64,000 nt of DNA from assembly GCA_020249775.1 (NCBI GenBank), contig JADCFA010000018.1:62001-126000 (forward strand). Direction: 5' to 3'. Below, piece by piece: positions 1 to 64,000 of this stretch. This stretch comes from Roseomonas sp. GTDB taxonomy: Bacteria; Pseudomonadota; Alphaproteobacteria; Acetobacterales; Acetobacteraceae. The number at the start of each line of letters is the position of its first letter. Positions within the stretch are counted from its first letter, which is position 1. The translations under genes and the position numbers were made by a program. Under the pieces are notes generated by a model. It worked only from the letters and a program-made list of their open reading frames with translations, was not told where the DNA came from and made no database searches.

Positions 1-178
1 TCAGGACATGACCACCGATGCGGAAAATACCGTCTCCGAAGCGCTCCGAGATCTGGCCCGCTGGCTCTACCGCCAGCTCCAACGGGAATACGAGCATCTG
101 ACCTCGGACGAGGCCGTCGACGAGGCGATTGCGGCGAATGGCTACACCTTCACCGAAGCGGGCCGGCGCTTCGGCTGA
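1..178 (+). CDS. C-terminal fragment of an ICE hypothetical protein
   Basis: The open frame enters from the left edge and ends with TGA at 176-178. The 58 visible residues are acidic and helical, with a WLYRQLQREYEHLTSDE stretch followed by an AIAANGYTFTEAGRRFG tail. I recall similar tails in small conserved proteins just upstream of the strawberry-notch helicase gene on alphaproteobacterial plasmids and ICEs, sometimes labelled antitoxin-like. I cannot assign a function. The gene reads in the same direction as the downstream helicase and probably belongs to the same transcription unit. Confidence 0.6.
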   Translation, partial: QDMTTDAENTVSEALRDLARWLYRQLQREYEHLTSDEAVDEAIAANGYTFTEAGRRFG

Positions 179-299
179 AGCAGGCACGCGTACATCTCAC
201 GAGAGGGAGAGAGGGGCCGGGACGGGTTTGAGCCCGGACGGTCGAGAGAGAGCGCCCATGGGCTCGTCCTGTTCCCGCTCTCCTTTCGAGGTTTTCCCC

Positions 300-3200
300 A
301 TGTACGATCGTTCCGCGCCAGCCGTACAAGAACATACGCCGGCATCTCATCTGCCACGCACCGACCGAACCGCCGCACTGCTCGGCGCCGCCCGATCCAT
401 CCTCCCCCATCTCGAAGCCGGCCGACATGTGGACGCCACCCTGCTTCGTGAAGCGATGGAAGCGAGCTTCAGGGCGTCCGACGCTGCCGGAGCCTGGGAT
501 TGGAAGCTTGCCTATGATGCTTGCGAAGCAGCGACCGTTCTTTTCGTCCGCAAATACGGCAGAGCGCTTTTGCACAAAGCCGGTTCTCCGGCCGCCGCCC
601 TGCCGCTGATCGCGAAAGTCGCCGGGCTGCTTCCCACGCACACGCGCCGCACGCTCGACAGCGAGACCTTCCAGCAGTTCTCGACGCCCATCCCTCTCGG
701 ACTCATCGCGGCGACCGCTGCCGCCATCCTGCCCTCCGACCGCGTGCTCGAGCCTTCGGCAGGGACCGGCTTACTCGCGATCCTGTCGGAGATCGCGGGC
801 GCGACCTTGATCCTCAACGAACTGGCGGAGACCCGGGCCAGCCTCCTCTCCTCGCTCTTTCCGGCCGTTCCCGTCACGCGCTTCGATGCGGCGCAGATCG
901 ACGATTACCTGGACCCAGCCGCAGTCCCGAACGTCGTGCTGCTGAACCCGCCATTCTCTGCACTTGCAAATGTCTCTGGGCGCATGGGCGACGCGGCACT
1001 GCGGCACATCGCGTCCGCGCTCGCCCGCCTCGCCGAAGGCGGGCGCCTGGTGGCCATCACGGGCGCCAATTGCGGCCCGGACTATCCCGCCTGGCGCGAG
1101 GCGTTCATGCGCCTGCAGGAGCGCGGGCGCGTCGTGTTCACCGCGAGCATCGACGGCGCCGTCTATGCCAAGCACGGCACCGCCATCGACACGCGGCTCA
1201 CCGTCTTCGACAAGCTGCCGGCGGACGATCCGGCCCGGTTTCCGGCATCACCGGGAACCGCACCCGACGCGCGCACACTCATGGATTGGGTCACGAAGCA
1301 GGTTCCGTCGCGCCTCACGCTGGCGGACTCTCTCGCCCTGCCCACGCCGTCGCCGATGACGTCGAAGCGGGTTGCCCGTCCGATTGCGCGCGGTCCCGCG
1401 AATTCAGCTCTCAGATCCTCGCTCGACGAGCCCAGCTACGTGGATCTCGCCTATGAGACCCTCGACTGGCAGCCGGCCGAGGGCGGTCGCCTGACCGACG
1501 CCATCTACGAGGAATACGCACTTCAGACGATCCGCATTCCCGGTTCTCAGGCGCATCCGACCAAGCTCGTGCAATCGGCGGCTATGGCGTCGGTCGCGCC
1601 GCCCAAGCCGAGTTATCGCCCGCGCCTGCCCGAGCGGCTCATCATAGAGGGCGTCCTGTCGGACGCGCAGCTCGAAACCGTGATCTATGCTGGCGAGGCG
1701 CACACGGGCTTCCTCAGCGGCGCCTGGACCGTTGACGCGACATTCGATCTCATTTCCGCGGCAGCCGACGACGCGCCATCCGCCGTCCGCTTTCGGCGCG
1801 GTTTCATGCTGGGCGACGGCACGGGCGCGGGCAAGGGGCGCCAGTCTGCCGCCATCATCCTCGACAACTGGCTGCGCGGACGGCGCAAGGCCCTCTGGAT
1901 CTCGAAGTCCGACAAGCTGATCGAGGACGCGCAGCGCGACTGGTCGGCGCTCGGCATGGAGCGCCTGCTCGTGACGCCGCTCTCCCGCTTCCCGCAAGGA
2001 CGGCCGATCACACTGCCGGAAGGCATCCTATTCACCACCTACGCCACGCTACGGTCCGATGAGAAAGCCGAGAAGATTTCGCGCGTCCGGCAGATCGTCG
2101 ATTGGTTGGGCTCCGATTTCGACGGGGTGATCATCTTCGACGAGAGCCATGCCATGCAGAACGCCGGCGGCGGCAAGGGAGAACGAGGTGACGTCGCACC
2201 CTCGCAGCAGGGCCGTGCAGGCTTGCGCCTCCAGCACGCACTCCCCGCCGCCCGCATCGTCTATGTCTCGGCAACAGGCGCCACCACCGTGCACAATCTC
2301 GCCTATGCCCAGCGCCTCGGCCTGTGGGGCGGCGAGGACTTCCTCTTCGCCACTAGGGCCGAATTCGTCGCTGCCATCGAGGCCGGTGGCGTGGCGGCGA
2401 TGGAGGTGCTGGCGCGCGATCTTCGCGCCCTCGGCCTCTATACTGCGAGGTCGCTGTCCTATGACGGCGTCGAGTACGAGCTGGTCGAGCACCCGCTCAC
2501 CGATGAGCAACGCCGCATCTATGACGCCTATGCTGGCGCGTTCTCCATCATCCACAACAACCTCGATGCCGCGATGCGCGCCGCGAACATCACCAGCGAG
2601 ACCGGCACGCTCAACCCGCGCGCCAAATCAGCCGCTCGCTCGGCCTTCGAGAGCACCAAGCAGCGCTTCTTCGGACACCTGCTGACCTCGATGAAGACCC
2701 CGACCCTGATCCGCTCGATCCTGCGCGATCTCGATGAGGGGCACGCGGCCGTCGTCCAGATCGTCTCCACCGGTGAGGCGCTGATGGAGCGGCGACTGGC
2801 CGAGGTGCCCACCGAGGAATGGAACGACGTGCGCGTCGACATCACGCCCCGCGAATATGTCCTTTCTTACCTTCAGCACTCCTTCCCGGTGCAGCTCTAT
2901 GAGCCGTTCACCGACGCGGAAGGCAATCTCTCTTCGCGACCCGTTACCCGCGATGGCCAGCCCGTCGAGAGCCGCGAAGCGGTCGCCCGGCGTGACCGGC
3001 TGATCGAGAAACTCGCAAGCCTTCCGCCGGTTCCTGGCGCGCTTGATCAGATCGTCCAGCGGTTCGGAACCGACATGGTGGCCGAAGTCACCGGGCGCGC
3101 GCGGCGCATCATTCGCAAAGGTGATCGGCTGATGGTCGAGAACCGTCCCGGCTCCGCCAACCTCGCCGAGACCGCCGCCTTCATGGACGATGCCAAGCGC

Positions 3201-4634
3201 ATTCTGGTGTTCAGCGACGCCGGGGGGACCGGGCGTAGCTACCACGCTGACCTCGCCGCGCGGAACCAGCGCCTTCGTATCCACTATCTCCTCGAACCGG
3301 GCTGGAAAGCCGACGCCGCCATTCAGGGCCTTGGTCGCACCAACCGCACCAACCAGGCGCAGCCGCCGCTGTTTCGTCCGATCGCAACCGACGTGAAAGC
3401 CGAGAAGCGCTTCCTGTCGACCATTGCCCGCCGGCTCGACACGCTCGGGGCGATCACCCGCGGCCAGCGCCAGACCGGCGGACAGGGCCTCTTCAGACCC
3501 GAGGACAATCTCGAAAGCCCCCACGCGCGCGACGCACTGCGGCAGCTCTACCTGCTGATCGTCCGCGGCAAGGTCGATGGCTGCCCGCTCCAGCTCTTCG
3601 AGAGCGCGACCGGCCTCAGCCTGATGGACGACACGGGCATCCGCGACGAGCTGCCGCCGATCACGACCTTTCTCAATCGGTTGCTGGCGCTAACGATCGA
3701 CCTCCAAGGCGTGTTGTTCACCGCCTTCGAGCAGCTTCTCAATGCCCGGATTGCTGGGGCGCTGGCCAGCGGCACCTATGACATCGGGCTGGAGACGCTG
3801 AAGGCCGAGAGCTTCGTCGTCACCGACCGGCACACCATCTATACGCACCCGGCCACCGGCGCCGAGACCCGATTGCTGACGATCACGCAGCGCGAGCGCA
3901 ACCGGCCCCTGTCGCTCGATCAGGCGTTCGAGCTTCTGGCCGACCCGCGGGCAGCCTTGCTCATCAACGAGCGATCCGCCCGGGCGGCGGTGCAGGTGCC
4001 AGCCCCGAGCATTATGCTGGATGATGGTGAAATCGAACGCCGGGTGCGTTTGCTCCGGCCAATGGAACACCACCATGCATCGCTGGCGGCGATGGCGGAG
4101 AGCCATTGGCGGGCGGCTGATCGCGATGTCTTCGCGGCGGCGTGGCAGCGCGAACTGGCGCAGATCCCGGAGTTCACCGACAGCTCGATCCATATCGTGG
4201 CCGGGCTCTTGCTCCCGATCTGGAAGCGCCTGCCGGACGAGTCCACGCGCGTCTATCGCCTCCAAACGGACGACGGCGAACGCATCATCGGTCGGCGAGT
4301 CTCACCGGCGTGGGCAGCGACCGCACTCTCGACCGGCGCGCCGACGCTGACACCCGCCGATGCTTTCGCAGCCTTGGTAGCAGGCGGCACGGTCCTCGAT
4401 CTCGCTGAAGGCCTCCAACTTCACCGCGCGCGGGTGATGGGCGTCCACCGCATAGAACTGTCGGGGTTCTCCGACACGATGCGCGATCGCCTCCGGTCCT
4501 ACGGGCTGTTCCACGAGATCATCTCCTGGAAGCTGCGCATGTTCATTCCCACCGACGCGACCGGTGTGGCCGTCCTCGCCAAGGTGATGGAGCGCTATCC
4601 CGTCGCGCGTATCTCTGAACGGGAGGCCGCGTGA
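300..4634 (+). CDS. Strawberry-notch-type DNA methyltransferase/helicase fusion
   Basis: This 1444-residue protein joins an N-terminal class I SAM-dependent methyltransferase-like fold to an SF2 helicase core. The methyltransferase part shows a VLEPSAGTG motif near residue 148 and an NPPF catalytic motif near 215, typical of N6-adenine methylases. The helicase part shows a Walker A-like GDGTGAGKGRQ near residue 505, a DESHAMQN Walker B box near 613, and a strawberry-notch C-terminal region with GLGRTNRTNQ. The family is common on conjugative elements, where it is thought to modify or protect incoming DNA; that role is inferred. I chose the ATG at 300 because a GAGG ribosome-binding site lies about 9 nt upstream; longer readings extend into unrelated leader sequence. 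The stop overlaps the next start by one base, suggesting translational coupling with the Toprim gene. Confidence 0.88.
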   Translation: MYDRSAPAVQEHTPASHLPRTDRTAALLGAARSILPHLEAGRHVDATLLREAMEASFRASDAAGAWDWKLAYDACEAATVLFVRKYGRALLHKAGSPAAALPLIAKVAGLLPTHTRRTLDSETFQQFSTPIPLGLIAATAAAILPSDRVLEPSAGTGLLAILSEIAGATLILNELAETRASLLSSLFPAVPVTRFDAAQIDDYLDPAAVPNVVLLNPPFSALANVSGRMGDAALRHIASALARLAEGGRLVAITGANCGPDYPAWREAFMRLQERGRVVFTASIDGAVYAKHGTAIDTRLTVFDKLPADDPARFPASPGTAPDARTLMDWVTKQVPSRLTLADSLALPTPSPMTSKRVARPIARGPANSALRSSLDEPSYVDLAYETLDWQPAEGGRLTDAIYEEYALQTIRIPGSQAHPTKLVQSAAMASVAPPKPSYRPRLPERLIIEGVLSDAQLETVIYAGEAHTGFLSGAWTVDATFDLISAAADDAPSAVRFRRGFMLGDGTGAGKGRQSAAIILDNWLRGRRKALWISKSDKLIEDAQRDWSALGMERLLVTPLSRFPQGRPITLPEGILFTTYATLRSDEKAEKISRVRQIVDWLGSDFDGVIIFDESHAMQNAGGGKGERGDVAPSQQGRAGLRLQHALPAARIVYVSATGATTVHNLAYAQRLGLWGGEDFLFATRAEFVAAIEAGGVAAMEVLARDLRALGLYTARSLSYDGVEYELVEHPLTDEQRRIYDAYAGAFSIIHNNLDAAMRAANITSETGTLNPRAKSAARSAFESTKQRFFGHLLTSMKTPTLIRSILRDLDEGHAAVVQIVSTGEALMERRLAEVPTEEWNDVRVDITPREYVLSYLQHSFPVQLYEPFTDAEGNLSSRPVTRDGQPVESREAVARRDRLIEKLASLPPVPGALDQIVQRFGTDMVAEVTGRARRIIRKGDRLMVENRPGSANLAETAAFMDDAKRILVFSDAGGTGRSYHADLAARNQRLRIHYLLEPGWKADAAIQGLGRTNRTNQAQPPLFRPIATDVKAEKRFLSTIARRLDTLGAITRGQRQTGGQGLFRPEDNLESPHARDALRQLYLLIVRGKVDGCPLQLFESATGLSLMDDTGIRDELPPITTFLNRLLALTIDLQGVLFTAFEQLLNARIAGALASGTYDIGLETLKAESFVVTDRHTIYTHPATGAETRLLTITQRERNRPLSLDQAFELLADPRAALLINERSARAAVQVPAPSIMLDDGEIERRVRLLRPMEHHHASLAAMAESHWRAADRDVFAAAWQRELAQIPEFTDSSIHIVAGLLLPIWKRLPDESTRVYRLQTDDGERIIGRRVSPAWAATALSTGAPTLTPADAFAALVAGGTVLDLAEGLQLHRARVMGVHRIELSGFSDTMRDRLRSYGLFHEIISWKLRMFIPTDATGVAVLAKVMERYPVARISEREAA

Positions 4635-5695
4635 TGACCGGCTTTGACGCATCCGATCTGGCGGCCCGCCTTGCTGGCCAGGCCGAGGCCGTGTGCCGGC
4701 ACTATCTGTCCAACGGCACAAGGCAGGGAGGCTACTGGCTTGTCGGCGACGTGCGCAACACGCCGGGCCGCTCGATGTTCGTGCGGCTCAAGGGGCCGGT
4801 GACCGGCAAAGGCGCTGCGGGCAAATGGACCGACGCCGCCACCGGAGAGCATGGCGATCTGCTCGACGTCATCCGCGACACCTGCAGCCTTCCCGACTTC
4901 AAGCAGATTGCTGAGGAAGCCCGGCGCTTCTTGAGCCTCCCGCACCCAGAGCCAGCACAAGAGCCGCGACGAGGCAGGACGTCCGCGGCACCAACGGGAT
5001 CGCCTGAAGCCGCGAGGCGTCTGTTCGCAATGGCGCAGCCGATTAGGGGCACACTCGCCGAAACGTACCTGCGCAGACGCGGCATTACGTCTTTGCACGA
5101 AACCGGATCGCTGCGCTTCCATCCCCGCTGCTACTATCGTCCCGACGAACACGCGCCGACCGAGATTTGGCCGGCAATCATCGCTGCCGTCACAGATCTC
5201 AACGGCGAACTCACCGGCGCGCACCGCACCTGGCTGGACCCCGGCGGCTTCAACGAGGCGACTCTGGGCAAGGCGCCAGTCGAGACACCGAGGCGGGCGA
5301 TGGGCAATCTCCTCGGGTCTGCCGTGCGCTTCGGACTGCCGGGCTCGGTGATGGCGGCCGGCGAAGGCGTCGAGACCATGCTGTCGCTGCGCTGCGTCCT
5401 GCCCACCATGCCGATGGCGGCCGCGCTTTCAGCGGCACATCTCGCCGCCATCCAATTCCCCGACACGCTGCACCGGCTGTATGTCGCGCGCGATGACGAT
5501 CCCGCTGGCGATGCAGCGGTGACGACATTGATGACCCGCGCGGCGGAAGCGGGCATCGAGGCGGTCATCCTGTCTCCGACCCTCGGCGACTTCAATGAAG
5601 ACCTCCGGCTGCTGGGTCTCGCGGCGCTCCGGGCGGCCATCCGTGTCCAGATCGCGCCCCAGGACGTCGCACGCTTCATGGAGCATGCAGCCTAA
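4634..5695 (+). CDS. Toprim-domain primase-like protein (DUF7146/Toprim)
   Basis: This 353-residue protein has an N-terminal DUF7146-like region (residues about 1-100, with the KGAAGKWTDAATGEHGDLLD segment) and a C-terminal Toprim domain. Toprim hallmarks are the Glu in AAGEGVETMLS (near residue 240) and the acidic cluster ARDDDPAGDAA (near 280). Such proteins act like truncated primases or DNA-metabolism factors on plasmids and ICEs. No zinc-binding primase module and no helicase domain are visible, so it probably works with a partner, perhaps the upstream helicase. Translation is coupled: the helicase TGA overlaps the ATG. A GTG one codon upstream could also serve as start; a GGGAGG site lies at 4621-4627. 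Confidence 0.82.
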   Translation: MTGFDASDLAARLAGQAEAVCRHYLSNGTRQGGYWLVGDVRNTPGRSMFVRLKGPVTGKGAAGKWTDAATGEHGDLLDVIRDTCSLPDFKQIAEEARRFLSLPHPEPAQEPRRGRTSAAPTGSPEAARRLFAMAQPIRGTLAETYLRRRGITSLHETGSLRFHPRCYYRPDEHAPTEIWPAIIAAVTDLNGELTGAHRTWLDPGGFNEATLGKAPVETPRRAMGNLLGSAVRFGLPGSVMAAGEGVETMLSLRCVLPTMPMAAALSAAHLAAIQFPDTLHRLYVARDDDPAGDAAVTTLMTRAAEAGIEAVILSPTLGDFNEDLRLLGLAALRAAIRVQIAPQDVARFMEHAA

Positions 5696-6049
5696 CCGGG
5701 ATGGAGGCAGGCGGTTGTTGGTCGAGCACTTCATACAAAACCCGCCTCTGGGATGACCATTGCGCCAGAGGACCGCGCCCCGGCCTTCCAGAGGGCGATC
5801 GGCCATCAGACGGTCCGTCCGGGCAACCTTGTGGCCGACTATTTTCCGGCGGCCCGCTCCACCCCACGCGGTAAAGCCGCGCGGGGACCCCGGCTCGGGC
5901 CTTTCCATCGCGAGACAAAATAGCCGGCCCCTGCGGTCCTTCGCGCACGCTGCGGCCCCTCGCTTCGCTCCGGGTGCCAGTCCAGCCCGTCCGACGGCTT
6001 CGTCGCCATGAAGGCCGCGGCGGTCGCGGTCCAGCGAACGGAGCTTCCC
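5696..6049. other. Structured non-coding leader upstream of the DUF2493 gene
   Basis: No convincing gene lies in these 354 bases. They contain a long-range inverted repeat: GGCCGACTATTTT at 5833-5845 against AAAATAGCCGGCC at 5917-5929, 12 of 13 matching. Inside it sits a hairpin with 10-nt arms 5862-5871 and 5877-5886 (one mismatch) and a TAAAG loop. From memory, leaders of very similar composition recur upstream of this gene on other alphaproteobacterial elements. That suggests a conserved RNA or DNA structure rather than spacer. The role is unknown. Confidence 0.55.
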
Positions 6050-6973
6050 ATGAGCGATCATGACGAGTTTGAACCCGACCACACCTCCTCTCCAACCGAT
6101 CATGTCCTGACTGAGCTTCAGCTCTACGGCTTCCACCCGCGCGAGGATGAACCGGATCCCCGGCCTATCCCGGAAGATCGCGTGATAGCAGGCGCCGTCG
6201 CCGACATCTTCGATGCGCTGATCGCCACCATGGCCGACACCGGCCTCGATGCAGACCTCGATGACCTGCTGTGGTCAACGGTCAACAGCTTCCACCGCGC
6301 CGTCGAACGGGTCGAACGCACACTCGACGACAACGAGCAGGCGCAGAAGCAAGGGCAGCGTGAACAGGACGGCTCCGAGGTGAAGGCCGTGCAGCTCGAA
6401 GCGCTGATCGCCACAGGACAGCGGCTCATCGAACGCCGCGACGCCCTCGAACTTTTCCGCGACACTGGCGCCGACCTCTACCGCAAGACGACCGGCTCGA
6501 ACTGGTCTCCCCGCCATGGCTCACGCGTCAACCATCGCCAGCTCACCTCTGCGATGATCGACAGCCGCGACTTCATCGCCGCACGCAAGCGCGCCGATCG
6601 CGAGGTGCTGCTGCCCGCCGGGCCGAAGATCGCGCTGACCGGCGGGCTCGACTTCAACGACCACCAACTGATCTGGGCCAAGCTCGACCAGGTTCGCGCG
6701 AAGCATCCCGATATGGTGCTGATGCACGGCAAGTCTCCGAAAGGGGCCGAGAAGATCGCCGCCCGCTGGGCCGACCACCGCGGCGTCGCGCAGATCGGTT
6801 TTGCCCCCGACTGGACCAAGCACGGCCGTTCAGCCCCGTTCAAGCGCAACGATCAGATGCTGGACGTACTGCCGATCGGGGTTATCGTCTTCCCCGGCAC
6901 CGGCATCCAGGACAACCTGGCCGACAAGGCGAAGAAGCTCGGCATCCCGGTCTGGAGGTTCGGCGGCGCGTGA
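6050..6973 (+). CDS. DUF2493 (SLOG/YspA-like) protein
   Basis: This 307-residue cytosolic protein has an acidic helical N-terminal half and a C-terminal DUF2493 domain (about residues 185-305). DUF2493 is a SLOG-superfamily Rossmann fold related to YspA and thought to bind nucleotides or nucleotide-like ligands. The domain shows a beta-strand/loop KIALTGGLDFND, an MVLMHGKSPKGAEKIA segment and a PIGVIVFPGTGIQDNLADKA ligand loop. ATG at 6050 is preceded by GGAGC. The same protein commonly follows the strawberry-notch/Toprim pair on ICEs. The biochemical role is unproven; a sensor function in DNA transfer or stress is only inferred. Confidence 0.8.
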   Translation: MSDHDEFEPDHTSSPTDHVLTELQLYGFHPREDEPDPRPIPEDRVIAGAVADIFDALIATMADTGLDADLDDLLWSTVNSFHRAVERVERTLDDNEQAQKQGQREQDGSEVKAVQLEALIATGQRLIERRDALELFRDTGADLYRKTTGSNWSPRHGSRVNHRQLTSAMIDSRDFIAARKRADREVLLPAGPKIALTGGLDFNDHQLIWAKLDQVRAKHPDMVLMHGKSPKGAEKIAARWADHRGVAQIGFAPDWTKHGRSAPFKRNDQMLDVLPIGVIVFPGTGIQDNLADKAKKLGIPVWRFGGA

Positions 6974-6980
6974 GCGCCGC

Positions 6981-7733
6981 CTATTCCAAATCGACTTTCC
7001 AGAACTTCAGAACATTCTCGACCTCAGTCTTCGGATAGTGAAGTAAATTGGCACTGGCGAGAGCAGACCGAATCTTCGACTTCCGCTTTTCGATTTCGCG
7101 TTCGATGCGCGGCGTGAAGGGTGCGGTCCCCGGAGGCAAGACGCCACGCCGATCCGCGTTTGGCCAACTCTTCGGATAGTAGGGAGGTGTCCAGCCAGAT
7201 CGCACCTGTTCAGCCTGTTCGGCGACCGCCTCATGCTCGCATGCCCATCCGTACAGATGGAAAGCGCATACGCGCAGCATGGCTTTGATTTCAGGAAGGG
7301 TGTCGGTGAAGCCCTTCAGCGAGGTGGGCAGCCACACCATATTCGCAACACAGGAGAAATAGCGTGGATCCTGCACCACGCTGCTGCCCTGCGCGAACGA
7401 TGGATCGTCGTAACCCCAGATGTGACAGACGGTCCAGTTTTTCGGCCTTGGGGACGCGACGTCGAGCGCGGCGACAAGGGCGTTCAGCGCAGCCACATTT
7501 CCTTCGAACTTCTCCGCCGTGACCCCGGTCAGCTTGCGCGTGTTCGTATAACGCCGCGTCCACGCGGCATCAAAGAGCGGCCGACCGCGCGCAGTATGCG
7601 GTGCCCAGACCGGCAGCGCGCGAAACGTGTCGGGATGTACCCAACGTGCCGTCCGCTCGATGAGTTCGACGATGGCAGGAATATCCGACCTCAAGGCCTC
7701 GTTGCCATCCGGCACATGGAATCCGCTTGCCAT
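6981..7733 (-). CDS. Uncharacterised HNH-like protein, cargo gene
   Basis: This 250-residue protein is on the strand opposite to all neighbouring ICE genes, and its stop lies 7 nt from the end of the DUF2493 gene. It starts at ATG 7733, behind a GGGAGG site. The centre holds NWTVCHIWGYDD (about residues 98-110) followed by a CVANMVWLPTSLKGFTD segment (about 130-146). This spacing of a histidine-containing strand and an N-x-x-x-LP helix recalls HNH nucleases, but I cannot identify the metal ligands with certainty. The C-terminus is lysine-rich. Opposite orientation and insertion between conserved backbone genes point to a single-gene cargo insertion, possibly defence-related. Confidence 0.6.
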   Translation of the reverse strand: MASGFHVPDGNEALRSDIPAIVELIERTARWVHPDTFRALPVWAPHTARGRPLFDAAWTRRYTNTRKLTGVTAEKFEGNVAALNALVAALDVASPRPKNWTVCHIWGYDDPSFAQGSSVVQDPRYFSCVANMVWLPTSLKGFTDTLPEIKAMLRVCAFHLYGWACEHEAVAEQAEQVRSGWTPPYYPKSWPNADRRGVLPPGTAPFTPRIEREIEKRKSKIRSALASANLLHYPKTEVENVLKFWKVDLE

Positions 7734-8027
7734 TTTCCTCCCAGACGAAGCTGTCGCCTCGCATGCGCGAGACGTCCGGTTGAGGTCTTGGCGGCAAGGC
7801 TGTTGAGAAGATCACGACTACCATTTCGGGCCGGCCGACACACCCCCGCTTATCTGCGCTGATCCTTGGTCAGACTGATCGCCTGACGCCATCAACCCGT
7901 AAAGGGTCGGCTATGCGAGCATGCCGCCGCTTCGGCTGCGCCTGCGCGGTGATTGCAGCGCTCAGTCCGACACTTCGGGCGCCTGTCAGCGGGGGATGGT
8001 CCTCCGCTCGGAACAGGAGCCGGACCG

Positions 8028-8192
8028 ATGTCCCTCAACGACGCATATGCCTTCGCAAACAGCCTCGCTGGCACCCTCATGGTCGCCATCATCATCTTCC
8101 GGGCGGGCGACGGCACGCTGTCTGTCACTCCCTGCAACGAGTTCGACGGCGATGCCGAGATCGTGGCCGAGATCGATCCGTTCGACGTTTGA
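8028..8192 (+). CDS. Small conserved ICE hypothetical protein (54 aa)
   Basis: This short gene encodes 54 residues beginning MSLNDAYAFANSLAG and ending in an acidic EIDPFDV tail. An AGGAG ribosome-binding site precedes the ATG at 8028. The segment after residue 12 is hydrophobic (LMVAIIIF) but short; it reads more like a beta-rich small globular fold than a membrane anchor. I recall near-identical small proteins on alphaproteobacterial conjugative elements, all uncharacterised. No function is proposed. Confidence 0.65.
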   Translation: MSLNDAYAFANSLAGTLMVAIIIFRAGDGTLSVTPCNEFDGDAEIVAEIDPFDV

Positions 8193-8333
8193 CGTCTGGC
8201 GGAACAGCTTCGCGGGCGGAGATCGCTTCGATTTCCGCTCCCGAAGCGCGTCGAATTTGGCTATACTCCGCTTCGCGCCTTGGTGGTGGTGGATGGCGCA
8301 CCCGTCAGACCTATTCTCACGGAGGCCACCACC

Positions 8334-8774
8334 ATGATCGTCTTCGCCATTCTCGGTTCGCTTGCCGCCATCGGCGTGCTTTGCTGGTTGCTGTTCACGC
8401 TCGCCGTCTTTGCGCTTCCAGCCTTCATGGGCGTCAGCGCGGGCATTTGGGCGCATGAGACCGGCGCGGGCCTGGGCGGCGCCATCGTCATCGGCGCAGC
8501 TGCCGCCGGAATGGCACTCGGCGTCGGCCAGCTTCTGCTCGCCATCCTGCGGCCGGCCTGGCTGAAAATGCTCGTCGCCCTAGCTTTCGTTGCGCCAGCG
8601 GCCATCGCGGGCTTTCACGCGACGCATGGCATCGTGAAGCACACCATGCCCTCGGAAACCTGGCAGCTCGTGTTCTCGGTCGTCGGGGCAATCGCCGTTG
8701 CAGTCACGGCCTTCATCCGCGTGACGTCACTGACCCCGCCCGGATCGACCAGCCGAGGCATTGCCAATGCCTGA
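8334..8774 (+). CDS. Four-helix integral membrane protein of the ICE backbone
   Basis: This 146-residue protein is almost entirely hydrophobic. Predicted membrane segments lie at about residues 1-32 (glycine/leucine rich), 42-68, 78-95 and 107-128, with short polar links and a polar tail. There are no recognised catalytic motifs. ATG at 8334 follows a GGAGG box. It is a single gene between the 54-aa ORF and a 600-base non-coding stretch. It may affect mating-pair formation or surface properties, but this is only a guess from topology and context. Confidence 0.65.
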   Translation: MIVFAILGSLAAIGVLCWLLFTLAVFALPAFMGVSAGIWAHETGAGLGGAIVIGAAAAGMALGVGQLLLAILRPAWLKMLVALAFVAPAAIAGFHATHGIVKHTMPSETWQLVFSVVGAIAVAVTAFIRVTSLTPPGSTSRGIANA

Positions 8775-9379
8775 ATGCCGAACTGAACACGGAGCCGGAC
8801 TAGAAGGCGGTGATGCACCGCGCGTCAACCGCCGATCTGACGTGGAATCGGGCGAAAAGGCGCGCACGGCAGCGCGCAACCTGTCATCCCGCCGGGCTCG
8901 CTGGTCGTCTGCTCCGAGGCTGCTCATCCGGCAACGAACCAAGCGCAGGTCGACAGGCGGCACTGGTCAGGCGCCCCTCATCAGCCGGACGCGACGTGCC
9001 AGCTGAGCGCTCAGAAAGTCGATCGCGTGAACCGCGCATGCCACCTTGGCCGATGCCCTGCGGCGCCACGTCATCCCCTCGGGATCTAGCCAGATCGAGC
9101 GCACCCAAGCGGCCTCATCAATGGCCTGATCTGGCCGAAGACCGGCTAACGCCTCGCTCGCCTATGGCGCAACAGCGGCGTCACAACTTTCTTCCCCTGC
9201 CGGCTGCGCCGTCATTCCTCGCGCGACAAGAAAGTTCCTCCTTTGCTGTCAGGCCCCAAGCCTACCCCAGCAAACTGGGGACCCCAGGCAGGGGTGCCCC
9301 GTCGATCGCCTCCGGCCCGTCGATCGCCATCGAGGCCGCAATGGTGCGGTCTCGAGACTTCAGATCGAGGAGAACTGAC
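8775..9379. other. 605-base non-coding stretch with inverted repeats
   Basis: I see no supportable gene. Two structures stand out. A perfect 9-bp inverted repeat pairs AACTTTCTT (9185-9193) with AAGAAAGTT (9228-9236). A compact hairpin has CCCCAG at 9265-9270, loop CAAA, and CTGGGG at 9275-9280. The region precedes the first DUF736 gene and could hold its promoter and regulatory sites. Confidence 0.5.
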
Positions 9380-9706
9380 ATGGCGACCATCGGCACCTTC
9401 AAGAAGACCGGCACGAACGAGTTCACCGGCGAAATCGTCACCCTGAGCGTTCAGGCCAAGAACGTCCGCATCGTCCCCGAGACCCGGGCCACCGGCGAGA
9501 ACGCCCCCAGCCACCGCGTCCTGGTCGGTCGCGCCGAGATCGGCGCCGCCTGGTCCAAGCGCTCCAACGAAGGCCGCGACTATCTTGGTCTCAAGCTGGA
9601 CGACCCGAGCTTCAACGCCCCGATCTACGCCAACCTGTTCGACGACGAGGACGGCGAAGGCTTCAGCCTCATCTGGTCCCGCCCCAGCCGCCGCAACGGC
9701 GACTGA
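9380..9706 (+). CDS. DUF736 family protein (first copy)
   Basis: This 108-residue protein begins MATIGTFKKTGTNEFTGEI and belongs to the DUF736 family. That family consists of small beta-rich proteins found almost only on conjugative elements of alpha- and other proteobacteria. The family signature is visible as VRIVPETRA, HRVLVGRAEIGAAWSKRS and LKLDDPSFNAPIYANLF. The start is fixed by GGAG at 9369-9372 upstream of the ATG. A strong hairpin terminator follows the stop, so the gene ends its own unit. A second, diverged DUF736 gene lies at 14886. Function is unknown. Confidence 0.85.
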   Translation: MATIGTFKKTGTNEFTGEIVTLSVQAKNVRIVPETRATGENAPSHRVLVGRAEIGAAWSKRSNEGRDYLGLKLDDPSFNAPIYANLFDDEDGEGFSLIWSRPSRRNGD

Positions 9707-9719
9707 GGCTCTAGCGACG

Positions 9720-9750
9720 CCCCGTCCGGTCGATTCGGACGGGGTCTTCG
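9720..9750 (+). terminator. Intrinsic terminator after DUF736
   Basis: A perfect 9-bp stem (9720-9728 with 9736-9744; CCCCGTCCG and CGGACGGGG) closes a 7-nt loop 13 bases past the DUF736 stop. It is followed by a T-containing stretch (TCTTCGTCT). The T run is weak, as is usual in high-GC genomes. Confidence 0.75.
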
Positions 9751-9837
9751 TCTCCCAAAGCATCCGAATCAGCTTGCGGCCTGAACTACTCGAACGACCG
9801 CAATAGACGCTCTTCAGTCTGGCCCGAGAAGCAGAGA

Positions 9838-9854
9838 ACGACTATTATAGTCGT
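9838..9854. promoter_or_regulatory. Palindromic operator upstream of the XRE gene
   Basis: The sequence ACGACTA-TTA-TAGTCGT is a perfect palindrome with 7-bp arms and a 3-bp centre. It lies 42 bases before the XRE-family start codon in a locally AT-rich patch that could overlap a -10 element. Autoregulation by the adjacent HTH protein is the simplest reading. Confidence 0.6.
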
Positions 9855-9895
9855 AGTTCTGGCGTGCGCTGAGGTCCGAGTGGAGGTGATCATGC

Positions 9896-10159
9896 ATGAT
9901 CACCGCCCGACTGTCGCGGGCCGCACGCGCGCTGCTGGGTTGGACACAGGAGACGCTCGCTGACGAAGCCCGTGTATCACTGACCGCGCTCAAGCGCCTC
10001 GAGTCGGAAAGCGACTTGAAGGTCTACGAGAGCACGCGCGATCAGGTGCGCCGGGCATTCGAAGCGCATGGCATCGTCCTTCTGCAGTCCGACCAAGGTG
10101 AAGGGGTGATGCTCGTCCATGGCCGAAAAGCCGCCAGCGACATGCGGAAGAGAAGCTAG
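9896..10159 (+). CDS. XRE-family HTH transcriptional regulator
   Basis: This 87-residue protein consists of one helix-turn-helix domain of the XRE/Cro type at residues 5-60: ARALLGWTQETLADEARVSLTALKRLE, with the typical W/LTQ..LA motif and recognition helix. A short C-terminal extension contains GIVLLQSD. It starts at ATG 9896 after a GGAGG site. A perfect palindrome immediately upstream is a probable operator. Proteins of this kind often govern ICE transfer or copy number; the target here is inferred only from position. Confidence 0.82.
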   Translation: MITARLSRAARALLGWTQETLADEARVSLTALKRLESESDLKVYESTRDQVRRAFEAHGIVLLQSDQGEGVMLVHGRKAASDMRKRS

Positions 10160-10279
10160 CGCCGTTCCACGACGGCCAAGCCGCGTTGCGGGCCAACAGC
10201 CATACCAGTTGCCGTCGAAGTCGGGCTTGGTTAACGCCATGCTGACACAAAGGGGCTCTGTGATTCCGGGTGGGGCGTC

Positions 10280-10546
10280 GTGACAAAGGCAGAATTCCTC
10301 GAACGGCCGCCCGAGAGCGCGTCGGTCACCGACTATGATCGCGAGCACATGACGCTCTACCTCCGTCTCCTCGATGCCGCGTCGGACGGCGCGGCATGGG
10401 AAGAAGCCGTGTCGATCCTGTTCGGCATCGACCCGACCGCCGAGCCGGAGCGCGCGCGCCGCGTCCACGACAGCCATCTCGCCCGCGCCAAGTGGATGAG
10501 CCAACACGGCTACCGCGAGCTCGCACACGAGCACCCGCGCCAGTAA
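10280..10546 (+). CDS. Conserved ICE hypothetical protein (88 aa)
   Basis: This 88-residue protein begins at GTG 10280 after a G-rich GGTGGGG box. The sequence is helical and charged, with TDYDREHMTLYLRLLDAA, WEEAVSILFGIDP and ERARRVHDSHLARAKWM segments. I recall the same protein directly preceding DUF6499/DUF2285 regulators on many alphaproteobacterial elements, so it is probably a partner or co-regulated factor. No enzymatic motif is seen and no function is assigned. Confidence 0.7.
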   Translation: MTKAEFLERPPESASVTDYDREHMTLYLRLLDAASDGAAWEEAVSILFGIDPTAEPERARRVHDSHLARAKWMSQHGYRELAHEHPRQ

Positions 10547-10661
10547 TGCGGGGGTGATGCCGCGCTGGCATCGCCCGTTTCCGATTCTCCGGCTTCCGCT
10601 AGCGCTCGCGTGGCGGAATCCTGCCCAGCGAAGCTGCTGCAGGTTTGCTGGCGGAGGATGC

Positions 10662-11436
10662 ATGACCCCCGACATCTCGCATTGGCGATCATCCGAGCGC
10701 TACGAATACGTCGAAGATCTCGTCTCGCCTGAACTCGCCTGGGAATGGCTGCGCCGGAACGAAGACTATCAGCGCGACTTCGAGGCCGCTCAGGTTGAAC
10801 CGAACGCCGACACCGCAGCGACCGAGGCGACGAGGTCTCGATGGGGGCTGCGATTTCCTGTTGTCGCCTGCCCTCGACGCCAAAGAGGCCGCGCCCATCT
10901 GGGCGCCCACCTCGAACACTGGCGTCGTGATGCTGACCGCGCAGCCGGCCATCCTACCGAAGGACGCCACGCCATTCGTCATTGACGCGGAGGCAGCCGG
11001 TCAGTCAGACGCGCAAGGCTTCCACTTCCTTCACAACCTCAAAAACGGCGAACGGCTTCAGATCCTGCGCCTCGCCGGCGTGAGCGCAGACGAAGGCGCG
11101 GCGGCCGTCATCCCGCTCGGCCCCGACGGGTTCGATCGGCTCGAGGCCGTCGCCCGCCTCCTGAGTTCGCTCCATGGCCGCTCGATCCCTGCCGACACGC
11201 GGCTGACACGGCAGCAGCGTCACCGTGCGCGACGGATGTTGCAGGCCGTGGACGGTCGTCTCAGCGGCGCCAGCTACCGCGAGATCGCCGCGACACTGTT
11301 CGGCACGCGCGACCTTGCCGATGAACCCTGGAAAACATCCTCGCGCCGGTTCGCGACCATGGAACTTGTGCGCGGCGGCCTCGCCATGATCGCTGGCGGC
11401 TATCGACGCCTGCTGAGTCATCGCCGTCGACGCTAG
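10662..11436 (+). pseudogene. Frameshifted DUF6499-DUF2285 regulator
   Basis: The first frame starts at ATG 10662 (GGAGG upstream). It encodes the DUF6499-type N-terminus: SHWRSSERYEYVEDL, LAWEWLRRNEDYQRDF and RWGLRF. The continuation, LDAKEAAPIWAP, GVVMLTAQP and a full DUF2285 DNA-binding-like domain to 11436, lies in the +1 frame. Removing one T from the TTT at 10854-10856 joins them as LRFLLSPALDA, matching the usual fused protein as I know it. So either a one-base insertion inactivated the gene, or there is a sequencing error, or translation shifts frame. The intact family acts as an ICE transcriptional regulator. The downstream half could still be translated from an internal start. Confidence 0.72.
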
Positions 11437-11561
11437 CAGATCTGGTGTGGGGATTTGCTCCCGCCAGCTTCCCACTCCCTCCGCAACTATGCGCTCCGCC
11501 AGGGTAGCCGCCAACCGCCGCTGTCCCCCTGCGGCTCTCGCGCAACCTCGGAGGCCCGATC

Positions 11562-11843
11562 ATGTCACCCAATGGCACCGGCGTGCCGCAACGCTTTCTC
11601 CGCACGCCCGAAGCGGCCCGCTTCCTCGGTCTCTCGGATCGCACGCTTGAGAAGCACCGGACCTACGGCACCGGTCCCGCCTATCGAAAGCTAGGCGGAC
11701 GCGTCGTCTACGCGCTCGAGGACCTGAAAGCCTGGGCCGACCGCGGCTTCGTCACCTCGACGTCCGATCCGCGCGGCAGTGTCCTTCCCGCCAAGCGCCA
11801 TGCTGCCGTCACGCCTGCCTTTGGCGGCGGCCAAGCCCGCTGA
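11562..11843 (+). CDS. MerR/AlpA-type helix-turn-helix protein
   Basis: This 93-residue protein has a winged-helix DNA-binding domain at residues 10-65 (FLRTPEAARFLGLSDRTLEKHRTYGTGPAYRKLGGRVVYALEDLKAWAD), the excisionase/MerR-like fold in which the wing carries R-x-V-x-Y. The C-terminus is a proline/glycine-rich tail. ATG at 11562 has a GGAGG box. It sits directly upstream of repA, so it may control replication or partition genes, or act as a recombination directionality factor. The adjacent repA makes the first more likely. Confidence 0.78.
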   Translation: MSPNGTGVPQRFLRTPEAARFLGLSDRTLEKHRTYGTGPAYRKLGGRVVYALEDLKAWADRGFVTSTSDPRGSVLPAKRHAAVTPAFGGGQAR

Positions 11844-11853
11844 GCCGTCCGAT

Positions 11854-12915
11854 ATGCCGCCGCGGCAGCGCGCCCTCTCCTCAAGCGAACGATCACGGCT
11901 CGATCCGTTCGTCGTCGCCACCGGTGACGCCAGCCCGCGCGATCAGCGCGATCTGATGGAGCGGCCCTTCTTCTCGCTCGCCAAAGTCAAGCGCACCACG
12001 CCGATCCTCTACGAAGCCGGCGACGTCCGCGTCGAAGTCTTCGCGGTCCCCGAGCATGGCATGGCGACCATCTGGGACGCGGATATCCTGATCTGGGCCG
12101 CAAGCCAGATCGTCGAAGCCGCAAACCTCGGGTTCCAGACCTCACGCTTCCTGCGCTTCACCCCGTATCAGCTCCTGACCGCCATCGGACGCCAGACCGG
12201 ATCACGCGATTACCGGCTGCTCAAGGGCGCGTTGGCGCGCCTTCAATCGACCGTCATCCACACCACTATCCGTAACGGCGAGCATTGGCGGCGCCAACAA
12301 TTCTCCTGGATCAACGAGTGGGGGGAATGCACGACGCGTGACGGCCGCGTGGAGGGCATGGAGTTTGTCCTGCCCGACTGGCTCTATCGCGGTGTCATCG
12401 ACCGCTCGCTCGTCCTCGCCATCGATCCCGCCTATTTCCGGCTGACCGGCGGCATCGAGCGCTGGCTCTATCGGGTCGCCCGCAAACATGCCGGCCGTCA
12501 GCCTGCGGGCTGGACCTTCGAAATCGCGCACCTTCACGCCAAATCGGGCAGCCTGGCGCGTGTTTCCGACTTCGCCATCGACATCCGCCGCATCGTCGCC
12601 CGCCAGCCGCTGCCCGGCTATCGCTTGGCTCTGGAGCGTGCGGGTCGTCAGGAACGCCTGCACATCCGACCCATCAATTTGTCCACAGGGCCTGTGGATG
12701 GCGTTGTGGATGCGATCGGGACTTCGGGCGCAAATGGTATCGGGCTTTCGGGCGCAGCCGTATCGGGACTTCGGGCGCGCGGATCGCAACTAACCCTCTG
12801 GCCTGAAACGGCAATTCCGAGCCTTAACTTAGAGTCTAACAAAGATTCTAACTTCTTGTTGGAGCGGGGCGACGGTGGAAAACCACCCCGCGGCCGACGG
12901 AGCGCGCGGTCATGA
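11854..12915 (+). CDS. repA: Replication initiator protein RepA
   Basis: This is the plasmid-type RepA initiator found on alphaproteobacterial ICEs. Recognisable parts are the conserved opening LSSSERSRLDPFVVATGDASPRDQRDLMERPFFSLAK, the IWDADILIWAASQIVEA block and winged-helix segments through residue 300. The reading frame could begin earlier (ATG 11800 or GTG 11779). I prefer ATG 11854, just past the upstream stop, although no start has a strong ribosome-binding site. The last 80 codons contain DnaA-like boxes, iterons and an AT-rich repeat, so the 3' end probably doubles as replication origin. The stop overlaps parA by 4 nt (ATGA). Autonomous replication of the excised circle is inferred. 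Confidence 0.85.
   Translation: MPPRQRALSSSERSRLDPFVVATGDASPRDQRDLMERPFFSLAKVKRTTPILYEAGDVRVEVFAVPEHGMATIWDADILIWAASQIVEAANLGFQTSRFLRFTPYQLLTAIGRQTGSRDYRLLKGALARLQSTVIHTTIRNGEHWRRQQFSWINEWGECTTRDGRVEGMEFVLPDWLYRGVIDRSLVLAIDPAYFRLTGGIERWLYRVARKHAGRQPAGWTFEIAHLHAKSGSLARVSDFAIDIRRIVARQPLPGYRLALERAGRQERLHIRPINLSTGPVDGVVDAIGTSGANGIGLSGAAVSGLRARGSQLTLWPETAIPSLNLESNKDSNFLLERGDGGKPPRGRRSARS
12679..12860. other. Putative replication origin (oriV) inside the repA 3' end
   Basis: Three DnaA-box-like 9-mers lie at 12679-12687 (TTGTCCACA), 12693-12701 and 12705-12713 (TGTGGATGG and TGTGGATGC). Three iterons follow, with core ATCGGG(A/C)(C/T)TTCGGGCGC, at 12715-12731, 12739-12755 and 12762-12778. The repeat start spacing is 24 then 23 bases, so it is not kept in codon phase. 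An AT-rich patch with two GTTAGA-type repeats (12824-12860, read on the minus strand) lies downstream. The order DnaA boxes, iterons, AT-rich region is that of theta-type origins. Confidence 0.68.
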
Positions 12916-13550
12916 TCGTCGCGTTGCTCAACCAGAAAGGCGGCGTCGGCAAGACGACACTCGCGCTCCATCTCGCCGACGAATGGGCCAGACGCGACCA
13001 GCGCGTCATGCTCATCGACGCCGATCCGCAGGGTTCCGCACTCGACTGGTCCGAAGCTCGTGCCCGTGAAGGCCTGCCCCGCCGGTTCGCCGTCATCGGA
13101 CTGGCGCGCGACACCTTGCACCGCGAAGCGCCCGAACTGGCGCGCGGCGCCGATCATGTGGTGATCGATGGTCCCCCGCGGGTCGCCGGCCTCATGCGCT
13201 CGGCCCTGCTCGCCGCCGATCTCGTCCTCATCCCAGTTCAGCCGTCGCCCTTCGACGGATGGGCGTCGGCCGAGATGCTGGCACTGCTCCGCGAAGCACG
13301 CCTGTTTCGCCCGTCGCTTGTCGCCCGGTTCGTGCTCAACCGCTGTGGCGCGCGCACCATCATCGCACGCGAGACCGCCAAGGCGCTCGCCGAACACGAT
13401 CCGCCGGTGCTGGCGAGCGCGATCGGCCAACGCGTCGGCTTCGCGGATGCCGCGCAATCCGGCCGCCTGATCTCGGAGCTCGACGGCCAGCGTGCCGGCA
13501 CGCGCGAGATCGCCGCGCTCTGCGCCGAAGTTGGGAGGCTCGCACCATGA
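12912..13550 (+). CDS. parA: ParA-family partition ATPase
   Basis: This 212-residue ATPase has the deviant Walker A motif NQKGGVGKTTL at residues 7-17, a DADPQGS switch region near residue 36-42 and a VVIDGPP Walker B near 80. It is the short ParA type lacking an N-terminal HTH. It segregates the replicating form of the element together with the small basic protein encoded next. The start overlaps repA by 4 nt and the stop overlaps the next gene by 4 nt, so repA-parA-RHH form one translationally coupled unit. Confidence 0.9.
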   Translation: MIVALLNQKGGVGKTTLALHLADEWARRDQRVMLIDADPQGSALDWSEARAREGLPRRFAVIGLARDTLHREAPELARGADHVVIDGPPRVAGLMRSALLAADLVLIPVQPSPFDGWASAEMLALLREARLFRPSLVARFVLNRCGARTIIARETAKALAEHDPPVLASAIGQRVGFADAAQSGRLISELDGQRAGTREIAALCAEVGRLAP

Positions 13551-13786
13551 CCAGGCGCAGCTTCGCCGCGCGGCCCGGCGACCCGGACACCTGGATCAAG
13601 GCCGCCGAAGATCCGCGCGGCCGCAGGGCTGATGCCATCGCCTACACCGCGCGCCTCACGATCGACGTCACGCCGGACCTGCGCGGCCGGATCAAGGTCA
13701 CCGCGTTCCAGCGCGGCCAAACCGTCGCGGACATGCTGCGAGAGCTCCTCGCGGGCGCGTTTCCAACCGAGGGGGACGCGCCATGA
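13547..13786 (+). CDS. Small ribbon-helix-helix partner of ParA
   Basis: This 79-residue protein begins MTRRSFAARPGDPDTWIKA. The C-terminal half, RLTIDVTPDLRGRIKVTAFQRGQTVADMLRELL, has the beta-strand plus two helices of a ribbon-helix-helix DNA-binding domain. It overlaps parA by 4 nt, has GGGAGG upstream, and overlaps the DUF2840 gene by 4 nt. The position after parA and the RHH fold suggest a centromere-binding ParB-like role, as in other small type Ib partition systems. It is often annotated simply as a partition protein. Confidence 0.78.
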   Translation: MTRRSFAARPGDPDTWIKAAEDPRGRRADAIAYTARLTIDVTPDLRGRIKVTAFQRGQTVADMLRELLAGAFPTEGDAP

Positions 13787-14298
13787 GCGCACCGGCAATT
13801 CATGGCGCAGCGGGCGTTCGGCCGTCATCACCTCCGGGTCGGCTCACCGAGGTCGAACTGGTTTGGCGCGAGAAGCAGGTCGAGCACTGGATCCGCTTCG
13901 GCCATGCGGTCCACGAACAGATCCTCGACCGGCGGCGCCGCGTCCTCAGCTTCCCCGCCGGGGCTGTCTTCGCCTTCGTCCGCTGGGCATCAAATGGCTT
14001 TGGCACCGTCGTCTCGCGCATCGACATCCTGCGCGCCGTCAGCGCGAGCGAAGGCTATCAGACGCTCCCCTCGGTGCGGCCCGGTGGTGAAATCCTGCTG
14101 CAAACGAGCGGCTGGCCGAACGTCGAACGCGTGCTGCTTCTGATCGACGCGATCGAAGCGCTCGCCATCGATCCCGCCGAAGCTGCGCCTGACTATTGGC
14201 GCCATGTCCATAACCGGCTCGCCGCTGGCGAAGCCCCGCGATCCTACACCCGACAGCAGCACCGCGCCTGGCGCTTGCGACAGAGGGCCGAGCCATGA
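13783..14298 (+). CDS. DUF2840 family protein
   Basis: This 171-residue protein shows the DUF2840 signature: TEVELVWREKQVEHWIRFG, a VFAFVRWASNGFGTVVSRIDILRAV core and a YWRHVHNRLAAGEAP C-terminal block. The family is seen almost exclusively between par genes and the TraF peptidase on alphaproteobacterial ICEs. No catalytic residues are recognisable. It overlaps both neighbours by 4 nt (ATGA), so expression is coupled to partition and transfer-peptidase genes. Function is unknown. Confidence 0.83.
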   Translation: MSAPAIHGAAGVRPSSPPGRLTEVELVWREKQVEHWIRFGHAVHEQILDRRRRVLSFPAGAVFAFVRWASNGFGTVVSRIDILRAVSASEGYQTLPSVRPGGEILLQTSGWPNVERVLLLIDAIEALAIDPAEAAPDYWRHVHNRLAAGEAPRSYTRQQHRAWRLRQRAEP

Positions 14299-14840
14299 CG
14301 CGCGCCGGCTACCTGCTGACGACCACGGGCTGCGCGCTCCTGCTGATCACGCTGGCGATGGTGCACGTTGTACCGCGGCTCGTCTGGAACGCATCGGCCA
14401 GCGTCCCGGTCGGCCTCTATGAGATCGGTTCGGCTACGCCGCTTGAGGTCACCGACCTTGTCGCGGTCAATGCACCGGAGCCGCTTGCCGCATTCTTCGC
14501 GGACCGGGGTTATCTGCCGCGCGGCGTGCCGCTCTTGAAGCGCGTTGCCGCACTTCCAGGCCAGACGGTCTGCCGTTTGGGTGGCGACATTACCGTCGAC
14601 GGAATCAGCGTCGGCAATGCGCTCGACCGCGACCGTGTGGGACGCACGCTGCCTATCTGGAAGGGCTGCCACCGGATCGGAGCGAGCGAACTCTTCCTCA
14701 TGAACATCGGCGTCCGGGACAGCCTGGACGGCCGCTACTTCGGGCCTCTCGCCGTCACCACCGTGATCGGCCGTGCCACCCCTCTCTACACCGACGAAGA
14801 CGGCGACGGTCGCTTCGTCTGGCGCGCGCCGACGCGGTGA
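14295..14840 (+). CDS. traF: TraF-like S26 conjugal signal peptidase
   Basis: This 181-residue membrane-anchored serine peptidase of the S26/TraF group has an N-terminal membrane helix at residues 5-27. The nucleophile serine is in the ASVPVGLYEI motif (about residue 40). The general-base lysine is in LLKRVAALPGQ (about residue 83). In IncP-type systems TraF processes and cyclises the TrbC prepilin, and a trbC gene is present at 28142. Acts at the periplasmic face of the inner membrane. Start codon ATG overlaps the DUF2840 stop. Confidence 0.88.
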   Translation: MTRAGYLLTTTGCALLLITLAMVHVVPRLVWNASASVPVGLYEIGSATPLEVTDLVAVNAPEPLAAFFADRGYLPRGVPLLKRVAALPGQTVCRLGGDITVDGISVGNALDRDRVGRTLPIWKGCHRIGASELFLMNIGVRDSLDGRYFGPLAVTTVIGRATPLYTDEDGDGRFVWRAPTR

Positions 14841-14885
14841 CGGCGCCGCCATGACCCGTTCCACCGCATTGCCAAGGAGGTTGCC

Positions 14886-15224
14886 ATGACCCTGATCGGA
14901 GAATTCATCCGCACCAAGAGCGGCTATGGCGGCCGCATCCGCACGCTCGCGCTCGATGCAGCTCTGGTGCTCGTCCCGGCGGAGCATTCCGACACGGAGA
15001 ACGCGCCCGACTATCGCGTTCACCTCGGCGACGATGCCGACGGACCGGAAGTGGGGGCGGGATGGAAGCGCACCGGCGAGAAGGCCGGCGAATATGTGTC
15101 ATTGCAGCTCGACGATCCGACTTTCGCGCAGCCGATCCGGGCCAACCTCTTCCAGTCGGCCGACGACAAGTCAGCATGGGGCCTCTACTGGAACCGGCCG
15201 ACCAAGCGCAGCGAGCGGGATTGA
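14886..15224 (+). CDS. DUF736 family protein (second copy)
   Basis: This 112-residue protein is a diverged paralogue of the DUF736 protein at 9380. It has the same architecture: IGEFIRTKSGYGGRIRTLAL, YRVHLGDDADGPEVGAGWKR and LQLDDPTFAQPIRANLF. The start at 14886 is preceded by a perfect AAGGAGG site. It lies between traF and the transglycosylase gene, 3 nt upstream of the latter. Two DUF736 copies per element are usual. Function unknown. Confidence 0.85.
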   Translation: MTLIGEFIRTKSGYGGRIRTLALDAALVLVPAEHSDTENAPDYRVHLGDDADGPEVGAGWKRTGEKAGEYVSLQLDDPTFAQPIRANLFQSADDKSAWGLYWNRPTKRSERD

Positions 15225-15227
15225 CCG

Positions 15228-15992
15228 ATGCGCGTCGTCCGTCGCCACCCCGCTGTCGGAGCGAAAGGGGCCGCCTGCCGGCTGCCCTTCCTTCTCCTTT
15301 CCGGCCTTGCCTTTGCCGGGGCGATGCCCGCGCCGTCACTGGCGCAGACATCGCCCATCGAGCGACCCGCTGCAGCCTCGTCCTACGCGCAAGCTGTCGC
15401 CGAGGCAGCGCAGCGGTTCGGCATTCCCGAGCGCTGGATCTGGGCGGTCATGCGCGTCGAAAGCGGGGGTCGTGTTCGCGCGGTCTCGCCCAAGGGCGCA
15501 ATGGGACTCATGCAGATCATGCCCGCGACCTGGGCGGATCTGCGGGCGCGCCACGGGCTGGGCGCCGATCCCTTCGACCCGCGCGACAACATCCTCGCCG
15601 GTGCAGCCTATCTGCGCGAAATGCACGACCGCTACGGCGCGCCGGGCTTCCTCGCGGCCTACAATGCCGGCCCCGGGCGCTACGATGACTATCTTTCAGC
15701 AGGCCGCGCGCTGCCCGCTGAGACCATCGCCTATGTGGCAGCACTCGCGCCGCTGATTGCCAGTGAGCCGCTCGCTGCCGGCGTCGCTGTCGCGACCGTC
15801 GACCCGCTTGCCTGGACCCGGTCGCCGTTGTTCGTCGTGCGCTCCGACGGCAGCGATGCTGCAGAACGATCGCAGCCCAACCGTCAAAGGAACGGCGGCC
15901 GGACGGCAGATCCGCAGCAGCCCCCGATTGCGAGTTCGACGCAGACGGCAGGCATCTTCGTGACCCGCGTTAGTGATGGGGGGCGCCCGTGA
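15228..15992 (+). CDS. VirB1-like lytic transglycosylase
   Basis: This 254-residue secreted protein has an N-terminal signal peptide (hydrophobic residues 19-38, cleavage probably after SLAQ). An SLT/goose-lysozyme-like domain follows at about residues 55-150. The catalytic glutamate is in VMRVESGG (about residue 76). Other motifs are GAMGLMQIMPATW (about 89-101) and AAYNAGPGRYDDY (about 144-156). It cuts peptidoglycan to let the conjugation machinery span the cell wall. The C-terminal 90 residues are low-complexity. The gene is immediately upstream of the relaxase region, as expected for transfer accessory genes. Confidence 0.87.
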   Translation: MRVVRRHPAVGAKGAACRLPFLLLSGLAFAGAMPAPSLAQTSPIERPAAASSYAQAVAEAAQRFGIPERWIWAVMRVESGGRVRAVSPKGAMGLMQIMPATWADLRARHGLGADPFDPRDNILAGAAYLREMHDRYGAPGFLAAYNAGPGRYDDYLSAGRALPAETIAYVAALAPLIASEPLAAGVAVATVDPLAWTRSPLFVVRSDGSDAAERSQPNRQRNGGRTADPQQPPIASSTQTAGIFVTRVSDGGRP

Positions 15993-16239
15993 CCAGAATC
16001 GCACGCTGGCGCGGTTTGGCGGGCTCCCGGAAAGAGGCGGTATGGGAGCGTGGGGACGAAGCAGACACGACCACCAGACGGCGAGATAAAAGCGGCTCGC
16101 CACTCTCGTGCAAACCATTGCTTTCGCATGGCTTTTCACGTGCCGGTCGGTCGGGGGCAGTGCCGGTTGCGGCCATTTCCCACGCCAGATCAACGACATC
16201 TCCGGCACTGTCCGCCGATCGCTCCGCAGGAGGCCGGCG
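15993..16239. other. Relaxase leader, candidate oriT region
   Basis: This 247-base gap precedes the relaxase gene. It contains an inverted repeat GGCGAG (16080-16085) and CTCGCC (16096-16101) enclosing an AT-rich loop, and an imperfect inverted repeat around 16111-16135 (AAACCATTG against GCATGGCTTTT). Origins of transfer often sit upstream of the relaxase gene and carry such repeats beside the nick site. I cannot identify a nick sequence, so this is a candidate only. A short ORF starting at 15989 looks spurious. Confidence 0.35.
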
Positions 16240-18018
16240 ATGAGCGAGGGGGACAGCGACTTCCGGGTCCGGCCAGGCCGCATCGGTTCGACGCGGGCGC
16301 CAAAGCCCAAGAGCTTCATCAATCAGGTCCTGCGCGCCGCCAAGCGGTCTGGGCATGTCAGCACTGGTGGCGCTCCGGGGCGCAAGGCGTCCGGCTATGG
16401 CCGTTCGACCTTCGGGCGAGGACGCATCGCGTTCAGCCGCGCGCGGCTCTTCAGCTCATCGCGCCGCGTCGTCGTCAAAGCGCGGATCGCCCGACACCAG
16501 GGCCGGGCCTTCCGGTCCGCGCCGCTCCATGCGCACCTCTCCTATCTCAAGCGCGACGGCGTCACGCGCGACGGCGAAAAGGCCGTGATGTTCGATGCTG
16601 ACAGCGACCGCGCCGATGACGCCGGTTTCGCCGCGCGCTCAAAGGATGACAGGCACCATTTCCGCTTCATCATCTCGCCCGAGGACGCAGGCGAGATGAC
16701 CGACCTGCGCGCCTTCACGCGCGACCTTGCCCGTCAGATGGAAGCAGACCTCGGCACCCGGCTCGATTGGGTCGCGGTCGATCACTGGAACACCGACAAT
16801 CCCCATGTCCATCTGCTGGTGCGGGGCGTCGACGCCCAGGGCGCCGACCTCGTGATCTCCCGCGATTACATCAGCCGCGGCTTGCGCTCCCGGGCGGAGG
16901 ACCTGGTGTCAATCGAACTCGGCCCGAAGCCGGAGCACGAGATCAAGACGGCGTTGGAGCGCGAAATCACGGCCGAGCGCTGGACGCGCCTCGATGTCGA
17001 GATCCGCATCGCTGCCGACGAGACCGGCTCCATCGATCTTCGTCCCGATCAAACCGGCGCCGCTGATCTCCAGACCCGCCGGCTCATGATCGGTCGGCTC
17101 CAGCACCTGGAGAAGATGGGCCTCGCGTCATCCGCCAGCCCCGGCGAGTGGATGGTCGGGCTCGATGCTGAACGCCACCTTCGCGACCTCGGGCTTCGCG
17201 GCGACATCATCAAGACCATGCACCGCGCTTTCGCCGAGCGCGGTGAAGATCGCGGAGTCGCCGACTATGTCATCGAAGGCGGCAGTGGACAGGCGCCGAT
17301 CATCGGGCGGCTGGTCGATCGCGGCCTGCACGACGAGCTGACGGGCGAAGCCTATGCGGTGATCGACGGCACCGACGGCCGGGCCCACCATGTCCGGTTC
17401 CGCGGTGTCGAGGCCTTCGAGCACGCACCCCCGATCGGCGGCATCGTGGAAGTTCGGCGCTTTGGCCGTGCCGATGAGCCGCGCCCGACACTGGTCCTCG
17501 CAGCCCGGTCAGACCTCGATCTTAGCCGGCAGATCACGGCGCCGGGAGCCACATGGCTGGACCATCGGCTGGTGGAAGCGGACCCTATGCCGCTGTCGAC
17601 GGGGGGCTTCGGCCGCGAGGTGCGCGACGCTCTGCAGGCGCGGGCCGAGCATCTCGCAGACCAAGGACTCGGTCGCCGCCAAGGTCAGCGGATCATCCTG
17701 CAACGCGACCTCCTCGCCACGCTGCGGCGCCGCGAACTGGATGCGGTCGGGGCGCGCCTCTCCGCCGAGACCGGTCTGGCGCACATGAAGCCGACCGCCG
17801 GCGATCAGGTCGCCGGCATCTATCGCCAGCGTCTCGACCTCTCCTCCGGCCGCTTCGCGATGATGGAGAGCATGGGACGCGATGGGGGCCTCGGCTTCCA
17901 GCTCGTGCCCTGGTCCCGCGAGATCGAACGCAAGCTCGGCCAGCATGTCGGCGGCGCCGTGAAGGACGGCGGGGGCATCGAATGGGGTCTCGGCCGCAAG
18001 CGCGGGCTCGAGCTCTGA
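16240..18018 (+). CDS. Relaxase/mobilisation nuclease (VirD2-like, DUF3363)
   Basis: This 592-residue protein nicks the transfer origin and leads the strand into the recipient. The nuclease part (about residues 80-215) has the histidine metal-binding motif: DRHHFRFIISPEDAGEM, then DHWNTDNPHVHLLVRG (motif III, H-x-D-x-x-NPHVH). The candidate catalytic tyrosine is in HLSYLKRDGV. The C-terminal DUF3363 region continues to the end and is typical of this relaxase group on ICEs. ATG 16240 has an ideal AGGAGG. It is followed closely by the traG coupling protein gene, its expected partner. Confidence 0.88.
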   Translation: MSEGDSDFRVRPGRIGSTRAPKPKSFINQVLRAAKRSGHVSTGGAPGRKASGYGRSTFGRGRIAFSRARLFSSSRRVVVKARIARHQGRAFRSAPLHAHLSYLKRDGVTRDGEKAVMFDADSDRADDAGFAARSKDDRHHFRFIISPEDAGEMTDLRAFTRDLARQMEADLGTRLDWVAVDHWNTDNPHVHLLVRGVDAQGADLVISRDYISRGLRSRAEDLVSIELGPKPEHEIKTALEREITAERWTRLDVEIRIAADETGSIDLRPDQTGAADLQTRRLMIGRLQHLEKMGLASSASPGEWMVGLDAERHLRDLGLRGDIIKTMHRAFAERGEDRGVADYVIEGGSGQAPIIGRLVDRGLHDELTGEAYAVIDGTDGRAHHVRFRGVEAFEHAPPIGGIVEVRRFGRADEPRPTLVLAARSDLDLSRQITAPGATWLDHRLVEADPMPLSTGGFGREVRDALQARAEHLADQGLGRRQGQRIILQRDLLATLRRRELDAVGARLSAETGLAHMKPTAGDQVAGIYRQRLDLSSGRFAMMESMGRDGGLGFQLVPWSREIERKLGQHVGGAVKDGGGIEWGLGRKRGLEL

Positions 18019-18045
18019 CCGACAAGGAAGAAAGGACCGCCACCG

Positions 18046-20034
18046 ATGTCCGCGACGAAAATCCTCTGGGGCCAGATCACCACCGTCTTCCTCATCGTGC
18101 TGCTCACGAGCTGGGGCGCGACCCAATGGACCGCCTGGCGGCTCGGCTTTCAGGCGCAGCTCGGCACGCCGTGGTTCGAGCTGGCGGGTTGGCCGGTCTA
18201 CTACCCACCCGCATTCTTCTGGTGGTGGTATTTCTACGACGCCTATGCGCCGCCGATTTTCGTCGAAGGCGCGGTGATCGCCGCCTCCGGCGGCTTCATC
18301 TCCATCGCCGTCGCCATCGCAATGTCGGTATGGCGCGCCCGTGAGGCGAAGAACGTCGAGACCTATGGCTCGGCTCGCTGGGCCGAACTCCGGGAGGTGA
18401 AGGCAGCGGGCCTACTCGGACCGGACGGCGTCGTCCTCGGCAAGCTCGGCGACGCCTATCTTCGGCACGACGGGCCGGAGCATGTCCTGTGCTTCGCACC
18501 GACGCGATCGGGCAAGGGTGTCGGTCTCGTCGTCCCCACGCTCCTCACCTGGCCGGGCTCTGCCATCGTTCACGACATCAAGGGCGAGAACTGGCAGCTG
18601 ACAGCCGGCTTCCGCGCGAGGCATGGTCGCGTCCTGCTGTTCGATCCCACCAACGCCAAGTCGGCCGCCTACAACCCGCTCCTCGAAGTGCGACGCGGCG
18701 AGTGGGAGGTCCGCGACGTGCAGAACGTCGCCGACGTTCTCGTCGATCCTGAAGGTTCGCTCGACAAGCGCAATCATTGGGAGAAAACGAGCCATTCGCT
18801 GCTCGTCGGCGCCATCCTGCATATCCTCTACGCCGAAGAGGAGAAGACGCTGGCCGGTGTCGCCGCCTTCCTGTCGGATCCGCGCCGTCCGATCGAAGCC
18901 ACGCTGAAGGCGATGATGACGACGCCGCATCTCGGAGCCGGCGGCTCCCATCCCGTCGTGGCGTCGACCGCGCGCGAACTCCTCAACAAGAGCGACAACG
19001 AGCGCTCGGGCGTCCTGTCCACCGCCATGTCGTTCCTGGGCCTCTATCGCGACCCGGTGGTGGCGGAGGTGACGCGCCGCTGCGACTGGCGGATCGCCGA
19101 CCTGATCGCCGACGAGAAACCGGCGACGCTCTACCTGGTGGTTCCGCCATCGGACATATCCCGGACGAAGCCGCTCATCCGGCTGGTGCTGAACCAGATC
19201 GGCCGGCGCCTGACCGAAGATCTTCATGCGCGAGACCGGCGGCATCGCGTGCTGATGATGCTCGACGAGTTTCCAGCTCTCGGCCGGCTCGACTTCTTCG
19301 AGAGCGCACTCGCTTTCATGGCGGGTTACGGCCTGAAGTCGTTCCTCATCGCCCAGTCGCTGAACCAGATCGAGAAGGCCTATGGCCCGAACAATGCGAT
19401 CCTCGACAACTGCCATGTGCGGGTGAGCTTCGCGACCAATGACGAACGCACCGCCAAGCGCGTGAGCGACGCGCTCGGCACCGCCACCGAGATGAAGGCG
19501 ATGCGGAACTATGCCGGGCATCGGCTCAGCCCATGGCTCGGTCACCTGATGGTCTCGCGCTCGGAGACGGCGCGGCCGCTCCTCACCCCCGGCGAAGTGA
19601 TGCAACTGCCAGCGACCGACGAGATCGTCATGGCCGCCGGTGTCCATCCCATCCGAGCCAAGAAGGCCCGCTATTTCGAGGATCGCCGGTTCAAGGAGCG
19701 CATCCTGCCGTCGCCGGATCCGACGAAATGCAGGCGTTCGACTCGAAAGGACGCCTGGGCCGAGTTGAAGCCGCAGCGGCCCGACGCAGACCTCGCGGCC
19801 CAGCTCGACAAAGCGGAAGACGCAGCCAATGGCGGTCTGCGGCGCGAGCCGGAGCTGCCCGACCATGTCGCGATCGCCAAGGAAACGACCGGACCGGCAG
19901 CGGCCGACGAGTTCGCCATCATGCTGGACGATGAGCCCGAGGACGCCGCGCGGCAGCGGCAGGCGCTGCGGCAGCAGATGCGCGGCGTGGCGTGGCAGGT
20001 GGCGCTCGATCCCAATGACGGCATCGATCTGTGA
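18046..20034 (+). CDS. traG: TraG/VirD4-type coupling protein
   Basis: This 662-residue inner-membrane ATPase links the relaxosome to the mating pore. Two membrane segments lie at about residues 8-24 and 72-95. The Walker A motif APTRSGKGVG is at 151-160 and the Walker B block VLMMLDEFPALG near residue 400, followed by the conserved SFLIAQSLNQIEKAYG sensor region. The C-terminal 110 residues are charged and variable, as in other TraG proteins, and probably recognise cargo. The start is 27 nt after the relaxase stop; a CopG-like gene follows 7 nt downstream. Confidence 0.93.
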   Translation: MSATKILWGQITTVFLIVLLTSWGATQWTAWRLGFQAQLGTPWFELAGWPVYYPPAFFWWWYFYDAYAPPIFVEGAVIAASGGFISIAVAIAMSVWRAREAKNVETYGSARWAELREVKAAGLLGPDGVVLGKLGDAYLRHDGPEHVLCFAPTRSGKGVGLVVPTLLTWPGSAIVHDIKGENWQLTAGFRARHGRVLLFDPTNAKSAAYNPLLEVRRGEWEVRDVQNVADVLVDPEGSLDKRNHWEKTSHSLLVGAILHILYAEEEKTLAGVAAFLSDPRRPIEATLKAMMTTPHLGAGGSHPVVASTARELLNKSDNERSGVLSTAMSFLGLYRDPVVAEVTRRCDWRIADLIADEKPATLYLVVPPSDISRTKPLIRLVLNQIGRRLTEDLHARDRRHRVLMMLDEFPALGRLDFFESALAFMAGYGLKSFLIAQSLNQIEKAYGPNNAILDNCHVRVSFATNDERTAKRVSDALGTATEMKAMRNYAGHRLSPWLGHLMVSRSETARPLLTPGEVMQLPATDEIVMAAGVHPIRAKKARYFEDRRFKERILPSPDPTKCRRSTRKDAWAELKPQRPDADLAAQLDKAEDAANGGLRREPELPDHVAIAKETTGPAAADEFAIMLDDEPEDAARQRQALRQQMRGVAWQVALDPNDGIDL

Positions 20035-20041
20035 GGCAGCC

Positions 20042-20464
20042 ATGCGCGACCGGATGAACGTCTATTTTCCGCCCGAGATGCTGCGCCAGATCGCCGATCT
20101 CGCCGACCGCAAGAAGCTCTCCCGCTCTGCAATCGTCGAGGCGGCGGTTGCGTCATTCTTGTCGCCCGATGGCGCGGACAAGTGCGAGGCCGCGTTCGCC
20201 CGCCGCCTCGACCGCCTGTCACGCCAGGTTCAGCGCCTCGAGCGCGACCTCGGCATCACCGCGGAAACGCTCGCCCTGTTCGTCCGCTTTTGGCTGACCA
20301 TCACGCCACCGTTGCCGAACGACGCACAGGCCTCGGCGCAGGCTAAGGGGCGTGAGCGCTATGACGGATTCGTCGAGACACTGGGGCGACGCCTGCAGAA
20401 GGGGCAGAGCTTCTTGAGGGAGATTCCGGACGACATCAGCGGCGGGGACACATCAGATGGATAA
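20042..20464 (+). CDS. CopG/RHH-family protein of the transfer region
   Basis: This 140-residue protein has an N-terminal ribbon-helix-helix domain (residues 1-45: MNVYFPPEMLRQIADLADRKKLSRSAIVEAAVASFL) followed by a coiled-coil-forming helix (RRLDRLSRQVQRLERDLG) and a hydrophobic helix. RHH proteins at this position between traG and trbB are standard and often called CopG-family regulators. It may regulate transfer genes or assist the relaxosome. The gene is the last backbone gene before the cargo operon; in uninterrupted elements trbB would follow directly. Confidence 0.8.
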   Translation: MRDRMNVYFPPEMLRQIADLADRKKLSRSAIVEAAVASFLSPDGADKCEAAFARRLDRLSRQVQRLERDLGITAETLALFVRFWLTITPPLPNDAQASAQAKGRERYDGFVETLGRRLQKGQSFLREIPDDISGGDTSDG

Positions 20465-20720
20465 TATAACATTTGGAATAGTTTATGCTGTTCCGCTCAG
20501 CTCCCTCACCTCGGTCATTGCTGACGATTCTTCAAACGCCCGAAATCGACATCTTTGTCGAAGTTGAGACTCCAGCGGAGTCGGATAATTCAGCAAGTTT
20601 CTGGCCAGGCTGACCTCCTACCGATACTCGATCAGCTCTGGCTGATTTCCGGCTGGCATAAGGGCTCGCCTTCGCTGGGTACTGCCCAGTGCGAAGGAAG
20701 TGCAGTCAGGCACCTACGGC
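20465..20720. other. Junction between ICE backbone and defence cargo
   Basis: This gap contains no gene. The first part is strikingly AT-rich for the region. A small perfect hairpin (TCGACA-TCTT-TGTCGA) lies at 20546-20561. It marks the left boundary of the inserted cargo; I see no terminal inverted repeats, transposase or target duplication. Confidence 0.5.
20669..20697 (-). terminator. Hairpin downstream of hamB
   Basis: CCTTCGCTGGG (20669-20679) pairs with CCCAGTGCGAAGG (20685-20697) to give a long stem with a two-base bulge and a 5-nt loop, 24 bases past the hamB stop in the direction of transcription. There is no T run, so it could be a Rho-assisted end or an mRNA-stabilising hairpin. 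Confidence 0.5.
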
Positions 20721-23700
20721 CTACAGCGTCTCGGACGGGTCCGCTGACGGGCTAGCGACCGACCCAAACGCTAGGATGGCGTCGAGATGGCGCATGACGT
20801 GCTCGAAATCGGAGCCGAGCACCGGCGGACGATCCCCGACCATTTCAGCAAACGCCCGGTGCAGAAGGACCCGCGAACGCGCGTTTGGGGTTCGGTATGC
20901 AAACGCGACCTTCTCCGGTGAGTCGACACCCCGACGGATCGCGTAGGCGAAGATTTCGAGCACCGCAGGATTCGCAGCGACCTTTTCCTTGGCCGTCAGC
21001 GTTTGGCGGATAACCTCAGCGGCCGCTGCAGCGACCATGTAGAGTTGTCGATTGGCGATCCGATTGATCAGGTCGCGCGTGCGCTTGCAGACACCGATCT
21101 TGGCCGCGGGAACGCCAAGTGAGGCCTCGATGCGATCGAAGGGTTCGCCTTTGAGCCACGCAGACAGCGCGGTCTTGAGTAGCGCCATTTCCGCAGCCGT
21201 GCTGTCGCCGCCGGTCTTCTTGCCGCGAGTAACAGCCTTGACCGTCTCGACAGCTGATCCAAACAGCAAAGAGTAGCTTGTGCGATCGGCGATCATGAAA
21301 TCGATTAGCCATTCCATCCAATCGCATACGGTCGAGGGTAACGAGTCGATTTCCGCCTCAACTTTCGCCGCAATGGCCGCTAATGGCTCGACCGCAAGAC
21401 CCGTGAAGGCGGCGATCTGCATCACGGGCACCGACGTATGTTCAGTGGCCGTGTCAAGCGCGGTCTTCAACGCACCGAGTTTCTCGTCGAAAGCGGCATC
21501 CTGCTTGGCTTGCCGCGCCTGGTATCCGGCAAAGGAACGGCTGATCATCTCGACCGCCATTTCGACGGCCGTGTCTTCCGCTTCGCCCGCCCGAAGTCGG
21601 CTCAGGAGGTAGCGCACACCCGCACCAGAGAGTTCGCCGGCCTGAATGCGGTCAAGCAACGGAGTCAGCGGATCGTCGATCGTCACGCATTGATCGTTCT
21701 CCGGCAGCACCGCCTTAAGCATCTTGAAGGCTTCGCTTTCGGGGGCGGAATTGGCGTCGAATTGCACCACTGGTTCCGGAATCAGGAGCACTGTACCGTT
21801 CGCCAGATGGCCGGCGCGTCCGGCACGACCGGCTGCGTTCAATATCTCATGGCCTTCGAGCGGTTTGCGGCCATCTTCATTGTGCCGCATCGTGCCTGCC
21901 AAGATTGCGATTTGCGCGGGAAGGTTCATGCCCTGCGCCAGCGTCGGGGTCGCGACGATGACGTTGACGCCTCCGGCCTTCTTGAAGACCGATTCGGCGA
22001 GCCGTCGCTCGAGCGGGATCATGTCTCCGTTATGTGGGATTGCAGGCGCAGTTGGGTCGAACAGCGAGCAGCATTCGGCACCGAGTTCAGCCACCGTGTC
22101 GACCCAGAGGCTATTTTCGGTTTCAGTGAGAGCGGGTGGAGACGGCAGCTTGCCACGAAGCCGCTTCGCCGTGGTCGGCGCGTGGTCGGCTTGCTGTACG
22201 AACATGATGGCCTTCAGTCCAGCAACAGCCGCGTTCTTGGCCAAAGCTGCCCCAACATCATTCGCGTTTGGGCTTGCGCCGCCCGTCCCATGCCCGAGGA
22301 CGACGGGCACATCGGAAAGCCGCACGAGCCGCATGTCGGTCGGTACGGTTTTAAGCCAGGCATGGTGCAGCCCGAACAATGCATATGCGTCGACATTGAG
22401 CGGTGGTGCCTTGTAGGACGCTTTGAGCCGTTTCTTACGCCGGACGATCATGTTTGCGGCATCGACTTGCGCCTTCGGATAGATCACCACGCCGCGTGCC
22501 TGCCGGCTCGGCTTCCAGGGATCATGAAAACCGACGCAGGGACGCCCGGTAATCGCGGCAAGCCAATCGGCCACCTCTCCGGCATTCTTCAGCATCGCAG
22601 AGAGCAACAGGAGATCGGCGTTTGGTGCGCGTTTGATAGCATGGAGCAAACACAGCATTGCGTCCACGCTACGGGATCCGCCGCCATCGGGGCTCAACAG
22701 ATGGCATTCATCGAAGACCAACAGGCCAAGATCGCTCATGTCGGTGTCGGTGAAGCTCAGCAGCGCAAGGCATCGCTCGGGAGTCATCACTTCGATCGAT
22801 TCGAGCTCTGGTCCGCGGATCAGCGCGGTGAGGTCGCCATCGGCCGACACGACGCTGTCTATCAGACTCTCTGGAAAGCTCTCGGCAAGATCATCACGAA
22901 GCTGATCGACCAGAGCCAAGGTCGGGACGAGGAAGATGACCTTCTTGCCGGCGGACAAGGTCGAGGCGATCTTCAACTCTGAAAGCGTGGTTTTGCCCGC
23001 GCCGGTGGGTAGTACCAGCACCGCTGACTTTCCAACATCCAGAAAATGCGTAGCCAGAGCGGCGCGGTGATTCGGCCAAAGCACTGGTTTGCTCGACGCG
23101 CGATGGCGAACCCACAGCTTCCAAGAATTCTCTTCCGCACCCGCGGGCGGTGGGATTCGAGTGACGCCAACGTCCTCAAGTCCGTCTGCGACGTGCATAA
23201 GCAACCGCGCCAGATGACGCGGTCCCGCATAGCTGGAGGTAATATTGAGGCCAGTGTCCGGAAGACTCAGCGGACGGGTTGCGAGTTCCACCACTCTGGC
23301 GAAGGCAAGCTGAGGGGTTTCGAACGATTGATAGGCGAGCTCGACACGAGGACGATCGAGCAAGCGTGCTACCATTTGCACCAGACCGCTCCAGCACAAT
23401 CCGTACAACGCCTGCGTCGCCCGTTCATCAAACGGCGCATCGGCCCCAGGCCGCAATCCTGCCAAACGGTTGGCACGCTCGAGGATCGCTTCAAATCGTT
23501 CCAAGGCAAGGTCTTCGACGCTTTCTACCAGAGCGCCGCGATGAATATCTTCAAGACGGGGGCCTGCGAGTTCGCGAGCGGCTTCACGCGCGTCAGGGCT
23601 CTGCTCAGCGATCAGGAACAGAAGTGGTGCCGATACGCGCGGATCAATGGCCCGCGTGGTCAGGAGTTCATCGCGCTCCTCGAGATCCGGGCGGATACGG

Positions 23701-23978
23701 GCCAGAAGCTGATAAGCGGTCGCTGCGACGAAGGCGGCGGCCCGGCGTTTGTGATCTTCTGCACCGCGGTCGACAAGCGCTTCGTAGATAGTCGCGATCC
23801 GCTCGATACGCGCGAGTTGGGCGAGGTAGTCGGGCTGCTCGGCTAGCGATGCCGCACGCAGCCTGAGGCCGGCCAGTTCGGCGTAGATACCGGTCAGTTC
23901 TTGCGGCAGCATCGACGGGTCGACGCCCTCAAGAGCCGGCGCGCTCCGGATCAAGGCTGCGGTTTGCGCGTCAAACAT
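20721..23978 (-). CDS. hamB: Hachiman helicase HamB
   Basis: This 1085-residue SF2 helicase of the Ski2/DExH type has motif I LPTGAGKTT near residue 323, motif II DECH near 420, motif III LLSAM near 457, an ATPTLAQGMNLP motif near 670 and motif VI NAAGRAGRAGH near 712. The helicase core is flanked by long helical N- and C-terminal regions. Length and motif set fit HamB, the ATPase subunit of the Hachiman anti-phage system, in which it senses aberrant DNA and controls the HamA nuclease. Its ATG overlaps the hamA stop by 8 nt (ATGTTTGA), so the subunits are made together. I chose ATG 23978 over an upstream alternative because of this overlap. The AbpB helicase is a related possibility. Confidence 0.85.
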   Translation of the reverse strand: MFDAQTAALIRSAPALEGVDPSMLPQELTGIYAELAGLRLRAASLAEQPDYLAQLARIERIATIYEALVDRGAEDHKRRAAAFVAATAYQLLARIRPDLEERDELLTTRAIDPRVSAPLLFLIAEQSPDAREAARELAGPRLEDIHRGALVESVEDLALERFEAILERANRLAGLRPGADAPFDERATQALYGLCWSGLVQMVARLLDRPRVELAYQSFETPQLAFARVVELATRPLSLPDTGLNITSSYAGPRHLARLLMHVADGLEDVGVTRIPPPAGAEENSWKLWVRHRASSKPVLWPNHRAALATHFLDVGKSAVLVLPTGAGKTTLSELKIASTLSAGKKVIFLVPTLALVDQLRDDLAESFPESLIDSVVSADGDLTALIRGPELESIEVMTPERCLALLSFTDTDMSDLGLLVFDECHLLSPDGGGSRSVDAMLCLLHAIKRAPNADLLLLSAMLKNAGEVADWLAAITGRPCVGFHDPWKPSRQARGVVIYPKAQVDAANMIVRRKKRLKASYKAPPLNVDAYALFGLHHAWLKTVPTDMRLVRLSDVPVVLGHGTGGASPNANDVGAALAKNAAVAGLKAIMFVQQADHAPTTAKRLRGKLPSPPALTETENSLWVDTVAELGAECCSLFDPTAPAIPHNGDMIPLERRLAESVFKKAGGVNVIVATPTLAQGMNLPAQIAILAGTMRHNEDGRKPLEGHEILNAAGRAGRAGHLANGTVLLIPEPVVQFDANSAPESEAFKMLKAVLPENDQCVTIDDPLTPLLDRIQAGELSGAGVRYLLSRLRAGEAEDTAVEMAVEMISRSFAGYQARQAKQDAAFDEKLGALKTALDTATEHTSVPVMQIAAFTGLAVEPLAAIAAKVEAEIDSLPSTVCDWMEWLIDFMIADRTSYSLLFGSAVETVKAVTRGKKTGGDSTAAEMALLKTALSAWLKGEPFDRIEASLGVPAAKIGVCKRTRDLINRIANRQLYMVAAAAAEVIRQTLTAKEKVAANPAVLEIFAYAIRRGVDSPEKVAFAYRTPNARSRVLLHRAFAEMVGDRPPVLGSDFEHVMRHLDAILAFGSVASPSADPSETL

Positions 23979-24759
23979 CGAACGTCGAAATCCGCGCCCA
24001 GACGCGATCCGCGAAATCAGCAAACCAGGCCCGAACGTCGTCTAGCGGGAGCGTGTTACCGCCGCGCTTGTCCAAAGCCACCTGAAGAGAATCATAGTCC
24101 TTGAACAACGCGACGCATTTGGCCGCTGGAAACTGCGATGGCGAAACAGTCAGCGATGCTTCAAACGCCAGCGGGCGCGTCTGAATCAGCGTGTCATATG
24201 CCGTCTTGAGCTCGTGTCCATTGAAGCCGTAGTTTTCCAGCAAGGCGAGAACGGCTTGAGCCAGCTGATTATCGCGCTTGCCAGAAATGTACTCACGAAA
24301 CGACTTCAGCACCTGGCTCTGGAATTTTTGCCGAGCATGGATCGTGCATTTGTACTCGTATACGGTCGCCTTCGTCAGCGTCTTCGTCGCCGGATCGACC
24401 GTAATCTTGACGCCATCAGTGCCCTGGTTGGTCGCCTTAAGGTGCGAATTGTCGATCTTTTCATCGCCCGTCTTGCCCTTGCGGGCAGCGACCCAGCAAA
24501 TGATCTCGAATAAAAGACCATCGCGATGTTCGATACCCTTTTCCGTCGTAGGATGCAGATCTTTGTCGAGCGTCTCTTTCAGCCCGGCCGTGATTTTCGG
24601 CGGCGCCAATTGCGTGCCCACAAGGATCAGCGCCGCGTGGAAAGCCTGACCGACCAACACCAGCGCGACAAGCTGCGCGAGATCGTCAGGGGCATCGACG
24701 CTCCATTGTTCTCCCTCGCATTGGGGGAGCGCCGCCATAGGATTGAGAGTGATCGGCAC
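23971..24759 (-). CDS. hamA: Hachiman effector nuclease HamA (DUF1837)
   Basis: This 262-residue protein fits the DUF1837/HamA family. A PD-(D/E)XK nuclease core is visible: RDGLLFEIICW (E85), TDGVKI (D115) and YEYKCT (E135-x-K137) as the E-x-K catalytic pair. HamA forms a complex with the HamB helicase and degrades DNA when infection is sensed; that is known for the family, not shown here. The start is GTG 24759, 2 nt after the preceding stop; an ATG at 24738 is an alternative. AbpA-type proteins are a related alternative. Confidence 0.83.
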   Translation of the reverse strand: MPITLNPMAALPQCEGEQWSVDAPDDLAQLVALVLVGQAFHAALILVGTQLAPPKITAGLKETLDKDLHPTTEKGIEHRDGLLFEIICWVAARKGKTGDEKIDNSHLKATNQGTDGVKITVDPATKTLTKATVYEYKCTIHARQKFQSQVLKSFREYISGKRDNQLAQAVLALLENYGFNGHELKTAYDTLIQTRPLAFEASLTVSPSQFPAAKCVALFKDYDSLQVALDKRGGNTLPLDDVRAWFADFADRVWARISTFDV

Positions 24760-24761
24760 GC

Positions 24762-25298
24762 CTATCCCAGACCTTCAAGTAACGTTCGGTAATCTTGGAT
24801 GCCATGCTCTCGCATCGCGTCAATGGCTTCGACGCGGGTCCTTCGACCCAATTCGGTATCCGCGACGAAGCGCGTGCCCCTCAGCGCGGCGACATGAGCT
24901 GTGTCCAGCCCATGATATTCGGCGCCGGCAACGACGGTCGCGAGGTACCAATCGAAAGGCCGTTGTGTGTGGTCCAATGAAGTGCCCAGATAGCTGCTCG
25001 TCGGAACAGTGACTCCTTCGACGGCGAAAGCGTCGTCGCGCCGGTAGCCAGATCCTACCCCCTCGTACCGGTCCAACAGCTCTCGTTCGGCCAGATCAAT
25101 CTCGAAAATGACCCCGGGCACGGCGGAATTCGGCTCGGCAACCAGTGTCGCTTTGCCCGAGCCGTCTTTACTCGCCTTCGAGAACGCAAGACTCCAGGCG
25201 CGCGCAACTCCCGTCCCGACGACCTTCGCCGACGGGCAGCGGCCAAGCAGTCGTGCCGGCAACATGTTGGAGCCATACGCGAAGTAGAGAAATGTCAT
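24762..25298 (-). CDS. Gamma-glutamylcyclotransferase-like (AIG2/GGCT) protein
   Basis: This 178-residue cytosolic protein has the GGCT fold signature YFAYGSNM at residues 5-12, which forms the substrate loop, and an acidic LDRYEGVGSGYRR motif at 75-87 with E79 as likely catalytic glutamate. GGCT-fold enzymes cyclise gamma-glutamyl amides or trim related isopeptides. It overlaps hipA by 4 nt and is followed 2 nt later by hamA, so it is translated in a continuous chain. A GGCT gene between a toxin and a Hachiman pair is unexpected. It may be an accessory modifier, a passenger, or a detoxifier; no substrate can be named. Confidence 0.82.
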   Translation of the reverse strand: MTFLYFAYGSNMLPARLLGRCPSAKVVGTGVARAWSLAFSKASKDGSGKATLVAEPNSAVPGVIFEIDLAERELLDRYEGVGSGYRRDDAFAVEGVTVPTSSYLGTSLDHTQRPFDWYLATVVAGAEYHGLDTAHVAALRGTRFVADTELGRRTRVEAIDAMREHGIQDYRTLLEGLG

Positions 25299-26614
25299 TG
25301 GCCATTGCTCCCTTCGACATTCCCGCCATCGCGCAGTTGGTTGGCCGAGCGGACGGGTTCCGCCACCGTCAATGCGCAGCGCTCCGCTCGTTCGCGGACC
25401 ATCGCGGCAAGGCTTTCGATGGCCGTCCGATAGAAGCCAGGGCGCACCAACTCGGCGGCAACCTCGCCTGTTCGCGCAATCACGCCTTTGCTGATCTCCG
25501 CAACCCGTCTTCGTATCAGGGGCACGCCGAGTCCCGCGTCCGCCGCAAATGCTGCCCATCCCTTCGCGTCCAGTTCGGCGAGCGTGGCGCGTTTCCCGAT
25601 CTTCATGGCGAATTTCGGCGAGAGATCGGGATAGGCAACGGTCGCAAGCAAATCATACAGCGGGGCGAGGCGTGGGCCTTCGGCGTCGTAGAGGATCGAG
25701 AAATTCTTGCCGTGTGCGTCGGCGTTCCCGGCGATCACATTGAAGATCACCGCATCGAGAAGCTTCAGCACGTCGACGGCGGGCCTGGCGGCGACGCGGC
25801 GGAGCAGCGCGAAGCAATCCTTGAAGGTCGGGCCGCCCTCGCTGGCGTATTTGGTTTCCGGCGGCACGCCGAGCGCCTGGCAGAAATCCTCCTGGTGGAT
25901 CCGGCGCACAATGCCATCGGCGCCGATAGCGCGGTCATAGCGATGGACCAGCAGAAACGTTCGATCCTGAACGGTGCGCGCTTCTGCCTGCCCGACATCG
26001 AGACCGATTGCGGCAGCAAGGCGCATCACGAACGCTTCGTTCTCGGTCGTGGCCGCGAAACGCGATATCGGCGGCTTGAGAATATGCGTCGTGGCCTGGC
26101 CCGGCGCAGGCAACGCCACCGCTTCATCCAGCAGAACCACCGGCACCTTCGATTGCGCGCCGGCGAGCGAGAGGCGCAATCCTTCCTCGCCCGCGAGCAG
26201 CGGGCGGACGGGCAGCGCGTCCAGCACCCGGATCAGGCCTGCATCGTCAAGCGGGGTTGGCCGTTGATCGGGGGCAAGAGTAGCCGGTACTTCGCCGGGC
26301 GGCAGAAGTTGGAGCGCGCCCGCGACATCGCCGCCGAGACGATCGAGAAGGGCGAAATCATTGGCGCGCGACACGCCGAGTGCCTGAGCCGCCGCGTCGC
26401 GCTGGCCTTCCTCCGGCAGGAGGCCACCGAAGAACGGGCGGCACTCGCGGCGAGTGAACGGTTCCGCCCGCTTTGGCAGCGAAGCGGACAAGGGCTGCGC
26501 CGCCTCATCGTCAAGCCAATCCGGCGCATAGGCGAAGCCGAGTTCACCATGCTGGTCCTGCGTCAACTGGCCCACCAGGCGCCCGTCCCACCAGATATCG
26601 AGGGTGCGCGTCAT
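25295..26614 (-). CDS. hipA: HipA-family serine/threonine kinase toxin
   Basis: This 439-residue kinase toxin has all HipA hallmarks: an N-terminal subdomain (residues 1-110, FFGGLLPEEG motif), the regulatory-serine loop LSLAGAQSK at 148-156, catalytic loop NADAHGKNFS at 297-306 and metal-binding PLYDLL at 318-323. HipA enzymes phosphorylate translation factors such as glutamyl-tRNA synthetase and stop growth; the substrate here is unknown. The catalytic residues appear intact, so it should be active unless HipB is bound. ATG 26614 overlaps hipB by 4 nt. Several hundred upstream in-frame residues read through hipB and are not used. Confidence 0.92.
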   Translation of the reverse strand: MTRTLDIWWDGRLVGQLTQDQHGELGFAYAPDWLDDEAAQPLSASLPKRAEPFTRRECRPFFGGLLPEEGQRDAAAQALGVSRANDFALLDRLGGDVAGALQLLPPGEVPATLAPDQRPTPLDDAGLIRVLDALPVRPLLAGEEGLRLSLAGAQSKVPVVLLDEAVALPAPGQATTHILKPPISRFAATTENEAFVMRLAAAIGLDVGQAEARTVQDRTFLLVHRYDRAIGADGIVRRIHQEDFCQALGVPPETKYASEGGPTFKDCFALLRRVAARPAVDVLKLLDAVIFNVIAGNADAHGKNFSILYDAEGPRLAPLYDLLATVAYPDLSPKFAMKIGKRATLAELDAKGWAAFAADAGLGVPLIRRRVAEISKGVIARTGEVAAELVRPGFYRTAIESLAAMVRERAERCALTVAEPVRSANQLRDGGNVEGSNGQ

Positions 26615-26853
26615 CCCTTCCGCGCTCCTTTGGTGTCGGACGGCGGCGTGATATCGAGCGAACATCCGAGCGCAGACAGGACCTGAAGCGTCTTGCCGAT
26701 CTGTGCGGTCGGCTTGCCCGCTTCGAGATCGACGATGAAACGCAAGCCGACGCCCGCTGCACCCGCAAGCTCGTCCTGCCGCAGGCCAGCGGCTTTGCGG
26801 GTGGTTCGGACGATGTCGCCTATCTCGGCGGTGGTGAGGTTGCGTCTGGCCAT
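26611..26853 (-). CDS. hipB: HipB-family antitoxin and autorepressor
   Basis: This 80-residue XRE-type DNA-binding antitoxin (EIGDIVRTTRKAAGLRQDELAGAAGVGLRFIVDLEAGKPTAQIGKTLQVLSALG) forms the HTH and dimer interface of HipB. It binds HipA and represses the operon. The first residues MARRNLTTAEIG match usual HipB starts; the upstream in-frame ATG at 26880 would place the nearest operator inside the gene, so I prefer 26853. It is the first gene of the five-gene cargo operon. Three palindromic operators lie within 120 bp upstream. Confidence 0.9.
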   Translation of the reverse strand: MARRNLTTAEIGDIVRTTRKAAGLRQDELAGAAGVGLRFIVDLEAGKPTAQIGKTLQVLSALGCSLDITPPSDTKGARKG

Positions 26854-26858
26854 GATCT

Positions 26859-26971
26859 TTACCGAACGGGAAAGTATCATGGATTCCTGGAGAATGTCCA
26901 TCAGAATTTCCCGCTCGGGAAAGCCTGCGTCTCGGGGTAGCTCCCGGGCTTGAATTGTTCCCGCTCGGGAA
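26859..26971 (-). promoter_or_regulatory. Three phased HipB-type operators
   Basis: Two perfect palindromes, TTTCCC-GCTC-GGGAAA (26907-26922) and TTCCC-GCTC-GGGAA (26958-26971), and one degenerate copy TTACC-GAAC-GGGAA (26859-26872) lie just upstream of hipB. Their centres are 49 and 50 bp apart, nearly five helical turns, so bound HipB dimers would face the same side of the DNA. Multiple operators are typical of hip promoters. Confidence 0.78.
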
Positions 26972-27064
26972 AACGTGCCGATCGAGAGCCTCAGACGCTG
27001 CCGTGGCTCGACGCCAGTCCGCCGATCCCCTGTCTTTCTTCGCCACAGTACGATGACCCCCTGA

Positions 27065-27079
27065 GCGTTGTTGCAACGC
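27065..27079. promoter_or_regulatory. Palindrome upstream of trbB
   Basis: GCGTTG-TTG-CAACGC is a perfect palindrome with 6-bp arms, 76 bases upstream of the trbB start. It differs from the hip operators and could bind a regulator of the transfer operon. It lies between the divergent hipB and trbB genes. Confidence 0.4.
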
Positions 27080-27155
27080 CTCAATTCCTGCCTTTCTTAC
27101 TCATCCCCGATCCAGGGCCGCGCGTCGCGCGGGCCCGCAAGCGAACGGGGACGAC

Positions 27156-28145
27156 GTGGCGGTCAACCATCAGCAATCGGAAGCAGCCTCACGCGGCGCA
27201 CGCATGTTGCGCACCGCGTTGGGGCCTGCGATTGCCCGATTCTTGGAAGACCCTGCAGTCGTCGAGGTCATGCTCAACCCGGATGGGCGGCTCTGGGTCG
27301 ATCGGCTCTCTGACGGCCTCTCCGATACGGGAGAGCGACTTTCCGCGGCCGATGGCGAACGCATCGTCCGCCTCGTCGCCCATCATGTCGGCGCCGAGGT
27401 GCATGACCGTCGGCCGCGCGTCTCGGCCGAGCTGCCCGAAACCGGCGAGCGCTTCGAGGGCCTGCTGCCGCCGGTCGTGACGGCTCCGGTCTTCGCGATC
27501 CGCAAGCCCGCAGTCGCCGTCTTCACGCTCGACGACTATATCGCCGCCGGCATCATGACGGCAGACCAGGCCGCCATTCTCCGGCAGGCGGTCGCATCGC
27601 GCGCCAACATCCTCGTGGCCGGCGGAACCAGCACCGGCAAGACCACCCTGACCAATGCTCTGCTGGCCGAGGTCGCGAAGACGACCGACCGCGTCATCGT
27701 CATCGAAGACACACGCGAGCTGCAATGCCGGGCGCAGAACGTCGTCGCCATGCGCACCAAGGACGGCGTCGCGACGCTGTCCGACCTGGTGCGCTCGTCG
27801 CTGCGGCTGCGGCCGGATCGGATCCCGATCGGCGAGGTGCGTGGGTCAGAGGCGCTCGATCTCCTGAAGGCCTGGGGCACCGGCCATCCCGGCGGGATCG
27901 GCACGATTCACGCGGGCACTGCGCTCGGCGCGCTACGCCGCCTTGAACAGCTAATCCAGGAAGCCGTCGTCACCGTCCCCCGGGCACTGATCGCCGAGAC
28001 CATCGACCTCGTCGCCGTTCTCTCCGGCCGCGGTGCCGCGCGGCGCCTCGCCGAACTCGCCCGCGTCGACGGGCTCGCAGCGGACACCGACTACCGCCTT
28101 TCCCCTGCAACCCAGCCTCCAGCCCCACAAGGAGATCCCGCATGA
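27156..28145 (+). CDS. trbB: TrbB, VirB11-type secretion ATPase
   Basis: This 329-residue hexameric ATPase drives pilus assembly and DNA transfer at the cytoplasmic face. It has Walker [15 protein letters not shown] near residues 152-165, an Asp box [12 protein letters not shown], a His box [13 protein letters not shown] and LIQEAV. It is the first gene of the mating-pore operon and starts at GTG 27156 after a weak GGGG box; an ATG at 27204 would drop a short N-terminal tail. The stop overlaps trbC by 4 nt. The cargo operon separates it from the copG-like gene that would normally be adjacent. Confidence 0.93.
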
Positions 28146-28474
28146 TCCGACACATCGCGCGCGGCCATCAGCGCCTCGCGACCGCCGCCACCGCGCTGAC
28201 TCTGAGCTTCCTTCTGGCGCCCGCCGCCCACGCATCCGGCTCCTCCATGCCTTGGGAAGCGCCGCTGCAGTCCATCCTCCAGTCGATAGAGGGTCCGGTC
28301 GCCAAGATCATCGCGGTCATCATCATCATCGTCACCGGTCTGACGCTGGCGTTCGGCGACACGAGCGGGGGATTTCGCCGCCTTATCCAGATCGTCTTCG
28401 GCCTATCGATCGCCTTCGCGGCGTCCAGTTTCTTCCTGTCGTTCTTCTCGTTCGGCGGCGGGGCGCTCGTCTGA
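28142..28474 (+). CDS. trbC: TrbC, major conjugative pilin precursor
   Basis: This 110-residue protein has an N-terminal signal sequence ending near AHASG (about residue 31) and two hydrophobic helices (about 54-70 and 82-103), as in TrbC/VirB2 prepilins. The mature pilin is usually cut at both ends and cyclised by TraF, encoded at 14295. It overlaps trbB by 4 nt and trbD by one base. Confidence 0.88.
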   Translation: MIRHIARGHQRLATAATALTLSFLLAPAAHASGSSMPWEAPLQSILQSIEGPVAKIIAVIIIIVTGLTLAFGDTSGGFRRLIQIVFGLSIAFAASSFFLSFFSFGGGALV

Positions 28475-28755
28475 TGGCGGGCCTCCTGCATCATCCCGAT
28501 GAGGTCGCGGGCTTTTCGGTTCCTGTCCACCGCGCGCTGACCGAACATATCCTGCTGGGCGGCGCACCACGCAGCATCGCCATCATGAACGGCACACTCG
28601 CCGGCGCCGTCGGTCTCGGCTTGCGGCTGTGGCTAGTCGGTCTCCTCATCTGGGCGATCGGCCATTTCGCCGCCGTCTGGGCGGCGAAGCGCGATCCGCT
28701 CTTCGCGGAGGTGGGCCGCCGGCATTTGCGCATTCCGGGTCATTTCGCGGTCTGA
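28474..28755 (+). CDS. trbD: TrbD, VirB3-like membrane protein
   Basis: This 93-residue protein has two closely spaced membrane helices (about residues 38-70) after a polar N-terminus that includes EVAGFSVPVHRALTEHILLGGAPR, a strong TrbD/VirB3 feature. It sits in the inner membrane and works with TrbE; in some systems the two are fused. Start ATG overlaps the trbC stop by one base. Confidence 0.87.
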   Translation: MAGLLHHPDEVAGFSVPVHRALTEHILLGGAPRSIAIMNGTLAGAVGLGLRLWLVGLLIWAIGHFAAVWAAKRDPLFAEVGRRHLRIPGHFAV

Positions 28756-28764
28756 GGCGCGGCC

Positions 28765-31203
28765 ATGATGAACCTCGCCGAATATCGCCGCGCCGCGACC
28801 CGCCTCGCTGATTTCCTGCCCTGGGCGGCGCTGGTCGGCGAAGGGGTCGTGCTCAACAAGGATGGCAGCTTCCAGCGCACCGCGCGTTTTCGTGGTCCCG
28901 ATCTCGACTCTGCTGTGGCCGCCGAACTGGTCGCCGTCGCCGGTCGCCTCAACAACGCCTTCCGACGTCTGGGCTCGGGCTGGGCGATCTTTGTAGAAGC
29001 GCAGCGTCACGAGGCCGCCTCCTATCCGGCAAGCCGCTTCGCCGATGCCGCCTCCGCCCTCGTCGATGCCGAGCGCAAGGCCGACTTCGAGGAAGCCGGC
29101 GCGCATTACGAGTCGAGCTACTTCCTGACCTTCCTCTATCTCCCGCCCGCCGAGGACGCCGCACGGGCCGAGACCTGGCTCTACGAGGGCCGCCAACAAT
29201 CCGGCGTCGATCCCCATGAAGCCCTCGCGGCTTTCATTGACCGCACCAACCGGGTCCTCCAGCTCGTCGAAGGGTTCATGCCGGAATGCCGGTGGCTCGA
29301 TGACGCCGACACCCTGACCTACCTGCACGCGACAGTGTCCACGAAGCGCCACCGCGTGCGCGTTCCGGAACCGCCGATCTACCTCGATGCGCTTCTCGCC
29401 GATGAGCCGCTGACCGGCGGCCTCGAGCCGCGGCTCGGCTCCGCGCACGTGCGCGTACTGACGATCAACGGCTTTCCGACGGCAACGACGCCTGGAATTC
29501 TCGACGATCTCAACCGGCTCGCCTTTCCCTATCGCTGGTCCACGCGGGCGATCCTTCTCGACAAGACGGACGCCACCAAGCTGCTGACGCGCATCCGGCG
29601 GCAGTGGTTCGCCAAGCGCAAGTCGATCGCCGCGATCCTGAAGGAGGTGATGACCAACGAGGCATCCGCGCTCGTCGATACGGACGCTGCGAACAAGGCC
29701 GCCGATGCCGACATGGCCTTGCAAGAGCTAGGAGCCGACTATGCCGGTCAGGCCTATGTGACCGCCACCGTCACCGTCTGGGATGCCGATCCGCGCACCG
29801 CCGACGAGAAGCTGCGCCTCGTGGAAAAGGTCATCCAGGGCCGCGACTTCACCGCAATCTCCGAGACGATCAACGCCGTCGATGCCTGGCTCGGTTCGCT
29901 GCCCGGCCATGTCTACGCCAACGTCCGGCAGCCACCGATCTCAACCCTGAACCTCGCCCACATGATTCCGCTCTCGGCGGTCTGGGCCGGGCCGGAACGG
30001 GACGAGCATTTCGGTGCGCCGCCGCTGCTTTACGGCAAGACCGAAGGCAGCACGCCGTTTCGCTTTTCGCTGCATGTCGGCGACGTCGGCCACACGCTGG
30101 TCGTCGGGCCGACCGGCGCTGGCAAGTCCGTGCTGCTCGCGCTCATCGCGCTTCAATTTCGGCGCTATCCGGATGCACAAGTCTTCGCCTTCGACTTCGG
30201 CGGCTCGATCCGGGCGGTCGCGCTGGCGATGGGGGGCGACTGGCACGACCTCGGCGGCAGCCTGACGGACGGCGCCGCGTCGTCGGTGTCCCTTCAGCCG
30301 CTCGCGCGCGTTCACGAGACCCACGAGCGCGCATGGGCAGCCGACTGGATCGCCGCCATCCTTGCCCGCGAGGGCGTCACGATCACGCCGGAGGTGAAAG
30401 AACATCTCTGGACAGCGCTGACTTCGCTGGCGTCTGCGCCGCTCCCCGAGCGCACCCTGACAGGCCTTGCCGTCCTCCTTCAGTCGAACGATCTGAAGCA
30501 GGCGCTGAGACCCTATTGTGTTGGCGGTGCCTACGGACGGCTGCTGGACGCCGAAGGCGAGCAGCTAGGGGAAGCTGCGGTCCAGGCCTTTGAAACCGAA
30601 GGGCTGATCGGCGGCGGCGCGGCGCCGGCCGTCCTTGCGTATCTCTTCCATCGGATCGGCGACCGTCTGGATGGACGGCCAACGCTCCTGATCGTCGACG
30701 AAGGCTGGCTCGCGCTCGACGATGACGGCTTCGCGGCGCAACTGCGCGAATGGCTGAAGACGCTGCGCAAGAAGAACGCGTCCGTCGTCTTCGCCACGCA
30801 ATCGCTTGCCGACATCGACGGCAGCGCCATCGCGCCGGCCATCATCGAAAGCTGCCAGACGCGCCTGCTGCTGCCGAACGAACGCGCGATCGAGCCCCAG
30901 ATCACCACGATCTATCGACGCTTCGGCTTGAACGACCGCCAGATCGAGATCCTCAGCCGGGCCACGCCCAAGCGCGACTATTATTGCCAGTCGCGACGCG
31001 GCAACCGGCTGTTCGAGCTGGGGCTCTCCGAAGTCGCCCTCGCGCTTTGTGCGGCATCCTCGAAAGCTGATCAGGCCGCCATCGAGGCGATCCTCGCCGA
31101 GCATGGCCGCGACGGCTTCCTGCCGGCCTGGCTGCGCGCCCGCGATGTCGGATGGGCCGCCGACCTCATCCCCGATCTCACCAACCTGGAGCCCAAGCCA
31201 TGA
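28765..31203 (+). CDS. trbE: TrbE, VirB4-type transfer ATPase
   Basis: This 812-residue AAA+ ATPase powers pilus subunit extraction and secretion. It has Walker A VVGPTGAGKSVLL near residue 450, Walker B TLLIVDEGWLALDDDGF near 645 and a conserved VVFATQSLADIDGSAI segment near 675. The N-terminal half is the CagE/TrbE_VirB domain. Full length for the family. The stop overlaps trbJ by 4 nt. Confidence 0.93.
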   Translation: MMNLAEYRRAATRLADFLPWAALVGEGVVLNKDGSFQRTARFRGPDLDSAVAAELVAVAGRLNNAFRRLGSGWAIFVEAQRHEAASYPASRFADAASALVDAERKADFEEAGAHYESSYFLTFLYLPPAEDAARAETWLYEGRQQSGVDPHEALAAFIDRTNRVLQLVEGFMPECRWLDDADTLTYLHATVSTKRHRVRVPEPPIYLDALLADEPLTGGLEPRLGSAHVRVLTINGFPTATTPGILDDLNRLAFPYRWSTRAILLDKTDATKLLTRIRRQWFAKRKSIAAILKEVMTNEASALVDTDAANKAADADMALQELGADYAGQAYVTATVTVWDADPRTADEKLRLVEKVIQGRDFTAISETINAVDAWLGSLPGHVYANVRQPPISTLNLAHMIPLSAVWAGPERDEHFGAPPLLYGKTEGSTPFRFSLHVGDVGHTLVVGPTGAGKSVLLALIALQFRRYPDAQVFAFDFGGSIRAVALAMGGDWHDLGGSLTDGAASSVSLQPLARVHETHERAWAADWIAAILAREGVTITPEVKEHLWTALTSLASAPLPERTLTGLAVLLQSNDLKQALRPYCVGGAYGRLLDAEGEQLGEAAVQAFETEGLIGGGAAPAVLAYLFHRIGDRLDGRPTLLIVDEGWLALDDDGFAAQLREWLKTLRKKNASVVFATQSLADIDGSAIAPAIIESCQTRLLLPNERAIEPQITTIYRRFGLNDRQIEILSRATPKRDYYCQSRRGNRLFELGLSEVALALCAASSKADQAAIEAILAEHGRDGFLPAWLRARDVGWAADLIPDLTNLEPKP

Positions 31204-31961
31204 TGATCCGACGCTCTCGCGCGGCGCTGTTCGCCGCAACCATCCTGTCGATGCCCGTCGCCTTCTCACCGGTCTTTGTCACTCCGGCAGCGGCGCAGTG
31301 GGTCGTCTATGATCCGACCAACTATGTCCAGAATGTCCTATCGGCCGCGCGGGCGCTCGAGCAAATCAACAACCAGATCCAAAGCCTTCAGAACGAAGCG
31401 CAGATGCTGATCAACCAGGCCCGTAACCTCGCGAGCCTGCCCTATTCCTCGCTTCAGCAACTCCAGCAATCGGTGCAGCGCACGCAAGCGCTTCTGGGTC
31501 AGGCACAGCGCATCGCCTTCGACGTGCAGCAGATCGACCAAGCCTTTCAGAGCCAGTACGGCAACATCTCGCTGTCGACTTCGGATCAGCGGCTCATCTC
31601 CGATGCCCGATCGCGGTGGCAAAACACGGTCGGCGGCCTTCAGGACGCACTCCGCGTGCAGGCCGGTGTCGTCGGCAACATCGACACCAACCGCGCCGAG
31701 ATGGCGGCTCTGGTCGGGCAGAGCCAGGGCGCGACCGGCGCGCTTCAGGCGACCCAAGCAGGCAACCAGCTGCTCGCATTGCAGGCGCAGCAACTCGCAG
31801 ACCTGGTCGCGGTCGTCGCCGCCAACGGCCGAGCGCAGGCGCTTGTCGATGCCGAGCGCGCCGCAGCCGCCGAACAAGGCCGTGAACAGCGCCGCCGGTT
31901 CCTGACGCCCGGCTCCGGCTATCAGCCCGGCAACGCCCGGATGTTCCCGAACGGCAACTGA
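31200..31961 (+). CDS. trbJ: TrbJ, VirB5-like periplasmic pilus-tip protein
   Basis: This 253-residue exported protein has a signal peptide (hydrophobic residues 8-30, cleavage near AAAQW). A long helical region rich in Gln/Ala/Leu with coiled-coil heptads follows (about residues 45-215), as in TrbJ/VirB5. It helps pilus assembly or recipient recognition. ATG 31200 overlaps the trbE stop. Confidence 0.9.
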   Translation: MMIRRSRAALFAATILSMPVAFSPVFVTPAAAQWVVYDPTNYVQNVLSAARALEQINNQIQSLQNEAQMLINQARNLASLPYSSLQQLQQSVQRTQALLGQAQRIAFDVQQIDQAFQSQYGNISLSTSDQRLISDARSRWQNTVGGLQDALRVQAGVVGNIDTNRAEMAALVGQSQGATGALQATQAGNQLLALQAQQLADLVAVVAANGRAQALVDAERAAAAEQGREQRRRFLTPGSGYQPGNARMFPNGN

Positions 31962-31971
31962 GGACAGCAGG

Positions 31972-32253
31972 ATGGACGGCAAGACGCTGGCCCGCGTGGG
32001 CGCAATCATCTTCGTCTCTGTTGCGATCACGGCAACGGCGATCGAGATGAGCCGGAAGGAGGAAAGGCCAGCAATTCGGCCGACGCCCGTGCTTGAGGAG
32101 GCGGCGGACCCGCTGCGCGAGGGCCAGCGTCGCTGCCAGCAGATGGGGGAAGCCGCGGCTCGGGACAGCGAGTGTCTGCGCATCTGGGCCGAAACCCGCG
32201 ACCGTTTCCTTGGCACCCGCACCGCGCCGCAGCGCGCCGACGAAGGGCGGTGA
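31972..32253 (+). CDS. trbK: TrbK-type entry-exclusion candidate
   Basis: This 93-residue protein has an N-terminal hydrophobic helix (residues 8-24) and a charged periplasmic domain with two cysteines (RRCQQMGEAAARDSECLRIW). Small proteins with this pattern between trbJ and trbL are called TrbK-alt and are thought to prevent redundant transfer between cells already carrying the element. Identity rests on position and pattern because sequence conservation is low. Confidence 0.75.
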   Translation: MDGKTLARVGAIIFVSVAITATAIEMSRKEERPAIRPTPVLEEAADPLREGQRRCQQMGEAAARDSECLRIWAETRDRFLGTRTAPQRADEGR

Positions 32254-32256
32254 GCC

Positions 32257-33597
32257 ATGGGCGGCAGCGGCGTCATCGACAATTTCCTCGGGGTCTTCAC
32301 CTCCTACATCGACAGCGGGTTCGGCCTGCTCGGCGGCGAGGTGGCGTTTATCGCGACGACGCTGATCGTCATAGACGTCACGCTGGCCGCCCTGTTCTGG
32401 AGCTGGGGCGCGGACGACGACATCATCGCACGCCTTGTGAAGAAGACGCTGTTTGTGGGCGTCTTTGCCTACATCATCGGCAACTGGAACAACCTCGCGC
32501 GGATCGTCTTCGAAAGCTTCGCCGGCCTCGGCCTCCAGGCCTCCGGCACGGGCTTTTCCATCCAGGACCTGATGCGGCCGGGCCGGGTCGCGCAGACGGG
32601 CCTCGATGCGGCGAGGCCGCTGCTCGAATCCATCTCGAATCTGATGGGCTGGATCGCCTTCTTCGAAAACTTCATCCAGATCGCCTGCTTGCTCTTCGCC
32701 TGGGCGCTGGTGCTGCTCGCCTTCTTCATCCTCGCCATCCAGCTCTTCATCACGCTGATCGAATTCAAGCTGACCACGTTGGCTGGCTTTGTCCTGATCC
32801 CGTTCGGCCTGTTCGGGAAGACCGCCTTCATGGCCGAGCGCGTGCTGGGCAACGTCATCTCGTCAGGGATCAAGGTACTGGTGCTCGCCGTCATCATCGG
32901 CATCGGCTCGACTCTGTTCAGTCAGTTCACGGCAGGTTTCGGCGGTCAGCCACCGACTATCGACGACGCGATGGCCGTCGTATTGGCGGCGTTGTCCCTT
33001 CTCGGTCTCGGCATCTTCGGTCCCGGTATCGCCAACGGCATTGTTTCCGGCGGCCCGCAACTCGGCGCAGGTTCCGCCATCGGCACTGGCCTCGTCGCGG
33101 GCGGCGCAGCCATGGCTGCTGGCGGCGCGGCCGGGCTCGCCCTGCGCGGTGGCGCCAGCGCCATTTCCGGCGGCGCCGCTGCCGTGCGCGGTGGAGCCAC
33201 TGCGGCGGGTGCCGCCTCCGCTGCCTACAGTCTCGGCTCACTCGGCCAGTCGGGCGCCACCGGCGTGGCGTCGGGCCTCGGCGGTGTCGCACGAGCGGCC
33301 GGCGGCGCAGCAGCATCTCCGCTGCGCCGGGCCGCGCAAAGCGTTCGCTCCAGCTTCGCCGACGGCGTCAAAAGCGGTTTCGGAGCCACCGGCGGCTCTT
33401 CGAGCATGGGAACGGTTGCGAATGATGCCGCACCGGCTGCCACAGGCTCTGCCGCCAGCCCGCCGGCTTGGGCGCAGCGCATGCGGCGTGGGCAGACCAT
33501 GAGCCACGGCGTCACGCTCGCGGCACACGCGATCCGCTCGGGCGACAGCCATGGCGGCGGCTCTTCCATCAATCTCTCCGGAGGCGACCGCACATGA
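32257..33597 (+). CDS. trbL: TrbL, VirB6-like polytopic membrane protein
   Basis: This 446-residue inner-membrane protein has about six transmembrane helices between residues 15 and 260, followed by an extended Gly/Ala/Ser-rich C-terminal tail (260-446) typical of TrbL. It forms part of the inner-membrane channel. Start ATG is 3 nt after the trbK stop; the stop overlaps trbF. Confidence 0.92.
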   Translation: MGGSGVIDNFLGVFTSYIDSGFGLLGGEVAFIATTLIVIDVTLAALFWSWGADDDIIARLVKKTLFVGVFAYIIGNWNNLARIVFESFAGLGLQASGTGFSIQDLMRPGRVAQTGLDAARPLLESISNLMGWIAFFENFIQIACLLFAWALVLLAFFILAIQLFITLIEFKLTTLAGFVLIPFGLFGKTAFMAERVLGNVISSGIKVLVLAVIIGIGSTLFSQFTAGFGGQPPTIDDAMAVVLAALSLLGLGIFGPGIANGIVSGGPQLGAGSAIGTGLVAGGAAMAAGGAAGLALRGGASAISGGAAAVRGGATAAGAASAAYSLGSLGQSGATGVASGLGGVARAAGGAAASPLRRAAQSVRSSFADGVKSGFGATGGSSSMGTVANDAAPAATGSAASPPAWAQRMRRGQTMSHGVTLAAHAIRSGDSHGGGSSINLSGGDRT

Positions 33598-34283
33598 GCT
33601 TCTTCAAGCGACCCGCAACACACTATGGAAAGACGCCGGAGCCCGAGACGCCCTATCAGCGCGCGGCGCAGATCTGGGACGATCGGATCGGCTCAGCGCG
33701 TGTCCAGGCCCGAAACTGGCGGCTCATGGCCTTCGGCTGCCTGATCCTCTCTGCCGGCTTCGCCGCCGCGCTGGTCTGGCAGTCGGCGCGCGGGACCATC
33801 GTCCCGTGGGTGGTGCAGGTCGACAATCTCGGCCAGGCGCAGGCGGTCGCGCCGGCGCAGGCCGACTACCGCCCCACCGACCCGCAGGTGGCCTGGCATC
33901 TGGCTCGATTCATTGAGCAGGTCCGCTCGATCCCGGCCGACGCCATCGTCGTGCGGCAGAATTGGCTGCGCGCCTACGAGTTCACGACCGATCGCGGCGC
34001 GGCTGCCCTCAATGACTTCGCCCGCGCCAACGATCCGTTCACCCGCGTCGGCAAGCAGCAGGTGTCAATCGAAGTGTCGAGCGTGATCCGCGCGTCGCCT
34101 GACAGCTTTCGCGTTGCCTGGACCGAACGCCAGTACGAGAACGGCCAGCTCTCCACGACACAGCGCTGGACAGCCATCCTGACCATCGTGATCCAGCCCC
34201 CGCGCGACACCGAGCGGCTGCGGGCCAATCCGCTTGGGATCTACGTCAACGCTATCAACTGGTCGCGGGAGATGGGGCAATGA
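33594..34283 (+). CDS. trbF: TrbF, VirB8-like bridging protein
   Basis: This 229-residue bitopic protein has a short cytoplasmic tail (residues 1-42, beginning MSFFKRPATHYGKTPEPETPY), one membrane helix (about 44-62) and a periplasmic VirB8-like domain with IRQ/RQNWLRAYEF and a VSSVIRASPDSFRVAWTER strand set. It nucleates assembly of the mating pore. ATG 33594 overlaps the trbL stop and the end overlaps trbG. Confidence 0.92.
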   Translation: MSFFKRPATHYGKTPEPETPYQRAAQIWDDRIGSARVQARNWRLMAFGCLILSAGFAAALVWQSARGTIVPWVVQVDNLGQAQAVAPAQADYRPTDPQVAWHLARFIEQVRSIPADAIVVRQNWLRAYEFTTDRGAAALNDFARANDPFTRVGKQQVSIEVSSVIRASPDSFRVAWTERQYENGQLSTTQRWTAILTIVIQPPRDTERLRANPLGIYVNAINWSREMGQ

Positions 34284-35260
34284 GAGATCATCTCCGTCGA
34301 CCCGCTCGTTATGGCTTCCGTACATCCGGCTCTGCGCTTTTGCTGATTTCCGGATTGGCGCTCGCCGGCTGCGCGACCAACCGGCCGCCACAGATTAGCT
34401 ACGACGCTGAGGTGCCGCCGCTTCCCCCTTTGCCGGCCGCCGTCACCGAGGCGCCACCAAGGCCGCTTCACACACCGCCGGCCTGGACACCCGCGCGCGG
34501 TGGCGCTGCCGCGGGGTCGCCGACGGGTCGTGTCGAGAATGCCAATGCCGCCGCGCGGGTCGAGCCACGCCGCGAGGGCTATTACAACTCGATCCAGATC
34601 TATCCCTGGAGCGAGGGCGCGCTCTATCAGGTCTATGCCGCTCCCGGGCAGATCACCAACATCGCTCTGGAGCCAGGCGAAAGCCTGACCGGCGCCGGCC
34701 CAATCGCTGCGGGCGATACGGCGCGCTGGATCATCGGCGACACCGAGAGCGGATCCGGCATCACCCGTCGCGTCCATGTTCTTGTGAAGCCGACACGGCC
34801 GGACATCACGACGAATCTGGTCATCACCACCGACCGGCGCATCTACATGATCGAGCTGCGCTCGGGCGAACGCCCCTATATGCCCGCCGTCGCCTGGGCC
34901 TATCCGCAACCGCCCGCCTCGCAGAGACAGGCAGTGCCCGCTACGCCAGTGATCCCAGCCGTTGCGGCACGGAACTATCGCTACGGCCTCACGGGCGACA
35001 CGCCGCCGTGGCGGCCGCTTTCGGTCTACGACGACGGGCGCCGCGTCTATGTCGAGTTCCCGCGCGGGATCGTTCAGGGCGAGATGCCGCCGCTCTTCGT
35101 CATCGGCGCCGATGGCGAACCGCAGATCGCCAACAGCCGGATCCACCAGAACATCCTGATCGTCGACCGCCTGTTCGGCGCCGCCGAGCTCCGTCTCGGC
35201 AGTGGCGAGCGCCAACAGACGGTCCGGATCGTTCGCACCGATGGGAGGCCCGCGTCATGA
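34280..35260 (+). CDS. trbG: TrbG, VirB9-like outer-membrane-core protein
   Basis: This 326-residue protein has a signal sequence with a lipoprotein-like box (LALAGCATN, about residue 35) and a VirB9/CagX domain: YPWSEGALYQVYAAPGQIT in the N-terminal beta domain, RPDITTNLVITTDRR in the middle and YDDGRRVYVEFP toward the C-terminus. It joins the periplasmic core of the transfer channel. Overlaps trbF by 4 nt and trbI by 4 nt. Confidence 0.92.
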   Translation: MRDHLRRPARYGFRTSGSALLLISGLALAGCATNRPPQISYDAEVPPLPPLPAAVTEAPPRPLHTPPAWTPARGGAAAGSPTGRVENANAAARVEPRREGYYNSIQIYPWSEGALYQVYAAPGQITNIALEPGESLTGAGPIAAGDTARWIIGDTESGSGITRRVHVLVKPTRPDITTNLVITTDRRIYMIELRSGERPYMPAVAWAYPQPPASQRQAVPATPVIPAVAARNYRYGLTGDTPPWRPLSVYDDGRRVYVEFPRGIVQGEMPPLFVIGADGEPQIANSRIHQNILIVDRLFGAAELRLGSGERQQTVRIVRTDGRPAS

Positions 35261-36456
35261 GCGATCGCGATACGCAGGGCGAAGTCGACGCACCGCTGGT
35301 CGGCACACACTCCGGCGACGCCACTGCGCCCATGCGCCTGCGCGCCGAACCGCCCCAGGTCACCCGACTCTCGCGCAAGGTCCTGGGAGGCATAAGTCTC
35401 GTTGCCGCCCTCGGGGTCGGTGGCGCGCTCATCTATGCGCTTCAGACACGCAATATCGGCCCGGGCAGTGAGGAGCTTTACTCAACGCAGAACCGGCGAA
35501 CCGCGGACGGGCTTGCCGGCCTGCCACGCGACTACACCGGTCCGATGCTCGGGCCTCCGCTGCCCGGGGATCTCGGACGCCCCATCCTTGACGCGCAGAA
35601 CCGCGGCCAGCCTGTCACACCGCCGATGGCGGCAGCGCCCGCCGTCGATCCGGTCGAGCAGCGCAGGCGCGCGGAGGAAGAAGCGGCCCGAACAAGCCGC
35701 GTCTTCTTCCAGACCGAGGCGCGCGTCGCAGCTCCGATTGGCACAGTTGGCGGACCGGGCAACCCGAGTCCGAATGGGCTGGGTCTTCCGGGCCAGCCAG
35801 GTGCACTCACGGCACAGGATCGCCAGCTCGCATTCCTGAATGCGGGCGTGGACCGCCGCACGGTCTCGCCAGATCGCGTGATGGGTCCGGCATCGCCCTA
35901 TGTCCTCCAGACCGGCGCCGTCATCCCCGCGGCGCTGATCACCGGCATCCGGTCTGACCTGCCGGGCCAGATCACCGCGCTGGTGACGGAGCATGTCTAC
36001 GACAGCCCAACCGGGCGCATCCTGCTTGTGCCGCAGGGCACGCGACTGATCGGCGAGTACAGCAACGACGTCGGCTTCGGTCAGCGCCGGGTGCTGCTCG
36101 TTTGGAAGCGGCTCATCCTCCCGAACGGCCGTTCGATCGTCCTGGAACGTCAGCCCGGAGCCGACGCACAGGGTTATGCGGGGCTTCAAGATGGCGTCGA
36201 TTATCACTGGTGGGATCTCGCCAAGGCAGCCGGCCTTTCGACCCTGTTATCCGTCGGCGCCGAACTGGCCGTCGACGATCAGGATCGGCTGCTCCGGGCG
36301 ATCCGGAACGGTGCGCAGGACACGATCAACGACGCCGGCCAGCAGATCATCCGACGGCAGCTCAATGTCGCGCCGACCCTCACAATCCGGCCGGGATTTC
36401 CCGTGCGCGTCATCGTCACCCGCGACCTCGTGCTCGAACCTTATGGAGGGTTCTGA
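35257..36456 (+). CDS. trbI: TrbI, VirB10-like channel protein
   Basis: This 399-residue protein spans the envelope. It has a cytoplasmic tail, one membrane helix (about residues 46-64), a Pro-rich linker and a C-terminal VirB10 beta-barrel domain with VLQTGAVIPAALITGIRSDLPGQ, LLVPQGTRLIGEYSND and IRPGFPVRVIVTRDL. It is the last structural pore gene. ATG 35257 overlaps trbG, and the end overlaps the DUF2274 gene by one base. Confidence 0.93.
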   Translation: MSDRDTQGEVDAPLVGTHSGDATAPMRLRAEPPQVTRLSRKVLGGISLVAALGVGGALIYALQTRNIGPGSEELYSTQNRRTADGLAGLPRDYTGPMLGPPLPGDLGRPILDAQNRGQPVTPPMAAAPAVDPVEQRRRAEEEAARTSRVFFQTEARVAAPIGTVGGPGNPSPNGLGLPGQPGALTAQDRQLAFLNAGVDRRTVSPDRVMGPASPYVLQTGAVIPAALITGIRSDLPGQITALVTEHVYDSPTGRILLVPQGTRLIGEYSNDVGFGQRRVLLVWKRLILPNGRSIVLERQPGADAQGYAGLQDGVDYHWWDLAKAAGLSTLLSVGAELAVDDQDRLLRAIRNGAQDTINDAGQQIIRRQLNVAPTLTIRPGFPVRVIVTRDLVLEPYGGF

Positions 36457-36710
36457 TGACCAAGCTGAAGCTCGGCCCGATCGTCGACGACAAGCCGGTG
36501 AAGGTGACGATTGAACTCCCTGCACCCCTGCATCGCGACCTCGTCGCCTACGCGGCAGCCCTCGGCCGCGAACAAGGCCAGACCATCGGCGACCCATTGA
36601 GGCTGATCGTACCCATGCTCGAGCGCTTCATTTCAACCGATCGGGGGTTCGCCCGCGCGCGCCGCGATGGTGGTCAGCGTGCGGCACGCGCCGATGCTCA
36701 GGGCGCATGA
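36456..36710 (+). CDS. DUF2274 family protein
   Basis: This 84-residue protein begins MTKLKLGPIVDDKPVKVTIELPAPLHRDLVAYA and has the DUF2274 fold, a small RHH-like beta-alpha-alpha protein almost always encoded immediately after trbI. The start overlaps trbI by one base. The 3' end overlaps the convergent lysR gene by 83 bases. It may bind DNA and regulate transfer; no direct evidence. Confidence 0.85.
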   Translation: MTKLKLGPIVDDKPVKVTIELPAPLHRDLVAYAAALGREQGQTIGDPLRLIVPMLERFISTDRGFARARRDGGQRAARADAQGA

Positions 36711-37626
36711 GCCGTTGCCGAGCGAACCAAGCGTTATCTCGCTCGGAGAAAGACTTTGCCAGCGCCAGCAGGCGCTCGAGATTCCGATGGAGCGCCCCTC
36801 GCTGGTGGACAGCACCATAGCGGAGAACGGCGTCCTCAATCAGGCGAAAAACAATGCCTGGTAGTCCGTGACGGACATGCGCGCTGCCTGCGATGGTGAC
36901 GCCATCCCCATGCGCGACGATCTGCATCAGCGATTCCCGCGTGACTGACAATTGCTCGATCTGGAGGTCCCCGGGCGACGTCTGGAGGTGTCGCATCAGG
37001 TAATTCTTCGCGAAGTCGCCGGTCGGCAAATCGGTCACCACAAAATGCCGATGCCGCAAGTCATCCCACCGGAGCGCCTTCTGATCGGCGAGTGGGTCGC
37101 CGTCCGGCATTGCCACGTAAACAGGCTCAGCCCACAGATGCGTCACGTCAAAGCCCTTCGCGGGCAATGCTTCGGCGACGATACCAACATCAAGCTGCCC
37201 CCGCCGTACGGCCGCGATCAGTTCGGGACAGCTGCCCTCGCTGAACCGCAGCTTGACCCCCGGGCGGTCACCCCGAAAGGCCCCGAAGAGCTCCGACAGG
37301 AAGCCCATAGTCAGAGGCCCGAACACGCCGATCCGAAGATGCCGCCCTCTGTTTGCCACCGTTCTTGCGCCGTCGAGCGCCGATCCGATCTGGCGAGCCC
37401 CAGGGGCCGCCTGATTCAGGAATTGTTTGCCGATGTCCGTCAGGTCGACGCCGGCAGGGTGACGGCGGAACAGCTGAGCGCCGATCTCATCCTCGACATC
37501 GCGGATGCGGCGGCTGATAGCTGACTGTTCGACGCCGAGATCTTTTGCCGCGCGCCGGAAGCTGCCGCTTTCCGCAGCGGCGATGATGTAACGCACGTGG
37601 CGTAGCTCGATCTTCGATCTCGGCAC
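36628..37626 (-). CDS. LysR-family transcriptional regulator
   Basis: This 332-residue protein has an N-terminal winged HTH (residues 5-65, RHVRYIIAAAESGSFRRAAKDLGVEQSAISRRIRDVED) and a C-terminal periplasmic-binding-protein-like effector domain (about 93-295). It starts at GTG 37626 behind GGGGAA. A perfect T-N11-A type palindrome lies 16 bases upstream, consistent with autoregulation. The gene converges on and overlaps DUF2274. LysR genes at this position are recurrent on related ICEs; the effector is unknown. Confidence 0.88.
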   Translation of the reverse strand: MPRSKIELRHVRYIIAAAESGSFRRAAKDLGVEQSAISRRIRDVEDEIGAQLFRRHPAGVDLTDIGKQFLNQAAPGARQIGSALDGARTVANRGRHLRIGVFGPLTMGFLSELFGAFRGDRPGVKLRFSEGSCPELIAAVRRGQLDVGIVAEALPAKGFDVTHLWAEPVYVAMPDGDPLADQKALRWDDLRHRHFVVTDLPTGDFAKNYLMRHLQTSPGDLQIEQLSVTRESLMQIVAHGDGVTIAGSAHVRHGLPGIVFRLIEDAVLRYGAVHQRGALHRNLERLLALAKSFSERDNAWFARQRLMRPEHRRVPHADHHRGARGRTPDRLK

Positions 37627-37641
37627 GATGGTTCCCCATGA

Positions 37642-37657
37642 TGCAAAGGTCTTTGCA
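37642..37657 (-). promoter_or_regulatory. LysR-type operator
   Basis: TGCAAAG-GT-CTTTGCA is a perfect palindrome with 7-bp arms. It fits the T-N11-A pattern of LysR boxes and lies 16 bases before the lysR start codon. Confidence 0.7.
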
Positions 37658-38037
37658 ATGTAGCCCCGTCAGCCCCCGAGAACTGTTCCAATCAGATTAT
37701 GGGTCTTCTCCGTCTCCTCGCTACCGCCGCCCACGAAATCCTTAAGTGTCACACGGTCGACTTTTGCTACGTCGCTTGCGGACTTCCGGATCGCATCTCG
37801 CCGGGGCAAACAGTAAATGGTGCGTGATCTGAACAGCGCAATTACGGCGCGCAACGCGTGCGGCGAGTCGTGCAGATTCTGTGGGCTGACGGATATCCGG
37901 CTGCCCTGCAAAGACTGAAATTGACCCGCCGATTTCTACGCCAGAGCACGAAATTGCCGCACGCCACGCGGAAGGGACTTCCGGTATCGGCACCTATCGT
38001 TCTCAATCGCCAGCGCCAGCCGCGAAGGAGATTGAGA
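37658..38037. other. Intergenic region between lysR and the AlpA-type gene
   Basis: No gene is visible in this 380-base divergent region. It should contain the promoters of both flanking genes. Base composition is somewhat lower in GC than the transfer genes, consistent with a more recently acquired integrase module. Confidence 0.45.
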
Positions 38038-38313
38038 ATGGGTCAGAGTGAGCCTCTGGAAATCAGGAAGACCATCAGGCGGCACCAACTGCGAGAGATG
38101 GTGCCCTTGGCCGACAGCACGATCTACGAGATGGAGCAGCGCGGCGACTTTCCGCGGCGTTTCGCGCTGTCGCCGCGCTGCATCGTCTGGGATCTTGCGG
38201 AGGTCCAGGCCTGGTTGCTGGCACGGCGCGCGAAGCCGATTGCCCGCGCTCAGCATCCCGATGTGACCAAACGCCATTCCCGGCCGGTCAAAGGGCAGGA
38301 TCGAGCGCGATAG
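38038..38313 (+). CDS. AlpA-family regulator/excisionase
   Basis: This 91-residue protein has an AlpA-type HTH (RRHQLREMVPLADSTIYEMEQRGDFPRRFALSPRCIVWDLAEVQAWLLARR, residues 13-65). In P4-like islands AlpA proteins activate integrase expression or act as excisionases. Its tail overlaps the integrase gene by 26 bases on the opposite strand, which fits a recombination directionality factor. ATG 38038 follows GGAG. Confidence 0.82.
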   Translation: MGQSEPLEIRKTIRRHQLREMVPLADSTIYEMEQRGDFPRRFALSPRCIVWDLAEVQAWLLARRAKPIARAQHPDVTKRHSRPVKGQDRAR

Positions 38314-39544
38314 GCGGCATGACTGTCGGCAACAGCGTCGGAACATACTTCCGGCCCTCGACCCAGGCATCGACGGTGTCAGCCCATTCCTGCATCATGT
38401 GGCGACGCTGAACTTCGTACTCGGCCTTGTTATAGACGCCGCGCGATGAACGACCATCCTCGTGCGCCAGGCACTTCTCGATCCAGTCGCGGTTGAAGCC
38501 CAGCTCGTTGAGCAGCGTCGACCCCGTGCGCCGAAGGTCATGGACGGTGAACGGCTCCAGCGGCAGCCCCTCCTTCTTGGCCTGTTCGACGACAGCGTAG
38601 GTGACCCGGTTGAAGGTCGCGCGCGACATCGGCGCGTCCGCATCGTAGCGGGACGGCAGCAGATACCGGGAATTGCCGGCGCAGGTCTTGAGCGCAATCA
38701 TGATGTCGAGGGTCTGCCGGCACAGGTAGACGTTGTGCGGCTTCGATCGCTTCATGCGCTCCTTCGGGATCGTCCAGACGGCGTTTTCGAAATCGACCTC
38801 ATCCCAGACCGCGTCCTGCAGCTCGCTCTTCCGGACCATGGTGAGGAGGTAGAGTTTCATGCCGAGACGGATCGTCGGCAGGGTCGCGACATGCTCGAGC
38901 TGCTTGAGCATGATGCGGATCTCGGTCGGCGAAAGCGCCCGGTCCTTGGGCGTGAAGGTGGCGATCGAAGCAGGACCGACATCATCGGCCGGGTTCGCGA
39001 CCTTCTCGCCATGGAGAATGGCGAAGGCGTAGATCTGCTTCAGGATATCCCGCACATGGATGGCTGTCGCCGGCGCGCCCCGTTCCACGATCTTGGCGCA
39101 GTGAGCGCGCAGGTCATCAGGCGTTATCTCGGTCAACAACCGGTTCCGCCAGACGGGCTTGAGTTCGCGCTCGAAGATGGCGCGGCGCATGGCGCGCGTG
39201 CTGTCCGCCATGGGCGCGCCCGTCAGCCACTTTTCGCCGAACTCGCCGAAGCTCTTAGCCTCCTTGATCCGGCGCTTATCCCGCTGCTTCTCGATGGCGG
39301 GGGACCGCCCCTCGGCGATCATCCGTTTCGCGTCCAGACATAGTTCGCGCGCCCTGGCGAGCGAGATCCCATCTCGGGCGTACTTGCCCAGATGGACGGT
39401 CTCGCGCCTGCCATTCAGCCGGTAGTCGAGCCTGAACGAGATGCCGCCTGTGGGTGCGACGCGCACATACATGCCGTCACGATCAGTCACCTTGTACATT
39501 TTGGCTTTTGGTTTCAGACACTTGAGTGCCGCATCCGTCAACAT
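38288..39544 (-). CDS. int: P4-type tyrosine integrase
   Basis: This 418-residue integrase has an N-terminal DUF4102 domain (residues 1-90), a core-binding SAM-like domain (about 98-185) and a catalytic domain. Catalytic residues are R238 (MVRKSEL), H335-x-x-R338 (HDLRR), H361 and the nucleophile Y371 (YNKAEY). It catalyses site-specific insertion and excision of the ICE. The gene reads away from guaA, and its start is 294 bases from the guaA 3' end, where the attachment site lies. The gene appears intact, so the element may be excisable. Confidence 0.93.
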   Translation of the reverse strand: MLTDAALKCLKPKAKMYKVTDRDGMYVRVAPTGGISFRLDYRLNGRRETVHLGKYARDGISLARARELCLDAKRMIAEGRSPAIEKQRDKRRIKEAKSFGEFGEKWLTGAPMADSTRAMRRAIFERELKPVWRNRLLTEITPDDLRAHCAKIVERGAPATAIHVRDILKQIYAFAILHGEKVANPADDVGPASIATFTPKDRALSPTEIRIMLKQLEHVATLPTIRLGMKLYLLTMVRKSELQDAVWDEVDFENAVWTIPKERMKRSKPHNVYLCRQTLDIMIALKTCAGNSRYLLPSRYDADAPMSRATFNRVTYAVVEQAKKEGLPLEPFTVHDLRRTGSTLLNELGFNRDWIEKCLAHEDGRSSRGVYNKAEYEVQRRHMMQEWADTVDAWVEGRKYVPTLLPTVMPPIALDPAL

Positions 39545-39612
39545 TCTGGGCCTCCTCGCGCAAAAAGACCGTCACGCGGTTTTTGGAGGCTTTCGACGAA
39601 CTTTTCCATTTA

Positions 39613-39787
39613 TTTTCAGCGTGTTAGGCTGAAAAAAGTACCGTCAAGAGCCTCTGTCGCTCTGACGGTACTTTCGATTTTCAGGATGATCAACGGGGGC
39701 GCGGTCCGTCAGCGGGCACGACAGACGCGTTCCATGCCCACCGATAGCTCTCGATAGGTCTAGGCAGAATTATTTTTGTTTTTCAGG
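39613..39787. repeat. Integrase-proximal inverted and direct repeats
   Basis: A hairpin TTTTCAGC-GTGTTAG-GCTGAAAA occupies 39613-39635. It is followed by a long palindrome with arms AAAGTACCGTCA (39635-39646) and TGACGGTACTTT (39663-39674), plus an inner GAGC/GCTC pair. Further TTTTCAG copies occur at 39678-39684 and about 39780-39786. Repeated short motifs between an integrase gene and the attachment core are typical of integrase arm sites and of int promoter control. Confidence 0.55.
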
Positions 39788-39838
39788 TGGTTATGTCGTA
39801 TTCTAGCGTAGTTTCGGATACCCTCGGATGGGCAAAAA

Positions 39839-39861
39839 TTATTCCCACTCAATCGTCCCCG
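39839..39861. other. ICE attachment site (att) at the guaA 3' end
   Basis: The last codons of guaA (encoding GTIEWE and the stop) occupy the junction with the integrase-bearing end of the element. The 3' end of guaA is a well-known integration hotspot for P4-type integrases, and the coding end here is intact (T-I-E-W-E). The exact crossover base cannot be fixed because the second copy lies outside the window. Confidence 0.6.
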
Positions 39862-41419
39862 GCGGCTTGCTCGTGATGTCATAGGTCACGCGATTGATCC
39901 CGCGCACCTCATTCACAATCCGCGCTGCCACACGATTGAGGAAACCCATATCAAACGGATAGACATCCGCCGTCATGCCATCCGTGCTGGTCACGGCACG
40001 TAATGCACAAGCCTGATCATAACTCCGCCCATCACCCATCACACCCACGGTGCGCACGGGCAGCAATACGGCGAAGGCCTGCCAGATCGCGTCATACAGG
40101 CCGGCATTGCGGATTTCTTCCAGGAACACGCTATCCACACGACGCAGCAGATCAGCCTTTTCGCGCGTCACCTCACCCGGGATGCGAATGGCCAGACCCG
40201 GCCCCGGGAAGGGATGGCGGCCCACGATTTCTTCCGGAATGCCGAGCTCGCGCCCCAGCGCGCGCACCTCATCCTTGAACAGATCGCGCAGCGGCTCCAC
40301 CAGCTGCATGCGCATATGCGCGGGCAGGCCGCCGACATTGTGGTGCGATTTGATCGTGACAGATGGCCCACCGGTCGCCGAGACACTTTCAATCACATCC
40401 GGATACAGCGTGCCTTGCGCCAGGAAATCCGCGCCCCCCAGCTTGTTCTGTTCATCCTCGAATACTTCAATGAACAAACGCCCGATCGTCTTGCGCTTCA
40501 CCTCCGGGTCCGTCACGCCGGAAAGCTGACCCAGAAACAAATCCGAAGCATCACGATGGATCAGCTTGATGTTGAAGCGGTCGCGAAAGGTGCTGACCAC
40601 CTGTTCGCTTTCATTCGCGCGCATCAGCCCGTGATCCACGTAAATGCAGGTCAGTTGATCGCCAATCGCCTCATGAATCAGTACCGCGGCGACCGAGCTA
40701 TCAACACCGCCGGAAAGCCCGCACACCACGCGCCCCTGCCCGACCTGGGCACGAATGCGCGCCACCGCTTCCTGGCGGAAACCGGCCATGGTCCAATCAC
40801 CAGAGCAGCCGCAAACGCCATGGGTGAAGTTCTTGAGCAGCGCCGCGCCATGCGGCGTATGCACCACTTCGGGGTGGAACATGGTGCCGTAAAACTGCCG
40901 CGCATCATCGGCGATCACGGCAAAGGGTGCGCCTTCACTGCTCGCGACACTGCGAAAGCCAGGCGGTAGCGCGGTGATGCGATCACCATGGCTCATCCAA
41001 ACTTGTTCACGCGCCCCCTTGGCCCAGACGCCGTGCGTGATGGCACATTCGCCGGTTACGTCCACAAAAGCGCGACCGAATTCGCGGTGATCAGAAGGCT
41101 CCACCACGCCCCCTAATTGCGCTGCCAATGTCTGCTGCCCGTAACAAATGCCCAAAACCGGCACGCCAAGGGTGAATACGGCATCCGGCGCGCGCGGGCT
41201 TGCGCCTTCATTCACACTCGCCGGCCCGCCGGACAGAATGATGCCGCGCGGCGCAAAGGCACGGATGCGTTCTTCGGGTGCGTGGTGAAAGGGCCAAACC
41301 TCGCAATAAACGCCGGATTCCCGGACGCGGCGCGCGATCAGCTGCGTCACCTGGCTTCCGAAATCGAGGATCAGCACATGATCGTGCCGGGGGGAGGAGT
41401 CGTGGAGTTCAGGGGCCAT
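39839..41419 (-). CDS. guaA: GMP synthase (glutamine-hydrolysing)
   Basis: This 526-residue enzyme converts XMP, glutamine and ATP to GMP. The N-terminal class I glutaminase domain (residues 12-200) has the nucleophile cysteine in [12 protein letters not shown] and a His/Glu pair in FHPEVVHT. The PP-loop ATP-pyrophosphatase domain has SGGVDSS near residue 228, and the C-terminal dimerisation domain ends TIEWE as in other GuaA. The start ATG 41419 follows a GGGGGGAGGAG-type box (about 41390-41403). Chromosomal housekeeping gene; its 3' end hosts the ICE. Confidence 0.96.
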
Positions 41420-41461
41420 GCGGGCTTGCACCACAAGCCGCGCCGTCCGGCAAGTTAGGGT

Positions 41462-41575
41462 TTGTCTGGTCGCATTTTCCGAGTCGCCAAGAGGGTCCAC
41501 TTGGCTTGAAAATGCTCCCTTGTCTGGTCGCATTTTCCGAGCCGCCAAGTGGGTCCACTTGGCTTGAAAATGCTT
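41462..41575. repeat. Two tandem REP-like palindromic units
   Basis: Two copies of a 58-bp unit (41462-41519 and 41520-41575) each contain nested inverted arms GCATTTTC/GAAAATGC and CCAAG/CTTGG around a variable centre. The copies differ at a few bases. A related unit is present at 59929. The location between two 3'/5' gene ends and the paired palindromes fit REP-type elements. Confidence 0.7.
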
Positions 41576-42153
41576 CAGGCCTCCGGCGCCGCCGCAGTGG
41601 CCGCCAGCAGCGTATCTATCGGCTCCCACAGCATCGCCACCTGCTCCACCGGCTGGCCGCCCACGCGGGTCTGGCCGCGTGCCACGACGCGCCCGCCCAG
41701 ATGGCGGTAGAACCACTGGGTTGGGTTGTCTTTCAGCACCCAGACCATGGCCGAACGGCACCCCACCACGCGCAAATGCGCCGCCGCCGCGCGCATCAGC
41801 CGCCGCCCGGTGCCGCGGTCCCGGTAATCCTCATTCAAATAGAGCGTATTGATCTCCCCATCCGCCAGCCCCCCGCGGCGGGACCGCCCGCCAGAGGCAA
41901 AGCCGATGATAGTCGCCTCATCCGGGGCGCTGCCTTCCGGCGCGTCATCACCGGACGCCACCGCGACAAACACGGCATAGCCGCCGCGCCGGTCGAACAT
42001 GTCGCGCTGATAAGCCGCCGCCAGGCGGGTCGCCGAAAGCCCGGCCAGATAGGCATCGGGCAGAATGCCGGCATAGGCGCTGCGCCATACCGCGACATGC
42101 AGCGCAGCAATTGCGGCTGCATCACTGGCACGGGCGCGGCGGATCGCGATCAT
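41575..42153 (-). CDS. GNAT-family N-acetyltransferase
   Basis: This 192-residue protein has a GNAT fold: N-terminal [28 protein letters not shown], a central [19 protein letters not shown] acetyl-CoA-binding region with R-x-x-G-x-G/A (about residues 108-122) and a C-terminal [17 protein letters not shown] segment. Substrate unknown. Its ATG overlaps the rsmB-like stop by 4 nt, so the two are translationally coupled. Confidence 0.87.
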
Positions 42154-43526
42154 GGCTTTCTTTCCAGTACAGCACAGAAGAATCCATCCGTACCCTGCGC
42201 GCCCGGAGAAAGCCGCAACCATGGCCCCGCGCAAGGCTGCGCGACATCGGGGCATAGCGCAGGCCATAGCGCTTCAAGCGCCATTGGCGCGAAATCCGGG
42301 TTGCTTGCCAGGAAGCTTTCCATCCGCTCCTCATTTTCCGCGGGCAATACGGAACAGGTAGCGTAGACCAATCTGCCGCCCGGACGCACCAATTCTCTTG
42401 CCCTGTCGAGAATGTTATTTTGCACCGCAATAAGCTCAGCCAAATCGGCCGGGCGGGTGCGCAGCCGCGCATCCGGGTTGCGCCGCCAGGTGCCGGTGCC
42501 GGTGCAGGGCGCATCCACCAAAACGCGGTCAAAACTGCCGGCGCGGCGCTTGGCCCAGCGATCCCCGGCGGCCAGCAAATGGCGTTCGGCATTATCCACC
42601 CCGGCGCGGCGGAAGCGCAAAGCGGCCCCTTCAAGGCGCGGCGCGGAGGTATCGCAGGCGGTGATCTTGCCCCGATTGCCCATGGTGGCGGCCATGGCGA
42701 GCGTCTTGCCCCCGGCGCCGGCGCAGTAATCGGCCACCCGCATCCCCGGGCGCGCATCGGCCAGAAGGGCGATCAATTGGCTGCCTTCATCCTGCACCTC
42801 AATCAGGCCGGATTTGAAGGCGGCCGTACCCGTCACCGGCCGGCGCGATGGCACGCGCAGCCCCCAGGGGGAAAAGCGGGTGGGTTCCGTGGTGATACCC
42901 TCGGCGGCAAGGGCGGCAGCGGCTTCTTCGCGCGTGCCGCGCAACAGATTGGCGCGGAGATCAAGCCCCGCCGGTTCTTCCATGGCAGCGGCTTCTGCGA
43001 CCAAATCCGCCCCGAAGCGCGCCTTGAAATCGGGCAGCAGCCATTCCGGCAGGTTGAGCCGCACCGCTTCCGGCATATCGGGGTGCAGCAAATCCCGCCC
43101 GGCCATGATGCGCACGGCGCGCGCTTCGGCGGCATTGGGCGGCGCCGCGCCATAGCGTTCGCCCGAAAAGCCCCGCGCGATATCGGCTTCCGTCCAGCGC
43201 GCCACCAGCACCAGATAGGCCATCAGCAATAGGCGCGGCGTGGGCTCAGCCGGCAGTCGCGCCAGGTTCCAATTCAGCCGCAGCCTTTGCCGCACCACGC
43301 CCCAGACCCATTCGCTGACGCTGCGCCGATCCCCCCCGCCAATGAAGCGCCGGGCACGGAAAAAATCACTCGCCACGGCATCGGCGGGGCGGCGACGGGC
43401 ATCAGGGGCAAAGCATTGGGCTTCGAGCGCACTCAGCAGCTCAATCGCCGCAGCAAGTCTGGCGGAAGGGGTCACCGGGGGAGCATCAGGGCAGAAGCGC
43501 CCACTGGCAAGGCCCACCCCCTTCAC
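42150..43526 (-). CDS. rsmB: RsmB-type 16S rRNA cytosine-C5 methyltransferase
   Basis: This 458-residue RNA m5C methyltransferase has an N-terminal NusB-like helical region and a C-terminal RsmB/NOP catalytic domain. Motifs are VADYCAGAGGKTLAMAA (SAM binding, about residue 265), VLVDAPCTGTGTWRRNPDAR (about 333, catalytic PC) and YATCSVLPAENEE (second cysteine, about 392). The start GTG 43526 has no clear ribosome-binding site and is uncertain. The specific rRNA target is inferred from family. Confidence 0.87.
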   Translation of the reverse strand: MKGVGLASGRFCPDAPPVTPSARLAAAIELLSALEAQCFAPDARRRPADAVASDFFRARRFIGGGDRRSVSEWVWGVVRQRLRLNWNLARLPAEPTPRLLLMAYLVLVARWTEADIARGFSGERYGAAPPNAAEARAVRIMAGRDLLHPDMPEAVRLNLPEWLLPDFKARFGADLVAEAAAMEEPAGLDLRANLLRGTREEAAAALAAEGITTEPTRFSPWGLRVPSRRPVTGTAAFKSGLIEVQDEGSQLIALLADARPGMRVADYCAGAGGKTLAMAATMGNRGKITACDTSAPRLEGAALRFRRAGVDNAERHLLAAGDRWAKRRAGSFDRVLVDAPCTGTGTWRRNPDARLRTRPADLAELIAVQNNILDRARELVRPGGRLVYATCSVLPAENEERMESFLASNPDFAPMALEALWPALCPDVAQPCAGPWLRLSPGAQGTDGFFCAVLERKP

Positions 43527-43603
43527 CTTTGGGGCAAGCTTGCTTTAGGCTTTGGTCAGAGAGGGCGAGGCACATCGCCCAAAATGAATTGAGGAAGCGC
43601 CGC

Positions 43604-44713
43604 ATGCATCTTGGCCTTTTCATGATGCCGCTCCATCCACCGGGGCGGCCCATGCATGAAACCCTGGCAGAGGATACGGAAAAATCCCTGCTCGCGGACC
43701 GCCTGGGCTTTCAGGAGGTCTGGGTGGGGGAGCATTTTTCCGCGACCTCTGAACCCATTGCCTCGCCTTTGATGTTCATGGCGGGGCTGGTGCATCGCAC
43801 GAGCCTTAATTTCGGCACCGGCGTGATCAACCTGCCCAATCACCACCCGGCGATTGTGGCGGCAGAGGTCGCGCAATTCGACCATATGGCGCAGGGCCGC
43901 TTCATGATGGGGATTGGCGCGGGCGGGCTTTCCTCAGATTTTGAGCTGTTTGGCGATATTGAGCCCAAGGAACGCGGCAAGCGTATGGTCGAATCGATTG
44001 AGACCATTCAGCGCATCTGGGCGGCTGAACCGCCTTATGATGTTGGCGGCGAAACCTGGCCGGTGAAGATTTCGCGCAATGTGCTGCCGCAATATGGCGT
44101 GGGCTTCATGCCAAAACCCTTCCAGCCGGGCGGGCCTTCCATTCATATCTCGGCGCGCTCCAAGGATTCGCAGGGTGTGGCGTTGGCGGCCAAGCGCGGC
44201 TGGGGCGTGATCAGCGCCAATTTCGTGGCACACCGGATCCTCGCTGGCCATTGGCAGAGCTTCGCCGCAGGCCAGCGTGAAGCCGGCCAGGCGCCGGATG
44301 GTGCACGCTGGCGCATGGCGCGCAATTTCGTGATTGCCGCGACTGATGCCGAAGCCCGCGCCCGCGCCACCGCACCGGAAGGGGCCACACGCTATTACTT
44401 CGAATACCTCGGCAGTTTGGCGAAGCGCGCGGGGCTCGCCGCCACCATGACGCCGCGCGACGACATGGACCACAACGCCGCAACGGCTGAGGATATGATT
44501 GACGCCTGCGTGATTGCCGGCAGCCCGCGTACGGTTCTCGACAAGCTGATCGCGCTGCGTGAAGAAGCCGGCCCCTATGGCCATGTGCTGATGGCAGGGC
44601 TTGATTGGTCCGGCCCCAATGCCGCTTGGGAGGCTGAGAGCATGGCGCGTTTGGCGCAGGAAGTGATGCCAAGGCTGCGCCAGCATCTGGATCGGCGCGC
44701 TGCGGCGGAGTGA
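43604..44713 (+). CDS. LLM-class flavin-dependent oxidoreductase
   Basis: This 369-residue protein has the luciferase-like monooxygenase TIM barrel: MHLGLFMMPLHPP, DRLGFQEVWVGEHFSA, GTGVINLPNHHP, MAQGRFMMGIGAGG and an ARSKDSQGVALAAKRGWG segment. Such enzymes use FMN to oxidise small substrates; the substrate cannot be named. GAGG lies upstream of ATG 43604. It is divergent from rsmB. Confidence 0.88.
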   Translation: MHLGLFMMPLHPPGRPMHETLAEDTEKSLLADRLGFQEVWVGEHFSATSEPIASPLMFMAGLVHRTSLNFGTGVINLPNHHPAIVAAEVAQFDHMAQGRFMMGIGAGGLSSDFELFGDIEPKERGKRMVESIETIQRIWAAEPPYDVGGETWPVKISRNVLPQYGVGFMPKPFQPGGPSIHISARSKDSQGVALAAKRGWGVISANFVAHRILAGHWQSFAAGQREAGQAPDGARWRMARNFVIAATDAEARARATAPEGATRYYFEYLGSLAKRAGLAATMTPRDDMDHNAATAEDMIDACVIAGSPRTVLDKLIALREEAGPYGHVLMAGLDWSGPNAAWEAESMARLAQEVMPRLRQHLDRRAAAE

Positions 44714-44802
44714 ACCAAAAAAAGCGAAGCCAGGCCGCGGATTTCCACCAGGGGTGTCGATTCTTCAGAAGTTTATTTACGAATCTCGGCTAGATTAGCC
44801 TT

Positions 44803-45117
44803 ATGACGAAAACCATCCCCGGCGGCATCAATGCCGCGATGAATGCGACGCTGAGCGGCATACAGCGAGCCGTGGAGCGTCTGGAACTGGCGGCAATACG
44901 CCTTGCCAATGTTACCGCAGCGCCAGAACGGCCTGTGTTTGTCCCGCCTATCCCGCGTGAGGGCATCGGTTCCGGTATTGCCGCCATTCAAGGGCAGGAA
45001 GCCCTGGAGACGGCCCTGGTTGATATCATGATCGCAAAACGCGCTTATGAAGCGAATGCCGAAGCCCTGCGTTTCATCTCGGCCGAGGAGGATTGGCCCT
45101 TCAGCCGCGGTTTCTGA
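44803..45117 (+). CDS. Minimal flagellar-rod-like protein
   Basis: This 104-residue protein has an N-terminal segment ATLSGIQRAVERLELAAIRLAN resembling the first helix of flagellar rod/hook proteins (consensus ALSGLxAAxxRLxxAAxNIAN). Its C-terminal segment LETALVDIMIAKRAYEANAEALRF resembles the terminal helix of FlgC/FlgE/FlgG (VD-x-M-x-A-x-R-x-YEAN). The usual central domain is absent. No flagellar genes are near. It may be a short rod-type subunit or an orphan remnant. The stop directly abuts the convergent prmA stop. Confidence 0.68.
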   Translation: MTKTIPGGINAAMNATLSGIQRAVERLELAAIRLANVTAAPERPVFVPPIPREGIGSGIAAIQGQEALETALVDIMIAKRAYEANAEALRFISAEEDWPFSRGF

Positions 45118-46038
45118 TCAGCGTTTTCTAAGTACCAACGTAGTCCACGGACCCACATCTATTCTGCGTTCAAGCACGAGGCCCTGACGGCGATGCGCCG
45201 CCAGCACCATGCGCGCCTGCGTGCCGAGAAGCCCGGCCAAAATGGCCGTTCCCTGCGGTGCAAGATGCGCCGCCAATTCTCGCGCCATGGCGCAAAGCGG
45301 GCGCGCCAGAATATTCGCGAAAATCAGATCATAACGCTTGCCCTGCAACCGCCGATCACGCCAGCCATCCGCCAATAGCGCGCACATCTGCGCCGACAGC
45401 CTATTCAGCCGGGCATTCTCCGCACAAATGCGCACCGACCAGGGTTCGATATCGGTAGCCGTCACCGGCACATGCAGCAGCTTCGCCGCCGCCATGGCGA
45501 GAATGCCCGAACCGCTGCCCAGATCCATGATGCGCCGAGGACAGCGATGCGCCATCCCTTCAAACGCCATCAGGCAGCCTTGCGTCGAAGCATGTTCGCC
45601 CGACCCGAAAGCCAAACCCGCATCCAGCTTCAACACCAGCCGATCAAAACAGCGCCGATCCGCAACATGGGTCGGGCGGATTAGAAAGCGCCGGCCGATG
45701 CGCTGTTCCGGAAAAGCCTGCACGGTGCGCGCGAGCCAGCCATCCGCTTCCACCGGCGCAACCTGCAATGCGGGCGGGGCAATGCCCGCGACCAGCGCGG
45801 CCAAGGCCAAGGCACTTTCCAGCGTATCCTGCCCTGCGCCGGCTTCGCGCACACCTTCCACGCGCCAGGTATCGCTTGGCTCATCGCGGAAATAGGCGAC
45901 TGTGCCGCAAACCTGTTGCAATGCGGCTTCGAAAAAGGGCAGCGCTTCCTCACTCAGCCCATCAATGCTGAGTGCTTCCAGCGGTTCAGCGCGGCGGCGG
46001 GAAAGCGCGCCTGCGCCATCAGGGCCGGCGGGGCGCAT
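45118..46038 (-). CDS. prmA: Ribosomal protein L11 methyltransferase
   Basis: This 306-residue SAM-dependent methyltransferase has the PrmA pattern: GLAFGSGEHASTQGCL (about 140-155), MDLGSGSGILAMAAAK motif I (about 169-184), VTATDIEPWSVRICAENARLN motif and FANILARPL (about 239-247, the PrmA N-x-x-PL signature). It trimethylates L11. The start overlaps the uvrD stop by one base. Confidence 0.92.
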   Translation of the reverse strand: MRPAGPDGAGALSRRRAEPLEALSIDGLSEEALPFFEAALQQVCGTVAYFRDEPSDTWRVEGVREAGAGQDTLESALALAALVAGIAPPALQVAPVEADGWLARTVQAFPEQRIGRRFLIRPTHVADRRCFDRLVLKLDAGLAFGSGEHASTQGCLMAFEGMAHRCPRRIMDLGSGSGILAMAAAKLLHVPVTATDIEPWSVRICAENARLNRLSAQMCALLADGWRDRRLQGKRYDLIFANILARPLCAMARELAAHLAPQGTAILAGLLGTQARMVLAAHRRQGLVLERRIDVGPWTTLVLRKR

Positions 46039-48227
46039 CAGGCTTTCTCCACAAAACGATCAATCAGGCGCTTGTCGCCGGCCTTGTCGAAACGGATATC
46101 AAGCCGATCATCATCCACGCCCGTCACCTCGCCATAGCCGAATTTCTGGTGAAAGACGCGATCGCCCGGCGCATAACGCGTGGCACTCGCGGGGCGTTCC
46201 TTCACTTCCCAGGCGGCTGCCTCAATCACGCGCGGGCGCTGGCCATAGAGCCCGCCCGAGGCCGGAAAAACGCTCGCGCTTCGCATCTCCCGCGCGGCAT
46301 TGCCTTCCAGCTTGATCTCGGACGCCGGCAATTCATCCAAAAAGCGGGACGGGATGGAAGCCTGCCAATTGCCGTAAATACGCCGATTGGCGGCGTGGCT
46401 GATCACCGCAAAACGCCGCGCCCGCGTGATGCCAACATAAGCCAGGCGGCGTTCTTCTTCCAAGGCGCGCTCGCCCCCTTCTTCCAGGCTGCGCTGAGAT
46501 GGAAAGACGCCTTCTTCCCAACCCGGCAAAAACACGCGATCAAATTCCAAACCCTTCGCGCCATGCAGTGTCATGATGGAAACGCGCTGGCCTTCCGCCG
46601 CTTCGTCATTTTCCATCACCAGGGAGACATGTTCCAGAAACCCGGCCAGGGTTTCGTAATCCGCCATGGCGCGCAGCAATTCCTTGAGGTTATCAAGCCG
46701 CCCCGGCGCTTCCGGGCTGCGATCCTGCTTCCACATATCGGTATAGCCGCTTTCTTCCAGAAGCGTTGCCGCCATCACCACATGGCCTTCATTGGGCAGC
46801 ATGGCGCGCCAGCGGGCGAAAGCTTCGAGCAATTCGCCCAAGGCCGCGCGCGCCTTGGCCTGCTTGATCACGCCTTTTTCCAAGGCGAGCCCAGCGGCAA
46901 TGGCAAGCGGCGCGGCTTCCGCGCGCGCCAGCGCATGCATTTCGCGCATCGCAGTATCGCCAAGCCCGCGCTTGGGCAGATTCACAATCCGTTCAAACGC
47001 CAGATCATCCGCCGGCTGCGCCACCACGCGGAAATAGGCCATGGCATCACGGATTTCCTGACGCTCATAAAACCGCGCGCCACCCACCACGCGATAGGGC
47101 AGGCCAAGCGTGATCAGGCGTTCTTCGAAGGCGCGCGTTTGAAAACCGGCGCGGATCAGGATGGCGATCTCGCCAAGTGATTCACCCGAACGCCGCGCAG
47201 CTTCGATCCTCTCCCCCACCATGCGGGCTTCTTCTTCGCTGTCCCAGACTGAGACAACGCTGACCTTTTCCCCATCCGCATCATTGCGCCCGGCGCGCAG
47301 CGTTTTCCCAAGGCGCCCGGTATTATGCGCAATCAACCCTGATGCCGCGGCCAGAATGGGCCTGGTTGAACGATAATTCGATTCCAGCCGCACCACCTGC
47401 GCGCCGGGAAAATCCTTTTCAAACCGGAGGATGTTCTCAATCTCCGCGCCGCGCCAGGAATAGATGGATTGGTCATCATCACCCACACAGCAGATATTGC
47501 GATGCGCCTGCGCGAGCAGCCGTAGCCAGTAATACTGCACCAGATTCGTGTCCTGATATTCATCCACTAGAATATAGCGAAAGCGCCGCTGATAATCGGC
47601 CAGCACTTCCGGGTGCCCACGCAAAATTGTCACCACATGCAGCAGCAAATCGCCGAAATCGGCGGCATTGAGTGCCTTCAACCGCGCCTGATAGGCTTCA
47701 TAGATGCTGCGCGCGCGCCCGGCGGCGTAATCCGTATCCTCAGCCGGGGTGACGGCATCCGGCGTCAGGCCGCGATCCTTCCAGCGCTGAATGATCGCCA
47801 TCAGCCCATTCGCGGGCCAGCGCTTCAGGTCAATATGTTCCGCTTCCATCACCTGCTTCAGCAGGCGCAGCTGATCATCCGTATCCAGGATGGTAAAATT
47901 CGAATTCAGCCCGACAAGTTCCGCATTACGGCGCAGCATGCGGGCGGTCAGCGCATGGAAAGTGCCTAGCCATAGCCCTTCCACAGCCTCACCCATCATC
48001 GCGCCGACACGTTCGCGCATTTCCCGCGCGGCCTTGTTCGTAAAGGTCACCGCCAGCACCTGGGAAGGGAAGGCCTTGCGGCTACGCAGCAGATGCGCAA
48101 ACCGCGTGGTCAGCACGCGCGTCTTGCCGGTGCCCGCACCTGCCAGCACCAAAAGCGGCCCATCCAGCGCTTCCACCGCCGCGCGCTGTTCGGCATTGAG
48201 CCGCGAAAGGTAATCAGCCTCACTCAT
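46038..48227 (-). CDS. uvrD: UvrD/PcrA-family DNA helicase
   Basis: This 729-residue SF1A helicase has motif I LAGAGTGKTRVL near residue 28, Ia VLAVTFTNKAAREM, motif II DEYQDTN near 218, motif III DDDQSIYSWRGA near 247, QxxR motif VI and LxxYVGITRAR near 605. It functions in repair and replication restart. A C-terminal PcrA-like Tudor segment contains GDRVFHQKFGYGEV. ATG 48227 overlaps the upstream gene's stop by 4 nt and the prmA start follows, forming a three-gene unit. Confidence 0.93.
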   Translation of the reverse strand: MSEADYLSRLNAEQRAAVEALDGPLLVLAGAGTGKTRVLTTRFAHLLRSRKAFPSQVLAVTFTNKAAREMRERVGAMMGEAVEGLWLGTFHALTARMLRRNAELVGLNSNFTILDTDDQLRLLKQVMEAEHIDLKRWPANGLMAIIQRWKDRGLTPDAVTPAEDTDYAAGRARSIYEAYQARLKALNAADFGDLLLHVVTILRGHPEVLADYQRRFRYILVDEYQDTNLVQYYWLRLLAQAHRNICCVGDDDQSIYSWRGAEIENILRFEKDFPGAQVVRLESNYRSTRPILAAASGLIAHNTGRLGKTLRAGRNDADGEKVSVVSVWDSEEEARMVGERIEAARRSGESLGEIAILIRAGFQTRAFEERLITLGLPYRVVGGARFYERQEIRDAMAYFRVVAQPADDLAFERIVNLPKRGLGDTAMREMHALARAEAAPLAIAAGLALEKGVIKQAKARAALGELLEAFARWRAMLPNEGHVVMAATLLEESGYTDMWKQDRSPEAPGRLDNLKELLRAMADYETLAGFLEHVSLVMENDEAAEGQRVSIMTLHGAKGLEFDRVFLPGWEEGVFPSQRSLEEGGERALEEERRLAYVGITRARRFAVISHAANRRIYGNWQASIPSRFLDELPASEIKLEGNAAREMRSASVFPASGGLYGQRPRVIEAAAWEVKERPASATRYAPGDRVFHQKFGYGEVTGVDDDRLDIRFDKAGDKRLIDRFVEKA

Positions 48228-48721
48228 TGGCAGGACCCGATGGATCCGGCGCCGCAAATCTTCTCGCCATCCAGCCAGCGCGCGCCGCTGAAATCAGCGC
48301 CGGAAAGATTGGCGCCAGTCAATTCCGCCCCGGTCAGATCGGCGCCGCGCAAATCGGCGCGGAACAGCGTGGCGCGGCGCAAATCCGCACCCTTGAGCGT
48401 GGCGCCGGCCAGCACGGCGCGGGTCAGATCAGTGCTGCGCAAGGTGGCGCCAGTCAGATCAGCGCGCGTCATATCGGCAAAGCTGAACCGCGCATCGGAA
48501 CCATCAATGCCATTAAGCTTCGCTTCCACAAACCTCGCCCGCGCGAAGGAGGTATCGCGAAGTGTGGCCCCCGTCAGGTCCCGGCCCGAGAAATCCGCAT
48601 TATCCAGCAGGCAGCGCCGCCAGACCACGCCAGGCGCGGGGGAATCGGCGCAGGCGCCAAAGGCAGGGCCGGCCAGCAGCAGCAGGCCAAGCAGCAGGGG
48701 AATCTGTCGGGATGTGATCAC
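48224..48721 (-). CDS. Secreted pentapeptide-repeat protein
   Basis: This 165-residue protein has an N-terminal signal peptide (hydrophobic residues 7-20, cleavage near AFGA) followed by pentapeptide repeats of the A(D/N)LxG type from residue 38 to 155 (ADFSG, ADLTG, ADLRG, ANLSG). These form a right-handed beta-helix. The start at GTG 48721 is chosen because it begins immediately before the signal helix; no clear ribosome-binding site. It is the first gene of the uvrD-prmA unit. Function unknown. Confidence 0.78.
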   Translation of the reverse strand: MITSRQIPLLLGLLLLAGPAFGACADSPAPGVVWRRCLLDNADFSGRDLTGATLRDTSFARARFVEAKLNGIDGSDARFSFADMTRADLTGATLRSTDLTRAVLAGATLKGADLRRATLFRADLRGADLTGAELTGANLSGADFSGARWLDGEKICGAGSIGSCQ

Positions 48722-48823
48722 GGAGTGGATATAGAGGGTCCAACCCGCCGGTCCAACCGCGCCCCGCTTGCATCCCGGCCCCGAAGCGGCAAGCATGACC
48801 GCGAAAAGTTTCAGGAGAACAGA

Positions 48824-49429
48824 ATGCGCCGCCAGATTTTCGCCCTGAGCCTGATGGCCCTGCTGCCTTTGCCGGCGGCAGCGCATCACCCAATGGGCGG
48901 GGCAATGCCGCAGACGCTCTGGCAGGGTTTCGCTTCTGGCATCGGCCACCCGGTGATTGGGTTGGATCATTTGGCCTTTTTGCTGGCGGCCGGCGTGCTG
49001 GCGGCGGCGCTGCCGCGTGGTGAGGCGTTGCGCGCGATTGCCGGGTTCCTGGTAGCCGGGATGGTGGGCCTTACGCTGCATATGGCCGGCATTGGCCTTG
49101 GCATGACCGAGGCGGTGATCGCCGCTTCAGTGCTGCTGGCCGGTGCTGCGTTGCTGGTCGCCAAGCGCGTTTCCGCCCCGGCACTGCTGCTGGGCTTCGC
49201 CCTGGCCGGGCTGTTCCATGGCCATGCCTTTGCCGAAGCCGTGATCGGCGCCGAGGCAACGCCGATCATCGCCTATCTGGCCGGGCTTGCGGTGATCCAG
49301 GGCGGTTTGATGCTGGGCGCCATGGCGCTGGCGCGGGAAGCGTCGCGCGCGCGCTGGTTGCGCCCGGCGATGGGCGCGGTGGCGAGTTTTGCGGGGCTTG
49401 GGTTTTTGGTGGTGGCGGTGGTGGGTTAG
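48824..49429 (+). CDS. HupE/UreJ-family membrane protein
   Basis: This 201-residue protein has a signal-like first helix, then six membrane helices with the HupE/UreJ motif HPxxGxDHLxxLLAxG (GIGHPVIGLDHLAFLLAAG, about residues 40-58) and a FHGHAFAEA motif (about 130-138). The His/Asp residues of the family suggest nickel or cobalt transport. No hydrogenase or urease genes are nearby in the window. AGGAG precedes ATG 48824. Confidence 0.88.
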   Translation: MRRQIFALSLMALLPLPAAAHHPMGGAMPQTLWQGFASGIGHPVIGLDHLAFLLAAGVLAAALPRGEALRAIAGFLVAGMVGLTLHMAGIGLGMTEAVIAASVLLAGAALLVAKRVSAPALLLGFALAGLFHGHAFAEAVIGAEATPIIAYLAGLAVIQGGLMLGAMALAREASRARWLRPAMGAVASFAGLGFLVVAVVG

Positions 49430-49479
49430 GGCGCCTTTATCCAGGCGCATTTCACTTCCATTCCGCATCGGCTTTCGGC

Positions 49480-50904
49480 ATGCTTTGTCGAAGGATGCGG
49501 GACACGCTGATAAAATCTTGGATTATTGCCTTGGCGCTGCTGCCCGGCATGGCGGCGGCGCAGTCATCACGTGAAGAAGCCTGGCGCTGGTGCGCGCGGC
49601 AGGACACGGCCATTTCTCGCCAGACACAGATCGCCGGTTGCTCTTGGCTGATCGACTCAGGCCAAGAGACTCCTCAGTATCAGGCAATTGCTTTCTATAG
49701 TCGCGGTATTGCCCGCGCTGCCTTGAACGACCAGAGCGGCGCCATGCACGACTACACTGAAGCCATACGCGCAGATCCGCAAAATACCACGAGTTTCAAT
49801 CTTCGCGGCCTGTTGCGCGCGGCGCAGGGCGACCGTACCGGCGCGATAAGCGATTACACTGAGGCCATTCGCCTCAACCCTCAAGCCGCCGACGCCTTTA
49901 ATAATCGCGGCTTTGCGCGTAACGCCGAGGGCGACCGCCTTGGCGCCATCGCCGACTACAATGAGGCGATCAGGCTCAACCCACAATTCGCGCTTGCCTT
50001 CAATAATCGCGGTTTTGCTAAGGCTGGGCAGGGTGACCGCGAAGGCGCGATTATTGACTATAACGAAGCGATCCGACTAAACCCGCAATTTGCGCTTGCG
50101 TTCAATAATCGCGGAGCCTCCCGCGCTTGGCAGGGTGACCGTGCCAGCGCCATTGCTGACTACAATGAAGCCATTCGCCTCAATCCTAGATTGGCGATCG
50201 CGTTCGACAACCGCGGCAGAGTTCGCGCAGATGAAGGTGACCGTGACGGCGCCATTGCTGATTATACTGAGGCCATTCGCCTTAACCCTCAATCCGCGAA
50301 TACCTTCAATAATCGCGGCCTGGCGCGTGCGGGCCAGGGTGACCGTGCCGGCGCTATCGCTGATTACACTGAGGCGATCAGGCTAAATCCGCAGTTCTTC
50401 AACGCCTTCAACAACCGCGGCAGGGTTCGCGACGCCCAGGGTGATCGCGTCGGCTCTATCGCTGATTACACTGAAGCGATCCGATTAAATCCGCAATTCG
50501 CACTGGCTTATAATAATCGCGGTGCCGCCCGTTCGTGGCAGGGCGACAGCGCAGGTGCCATCGCGGACTACAGCGAAGCCATCCGGCTTAATCCGCAAGA
50601 CGCGAACACCTTCAACAATCGTGGGTTAGCGCGAGCTGGGGTTGGTGACCGCGCTGGCGCCATCGCCGACTATACCGAAGCCATCCGGCGCAATCCGCAA
50701 TACGCGCAGGCATACAATAATCGCGGCTTCTCACGCGCAGCGCTCAAGGATTTTGCGGGTGCCATAGCCGACTACAATGAAGCGATCCGCCTTGATCCGA
50801 AATTAGCCGATGCTTTCAATAACCGCGCAGATGCGCGTTCCGCTTTGGGTGACCGCGCCGGCGCCATGGCAGATTTCCGTGAGGCGCTGCGCATTGATCG
50901 GTAG
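49480..50904 (+). CDS. Secreted TPR-repeat protein (12 repeats)
   Basis: This 474-residue protein has an N-terminal signal peptide (hydrophobic 13-27) and twelve consecutive 34-residue TPR units from about residue 68 to the C-terminus. Consensus is xAFNNRGxARAxxGDRxGAIADYxEAIRLNPQ. Unusual uniformity of units (102 bp at DNA level) suggests recent expansion by unequal crossover. It is probably a periplasmic protein-binding scaffold. ATG 49480 or ATG 49495 could start it; neither has a good ribosome-binding site. Confidence 0.85.
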   Translation: MLCRRMRDTLIKSWIIALALLPGMAAAQSSREEAWRWCARQDTAISRQTQIAGCSWLIDSGQETPQYQAIAFYSRGIARAALNDQSGAMHDYTEAIRADPQNTTSFNLRGLLRAAQGDRTGAISDYTEAIRLNPQAADAFNNRGFARNAEGDRLGAIADYNEAIRLNPQFALAFNNRGFAKAGQGDREGAIIDYNEAIRLNPQFALAFNNRGASRAWQGDRASAIADYNEAIRLNPRLAIAFDNRGRVRADEGDRDGAIADYTEAIRLNPQSANTFNNRGLARAGQGDRAGAIADYTEAIRLNPQFFNAFNNRGRVRDAQGDRVGSIADYTEAIRLNPQFALAYNNRGAARSWQGDSAGAIADYSEAIRLNPQDANTFNNRGLARAGVGDRAGAIADYTEAIRRNPQYAQAYNNRGFSRAALKDFAGAIADYNEAIRLDPKLADAFNNRADARSALGDRAGAMADFREALRIDR

Positions 50905-51424
50905 CGATCTCGCGCATTTCCAGACCTAAGCCGCCCGCCAAACCACCGGAAACACCTCACTATCCATCGCGGCACCATGCGCAGGCGCATTCGCCGGCGC
51001 AGGCGGGCTTTCTATCCCCTTGCAGCGCGTGAACGCCGCATCATCGCCTGTCCAGCGCGCTGAAACCGCGCGGCGGCGCAGCTTGCCGCTGCGATTGCCC
51101 GGCGCGCCAGGCAAGTTCAGCCCAAATACCAAGCTGGTTTTTCCATGCTGCGCGAATTGCCCCCGCGCTTGGCCCAAGGGATGAGCAGTGCTTTGGCCGA
51201 TCGTTCAGCATCCGCCAGCTTCTTCGGATAGCGTAGGCTCCATCGATCATATCGCAATTGATCTTCCCTGCAGCGCGTGCCCTCTCCCGCGCTTCCAACA
51301 GGAAGAGCTGACGACAAACACCTGGTAAATTTCGAGAAAATCTTAGACTGGCCTGAAGATAAGCCTGTTTCTGGTAGCCATGAAACCAAACCCTGTTTCA
51401 AGATACCCTTAGATCAAAGCGCCG
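50905..51424. other. Gene-poor stretch with possible degraded gene
   Basis: No intact gene is evident in these 520 bases. Minus-strand frames contain pieces that read through each other (a RYPKKLADAERSAKALLIPWAKRGG piece near 51177-51260 and a LNLPGAPGNRSGKLRRRAV piece near 51060-51120), suggesting a frameshifted remnant. I recognise no family. Confidence 0.35.
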
Positions 51425-51499
<75 letters not shown>

Positions 51500-51592
51500 C
51501 AAGGCCCTGGCGGACGCGCTTCCTCTAGCCCCAGCCTGGGGCGGCCCGCAACCCCTTGATGCCGGGCGCGCCCCCTGGCACTTGCCGCCTGC

Positions 51593-51760
51593 ATGGAACA
51601 GCAAGGCAAAACCCCGTCCAAACCGACCACCCCCTCTCGGGAAGAAAGGCTGGCCGCGGCCCTGCGGGAGAATCTGCGCCGGCGGAAGGCGCAGGCGCGG
51701 GCGCGGGATGCTGCGGCTACGCCGCCCAAGCCCGACAGCCCGGAAAAACCCAGGGAGTAG
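51593..51760 (+). CDS. Small conserved basic protein (55 aa)
   Basis: This 55-residue protein, with start MEQQGKTPSKP, centre REERLAAALRENLRRRKAQARARD and a Pro-rich end, is highly charged and helical. I recall very similar short proteins (LAAALRENLRRRKAQ core) across alphaproteobacteria, uncharacterised. It lies between tRNA-Thr and accD. Confidence 0.68.
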   Translation: MEQQGKTPSKPTTPSREERLAAALRENLRRRKAQARARDAAATPPKPDSPEKPRE

Positions 51761-51836
51761 AGCTGGGTTTCCCCAAGCGGCCCATCTGCGCTATTTCCCA
51801 GCCACCGGGGCTTCGGCCCAAGTTTAAGGATGCGCC

Positions 51837-52730
51837 ATGAACTGGATCAGCGATTGGGCCCTGCCGAAGATCCAGGGCCTGTTCAAGCGAGAAGCGCCGG
51901 AAAACCTCTGGCATAATTGCCCTGCCTGCCAGCAGATGATCTTCCATCGAGACCTGGAAAAGGCGCTGCGCGTCTGTTCCCATTGCGGGCATCACATGCG
52001 CTTGGGCGCCGCGCAGCGGCTTGAAGCCACCTTGGACCCGGGCTTTTCGCGCATTGAATTACCGAAGGCGCCGGCTGATCCGCTGCGCTTTCGTGATCAA
52101 CGCCGCTATGCGGACCGGCTGCGCGAAAGCCAAACCAAGACCAGCATGGATGATGCGGTTGCCGTGGCGCATGGCACCATAAATGGGCGCCGCGCGGTTG
52201 TTGCCGCTTTTGAATTCGCCTTCATGGGTGGGTCCATGGGTGCGGGCGTGGGTGAGGCCATTGTCACAGCCGCCAAGCTTGCCGTTTTGCAGAATGCGCC
52301 GCTGATTGTGTTTACCGCCTCTGGCGGGGCGCGCATGCAGGAAGGGGCGGTCAGCCTCATGCAAATGCCGCGCACGGTGATTGCAACGCGCATGGTGAAG
52401 GAAGCGGGTCTGCCCTTCATCACCGTGCTGTGTGACCCGACCACGGGCGGTGTCACGGCCAGCTTCGCCATGCTCGGCGATATCCAAATCGCTGAGCCAG
52501 GCGCGATGATTGGCTTTGCCGGCGCGCGCGTGATTGAACAGACAGTGCGCGAAAAATTGCCGGAAGGCTTCCAACGCGCCGAATACCTGCTGGAACACGG
52601 CATTCTGGATATGGTGGTGAAGCGTGGCGAGATGCGTGAAACCTTGGCGCGCGTCATTTCCCTGCTGCAAGAGCCCTTGCTCGCACGCAGTGACGAGGAA
52701 GCCGAAGCCGCCGCCGCGCCCGCCGAATAA
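51837..52730 (+). CDS. accD: Acetyl-CoA carboxylase carboxyltransferase beta subunit
   Basis: This 297-residue enzyme subunit transfers CO2 from biotin to acetyl-CoA in fatty-acid synthesis. An N-terminal four-cysteine zinc finger is visible (NCPACQQ near 28-34 and CSHCGHH near 47-53). The crotonase-like carboxyltransferase core contains SGGARMQEG (about 162-170), TTGGVTASFAMLGD (about 201-214) and the C-terminal EPGAMIGFAGARVIEQTVREKLP. Followed by folC 5 nt downstream. Confidence 0.95.
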   Translation: MNWISDWALPKIQGLFKREAPENLWHNCPACQQMIFHRDLEKALRVCSHCGHHMRLGAAQRLEATLDPGFSRIELPKAPADPLRFRDQRRYADRLRESQTKTSMDDAVAVAHGTINGRRAVVAAFEFAFMGGSMGAGVGEAIVTAAKLAVLQNAPLIVFTASGGARMQEGAVSLMQMPRTVIATRMVKEAGLPFITVLCDPTTGGVTASFAMLGDIQIAEPGAMIGFAGARVIEQTVREKLPEGFQRAEYLLEHGILDMVVKRGEMRETLARVISLLQEPLLARSDEEAEAAAAPAE

Positions 52731-52735
52731 ATCCC

Positions 52736-54007
52736 TTGTCCCGCGCTGAAGCGATTGTGGAGCGTCTCCATGCGCTCCACCCCAAGCTTATTGATCTGAG
52801 CCTGGGCCGGATGGAGGCTTTGCTGGCCAAGCTCGGCCATCCGGAACGGCGCCTGCCGCCGGTCATTCACGTCGCTGGTACCAATGGCAAAGGCTCCACC
52901 TGCGCATTTCTGCGCGCGATTGGCGAAGCGGCGGGGCAGCGCGTGCATGTCTATACCTCGCCCCATCTCGTGCGTTTTCATGAACGCATTCGCCTTGCGG
53001 GCGATTACGTGACGGATGAGGCGTTGACCGCGACGCTGGAAGAAGTGGAAGCCGTGAATGCGGGCGCGCCGATCACCGTGTTTGAAATCACCACCGCTGT
53101 CGCCTTTGTGTTGTTCAGCCGTGTGCCCGCTGATTTGCTGGTATTGGAAGTGGGCCTGGGCGGGCGGCTGGATGCGACCAATGTTGTGCCACGCCCGGCG
53201 GCATCGGCCATTACCTCCATTTCCATGGATCACATGGATTTCCTTGGCGATACGCTTGCCAAGATCGCGGGTGAGAAGGCGGGTATCATGTGCGCCGGTG
53301 TGCCCTGCGCCACCGGCGCGCAGGCTGCGGCAGCGCTGGACGTGATCAGTGCCACGGCGCGCGAACGCGGCGCGCCGCTGCTCCGGCGTGGGCAGGATTG
53401 GTTTTGTGAAGCTACCCCAGATGGCCTACGCTATCGTGATGCCGCTGGCGTGCTGGCGCTGCCGCCGCCTGGGCTGATCGGACCGCATCAGGCGGATAAT
53501 GCCGGCATTGCCATTGCCGCTTTGCGCGCTGCTGGCTTGCCTTGGCTGAACGATACAGCGATTGCGCGCGGCATCGCTCAGGCGTCCTGGCCCGCGCGTT
53601 TGCAGCGCCTTGAAGGGCGTTTGTCTGCGCTGCTGCCCGCAGGTTTTTCGCTGTGGCTGGATGGCGGACATAATGCCGGCGCGGGTCAGGCGCTAGCGCA
53701 GCATTTCACGCAGTGGCGCGATCAGCCTTTGCATCTTGTCATCGGCATGAAGCAGGGCAAGGCGAGTGGCGAATTCCTCCGCCCCTTGCTGCCCTTCGCC
53801 ACCAGCATCCATGCGGTGGCGGAACCTGGCCAGCATTTGGCGATGCGCGTTGAGGATATCATCGCCGCAAGTGGCGGTGTCGCCGAAGCCGGGCCTACGG
53901 TCGGTGAGGCGCTCGGCAAAATTGCTGCCAAGGCCAAGCCAGGGCGCGTGCTGATTGCAGGCAGTCTTTATCTGGCGGGGGAAGTGCTGAAGGCTGATCT
54001 TGGTTAA
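52736..54007 (+). CDS. folC: Bifunctional folylpolyglutamate/dihydrofolate synthase
   Basis: This 423-residue Mur-ligase-like enzyme adds glutamate to folates and dihydropteroate. The P-loop HVAGTNGKGSTCAFLR lies near residues 43-58. TSPHLVRFHERI, EVGLGGRLDATNVV and SMDHMDFLGDTLAKIAGEKAGI follow. The start is TTG 52736, which best matches the homologue opening MSxAEAxxERLxxLHPKLIDLSLGR. accD-folC is a conserved alphaproteobacterial operon. Confidence 0.93.
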   Translation: MSRAEAIVERLHALHPKLIDLSLGRMEALLAKLGHPERRLPPVIHVAGTNGKGSTCAFLRAIGEAAGQRVHVYTSPHLVRFHERIRLAGDYVTDEALTATLEEVEAVNAGAPITVFEITTAVAFVLFSRVPADLLVLEVGLGGRLDATNVVPRPAASAITSISMDHMDFLGDTLAKIAGEKAGIMCAGVPCATGAQAAAALDVISATARERGAPLLRRGQDWFCEATPDGLRYRDAAGVLALPPPGLIGPHQADNAGIAIAALRAAGLPWLNDTAIARGIAQASWPARLQRLEGRLSALLPAGFSLWLDGGHNAGAGQALAQHFTQWRDQPLHLVIGMKQGKASGEFLRPLLPFATSIHAVAEPGQHLAMRVEDIIAASGGVAEAGPTVGEALGKIAAKAKPGRVLIAGSLYLAGEVLKADLG

Positions 54008-54032
54008 ATCTCAGCCCTTCTTGCGAGGCGCC

Positions 54033-55043
54033 CTATTGCGTCCGCCGCGAAAGCGAAACCGCGTAGGAAGAAGCACGCGCCTGCAACACCGGATCATCGC
54101 TCATTTCAATCCCCGGCGCCTGATCCAGAGTCATGAAGCTGATCGGATCACAGGGCCCACCGGGGCCGGCTGAAACTTCAGTGACGGTCAGCCTACCCAC
54201 AATGGCGCGCGGGCGATCATCCGGCCAGGCGATAGTTGGGTTCAGCAAATCATCGCCCTGCCCTGGGAATTGCAGCACCATATCGAATTCAACGGGGGCA
54301 GAGGCAACGCGCCGACGCAGCTCATCGGCAAGAAAATTACTGCCGAGGCTTTGCATCTGCTCGGCGGTCAGGCGTTCCACCCCAGCACGCGGTTCAAACA
54401 CCCAGCGTGCTGGGCGCACCTGGCCATCCTGCCCGCGGAACAGGAAGGTATTCACCCCCCAATAGGGCGTGGTGGCGAAGCTTGCCGGCGGTGCATTTGC
54501 TGCAAGAAAGCGACCCTGATTGCCGACCGAAGGATTGGCGGCGACGAAAGCCGCGAAGGCAGCGGCGCGTTCTGGGTTGGGCCTGCCCGTCGCCGGGTCA
54601 TTCGCGCGCGCAAGCAGCCCATCCACCAGCGCTTGTGGCGTGGGCGAGCCGAAAACCGGCGCTGAGATATTCGCCATTTCAAACAAATCGCCGGAAGGTG
54701 CTTCGAAGCGGATGGAAAGGCCGCGTGTCCCGCGCGCGGTGTCCGACGCATTGGGATTGGCGCCCGCCACACCAAAACGGATCAGTGCCGTATTGCGCTC
54801 GCCGCTGAAAACGGGCGCCACGGAAAGCCGGGTGCCTTCGGCGGTCGCCACGAAATGCCCCGCCGCACAAACGCCCTTAGGATGGCTTGGACGATGGGTG
54901 CGCACTGGCCCGAGCACGGCTTCGAAGGCATCTACAATGGCTTCGGGGCTTGGTTGAGCCGAGGCGGGACCTGATGAGGTAAGCAAAGCCGACAAGGCCG
55001 CAACAGCGGTCAAGGCAAGCCAGCTTGGGTGCATGGCGGACAT
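54033..55043 (-). CDS. Secreted catalase-like peroxidase
   Basis: This 336-residue protein has a signal peptide (hydrophobic 8-28, cleavage near ASAQP). A reduced catalase/SrpA-type fold follows: THPSHPKGVCAAGHFVAT-like opening, RFGVAGANPNASD, ARGTRGLSIRFE (catalase haem-pocket region), NTFLFRGQDGQVRPARWVFEP and DMVLQFPGQGDDLLNPTIAWPDDR. It probably binds haem in the periplasm and decomposes peroxides. Start ATG 55043 follows GGGAG. Confidence 0.85.
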   Translation of the reverse strand: MSAMHPSWLALTAVAALSALLTSSGPASAQPSPEAIVDAFEAVLGPVRTHRPSHPKGVCAAGHFVATAEGTRLSVAPVFSGERNTALIRFGVAGANPNASDTARGTRGLSIRFEAPSGDLFEMANISAPVFGSPTPQALVDGLLARANDPATGRPNPERAAAFAAFVAANPSVGNQGRFLAANAPPASFATTPYWGVNTFLFRGQDGQVRPARWVFEPRAGVERLTAEQMQSLGSNFLADELRRRVASAPVEFDMVLQFPGQGDDLLNPTIAWPDDRPRAIVGRLTVTEVSAGPGGPCDPISFMTLDQAPGIEMSDDPVLQARASSYAVSLSRRTQ

Positions 55044-55182
55044 GATGATCTTCTCCCAGGCCAGTGACGGATTGAACCAAACTTCGACGAGGCGCCTTAG
55101 CGGCGCTTCAGCTTCGCCCCATTCCGTTGATCATCAGAGGTTGTTTCTTAAGCGTCAAGCATTTTCGCATGCCTGCACAAGC

Positions 55183-56070
55183 CTAAGCCTGCTTCCGCTC
55201 AATCAGGCTACGCCGAATTTTCCGCCCACGCCTGATACGATCTTCAATAAAGCCTGCCTCTCCCCAACGAATGGCGCGGCCAAAGGCATGCGCATCTTCT
55301 GAAAAGCGCGATAGCATCTCAAGCACCGCTTCACGATTATTCAGGAAAACATCGCGCCACATATCAACATCGGATGCCGCGATGCGCGTAAAATCCCGAA
55401 AGCCGGAAGCGGCGAATTTCAGCACGGCTTCCTTGGTTTCTTCCGCCAGATCATCCGCCGTGCCGCAAATGGTGAAGGCAATCAAATGCGGCAAATGGCT
55501 GACAATGGCGACAACCTTGTCATGCGTGACGGGGTCCATGGTCTCAATCATGGAACCGCAACGCCGCCAAAGCTCCTTCACCTTTTCCACCGCCGCCGGG
55601 TCGCTATCGGGCAGAGGCGTCACAATGCAATAGCGGCCTTCGAATAATTCGGGAAAACCCGCATCGGGGCCGGAATGCTCGGTCCCGGCCATGGGATGCG
55701 CCGGCACCAGATGAACGCCGGCTGGCAGCAGGGGCGACAGATCACGCACCACGCTACCCTTGGTGGAACCGACATCGGTCAGCACCGCACCCGGCGCCAG
55801 ATGCGGCGCGATATGGCGCATGGCATCGGCATAGGCGCCAACAGGGATGCAGAAAATCACGCCATCGCAGCCTTCGACGGCGCGCGCGGCATCGGCTTCC
55901 ACCACATCCGCCAAGCCCAATTCGCGCACGCGCTGGAGTGTCTCGGCTCGGCGCGTGGTGACCACGATTGTCTTCGCGATATCGCCGCGCTTTTGCGCGA
56001 CACGCGCGATGGAAGACCCGATCAGGCCAATGCCAACCAGGCACAGCCGATTGAACAGCGGTTCAGCCAT
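55183..56070 (-). CDS. tyrA: Prephenate/arogenate dehydrogenase
   Basis: This 295-residue NAD(P)-dependent dehydrogenase makes the tyrosine precursor. The Rossmann motif [15 protein letters not shown] is at residues 11-25. [13 protein letters not shown] (about 99-111), [13 protein letters not shown] (about 126-138) and SHLPHLIAF (about 192) are TyrA signatures. ATG 56070 overlaps the hisC stop by 8 nt. Confidence 0.94.
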
Positions 56071-57154
56071 GTTGCGCCATGAAGGCTGCAACGGCGTCTG
56101 CCACCATCTGGCATTCCTCACCAGTGCCGATGCTGATGCGCAGGCACGCCGGCAGCCCATAGCCGCCCATGGCGCGCATGATCAGCCCGCGTGATTTCAG
56201 CGCCGCATCGGCCGCCTTGGCCTTTTCCGCGGAACCGAAATCGGCGAGCAGGAAATTGCCCTCACTCGGCCAAACCGTCACGCCGGCGGCGGTCAGCGCC
56301 GCTGCCAGTTTGCCGCGCCATTCGGTATTGTGCGCGATGGATTTTTCGATCCAACCCGCTTCCTGCACCGCAGCAATGCCCGCCGCCATGGCCGCCGCAT
56401 TCACATTGAAGGGACCGCGCACGCGCGAGAGCACACCCACCACCGCTGCCGGCGCATAAGCCCAGCCAAGCCGCATGCCGCCAAGCCCGAATATTTTGGA
56501 AAAGGTGCGCGTCATCACCGTATTGCCGCCACCCGCATCCACCAGCGCGGCACCCGCATTATAATCCGGGCGGGTGACGTATTCGGCATAGGCTGAATCA
56601 AGCACCAATAGAATGTCATCGCGCAGCCCCGCGCGCAGACGCACAATTTCGGATTGCGGCAGGATGGATCCTGTTGGGTTGTTTGGATTGGCGAGACAAA
56701 CAAGCTTAGTGCGTGGCCCGACCGCGGCCAACATTGCATCAACATCCACCGTCAGATTGCGTTCCGGCACCTTGATGATGCGGCAGCCCGCCCAACGCCC
56801 GGTAATGTCATACATCATGAAGCCATGGGCAGACATCACAAGCTCAGTCCCCTCACCGCCATAGGCAAGGATCAGAAGCGCCAGCAATTCATCCGAACCA
56901 TTGCCGCAGACAATCCGCGCGGGGTCGAGGCCAAAGCGCGCGCCAATCGCCTCCCTCAGCGCGGTGGCGCCGCCATCAGGGTAGCGATGCGCCTCGGCGG
57001 CCATGTTACGAATGGCTTCAATGGCGCCGGGCGGCGGGCCGAAAGCGCCTTCATTGGATGAAAGCTTCACCACGCGATTGACGCCTGGGATTTTCGATTC
57101 CCCGCCGACATAAGGCTCCACTGAAAGGATCGAAGGGCGCGGCATCACGGTCAT
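56063..57154 (-). CDS. hisC: Histidinol-phosphate/aromatic aminotransferase
   Basis: This 363-residue fold-type I PLP enzyme has the PLP lysine in [18 protein letters not shown] (about residue 222). [11 protein letters not shown] (about 160-170) and [13 protein letters not shown] (about 33-45) fit HisC. Between a chorismate mutase and tyrA genes it probably transaminates both histidinol-phosphate and aromatic keto acids. ATG 57154 follows GGAG and overlaps the upstream gene by 4 nt. Confidence 0.93.
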
Positions 57155-57987
57155 GGCACATCTCCAGCAACTGGCGCGGCATAGGCGCCCAGCAATACGC
57201 AATGATGGGCAGCAAGCCGCGCATCGCCCGCGGCGATAAACCCATCGGTTTCAGCAAGCGCCAGGCTACGCGTGCCCTGACGCGCCAGGCACAGGATGCG
57301 CCCGGCAAGTCCCGCTTCGTTCAGCATATGGGTGAAGTTTTCGCGCGACACATCGGCGCCCGCTTCCAGGCGCAACAGGCTGCGATCCTCGCCTGAGGCA
57401 TCCGCCGGCACGGGCGCAATAACCAGCGCCGCATCGGCATGCGCCGCGTCCGCCATGAAGGGTAAGCGCGCCACCACGGAAAGCCGAGGCGCCTCCAGGC
57501 TTTGCCACCAGGCGCCTTCCCCTTCGCCGGTTGGCGCCGGCAGCACTGCGACCGAGACCCTGCCGGTGCTCAGCGCCGCCAAAGCCTGCGACGGAGAAGC
57601 AAAGGGCGAAAGCGGCGTGGCCGTGCCGAAATGCTCCCGCGCCAGGGCCAAAGTCTGGGCGGCTTCGCCCGATGCCGCGACCGCCGCCGTGAAGCTGCCC
57701 TGGATTGCGGTATGGGCCATGAAAATATGCCGCCAGATGCGTACCACGGCGCCCCGGGAAAGCGCGCCGGAATGCCGCGCAAGCAGGCGCCGCAGTACCG
57801 CCGCTTCCCGGCCCGGCCGCAAGGGCGATCCCACCCCGGTCTTGGCGCGGCTGGCGGCCATCCGCGCCACCACGGCGGCGCGGCGCATCAGCAAATCATG
57901 CATCGCATCATCCAGCGCATCTATTTCAGCGCGGAGCGCCTGAAGGGCTGGATCAGCATTCGGGGTGGCGGGGGGGTTATCGTTCAT
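57151..57987 (-). CDS. Chorismate mutase
   Basis: This 278-residue protein has an N-terminal AroQ-type chorismate mutase helix bundle (residues 14-95: [52 protein letters not shown]). The C-terminal part is periplasmic-binding-like, resembling a degenerate prephenate dehydratase domain ([24 protein letters not shown]) plus an ACT-like tail. It is the first gene of the CM-hisC-tyrA operon. Whether the C-terminal half is catalytic or regulatory is uncertain. Confidence 0.85.
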
Positions 57988-58075
57988 GCGGGACCAGATC
58001 TTCCGGGCAGCAATAAACCGCACATGGCCATACGCCAAGCGTCCCTCGCGTCAGACGCCAAGGTTGCGCCGGGGG

Positions 58076-58100
58076 GAAGGGGCAGCGTAAAAGCCCCTTC
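58076..58100 (+). promoter_or_regulatory. Start-proximal hairpin of metX
   Basis: GAAGGGGC (58076-58083) pairs perfectly with GCCCCTTC (58093-58100) around a 9-nt loop AGCGTAAAA. The 3' arm ends exactly at the base before the ATG, and the 5' arm contains the only G-rich ribosome-binding candidate. Folding would hide the start. A SAM-type riboswitch is possible because metX is a frequent target, but no consensus motif was matched. Confidence 0.5.
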
Positions 58101-59255
58101 ATGAGCCAAGCCATCGCCCCGCTGCCCGATGTGGATCATCAGGCCGCCCTGTTCCCGGATGGGCTGGCGCTGGATTGTGGCGCGGTCATCGCGCCGCTCA
58201 CGGTTGCCTATCGCACCTATGGGCGGCTGAACGCGGCAGCCAGCAATGCCGTTCTGATCTGCCATGCGCTGACGGGCGATCAATATGTCGCGGAAACCCA
58301 CCCCATCACGGGCAAGCCCGGCTGGTGGGAGAATATCGTCGGTCCTGGTCGGCCGCTCGATACGGATCGCTATTTTCTGGTCTGCGCCAATGTACTTGGC
58401 GGCTGCATGGGGTCTACCGGGCCGCGCAGTGAAATGACCGATGCCGCCGGGCGCGGGCTTGGCCGACCTTGGGGCACGGATTTCCCATCAGTCACCATTC
58501 GCGACATGGTGCGCGCGCAAAAGCGCCTGATGGAGACACTCGGCATCAGCCGTTGGCTTGCCGTGATTGGCGGATCGATGGGTGGCATGCAGGTGCTGGA
58601 ATGGGCCGCGACCTATCCGGAAGCAGTCTACGCCGCCGCCCCTATTGCCGCTGCCGCGCACCATTCAGCGCAGAATATCGCCTTTCATGAGGTGGGGCGC
58701 GCTGCCATTCATTCCGATCCGGATTGGCGCGGTGGGCGCTATTGGGAAGCGGGCATCATCCCGGCCAAGGGCCTGTCTGTCGCGCGCATGGTGGCGCATA
58801 TCACCTACCTGTCCGAAAAGGCGCTGACCCGGAAATTCGGCCGGCGGTTGCGCGGAGCCTCTGCCCTGACGTTCCTTGAAGATGTGTTTGAGGTGGAGAG
58901 CTATCTCCGCCACCAGGGTTCGACCTTTGTGCGGCGCTTTGATGCCAATTCATACCTGACCATCACGCGCGCCATGGATTTTTTCGATTTGGCCGCCGAT
59001 CACGAAGGTGATCTGGCAAAGGCCTTTCGCGGTACGGCGACGCGGTTTTTTGTCGCGTCCTTCAATAGCGATTGGCTATTCCCCACCAGCGAAAGCCGCA
59101 CCCTGGTGCGCGCGCTGAATATGGCCGCGGCCAATGTCAGTTTCGTTGAGATTGACAGTGACAAGGGCCATGACGCCTTCCTGCTGGAAGAACCTGATTT
59201 CCATCGCGCGCTTGGCGGCTTCCTTGCCGGCTGCGCCGAACGGCTTGGGGTTTAG
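58101..59255 (+). CDS. metX: Homoserine O-acetyltransferase
   Basis: This 384-residue alpha/beta hydrolase acylates homoserine in methionine synthesis. Conserved elements are [10 protein letters not shown] (about 56-65), the nucleophile in [14 protein letters not shown] (about residue 156), the acid in [11 protein letters not shown] (about 318) and the His in [10 protein letters not shown] (about 351). Followed 9 nt later by metW, its usual partner. Confidence 0.94.
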
Positions 59256-59264
59256 GTTGTAACC

Positions 59265-59906
59265 ATGGATGGCGTGCAATATGTCGCGAAGAACATGCGA
59301 CTTGATCTCAGGCTGATTGCCGAGATGATTCCCCATGATGTGCGCGTGCTGGATATTGGCTGCGGTGACGGCGCGCTGATTGAATATCTGGCGCGGGAAA
59401 AACGCGCCGATGCGCGCGGCATTGAAATTGACATGGCGCAGGTGACCAAGGCGGTCTCAGCCGGGCTCGCCGTGATCCATGGCGATGCGGATAATGATTT
59501 GGCCTTCTACCCCGATGGCGCCTTTGATTATGTGGTGCTGTCACGCACACTGCAGGCGGTGGAAAAACCGCGAGAGGTGCTGCGGCAATTGCTGCGCATC
59601 GGGCGCCACGCGATTGTATCCTTCCCCAATTTTGGCCATTGGCAGATGCGCTGGCGATTGCTTTGGGGTGGGCGCATGCCGGATACGGAAACCTGGAACC
59701 GCCCCTGGTATGAAACGCCCAATATCCACCCCTGCACGATTACGGATTTCACCGCGCTTTGCGCGCTGGATGGCTATGTGGTGGAACGCTGGTTGGCCGT
59801 GGATGAACAGGGGTTGAGGGCGCCGTGGCGGCGTTCCCTCAGGCTCGCCAATTTATTCGGGGAACAGGCGCTATTCATCTTGCGCCGGGCCGGGCCGGGC
59901 CTTTAG
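59265..59906 (+). CDS. metW: MetW, methionine biosynthesis protein
   Basis: This 213-residue class I methyltransferase-fold protein has motif I VLDIGCGDGALIEYLA (about residues 28-43), GIEIDM (about 52-57), VLSRTLQAVEKPREVL and SFPNFGHWQMRWRLLWGGRMP. MetW activates or supports MetX; no methyl transfer is established. The reading frame starts 9 nt after metX. Confidence 0.93.
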   Translation: MDGVQYVAKNMRLDLRLIAEMIPHDVRVLDIGCGDGALIEYLAREKRADARGIEIDMAQVTKAVSAGLAVIHGDADNDLAFYPDGAFDYVVLSRTLQAVEKPREVLRQLLRIGRHAIVSFPNFGHWQMRWRLLWGGRMPDTETWNRPWYETPNIHPCTITDFTALCALDGYVVERWLAVDEQGLRAPWRRSLRLANLFGEQALFILRRAGPGL

Positions 59907-59928
59907 AGCATCAGTTTGAAAACCTTAC

Positions 59929-59975
59929 CTGATCGTATTGTCCAAGCCGCCCGGCAATCCAACTTGGCTTAAAAA
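59929..59975. repeat. Third REP-like unit
   Basis: The sequence aligns with the 41520 unit: CTG(A/G)TCG(T/C)ATT, TCC(A/G)AGCCGCC, then CTTGGCTT(A/G)AAAA at the same order and spacing. The CCAAG/CTTGG inverted core is retained. Confidence 0.6.
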
Positions 59976-59979
59976 CAGA

Positions 59980-60101
59980 CTAGTGGTCCGATCGCTGCTG
60001 TCGGTTCCCGCGAGCAGCCTGAATCGGCCCACCAACTATGCTGCTAGTGGTGCGCGGGACCGCCCAGGATCCGGACAGGTCGGCATGGATCGCACCACTA
60101 G
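59980..60101. mobile_element. MITE-like element with CTAG-type ends
   Basis: A 122-bp non-coding segment is bounded by inverted repeats CTAGTGGTCCGATC (59980-59993) and its complement CTAGTGGTGCGATC (60101-60088), 13 of 14 matching. An internal direct copy CTAGTGGTGCG lies at 60044-60054, perfectly complementary to 60091-60101. CTAG ends suggest an IS630/Tc1-type insertion (TA target) but no transposase is present. The right end supplies the TAG stop of the histidine kinase gene. Confidence 0.72.
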
Positions 60102-61414
60102 CTCAACCGAATGCGGGCCGTCATGCCGCCGCCTGGCGTCTCCGCCAACTCCAACACGCCGCCCATGGCCTTCACCGCTTCGCTCACAAGCGCCAGGCCA
60201 AGACCAAGCTGGCCGCCCCCGCTTTCGCGCACGAAAGGTTTCAGCACATCATCCCGGCGATCAGCCGGAATGCCCAAACCATCATCCACCACTTCGATGA
60301 TCCCCGGCCCCGGCACGCGCACAACAATGCAGGCCCCTGCACCGGCATGCGCGATGGCATTGTCCACAAGATTGGCCAAGGCGGTCTCAACCAGGGCGCG
60401 GTCGGCACGCATCAAGGCCGCGCTTGGCGCTTCCATCGCCAAGTCGCAGCCGGCGGCTGCGGCGCGCGGTGCCCGGTCCATCACAATGTCGCGCGCCAGG
60501 TCAGCCAAATCGAGCCTTTCCGGCGCCGGGGCACCGGCGCCTAACCGCGCCAGCGCCAGCAGCGCTTCGATCCGCCCGCCCAGCCGATCAAGGTCCAAGA
60601 CAAGGCTCGCGCGCGTTTTGCTCGCCGGCAGGTCGTCCAAGCGCAGCCGCATGATGGCAAGGGGCGTGCGCATTTCATGCGCCAGATCGGCAAGAAAGCG
60701 GCGCTGGCGCAAGGATAATTCTTGCACACGATCAAGCAAAATATTGAAGCTGTTCACCAAGCCGCGCGCTTCGGGCGGGGCCAGGTCAAGATCAAGGCGA
60801 AGCCCCTTTCCTGTCGGGTCTGTTGCGGCCGCATTGGCGGATAAATGCGACAGCGCCATGCGGATATCCTTGGGCACCGCTGCCAGGGCCAATAGGAACC
60901 CCGCGAAAGGAAGCAGCAGTACTGCCAGCACATGATCCAGCAGCAGGCTCAGCAGAAATTCAGCCTTGTCACGCAGGCTGGCTTGCGTTGCACCCACCGC
61001 AAGCGAAAGCCCTTCGAGGCGCTTTTCCAGAATGAATGGGCCGTGATCGGCGCCAGCCGGTACCACCACCTGCCCACTGGCAAAACCCGCGGCAAGTGCC
61101 TGCGCAAGGCTGATCGCGGAGGCAGGCGCATTGCAGCCGGATTTTTCTCCTTCCTGCCAGGCATAAACCCAAAAGCCCGGATCGGCGCGCAGGCGACGCG
61201 CAAGCTGCCCCTCGCAATCAAGGGCCAGGTGACCAGTCCCATCATTTGGAATAGCGGCGCTCACGGCTGGCGCAAGCACCATGGTCGCGACGATTTCCGG
61301 TTCGCCTACAAAGCGGGCAAATACCGCAACAACCAGCAAGCCCGCCGCGCCGAGTGCCAATTGCACCAGCAATACCCGCGCAAGAATGCGCTGACGGATG
61401 GACCTGAGCTTCAT
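60098..61414 (-). CDS. Sensor histidine kinase
   Basis: This 438-residue inner-membrane kinase has transmembrane helices at about residues 12-32 and 160-180 flanking a periplasmic sensor loop of about 130 residues with two cysteines. A HAMP-like linker follows. The phospho-acceptor motif LADLAHEMRTPLAIMRLRL lies near residue 240. N box NLVDNAIAHAGAGA near 344, G1 VVDDGLGIPADRRDD near 372 and G2 GGGQLGLGLALV near 398 are intact. It overlaps the response-regulator gene by 4 nt. Its stop codon TAG lies inside the inverted repeat of a MITE-like element, so the original C-terminus may have been altered. Confidence 0.92.
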   Translation of the reverse strand: MKLRSIRQRILARVLLVQLALGAAGLLVVAVFARFVGEPEIVATMVLAPAVSAAIPNDGTGHLALDCEGQLARRLRADPGFWVYAWQEGEKSGCNAPASAISLAQALAAGFASGQVVVPAGADHGPFILEKRLEGLSLAVGATQASLRDKAEFLLSLLLDHVLAVLLLPFAGFLLALAAVPKDIRMALSHLSANAAATDPTGKGLRLDLDLAPPEARGLVNSFNILLDRVQELSLRQRRFLADLAHEMRTPLAIMRLRLDDLPASKTRASLVLDLDRLGGRIEALLALARLGAGAPAPERLDLADLARDIVMDRAPRAAAAGCDLAMEAPSAALMRADRALVETALANLVDNAIAHAGAGACIVVRVPGPGIIEVVDDGLGIPADRRDDVLKPFVRESGGGQLGLGLALVSEAVKAMGGVLELAETPGGGMTARIRLS

Positions 61415-62100
61415 TGACTGCCCCCTGCCGAGCTGGCACCGATGAAATAACCGATGCCGCGCACAACGCGGATTTCCGCCTGCCCTCCGGCCTCTCGCAG
61501 CGTCTTGCGCAGGCGGGAGATATTGGTCTCAAGCCCGTTGGATTCGATCTCATCATCAAAGCCATATACCTGTTCAAGCAGGCGCTCACGCGGGACGACC
61601 CTTCCCTTGTGGCGGATCAGGCATTCAAGAATAAGCAATTCACGCCGCGGCAATGCCACGGCCACGCCCGCCACGCTGACACTTCGCATCCGCTGATTGA
61701 GCGTGATATTCGCGATGGTGATGACATCATCAGCCATGATCGTGGCGCGGCGGCCAAGCGCGCGGCAGCGCGCGGCCAATTCGTCCGGGTCGAAAGGCTT
61801 GCCAAGATAATCATCCGCGCCCGCATCAAGGCCCGAAATCCTTTCGCGCGTTGCCCCGCGCGCTGTCAGCACCAGGATGCGCGGCTTGCCCGGCGAAGCG
61901 CGCAAGGCGCCCATCAGATCAAGCCCATCGCCATCCGGCAGGCCGCGATCCAGTATCACCACATCATAGGCAAAGTCCCTGCATGCGGCGCGGGCATCTT
62001 CCAGATGACGCACCCAATCCACCACGATGCTCTCCGCACCAAGGCGTCGCTGCAGCAGGGCACCAAGCGCGCAGTCATCCTCAATGAGCAATATCCGCAT
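61411..62100 (-). CDS. OmpR-family response regulator
   Basis: This 229-residue protein has a receiver domain (residues 1-115; acidic pocket DD at 8-9, phospho-acceptor D51 in VVILDRGLPDG, K101 in YLGKPFDPDE) and a C-terminal winged-helix DNA-binding domain (about 125-220, with RRELLILECLIRHKGRVVPRERLLEQVYG and TNISRLRKTL). Its start lies inside the end of the patatin gene (20-nt overlap), so the lipoprotein, regulator and kinase form one operon. Confidence 0.94.
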   Translation of the reverse strand: MRILLIEDDCALGALLQRRLGAESIVVDWVRHLEDARAACRDFAYDVVILDRGLPDGDGLDLMGALRASPGKPRILVLTARGATRERISGLDAGADDYLGKPFDPDELAARCRALGRRATIMADDVITIANITLNQRMRSVSVAGVAVALPRRELLILECLIRHKGRVVPRERLLEQVYGFDDEIESNGLETNISRLRKTLREAGGQAEIRVVRGIGYFIGASSAGGSQ

Positions 62101-63391
62101 ATGTGGTTTTCCTTGTGCTAATCCGTGGCGGCTGTGGAACGCGCGCGAGGTCGGAAAGGCTGCGCGGCTTGGTCATGGCATGCGCTATTTGCAGCCATGG
62201 TCGCTGCTGCGCAGCGGAAAGGTCTGGTCGCAACAACCCATCAATATCGCGCCAGACAGCGGGATCGCGGCCATGGGCGAAACCTTCTTCATAGATGCGT
62301 TGCATGTAAGCGCGGTCAAACTGGACCGGCAAGACATCCGGGAAATTCGTTCTGAGCCGGGCCGCGTGGAAGCCAATGCCGGCATTGCGGGTGGCAAGGC
62401 TTGCCGCTTGCAGCGCGTGGTTCAGATTTGCCTTCACCATGCTTTGCAGGGCGCGCGCGCCGATGGCGTCAACCCGTAATATCAATCGCTCAGGTTCGGG
62501 CAACAGCTTGTTGTGAATGATGACGTAAAGGCTGCACTTCAACCTGCCGCGGCCGCAATGTTCTGACCCCCGCGCGGGGAAAAGCTCCAGCCCGGCGTAA
62601 AAGCCGGCGAATAGGCCGGCATCACCATGCAGCTCCGGAAAGGTGGAAGGCTCGGCTGCTGCGGGCAGGGCGACCAGTGGGAATAGGACCGGAATGCTCA
62701 TGGCAGCAGCCAGAACCTCTCGGAACAGGATCAGATCCTGGACGGTTCCGCGCGCGGCAATCGCGCCCATGTCCCAGACCACCATGCGCTGCGCATCGAA
62801 ATTGCCGGTGGCCACGTAAAGGCGTCGGCCCCTTTGGTGTTCCGCGGCGATGGCGGCCAGGAGTTCGGGCGTGATGTGCTGTTCCAGCCGCGCGCGAATT
62901 GCCCGGTGGCGATAAAGCCCCGGCTGATCCAGCAGGCTGAGCAGACCGCCTTCCAGCAGGGTTTCCACGCCCGGGCCGGTATAGAGTTCGCGCAGCACCG
63001 CATCATGGGCGGTGCCCAGGAAAACAAAGGGCGCCATCAGGGCGCCGGTACTCACGCCCGTTACCACATCAAAATCGGGGCGCCTGCCGGCGGCGCTGAG
63101 GCCAGCAACCAAGCCAGCCCCGTAAGCGCCATCCGGCCCGCCACCCGATAGCGCAAGCACGCTGTAATGCTGCGCGTAACCCGGCCTCGTCAGAAGAGTT
63201 CGCGCCGGGGCGCTGGCGGGTGCCTCGCCGGCCCAGAAGCGCAGTGTTTCGGTTTCGGCGCCACCGGGCACCGATGGCGCGGGCCGTTCAAAGCCGCCAC
63301 AGCCGCCAAGCAGCAACACCGCCAGCAGCATTGCCATCCGACCAAAGGGCGGGCGGCGCTTGGTTGCGCGATCGGGCGAGGGGCCTGTCAT
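62081..63391 (-). CDS. Patatin-like phospholipase lipoprotein
   Basis: This 436-residue patatin-family hydrolase has a lipoprotein signal (LLAVLLLGGCGG, about residues 22-33). The oxyanion loop ALSGGGPDGAYGAG lies near 81-94, the nucleophile elbow GVSTGAL (GxSxG) near 114-120 and the catalytic-Asp motif HGDAGLFAG near 251-259. Probably anchored in the outer or inner membrane and active on phospholipids. Start ATG 63391; a TTG at 63412 is possible. It is the first gene of the operon with the two-component system. Confidence 0.88.
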   Translation of the reverse strand: MTGPSPDRATKRRPPFGRMAMLLAVLLLGGCGGFERPAPSVPGGAETETLRFWAGEAPASAPARTLLTRPGYAQHYSVLALSGGGPDGAYGAGLVAGLSAAGRRPDFDVVTGVSTGALMAPFVFLGTAHDAVLRELYTGPGVETLLEGGLLSLLDQPGLYRHRAIRARLEQHITPELLAAIAAEHQRGRRLYVATGNFDAQRMVVWDMGAIAARGTVQDLILFREVLAAAMSIPVLFPLVALPAAAEPSTFPELHGDAGLFAGFYAGLELFPARGSEHCGRGRLKCSLYVIIHNKLLPEPERLILRVDAIGARALQSMVKANLNHALQAASLATRNAGIGFHAARLRTNFPDVLPVQFDRAYMQRIYEEGFAHGRDPAVWRDIDGLLRPDLSAAQQRPWLQIAHAMTKPRSLSDLARVPQPPRISTRKTTYADIAH

Positions 63392-63820
63392 GTGCACCGA
63401 TGGAAAAAGCAAGGAAGGCAGAGTCTTCCGGTTTGATGTTCCATCCTGGACAGCGATGATTACGGCAGCATGACGCGCGCCCGGGCCTTGGGGGTAGGCG
63501 CTGCCTCCCTCGCCAAATTGAATTCAAGACAATGATTTGCCTTTGGTTTTACGCCACTCGGCATTGGTTCTGGCGCGGCGTCCCGGCTTGCGCAGGCTGA
63601 GAGGGACCCCAGGGTGTGGCGCACAGACCGCGCCCTGGATGACATTTTCGCGAACAAGGCGCGAAACGCTTGACCCGACACGGGGACAGACTCCAGGGTA
63701 TCCCCATGGTTTTTGGCTCCTTGATTCGCGCTTTCGGGTCTTGGCGCGCTTGACCAGCGCAGCCGGCCTGCTCATTTCCCCCGTTTCGCCCCGCGCTGGG
63801 GCGACGGAGGCCTGGATTTC
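63392..63820. other. Intergenic region between patatin operon and miaB
   Basis: No supportable gene is present in this 429-base divergent region. Several hypothetical frames overlap without recognisable domains. It should hold promoters for both flanking genes. Confidence 0.5.
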
Positions 63821-64000
63821 ATGACCGATCGCCAAGGCACCCCAGCAAGGAAGCGGCTTTTGATCCGCACCTGGGGCTGCCAGATGAATGTCTATGACAG
63901 CGCGCGCATGGCGGATGTGCTGGCACCCCTTGGCTATGCGCCAACGGAAGCGGCTGAGGAGGCCGATATGGTCATCCTCAATACCTGCCATATCCGCGAA
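63821..64000 (+). CDS. miaB: MiaB, tRNA methylthiotransferase (N-terminus)
   Basis: The 60 visible residues start at ATG 63821 and show [17 protein letters not shown] (first cluster-binding cysteine of the UPF0004/MTTase domain) and [10 protein letters not shown] (second cysteine), diagnostic for MiaB. MiaB is a radical-SAM iron-sulphur enzyme that thiomethylates i6A37 of tRNA. The gene runs off the right edge of the window. Confidence 0.93.

Follow-up and report, generated by a model that had tools for sequence, protein, structure and literature searches.

The locus raises the question of whether an ICE carries its own origin of replication, and whether that origin is written into the 3′ end of its initiator gene. 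The window (the whole 64,000-nt stretch of DNA that was analysed) holds the ICE in its integrated form, with the backbone order HTH gene, repA, parA, DUF2840, S26 peptidase, transglycosylase, relaxase DUF3363, TraG and trb genes. Judged from sequence and fold comparisons, positions 12679-12856, wholly inside repA, very probably form a RepA-dependent ICE origin of replication overlapping the repA 3′ end, and the earlier reading of an origin embedded in the coding end of repA is well supported.

Gene context

Gene names in the repA-parA-G series follow PMC4741004, and RepA residues were numbered with codon 11851 as residue 1, the likely ATG start being residue 2 (Table 1). The PF10134 RPA match of RepA scored 278 bits, against a curated cut-off of 27. 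By gene order, the HTH_17 gene is a candidate rdfS (excision factor) of ICEMlSymR7A/Tn4371-like ICEs, PMC8627217 giving the order rdfS, initiator, DUF2840, traF for proteobacterial ICEs and plasmids including Tn4371. No exact direct repeat of at least 15 bp was found between the integrase end (window 39200-42500) and either the 62 kb upstream or the first 15 kb of the window, and the ICE borders were therefore left unset. From 11562 to 13786, the rdfS-like HTH gene, repA, parA and the parG-like gene are tightly packed, some of them overlapping, and this packing suggests joint activation of excision, replication and partition.

Elsewhere in the window, an opposite-strand cargo block (20721-25559, minus strand) lies between traG and the trb genes, and includes a large DEAD-box helicase with matches to Hachiman HamB profiles (E 1e-34); from its position, the gene next to it (23971-24759) is a candidate HamA, but it gave no match in PADLOC. 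At its upstream end, the ICE core carries a Strawberry-notch-like helicase/methyltransferase fusion of 1501 aa (AAA_34 + Helicase_C_4; 129-4634, plus strand), followed by a Toprim primase-like gene (4631-5695).

Table 1. Features of the repA region and of the ICE, in window positions.
Feature	Position	Strand	Remarks
HTH_17 gene	11562..11843	+	directly upstream of repA; PF12728 7e-10
repA, replication initiator	11854..12915	+	PF10134 RPA, E 7e-83 over residues 30-259
First recognition helix of RepA (residues 118-133)	12202..12249	+	S118/R119/D120 vary with iteron base 7
Second helix-turn-helix of RepA (codons 225-250)	12523..12600	+	specificity half of the proposed cassette
Codon 244 (Asp)	12580..12582	+	D/E with GG iterons, Q with CA iterons
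DnaA box TTGTCCACA	12679-12687	+	1 mismatch
DnaA-box-like site TGTGGATGG	12693-12701	-	2 mismatches; faces first box
Third DnaA-box-like site TGTGGATGC	12705-12713	-	2 mismatches
Iteron 1 GATCGGGACTTCGGGCGCA	12714-12732	+	
Iteron 2 TATCGGGCTTTCGGGCGCA	12738-12756	+	
Iteron 3 TATCGGGACTTCGGGCGCG	12761-12779	+	codon phase differs from copies 1-2
Spacer	12780..12822	+	between iteron 3 and AT-rich patch
AT-rich repeat patch	12824-12856	+	proposed duplex unwinding element; TTAACTTAGAGTCTAACAAAGATTCTAACTT at about 12824-12854
AT-patch repeat TTAGAGTCTAAC	12829-12840		
AT-patch repeat AAAGATTCTAAC	12841-12852		
parA	12912..13550	+	AAA_31/CbiA; ATGA overlap with repA stop
Small gene 3′ of parA	13547..13786	+	candidate partition partner, parG-like by position
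Integrase	38288-39544		

Parts of the putative origin

DnaA-box-like sites, then three 17-bp iterons at steps of 24 and 23, then an AT-rich repeated patch had been predicted, all within the repA reading frame. Each of these parts was found (Table 1), the 17 bp being the core of a 19-bp unit conserved among homologues (TATCGGGACTTCGGGCGCA), and at the second DnaA-box position some homologues (e.g. L087, L105) have a perfect TGTGGATAA. As the original prediction had also stated, the step of 23 breaks codon phase, while that of 24 keeps it; copies 1 and 2 are read as (A/G)IG(T/L)SGA, and copy 3 as the different peptide VSGLRARG. The three window copies are identical at 15 of 17 positions, and since none of 300 synonymous recodings of the encoded peptide rose above 11/17, nor any of 300 base shuffles above 10/17, the triple repeat was not attributed to chance. 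No fourth copy with up to two mismatches was found in the whole window, and a reading of the iterons as operator sites with further copies elsewhere was rejected on that ground. The AT-rich patch has two TCTAAC repeats and a GC content of 35%, compared with 65% for repA, and includes the lowest-GC 40-mer of positions 10001-20000.

The features of an iteron-type theta origin found here are tandem direct repeats at fixed helical spacing, adjoining DnaA boxes, adjoining AT-rich repeats, and an initiator of WH1-WH2 fold. Counted against the origin reading were the number of iterons, only three, and the weakness of the second and third DnaA boxes in the window.

The TCTAAC repeats could instead be a parA operator or a centromere, that is, sites for the parG-like protein and not an unwinding element, with the iterons alone as the origin. 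This assignment draws on their place just upstream of parA and on their form (short, spaced and partly palindromic, TTAGAnTCTAA); it is weakened by locus comparison, in which 27 of 116 loci had no parA in the adjoining 1.6 kb and TCTAAC was retained in 20 of the 27, among them L028, where DUF2840 follows directly, and it is considered unlikely.

Non-coding arrays and plasmid relatives

In L028, L118, L120, L123, L130 and L131, the repA frame ends ahead of the 24/23 array, leaving both the array and the TCTAAC repeats in non-coding DNA; the four representatives of this form included in the tree make up one clade, near coding-array clades. Both forms occur on plasmids, the coding form on pMLb, a Pseudomonas plasmid and a Ketogulonicigenium plasmid, and the non-coding form on Citrobacter and Bradyrhizobium (24/23) and Methylocystis (23/23) plasmids. 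The Bradyrhizobium plasmids p183/p184_2 were dropped as evidence of autonomous replication, since p184_2 also has repABC. One iteron was lost in L153, and one iteron together with the reading frame in L148, where the AT patch was retained. In L124 (G019:C1:462500-464900), repA is interrupted after the core, the continuing frame resembling, by eye, an IS630-type transposase, and given this interruption the copy is without its origin.

Repeats of this kind in iteron plasmids also have control roles, and the array might bind RepA for control only (copy-number titration, handcuffing, autorepression), with the true origin elsewhere. For a few RPA plasmids (pPDL2, pUT1), the origin lies upstream of repA (PMC3516476). 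On pGDIPal5II, a 16.6-kb circular plasmid with a RepA of the present type as its sole annotated initiator, the only triple repeat of at least 12/17 at steps 15-39 was the iteron array, and no triple repeat of this kind was found upstream of repA in six further records of plasmid relatives (best 7-9 of 17). With the DnaA boxes and the AT-rich patch also adjoining the array at fixed distance, a role in control alone is regarded as quite improbable.

RepA fold and proposed iteron recognition

The AF2 model of RepA (mean pLDDT 74) matched, over residues 25-278, RctB domains 2-3 (Z 17.8) and a RepE-type protein with iteron and DUE DNA (8aan, 8ac8; Z 13.3-13.7). These matches came from fold comparison alone, as no PDB relative was found by sequence profile. 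Residues 284-354, coded by the origin DNA, had pLDDT below 50 and are predicted to be disordered, and the protein would therefore need little from a segment that the DNA needs.

We infer that RepA binding, patch melting and replication take place at 12679-12856. RepA, as a two-winged-helix initiator of the RepE/RctB fold, would bind the three iterons, host DnaA would occupy the boxes flanking them, and the TCTAAC AT-rich patch, about 45 bp beyond the iterons, would melt and load the helicase. The excised circle would replicate theta-wise and so survive cell division and transfer, and the reading frame would cross the origin as a disordered tail with its sequence dictated by the DNA. At iteron positions 14-15, residue 244 of the second recognition helix would read GG as D/E and CA as Q, and iteron base 7 would be read by residues 118-120 of the first recognition helix.

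At iteron positions 14-15, where the bases are GG or CA, the three copies agree in 95 of 96 homologues, compared with about 31 expected if they were independent (a contrast inflated by relatedness). Residue 244, located in the second recognition helix (238-251), is D/E in 63/63 GG types and Q in 31/31 CA types; column 244 carries 0.91 bits of information with iteron type, column 236 carries 0.73, and all others at most 0.41. On a tree built without these sites, GG/CA and residue 244 changed nine times each, with six independent concordant switches on well-supported branches, nine on all branches, and none discordant (p 0.03). Contacts of D/E to the C opposite G, and of Q to A, are familiar from protein-DNA recognition. 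In two independent cases, a G-to-C change of iteron base 7 is accompanied by D120Q, early in the first recognition helix. This position-specific covariation with the recognition helices indirectly supports RepA as the iteron binder. Part of it could be hitch-hiking, gene and site being inherited together, which is disfavoured because the switches are independent. What is new here, among the homologues compared, is that GG/CA switches in all iteron copies together and tracks RepA residue 244 exactly. One homologue, L103, has mixed iterons (AAAC, GAAC, CACAC) and His at residue 244, and is a possible intermediate between the GG and CA specificities.

For sister pairs differing in iteron type, DNA identity was 83-97% over codons 30-224, against 65-81% for codons 225-250 and 65-71% across the iterons; in most of these pairs it rose again in the spacer, AT patch and parA. 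Sister pairs sharing an iteron type showed no such dip at codons 225-250 or in the iterons, and in the more distant switch pairs L072/L053 and L081/L097 the dip was smaller or absent. One cassette, K237 A239 F243 D244 paired with GGGCGTg iterons, is shared by backbones that fall outside any single clade (p-AU 1e-5), and iteron type changed 12 times on the backbone tree compared with 2 on the cassette tree, in which the iterons themselves were included. Synonymous differences in codons 225-250 were 0.39 for switch pairs and 0.24 for same-type pairs. Block recombination was tested most strictly on third positions in codons 225-250 with the specificity codons removed; this gave 10 changes of iteron type compared with 13-14 in controls, and is only weakly supportive; a laxer count of 3 changes was discarded, since the specificity codons had been included.

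These comparisons indicate that the recognition helix of RepA and the iterons change together, with recombination as the likelier route. It is tentatively proposed, with slightly less than even confidence, that the DNA-reading helix and the iterons, lying within about 260 bp, form a specificity cassette swapped together by short-tract recombination between ICE backbones, by which an element would change its specificity of replication, and probably of incompatibility, in a single step, and that the embedded layout is kept for this linkage.

Conservation of the repA 3′ end

RepA homologues were gathered from genome contigs and from the host's order, giving 148 non-redundant 3′ ends, and these were searched for triple repeats blind to repeat sequence and spacing. 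The best triple stood at exactly 24/23 in 105 of the 148, at 23/23 in 5, and at 33/23 in 3. The 24/23 spacing persists down to 47% protein identity, and is kept with wholly unlike repeat sequences (e.g. TCGGGACTTCGGGCGCA, CGTGCCATCGGGAACC, ATCCGTGCTATC). In 48/56 homologues, DnaA-box-like sites lie within the 42 nt that precede iteron 1, compared with 0.2% of core windows, and in 40/56 the first TCTAAC follows iteron 3 at a distance of 55 nt. Across 49 diverse homologues, codon identity in excess of expectation was 0.162 in the DnaA stretch, 0.249 in the iterons, 0.291 in the AT patch and 0.005 in the tail after the patch; RepA core segments of equal length reached at most about 0.11, below all three origin stretches, and synonymous codons are frozen in the origin segment only.

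In the 23/23 lineage, the three iteron copies lie in three reading frames and encode unrelated peptides, and TCTAAC was absent from the stretch searched (L162-L167). The 23/23 homologues L162, L163, L164, L166 and L167 are mostly from the host's genus, and their unwinding element, if any, differs.

The repeats had been predicted to be kept as DNA and not as protein repeats, and this was borne out: DNA repeats, 24/23 spacing, DnaA boxes and AT repeats persist while residues and frame change and where the frame stops short of the array, the opposite of homologues that keep the amino acids and lose the DNA repeats. It is the DNA, not the peptide, that is conserved in the repA 3′ end.

The array could also be a relic, the ICE depending on the host chromosome and the origin being a decaying plasmid remnant. 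Losses of this kind are on record, since Mesorhizobium ICESyms have lost the initiator (PMC8627217), the L124 copy is interrupted, and L148 and L153 are each one iteron short. Strong purifying selection on the DNA across the 49 diverse homologues, the change of iteron copies in concert with RepA, and the intact arrays on plasmids make decay a highly improbable account. A selected glycine-serine peptide motif in the RepA tail, with the DNA repeats secondary, accords with the tail being in frame and with some conserved residues (QLxLWPE, NLESN), but is almost certainly wrong, since the frame differs between copies 1-2 and copy 3, synonymous sites are held fixed, the tail is predicted to be disordered, and L148 lost the frame and kept the DNA patch; for the iterons it was ruled out by the 24/23 arrays in non-coding DNA and by the frame-shifted lineage.

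Relation to known systems

Origins within initiator genes are uncommon, and already known. In phage lambda, iterons and an adjacent AT-rich tract likewise lie within the reading frame of the cognate initiator gene, O (PMC7466680), but the lambda origin is mid-gene, whereas the putative origin in repA occupies a dispensable 3′ end, the stop preceding the array in several relatives; PF10134 is the only Pfam match of RepA, and the likeness to lambda O is one of layout. Alphaproteobacterial repABC replicons have oriV inside the initiator gene repC (PMC3155836, which names further origins inside initiator genes); repC is without iterons or DnaA boxes, whereas both are found here, with an RPA/RepE-like initiator (PF10134). 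The plasmids pUT1 and pPDL2 share with the present locus an RPA (PF10134) initiator, iterons, AT-rich DNA and a DnaA box, and differ in the reported upstream position of their origin; a pPDL2 mini-replicon replicates (PMC3516476). No array was seen in the repA 3′ end of plasmid-type RPA homologues (35-37% identity). F plasmid RepE/ori2 and RctB resemble the present system in having two winged helices (Z 13-18 across residues 25-278), direct-repeat iterons and an AT-rich DUE, but have about 10-12% identity to RepA. The F plasmid and RctB origins sit outside the initiator gene.

ICEMlSymR7A/Tn4371-like ICEs share the order rdfS, initiator, DUF2840, traF, relaxase, traG, trb; in the passages of PMC8627217 consulted, the initiator is noted as Rep_3 and an origin is not described, whereas an embedded array is described here. 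In the literature searched, of limited coverage, no description was found of an origin inside an RPA-type repA of ICEs, nor of ICEs in which iterons, DnaA boxes and an AT patch together span an RPA gene's 3′ end and are linked to a recognition helix.

This large ICE family is mostly chromosomal and occurs as well on alpha- and gammaproteobacterial plasmids, those of Enterobacteriaceae among them. It probably bears an iteron origin, missed by annotation because it lies in the coding end of repA or right behind it, and the question of ICE replication becomes directly testable. The pairing of D/E or Q at residue 244 with GG or CA in the iterons provides a natural specificity-switch set for decoding origin choice by winged-helix initiators, and bears also on how incompatibility groups arise. 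The non-coding 24/23 array of L182 (NZ_CP042479.1, Citrobacter freundii) belongs to a replicon type found on large conjugative plasmids of the IncA and IncP types in Enterobacteriaceae, where the replicon is probably an integrated element.
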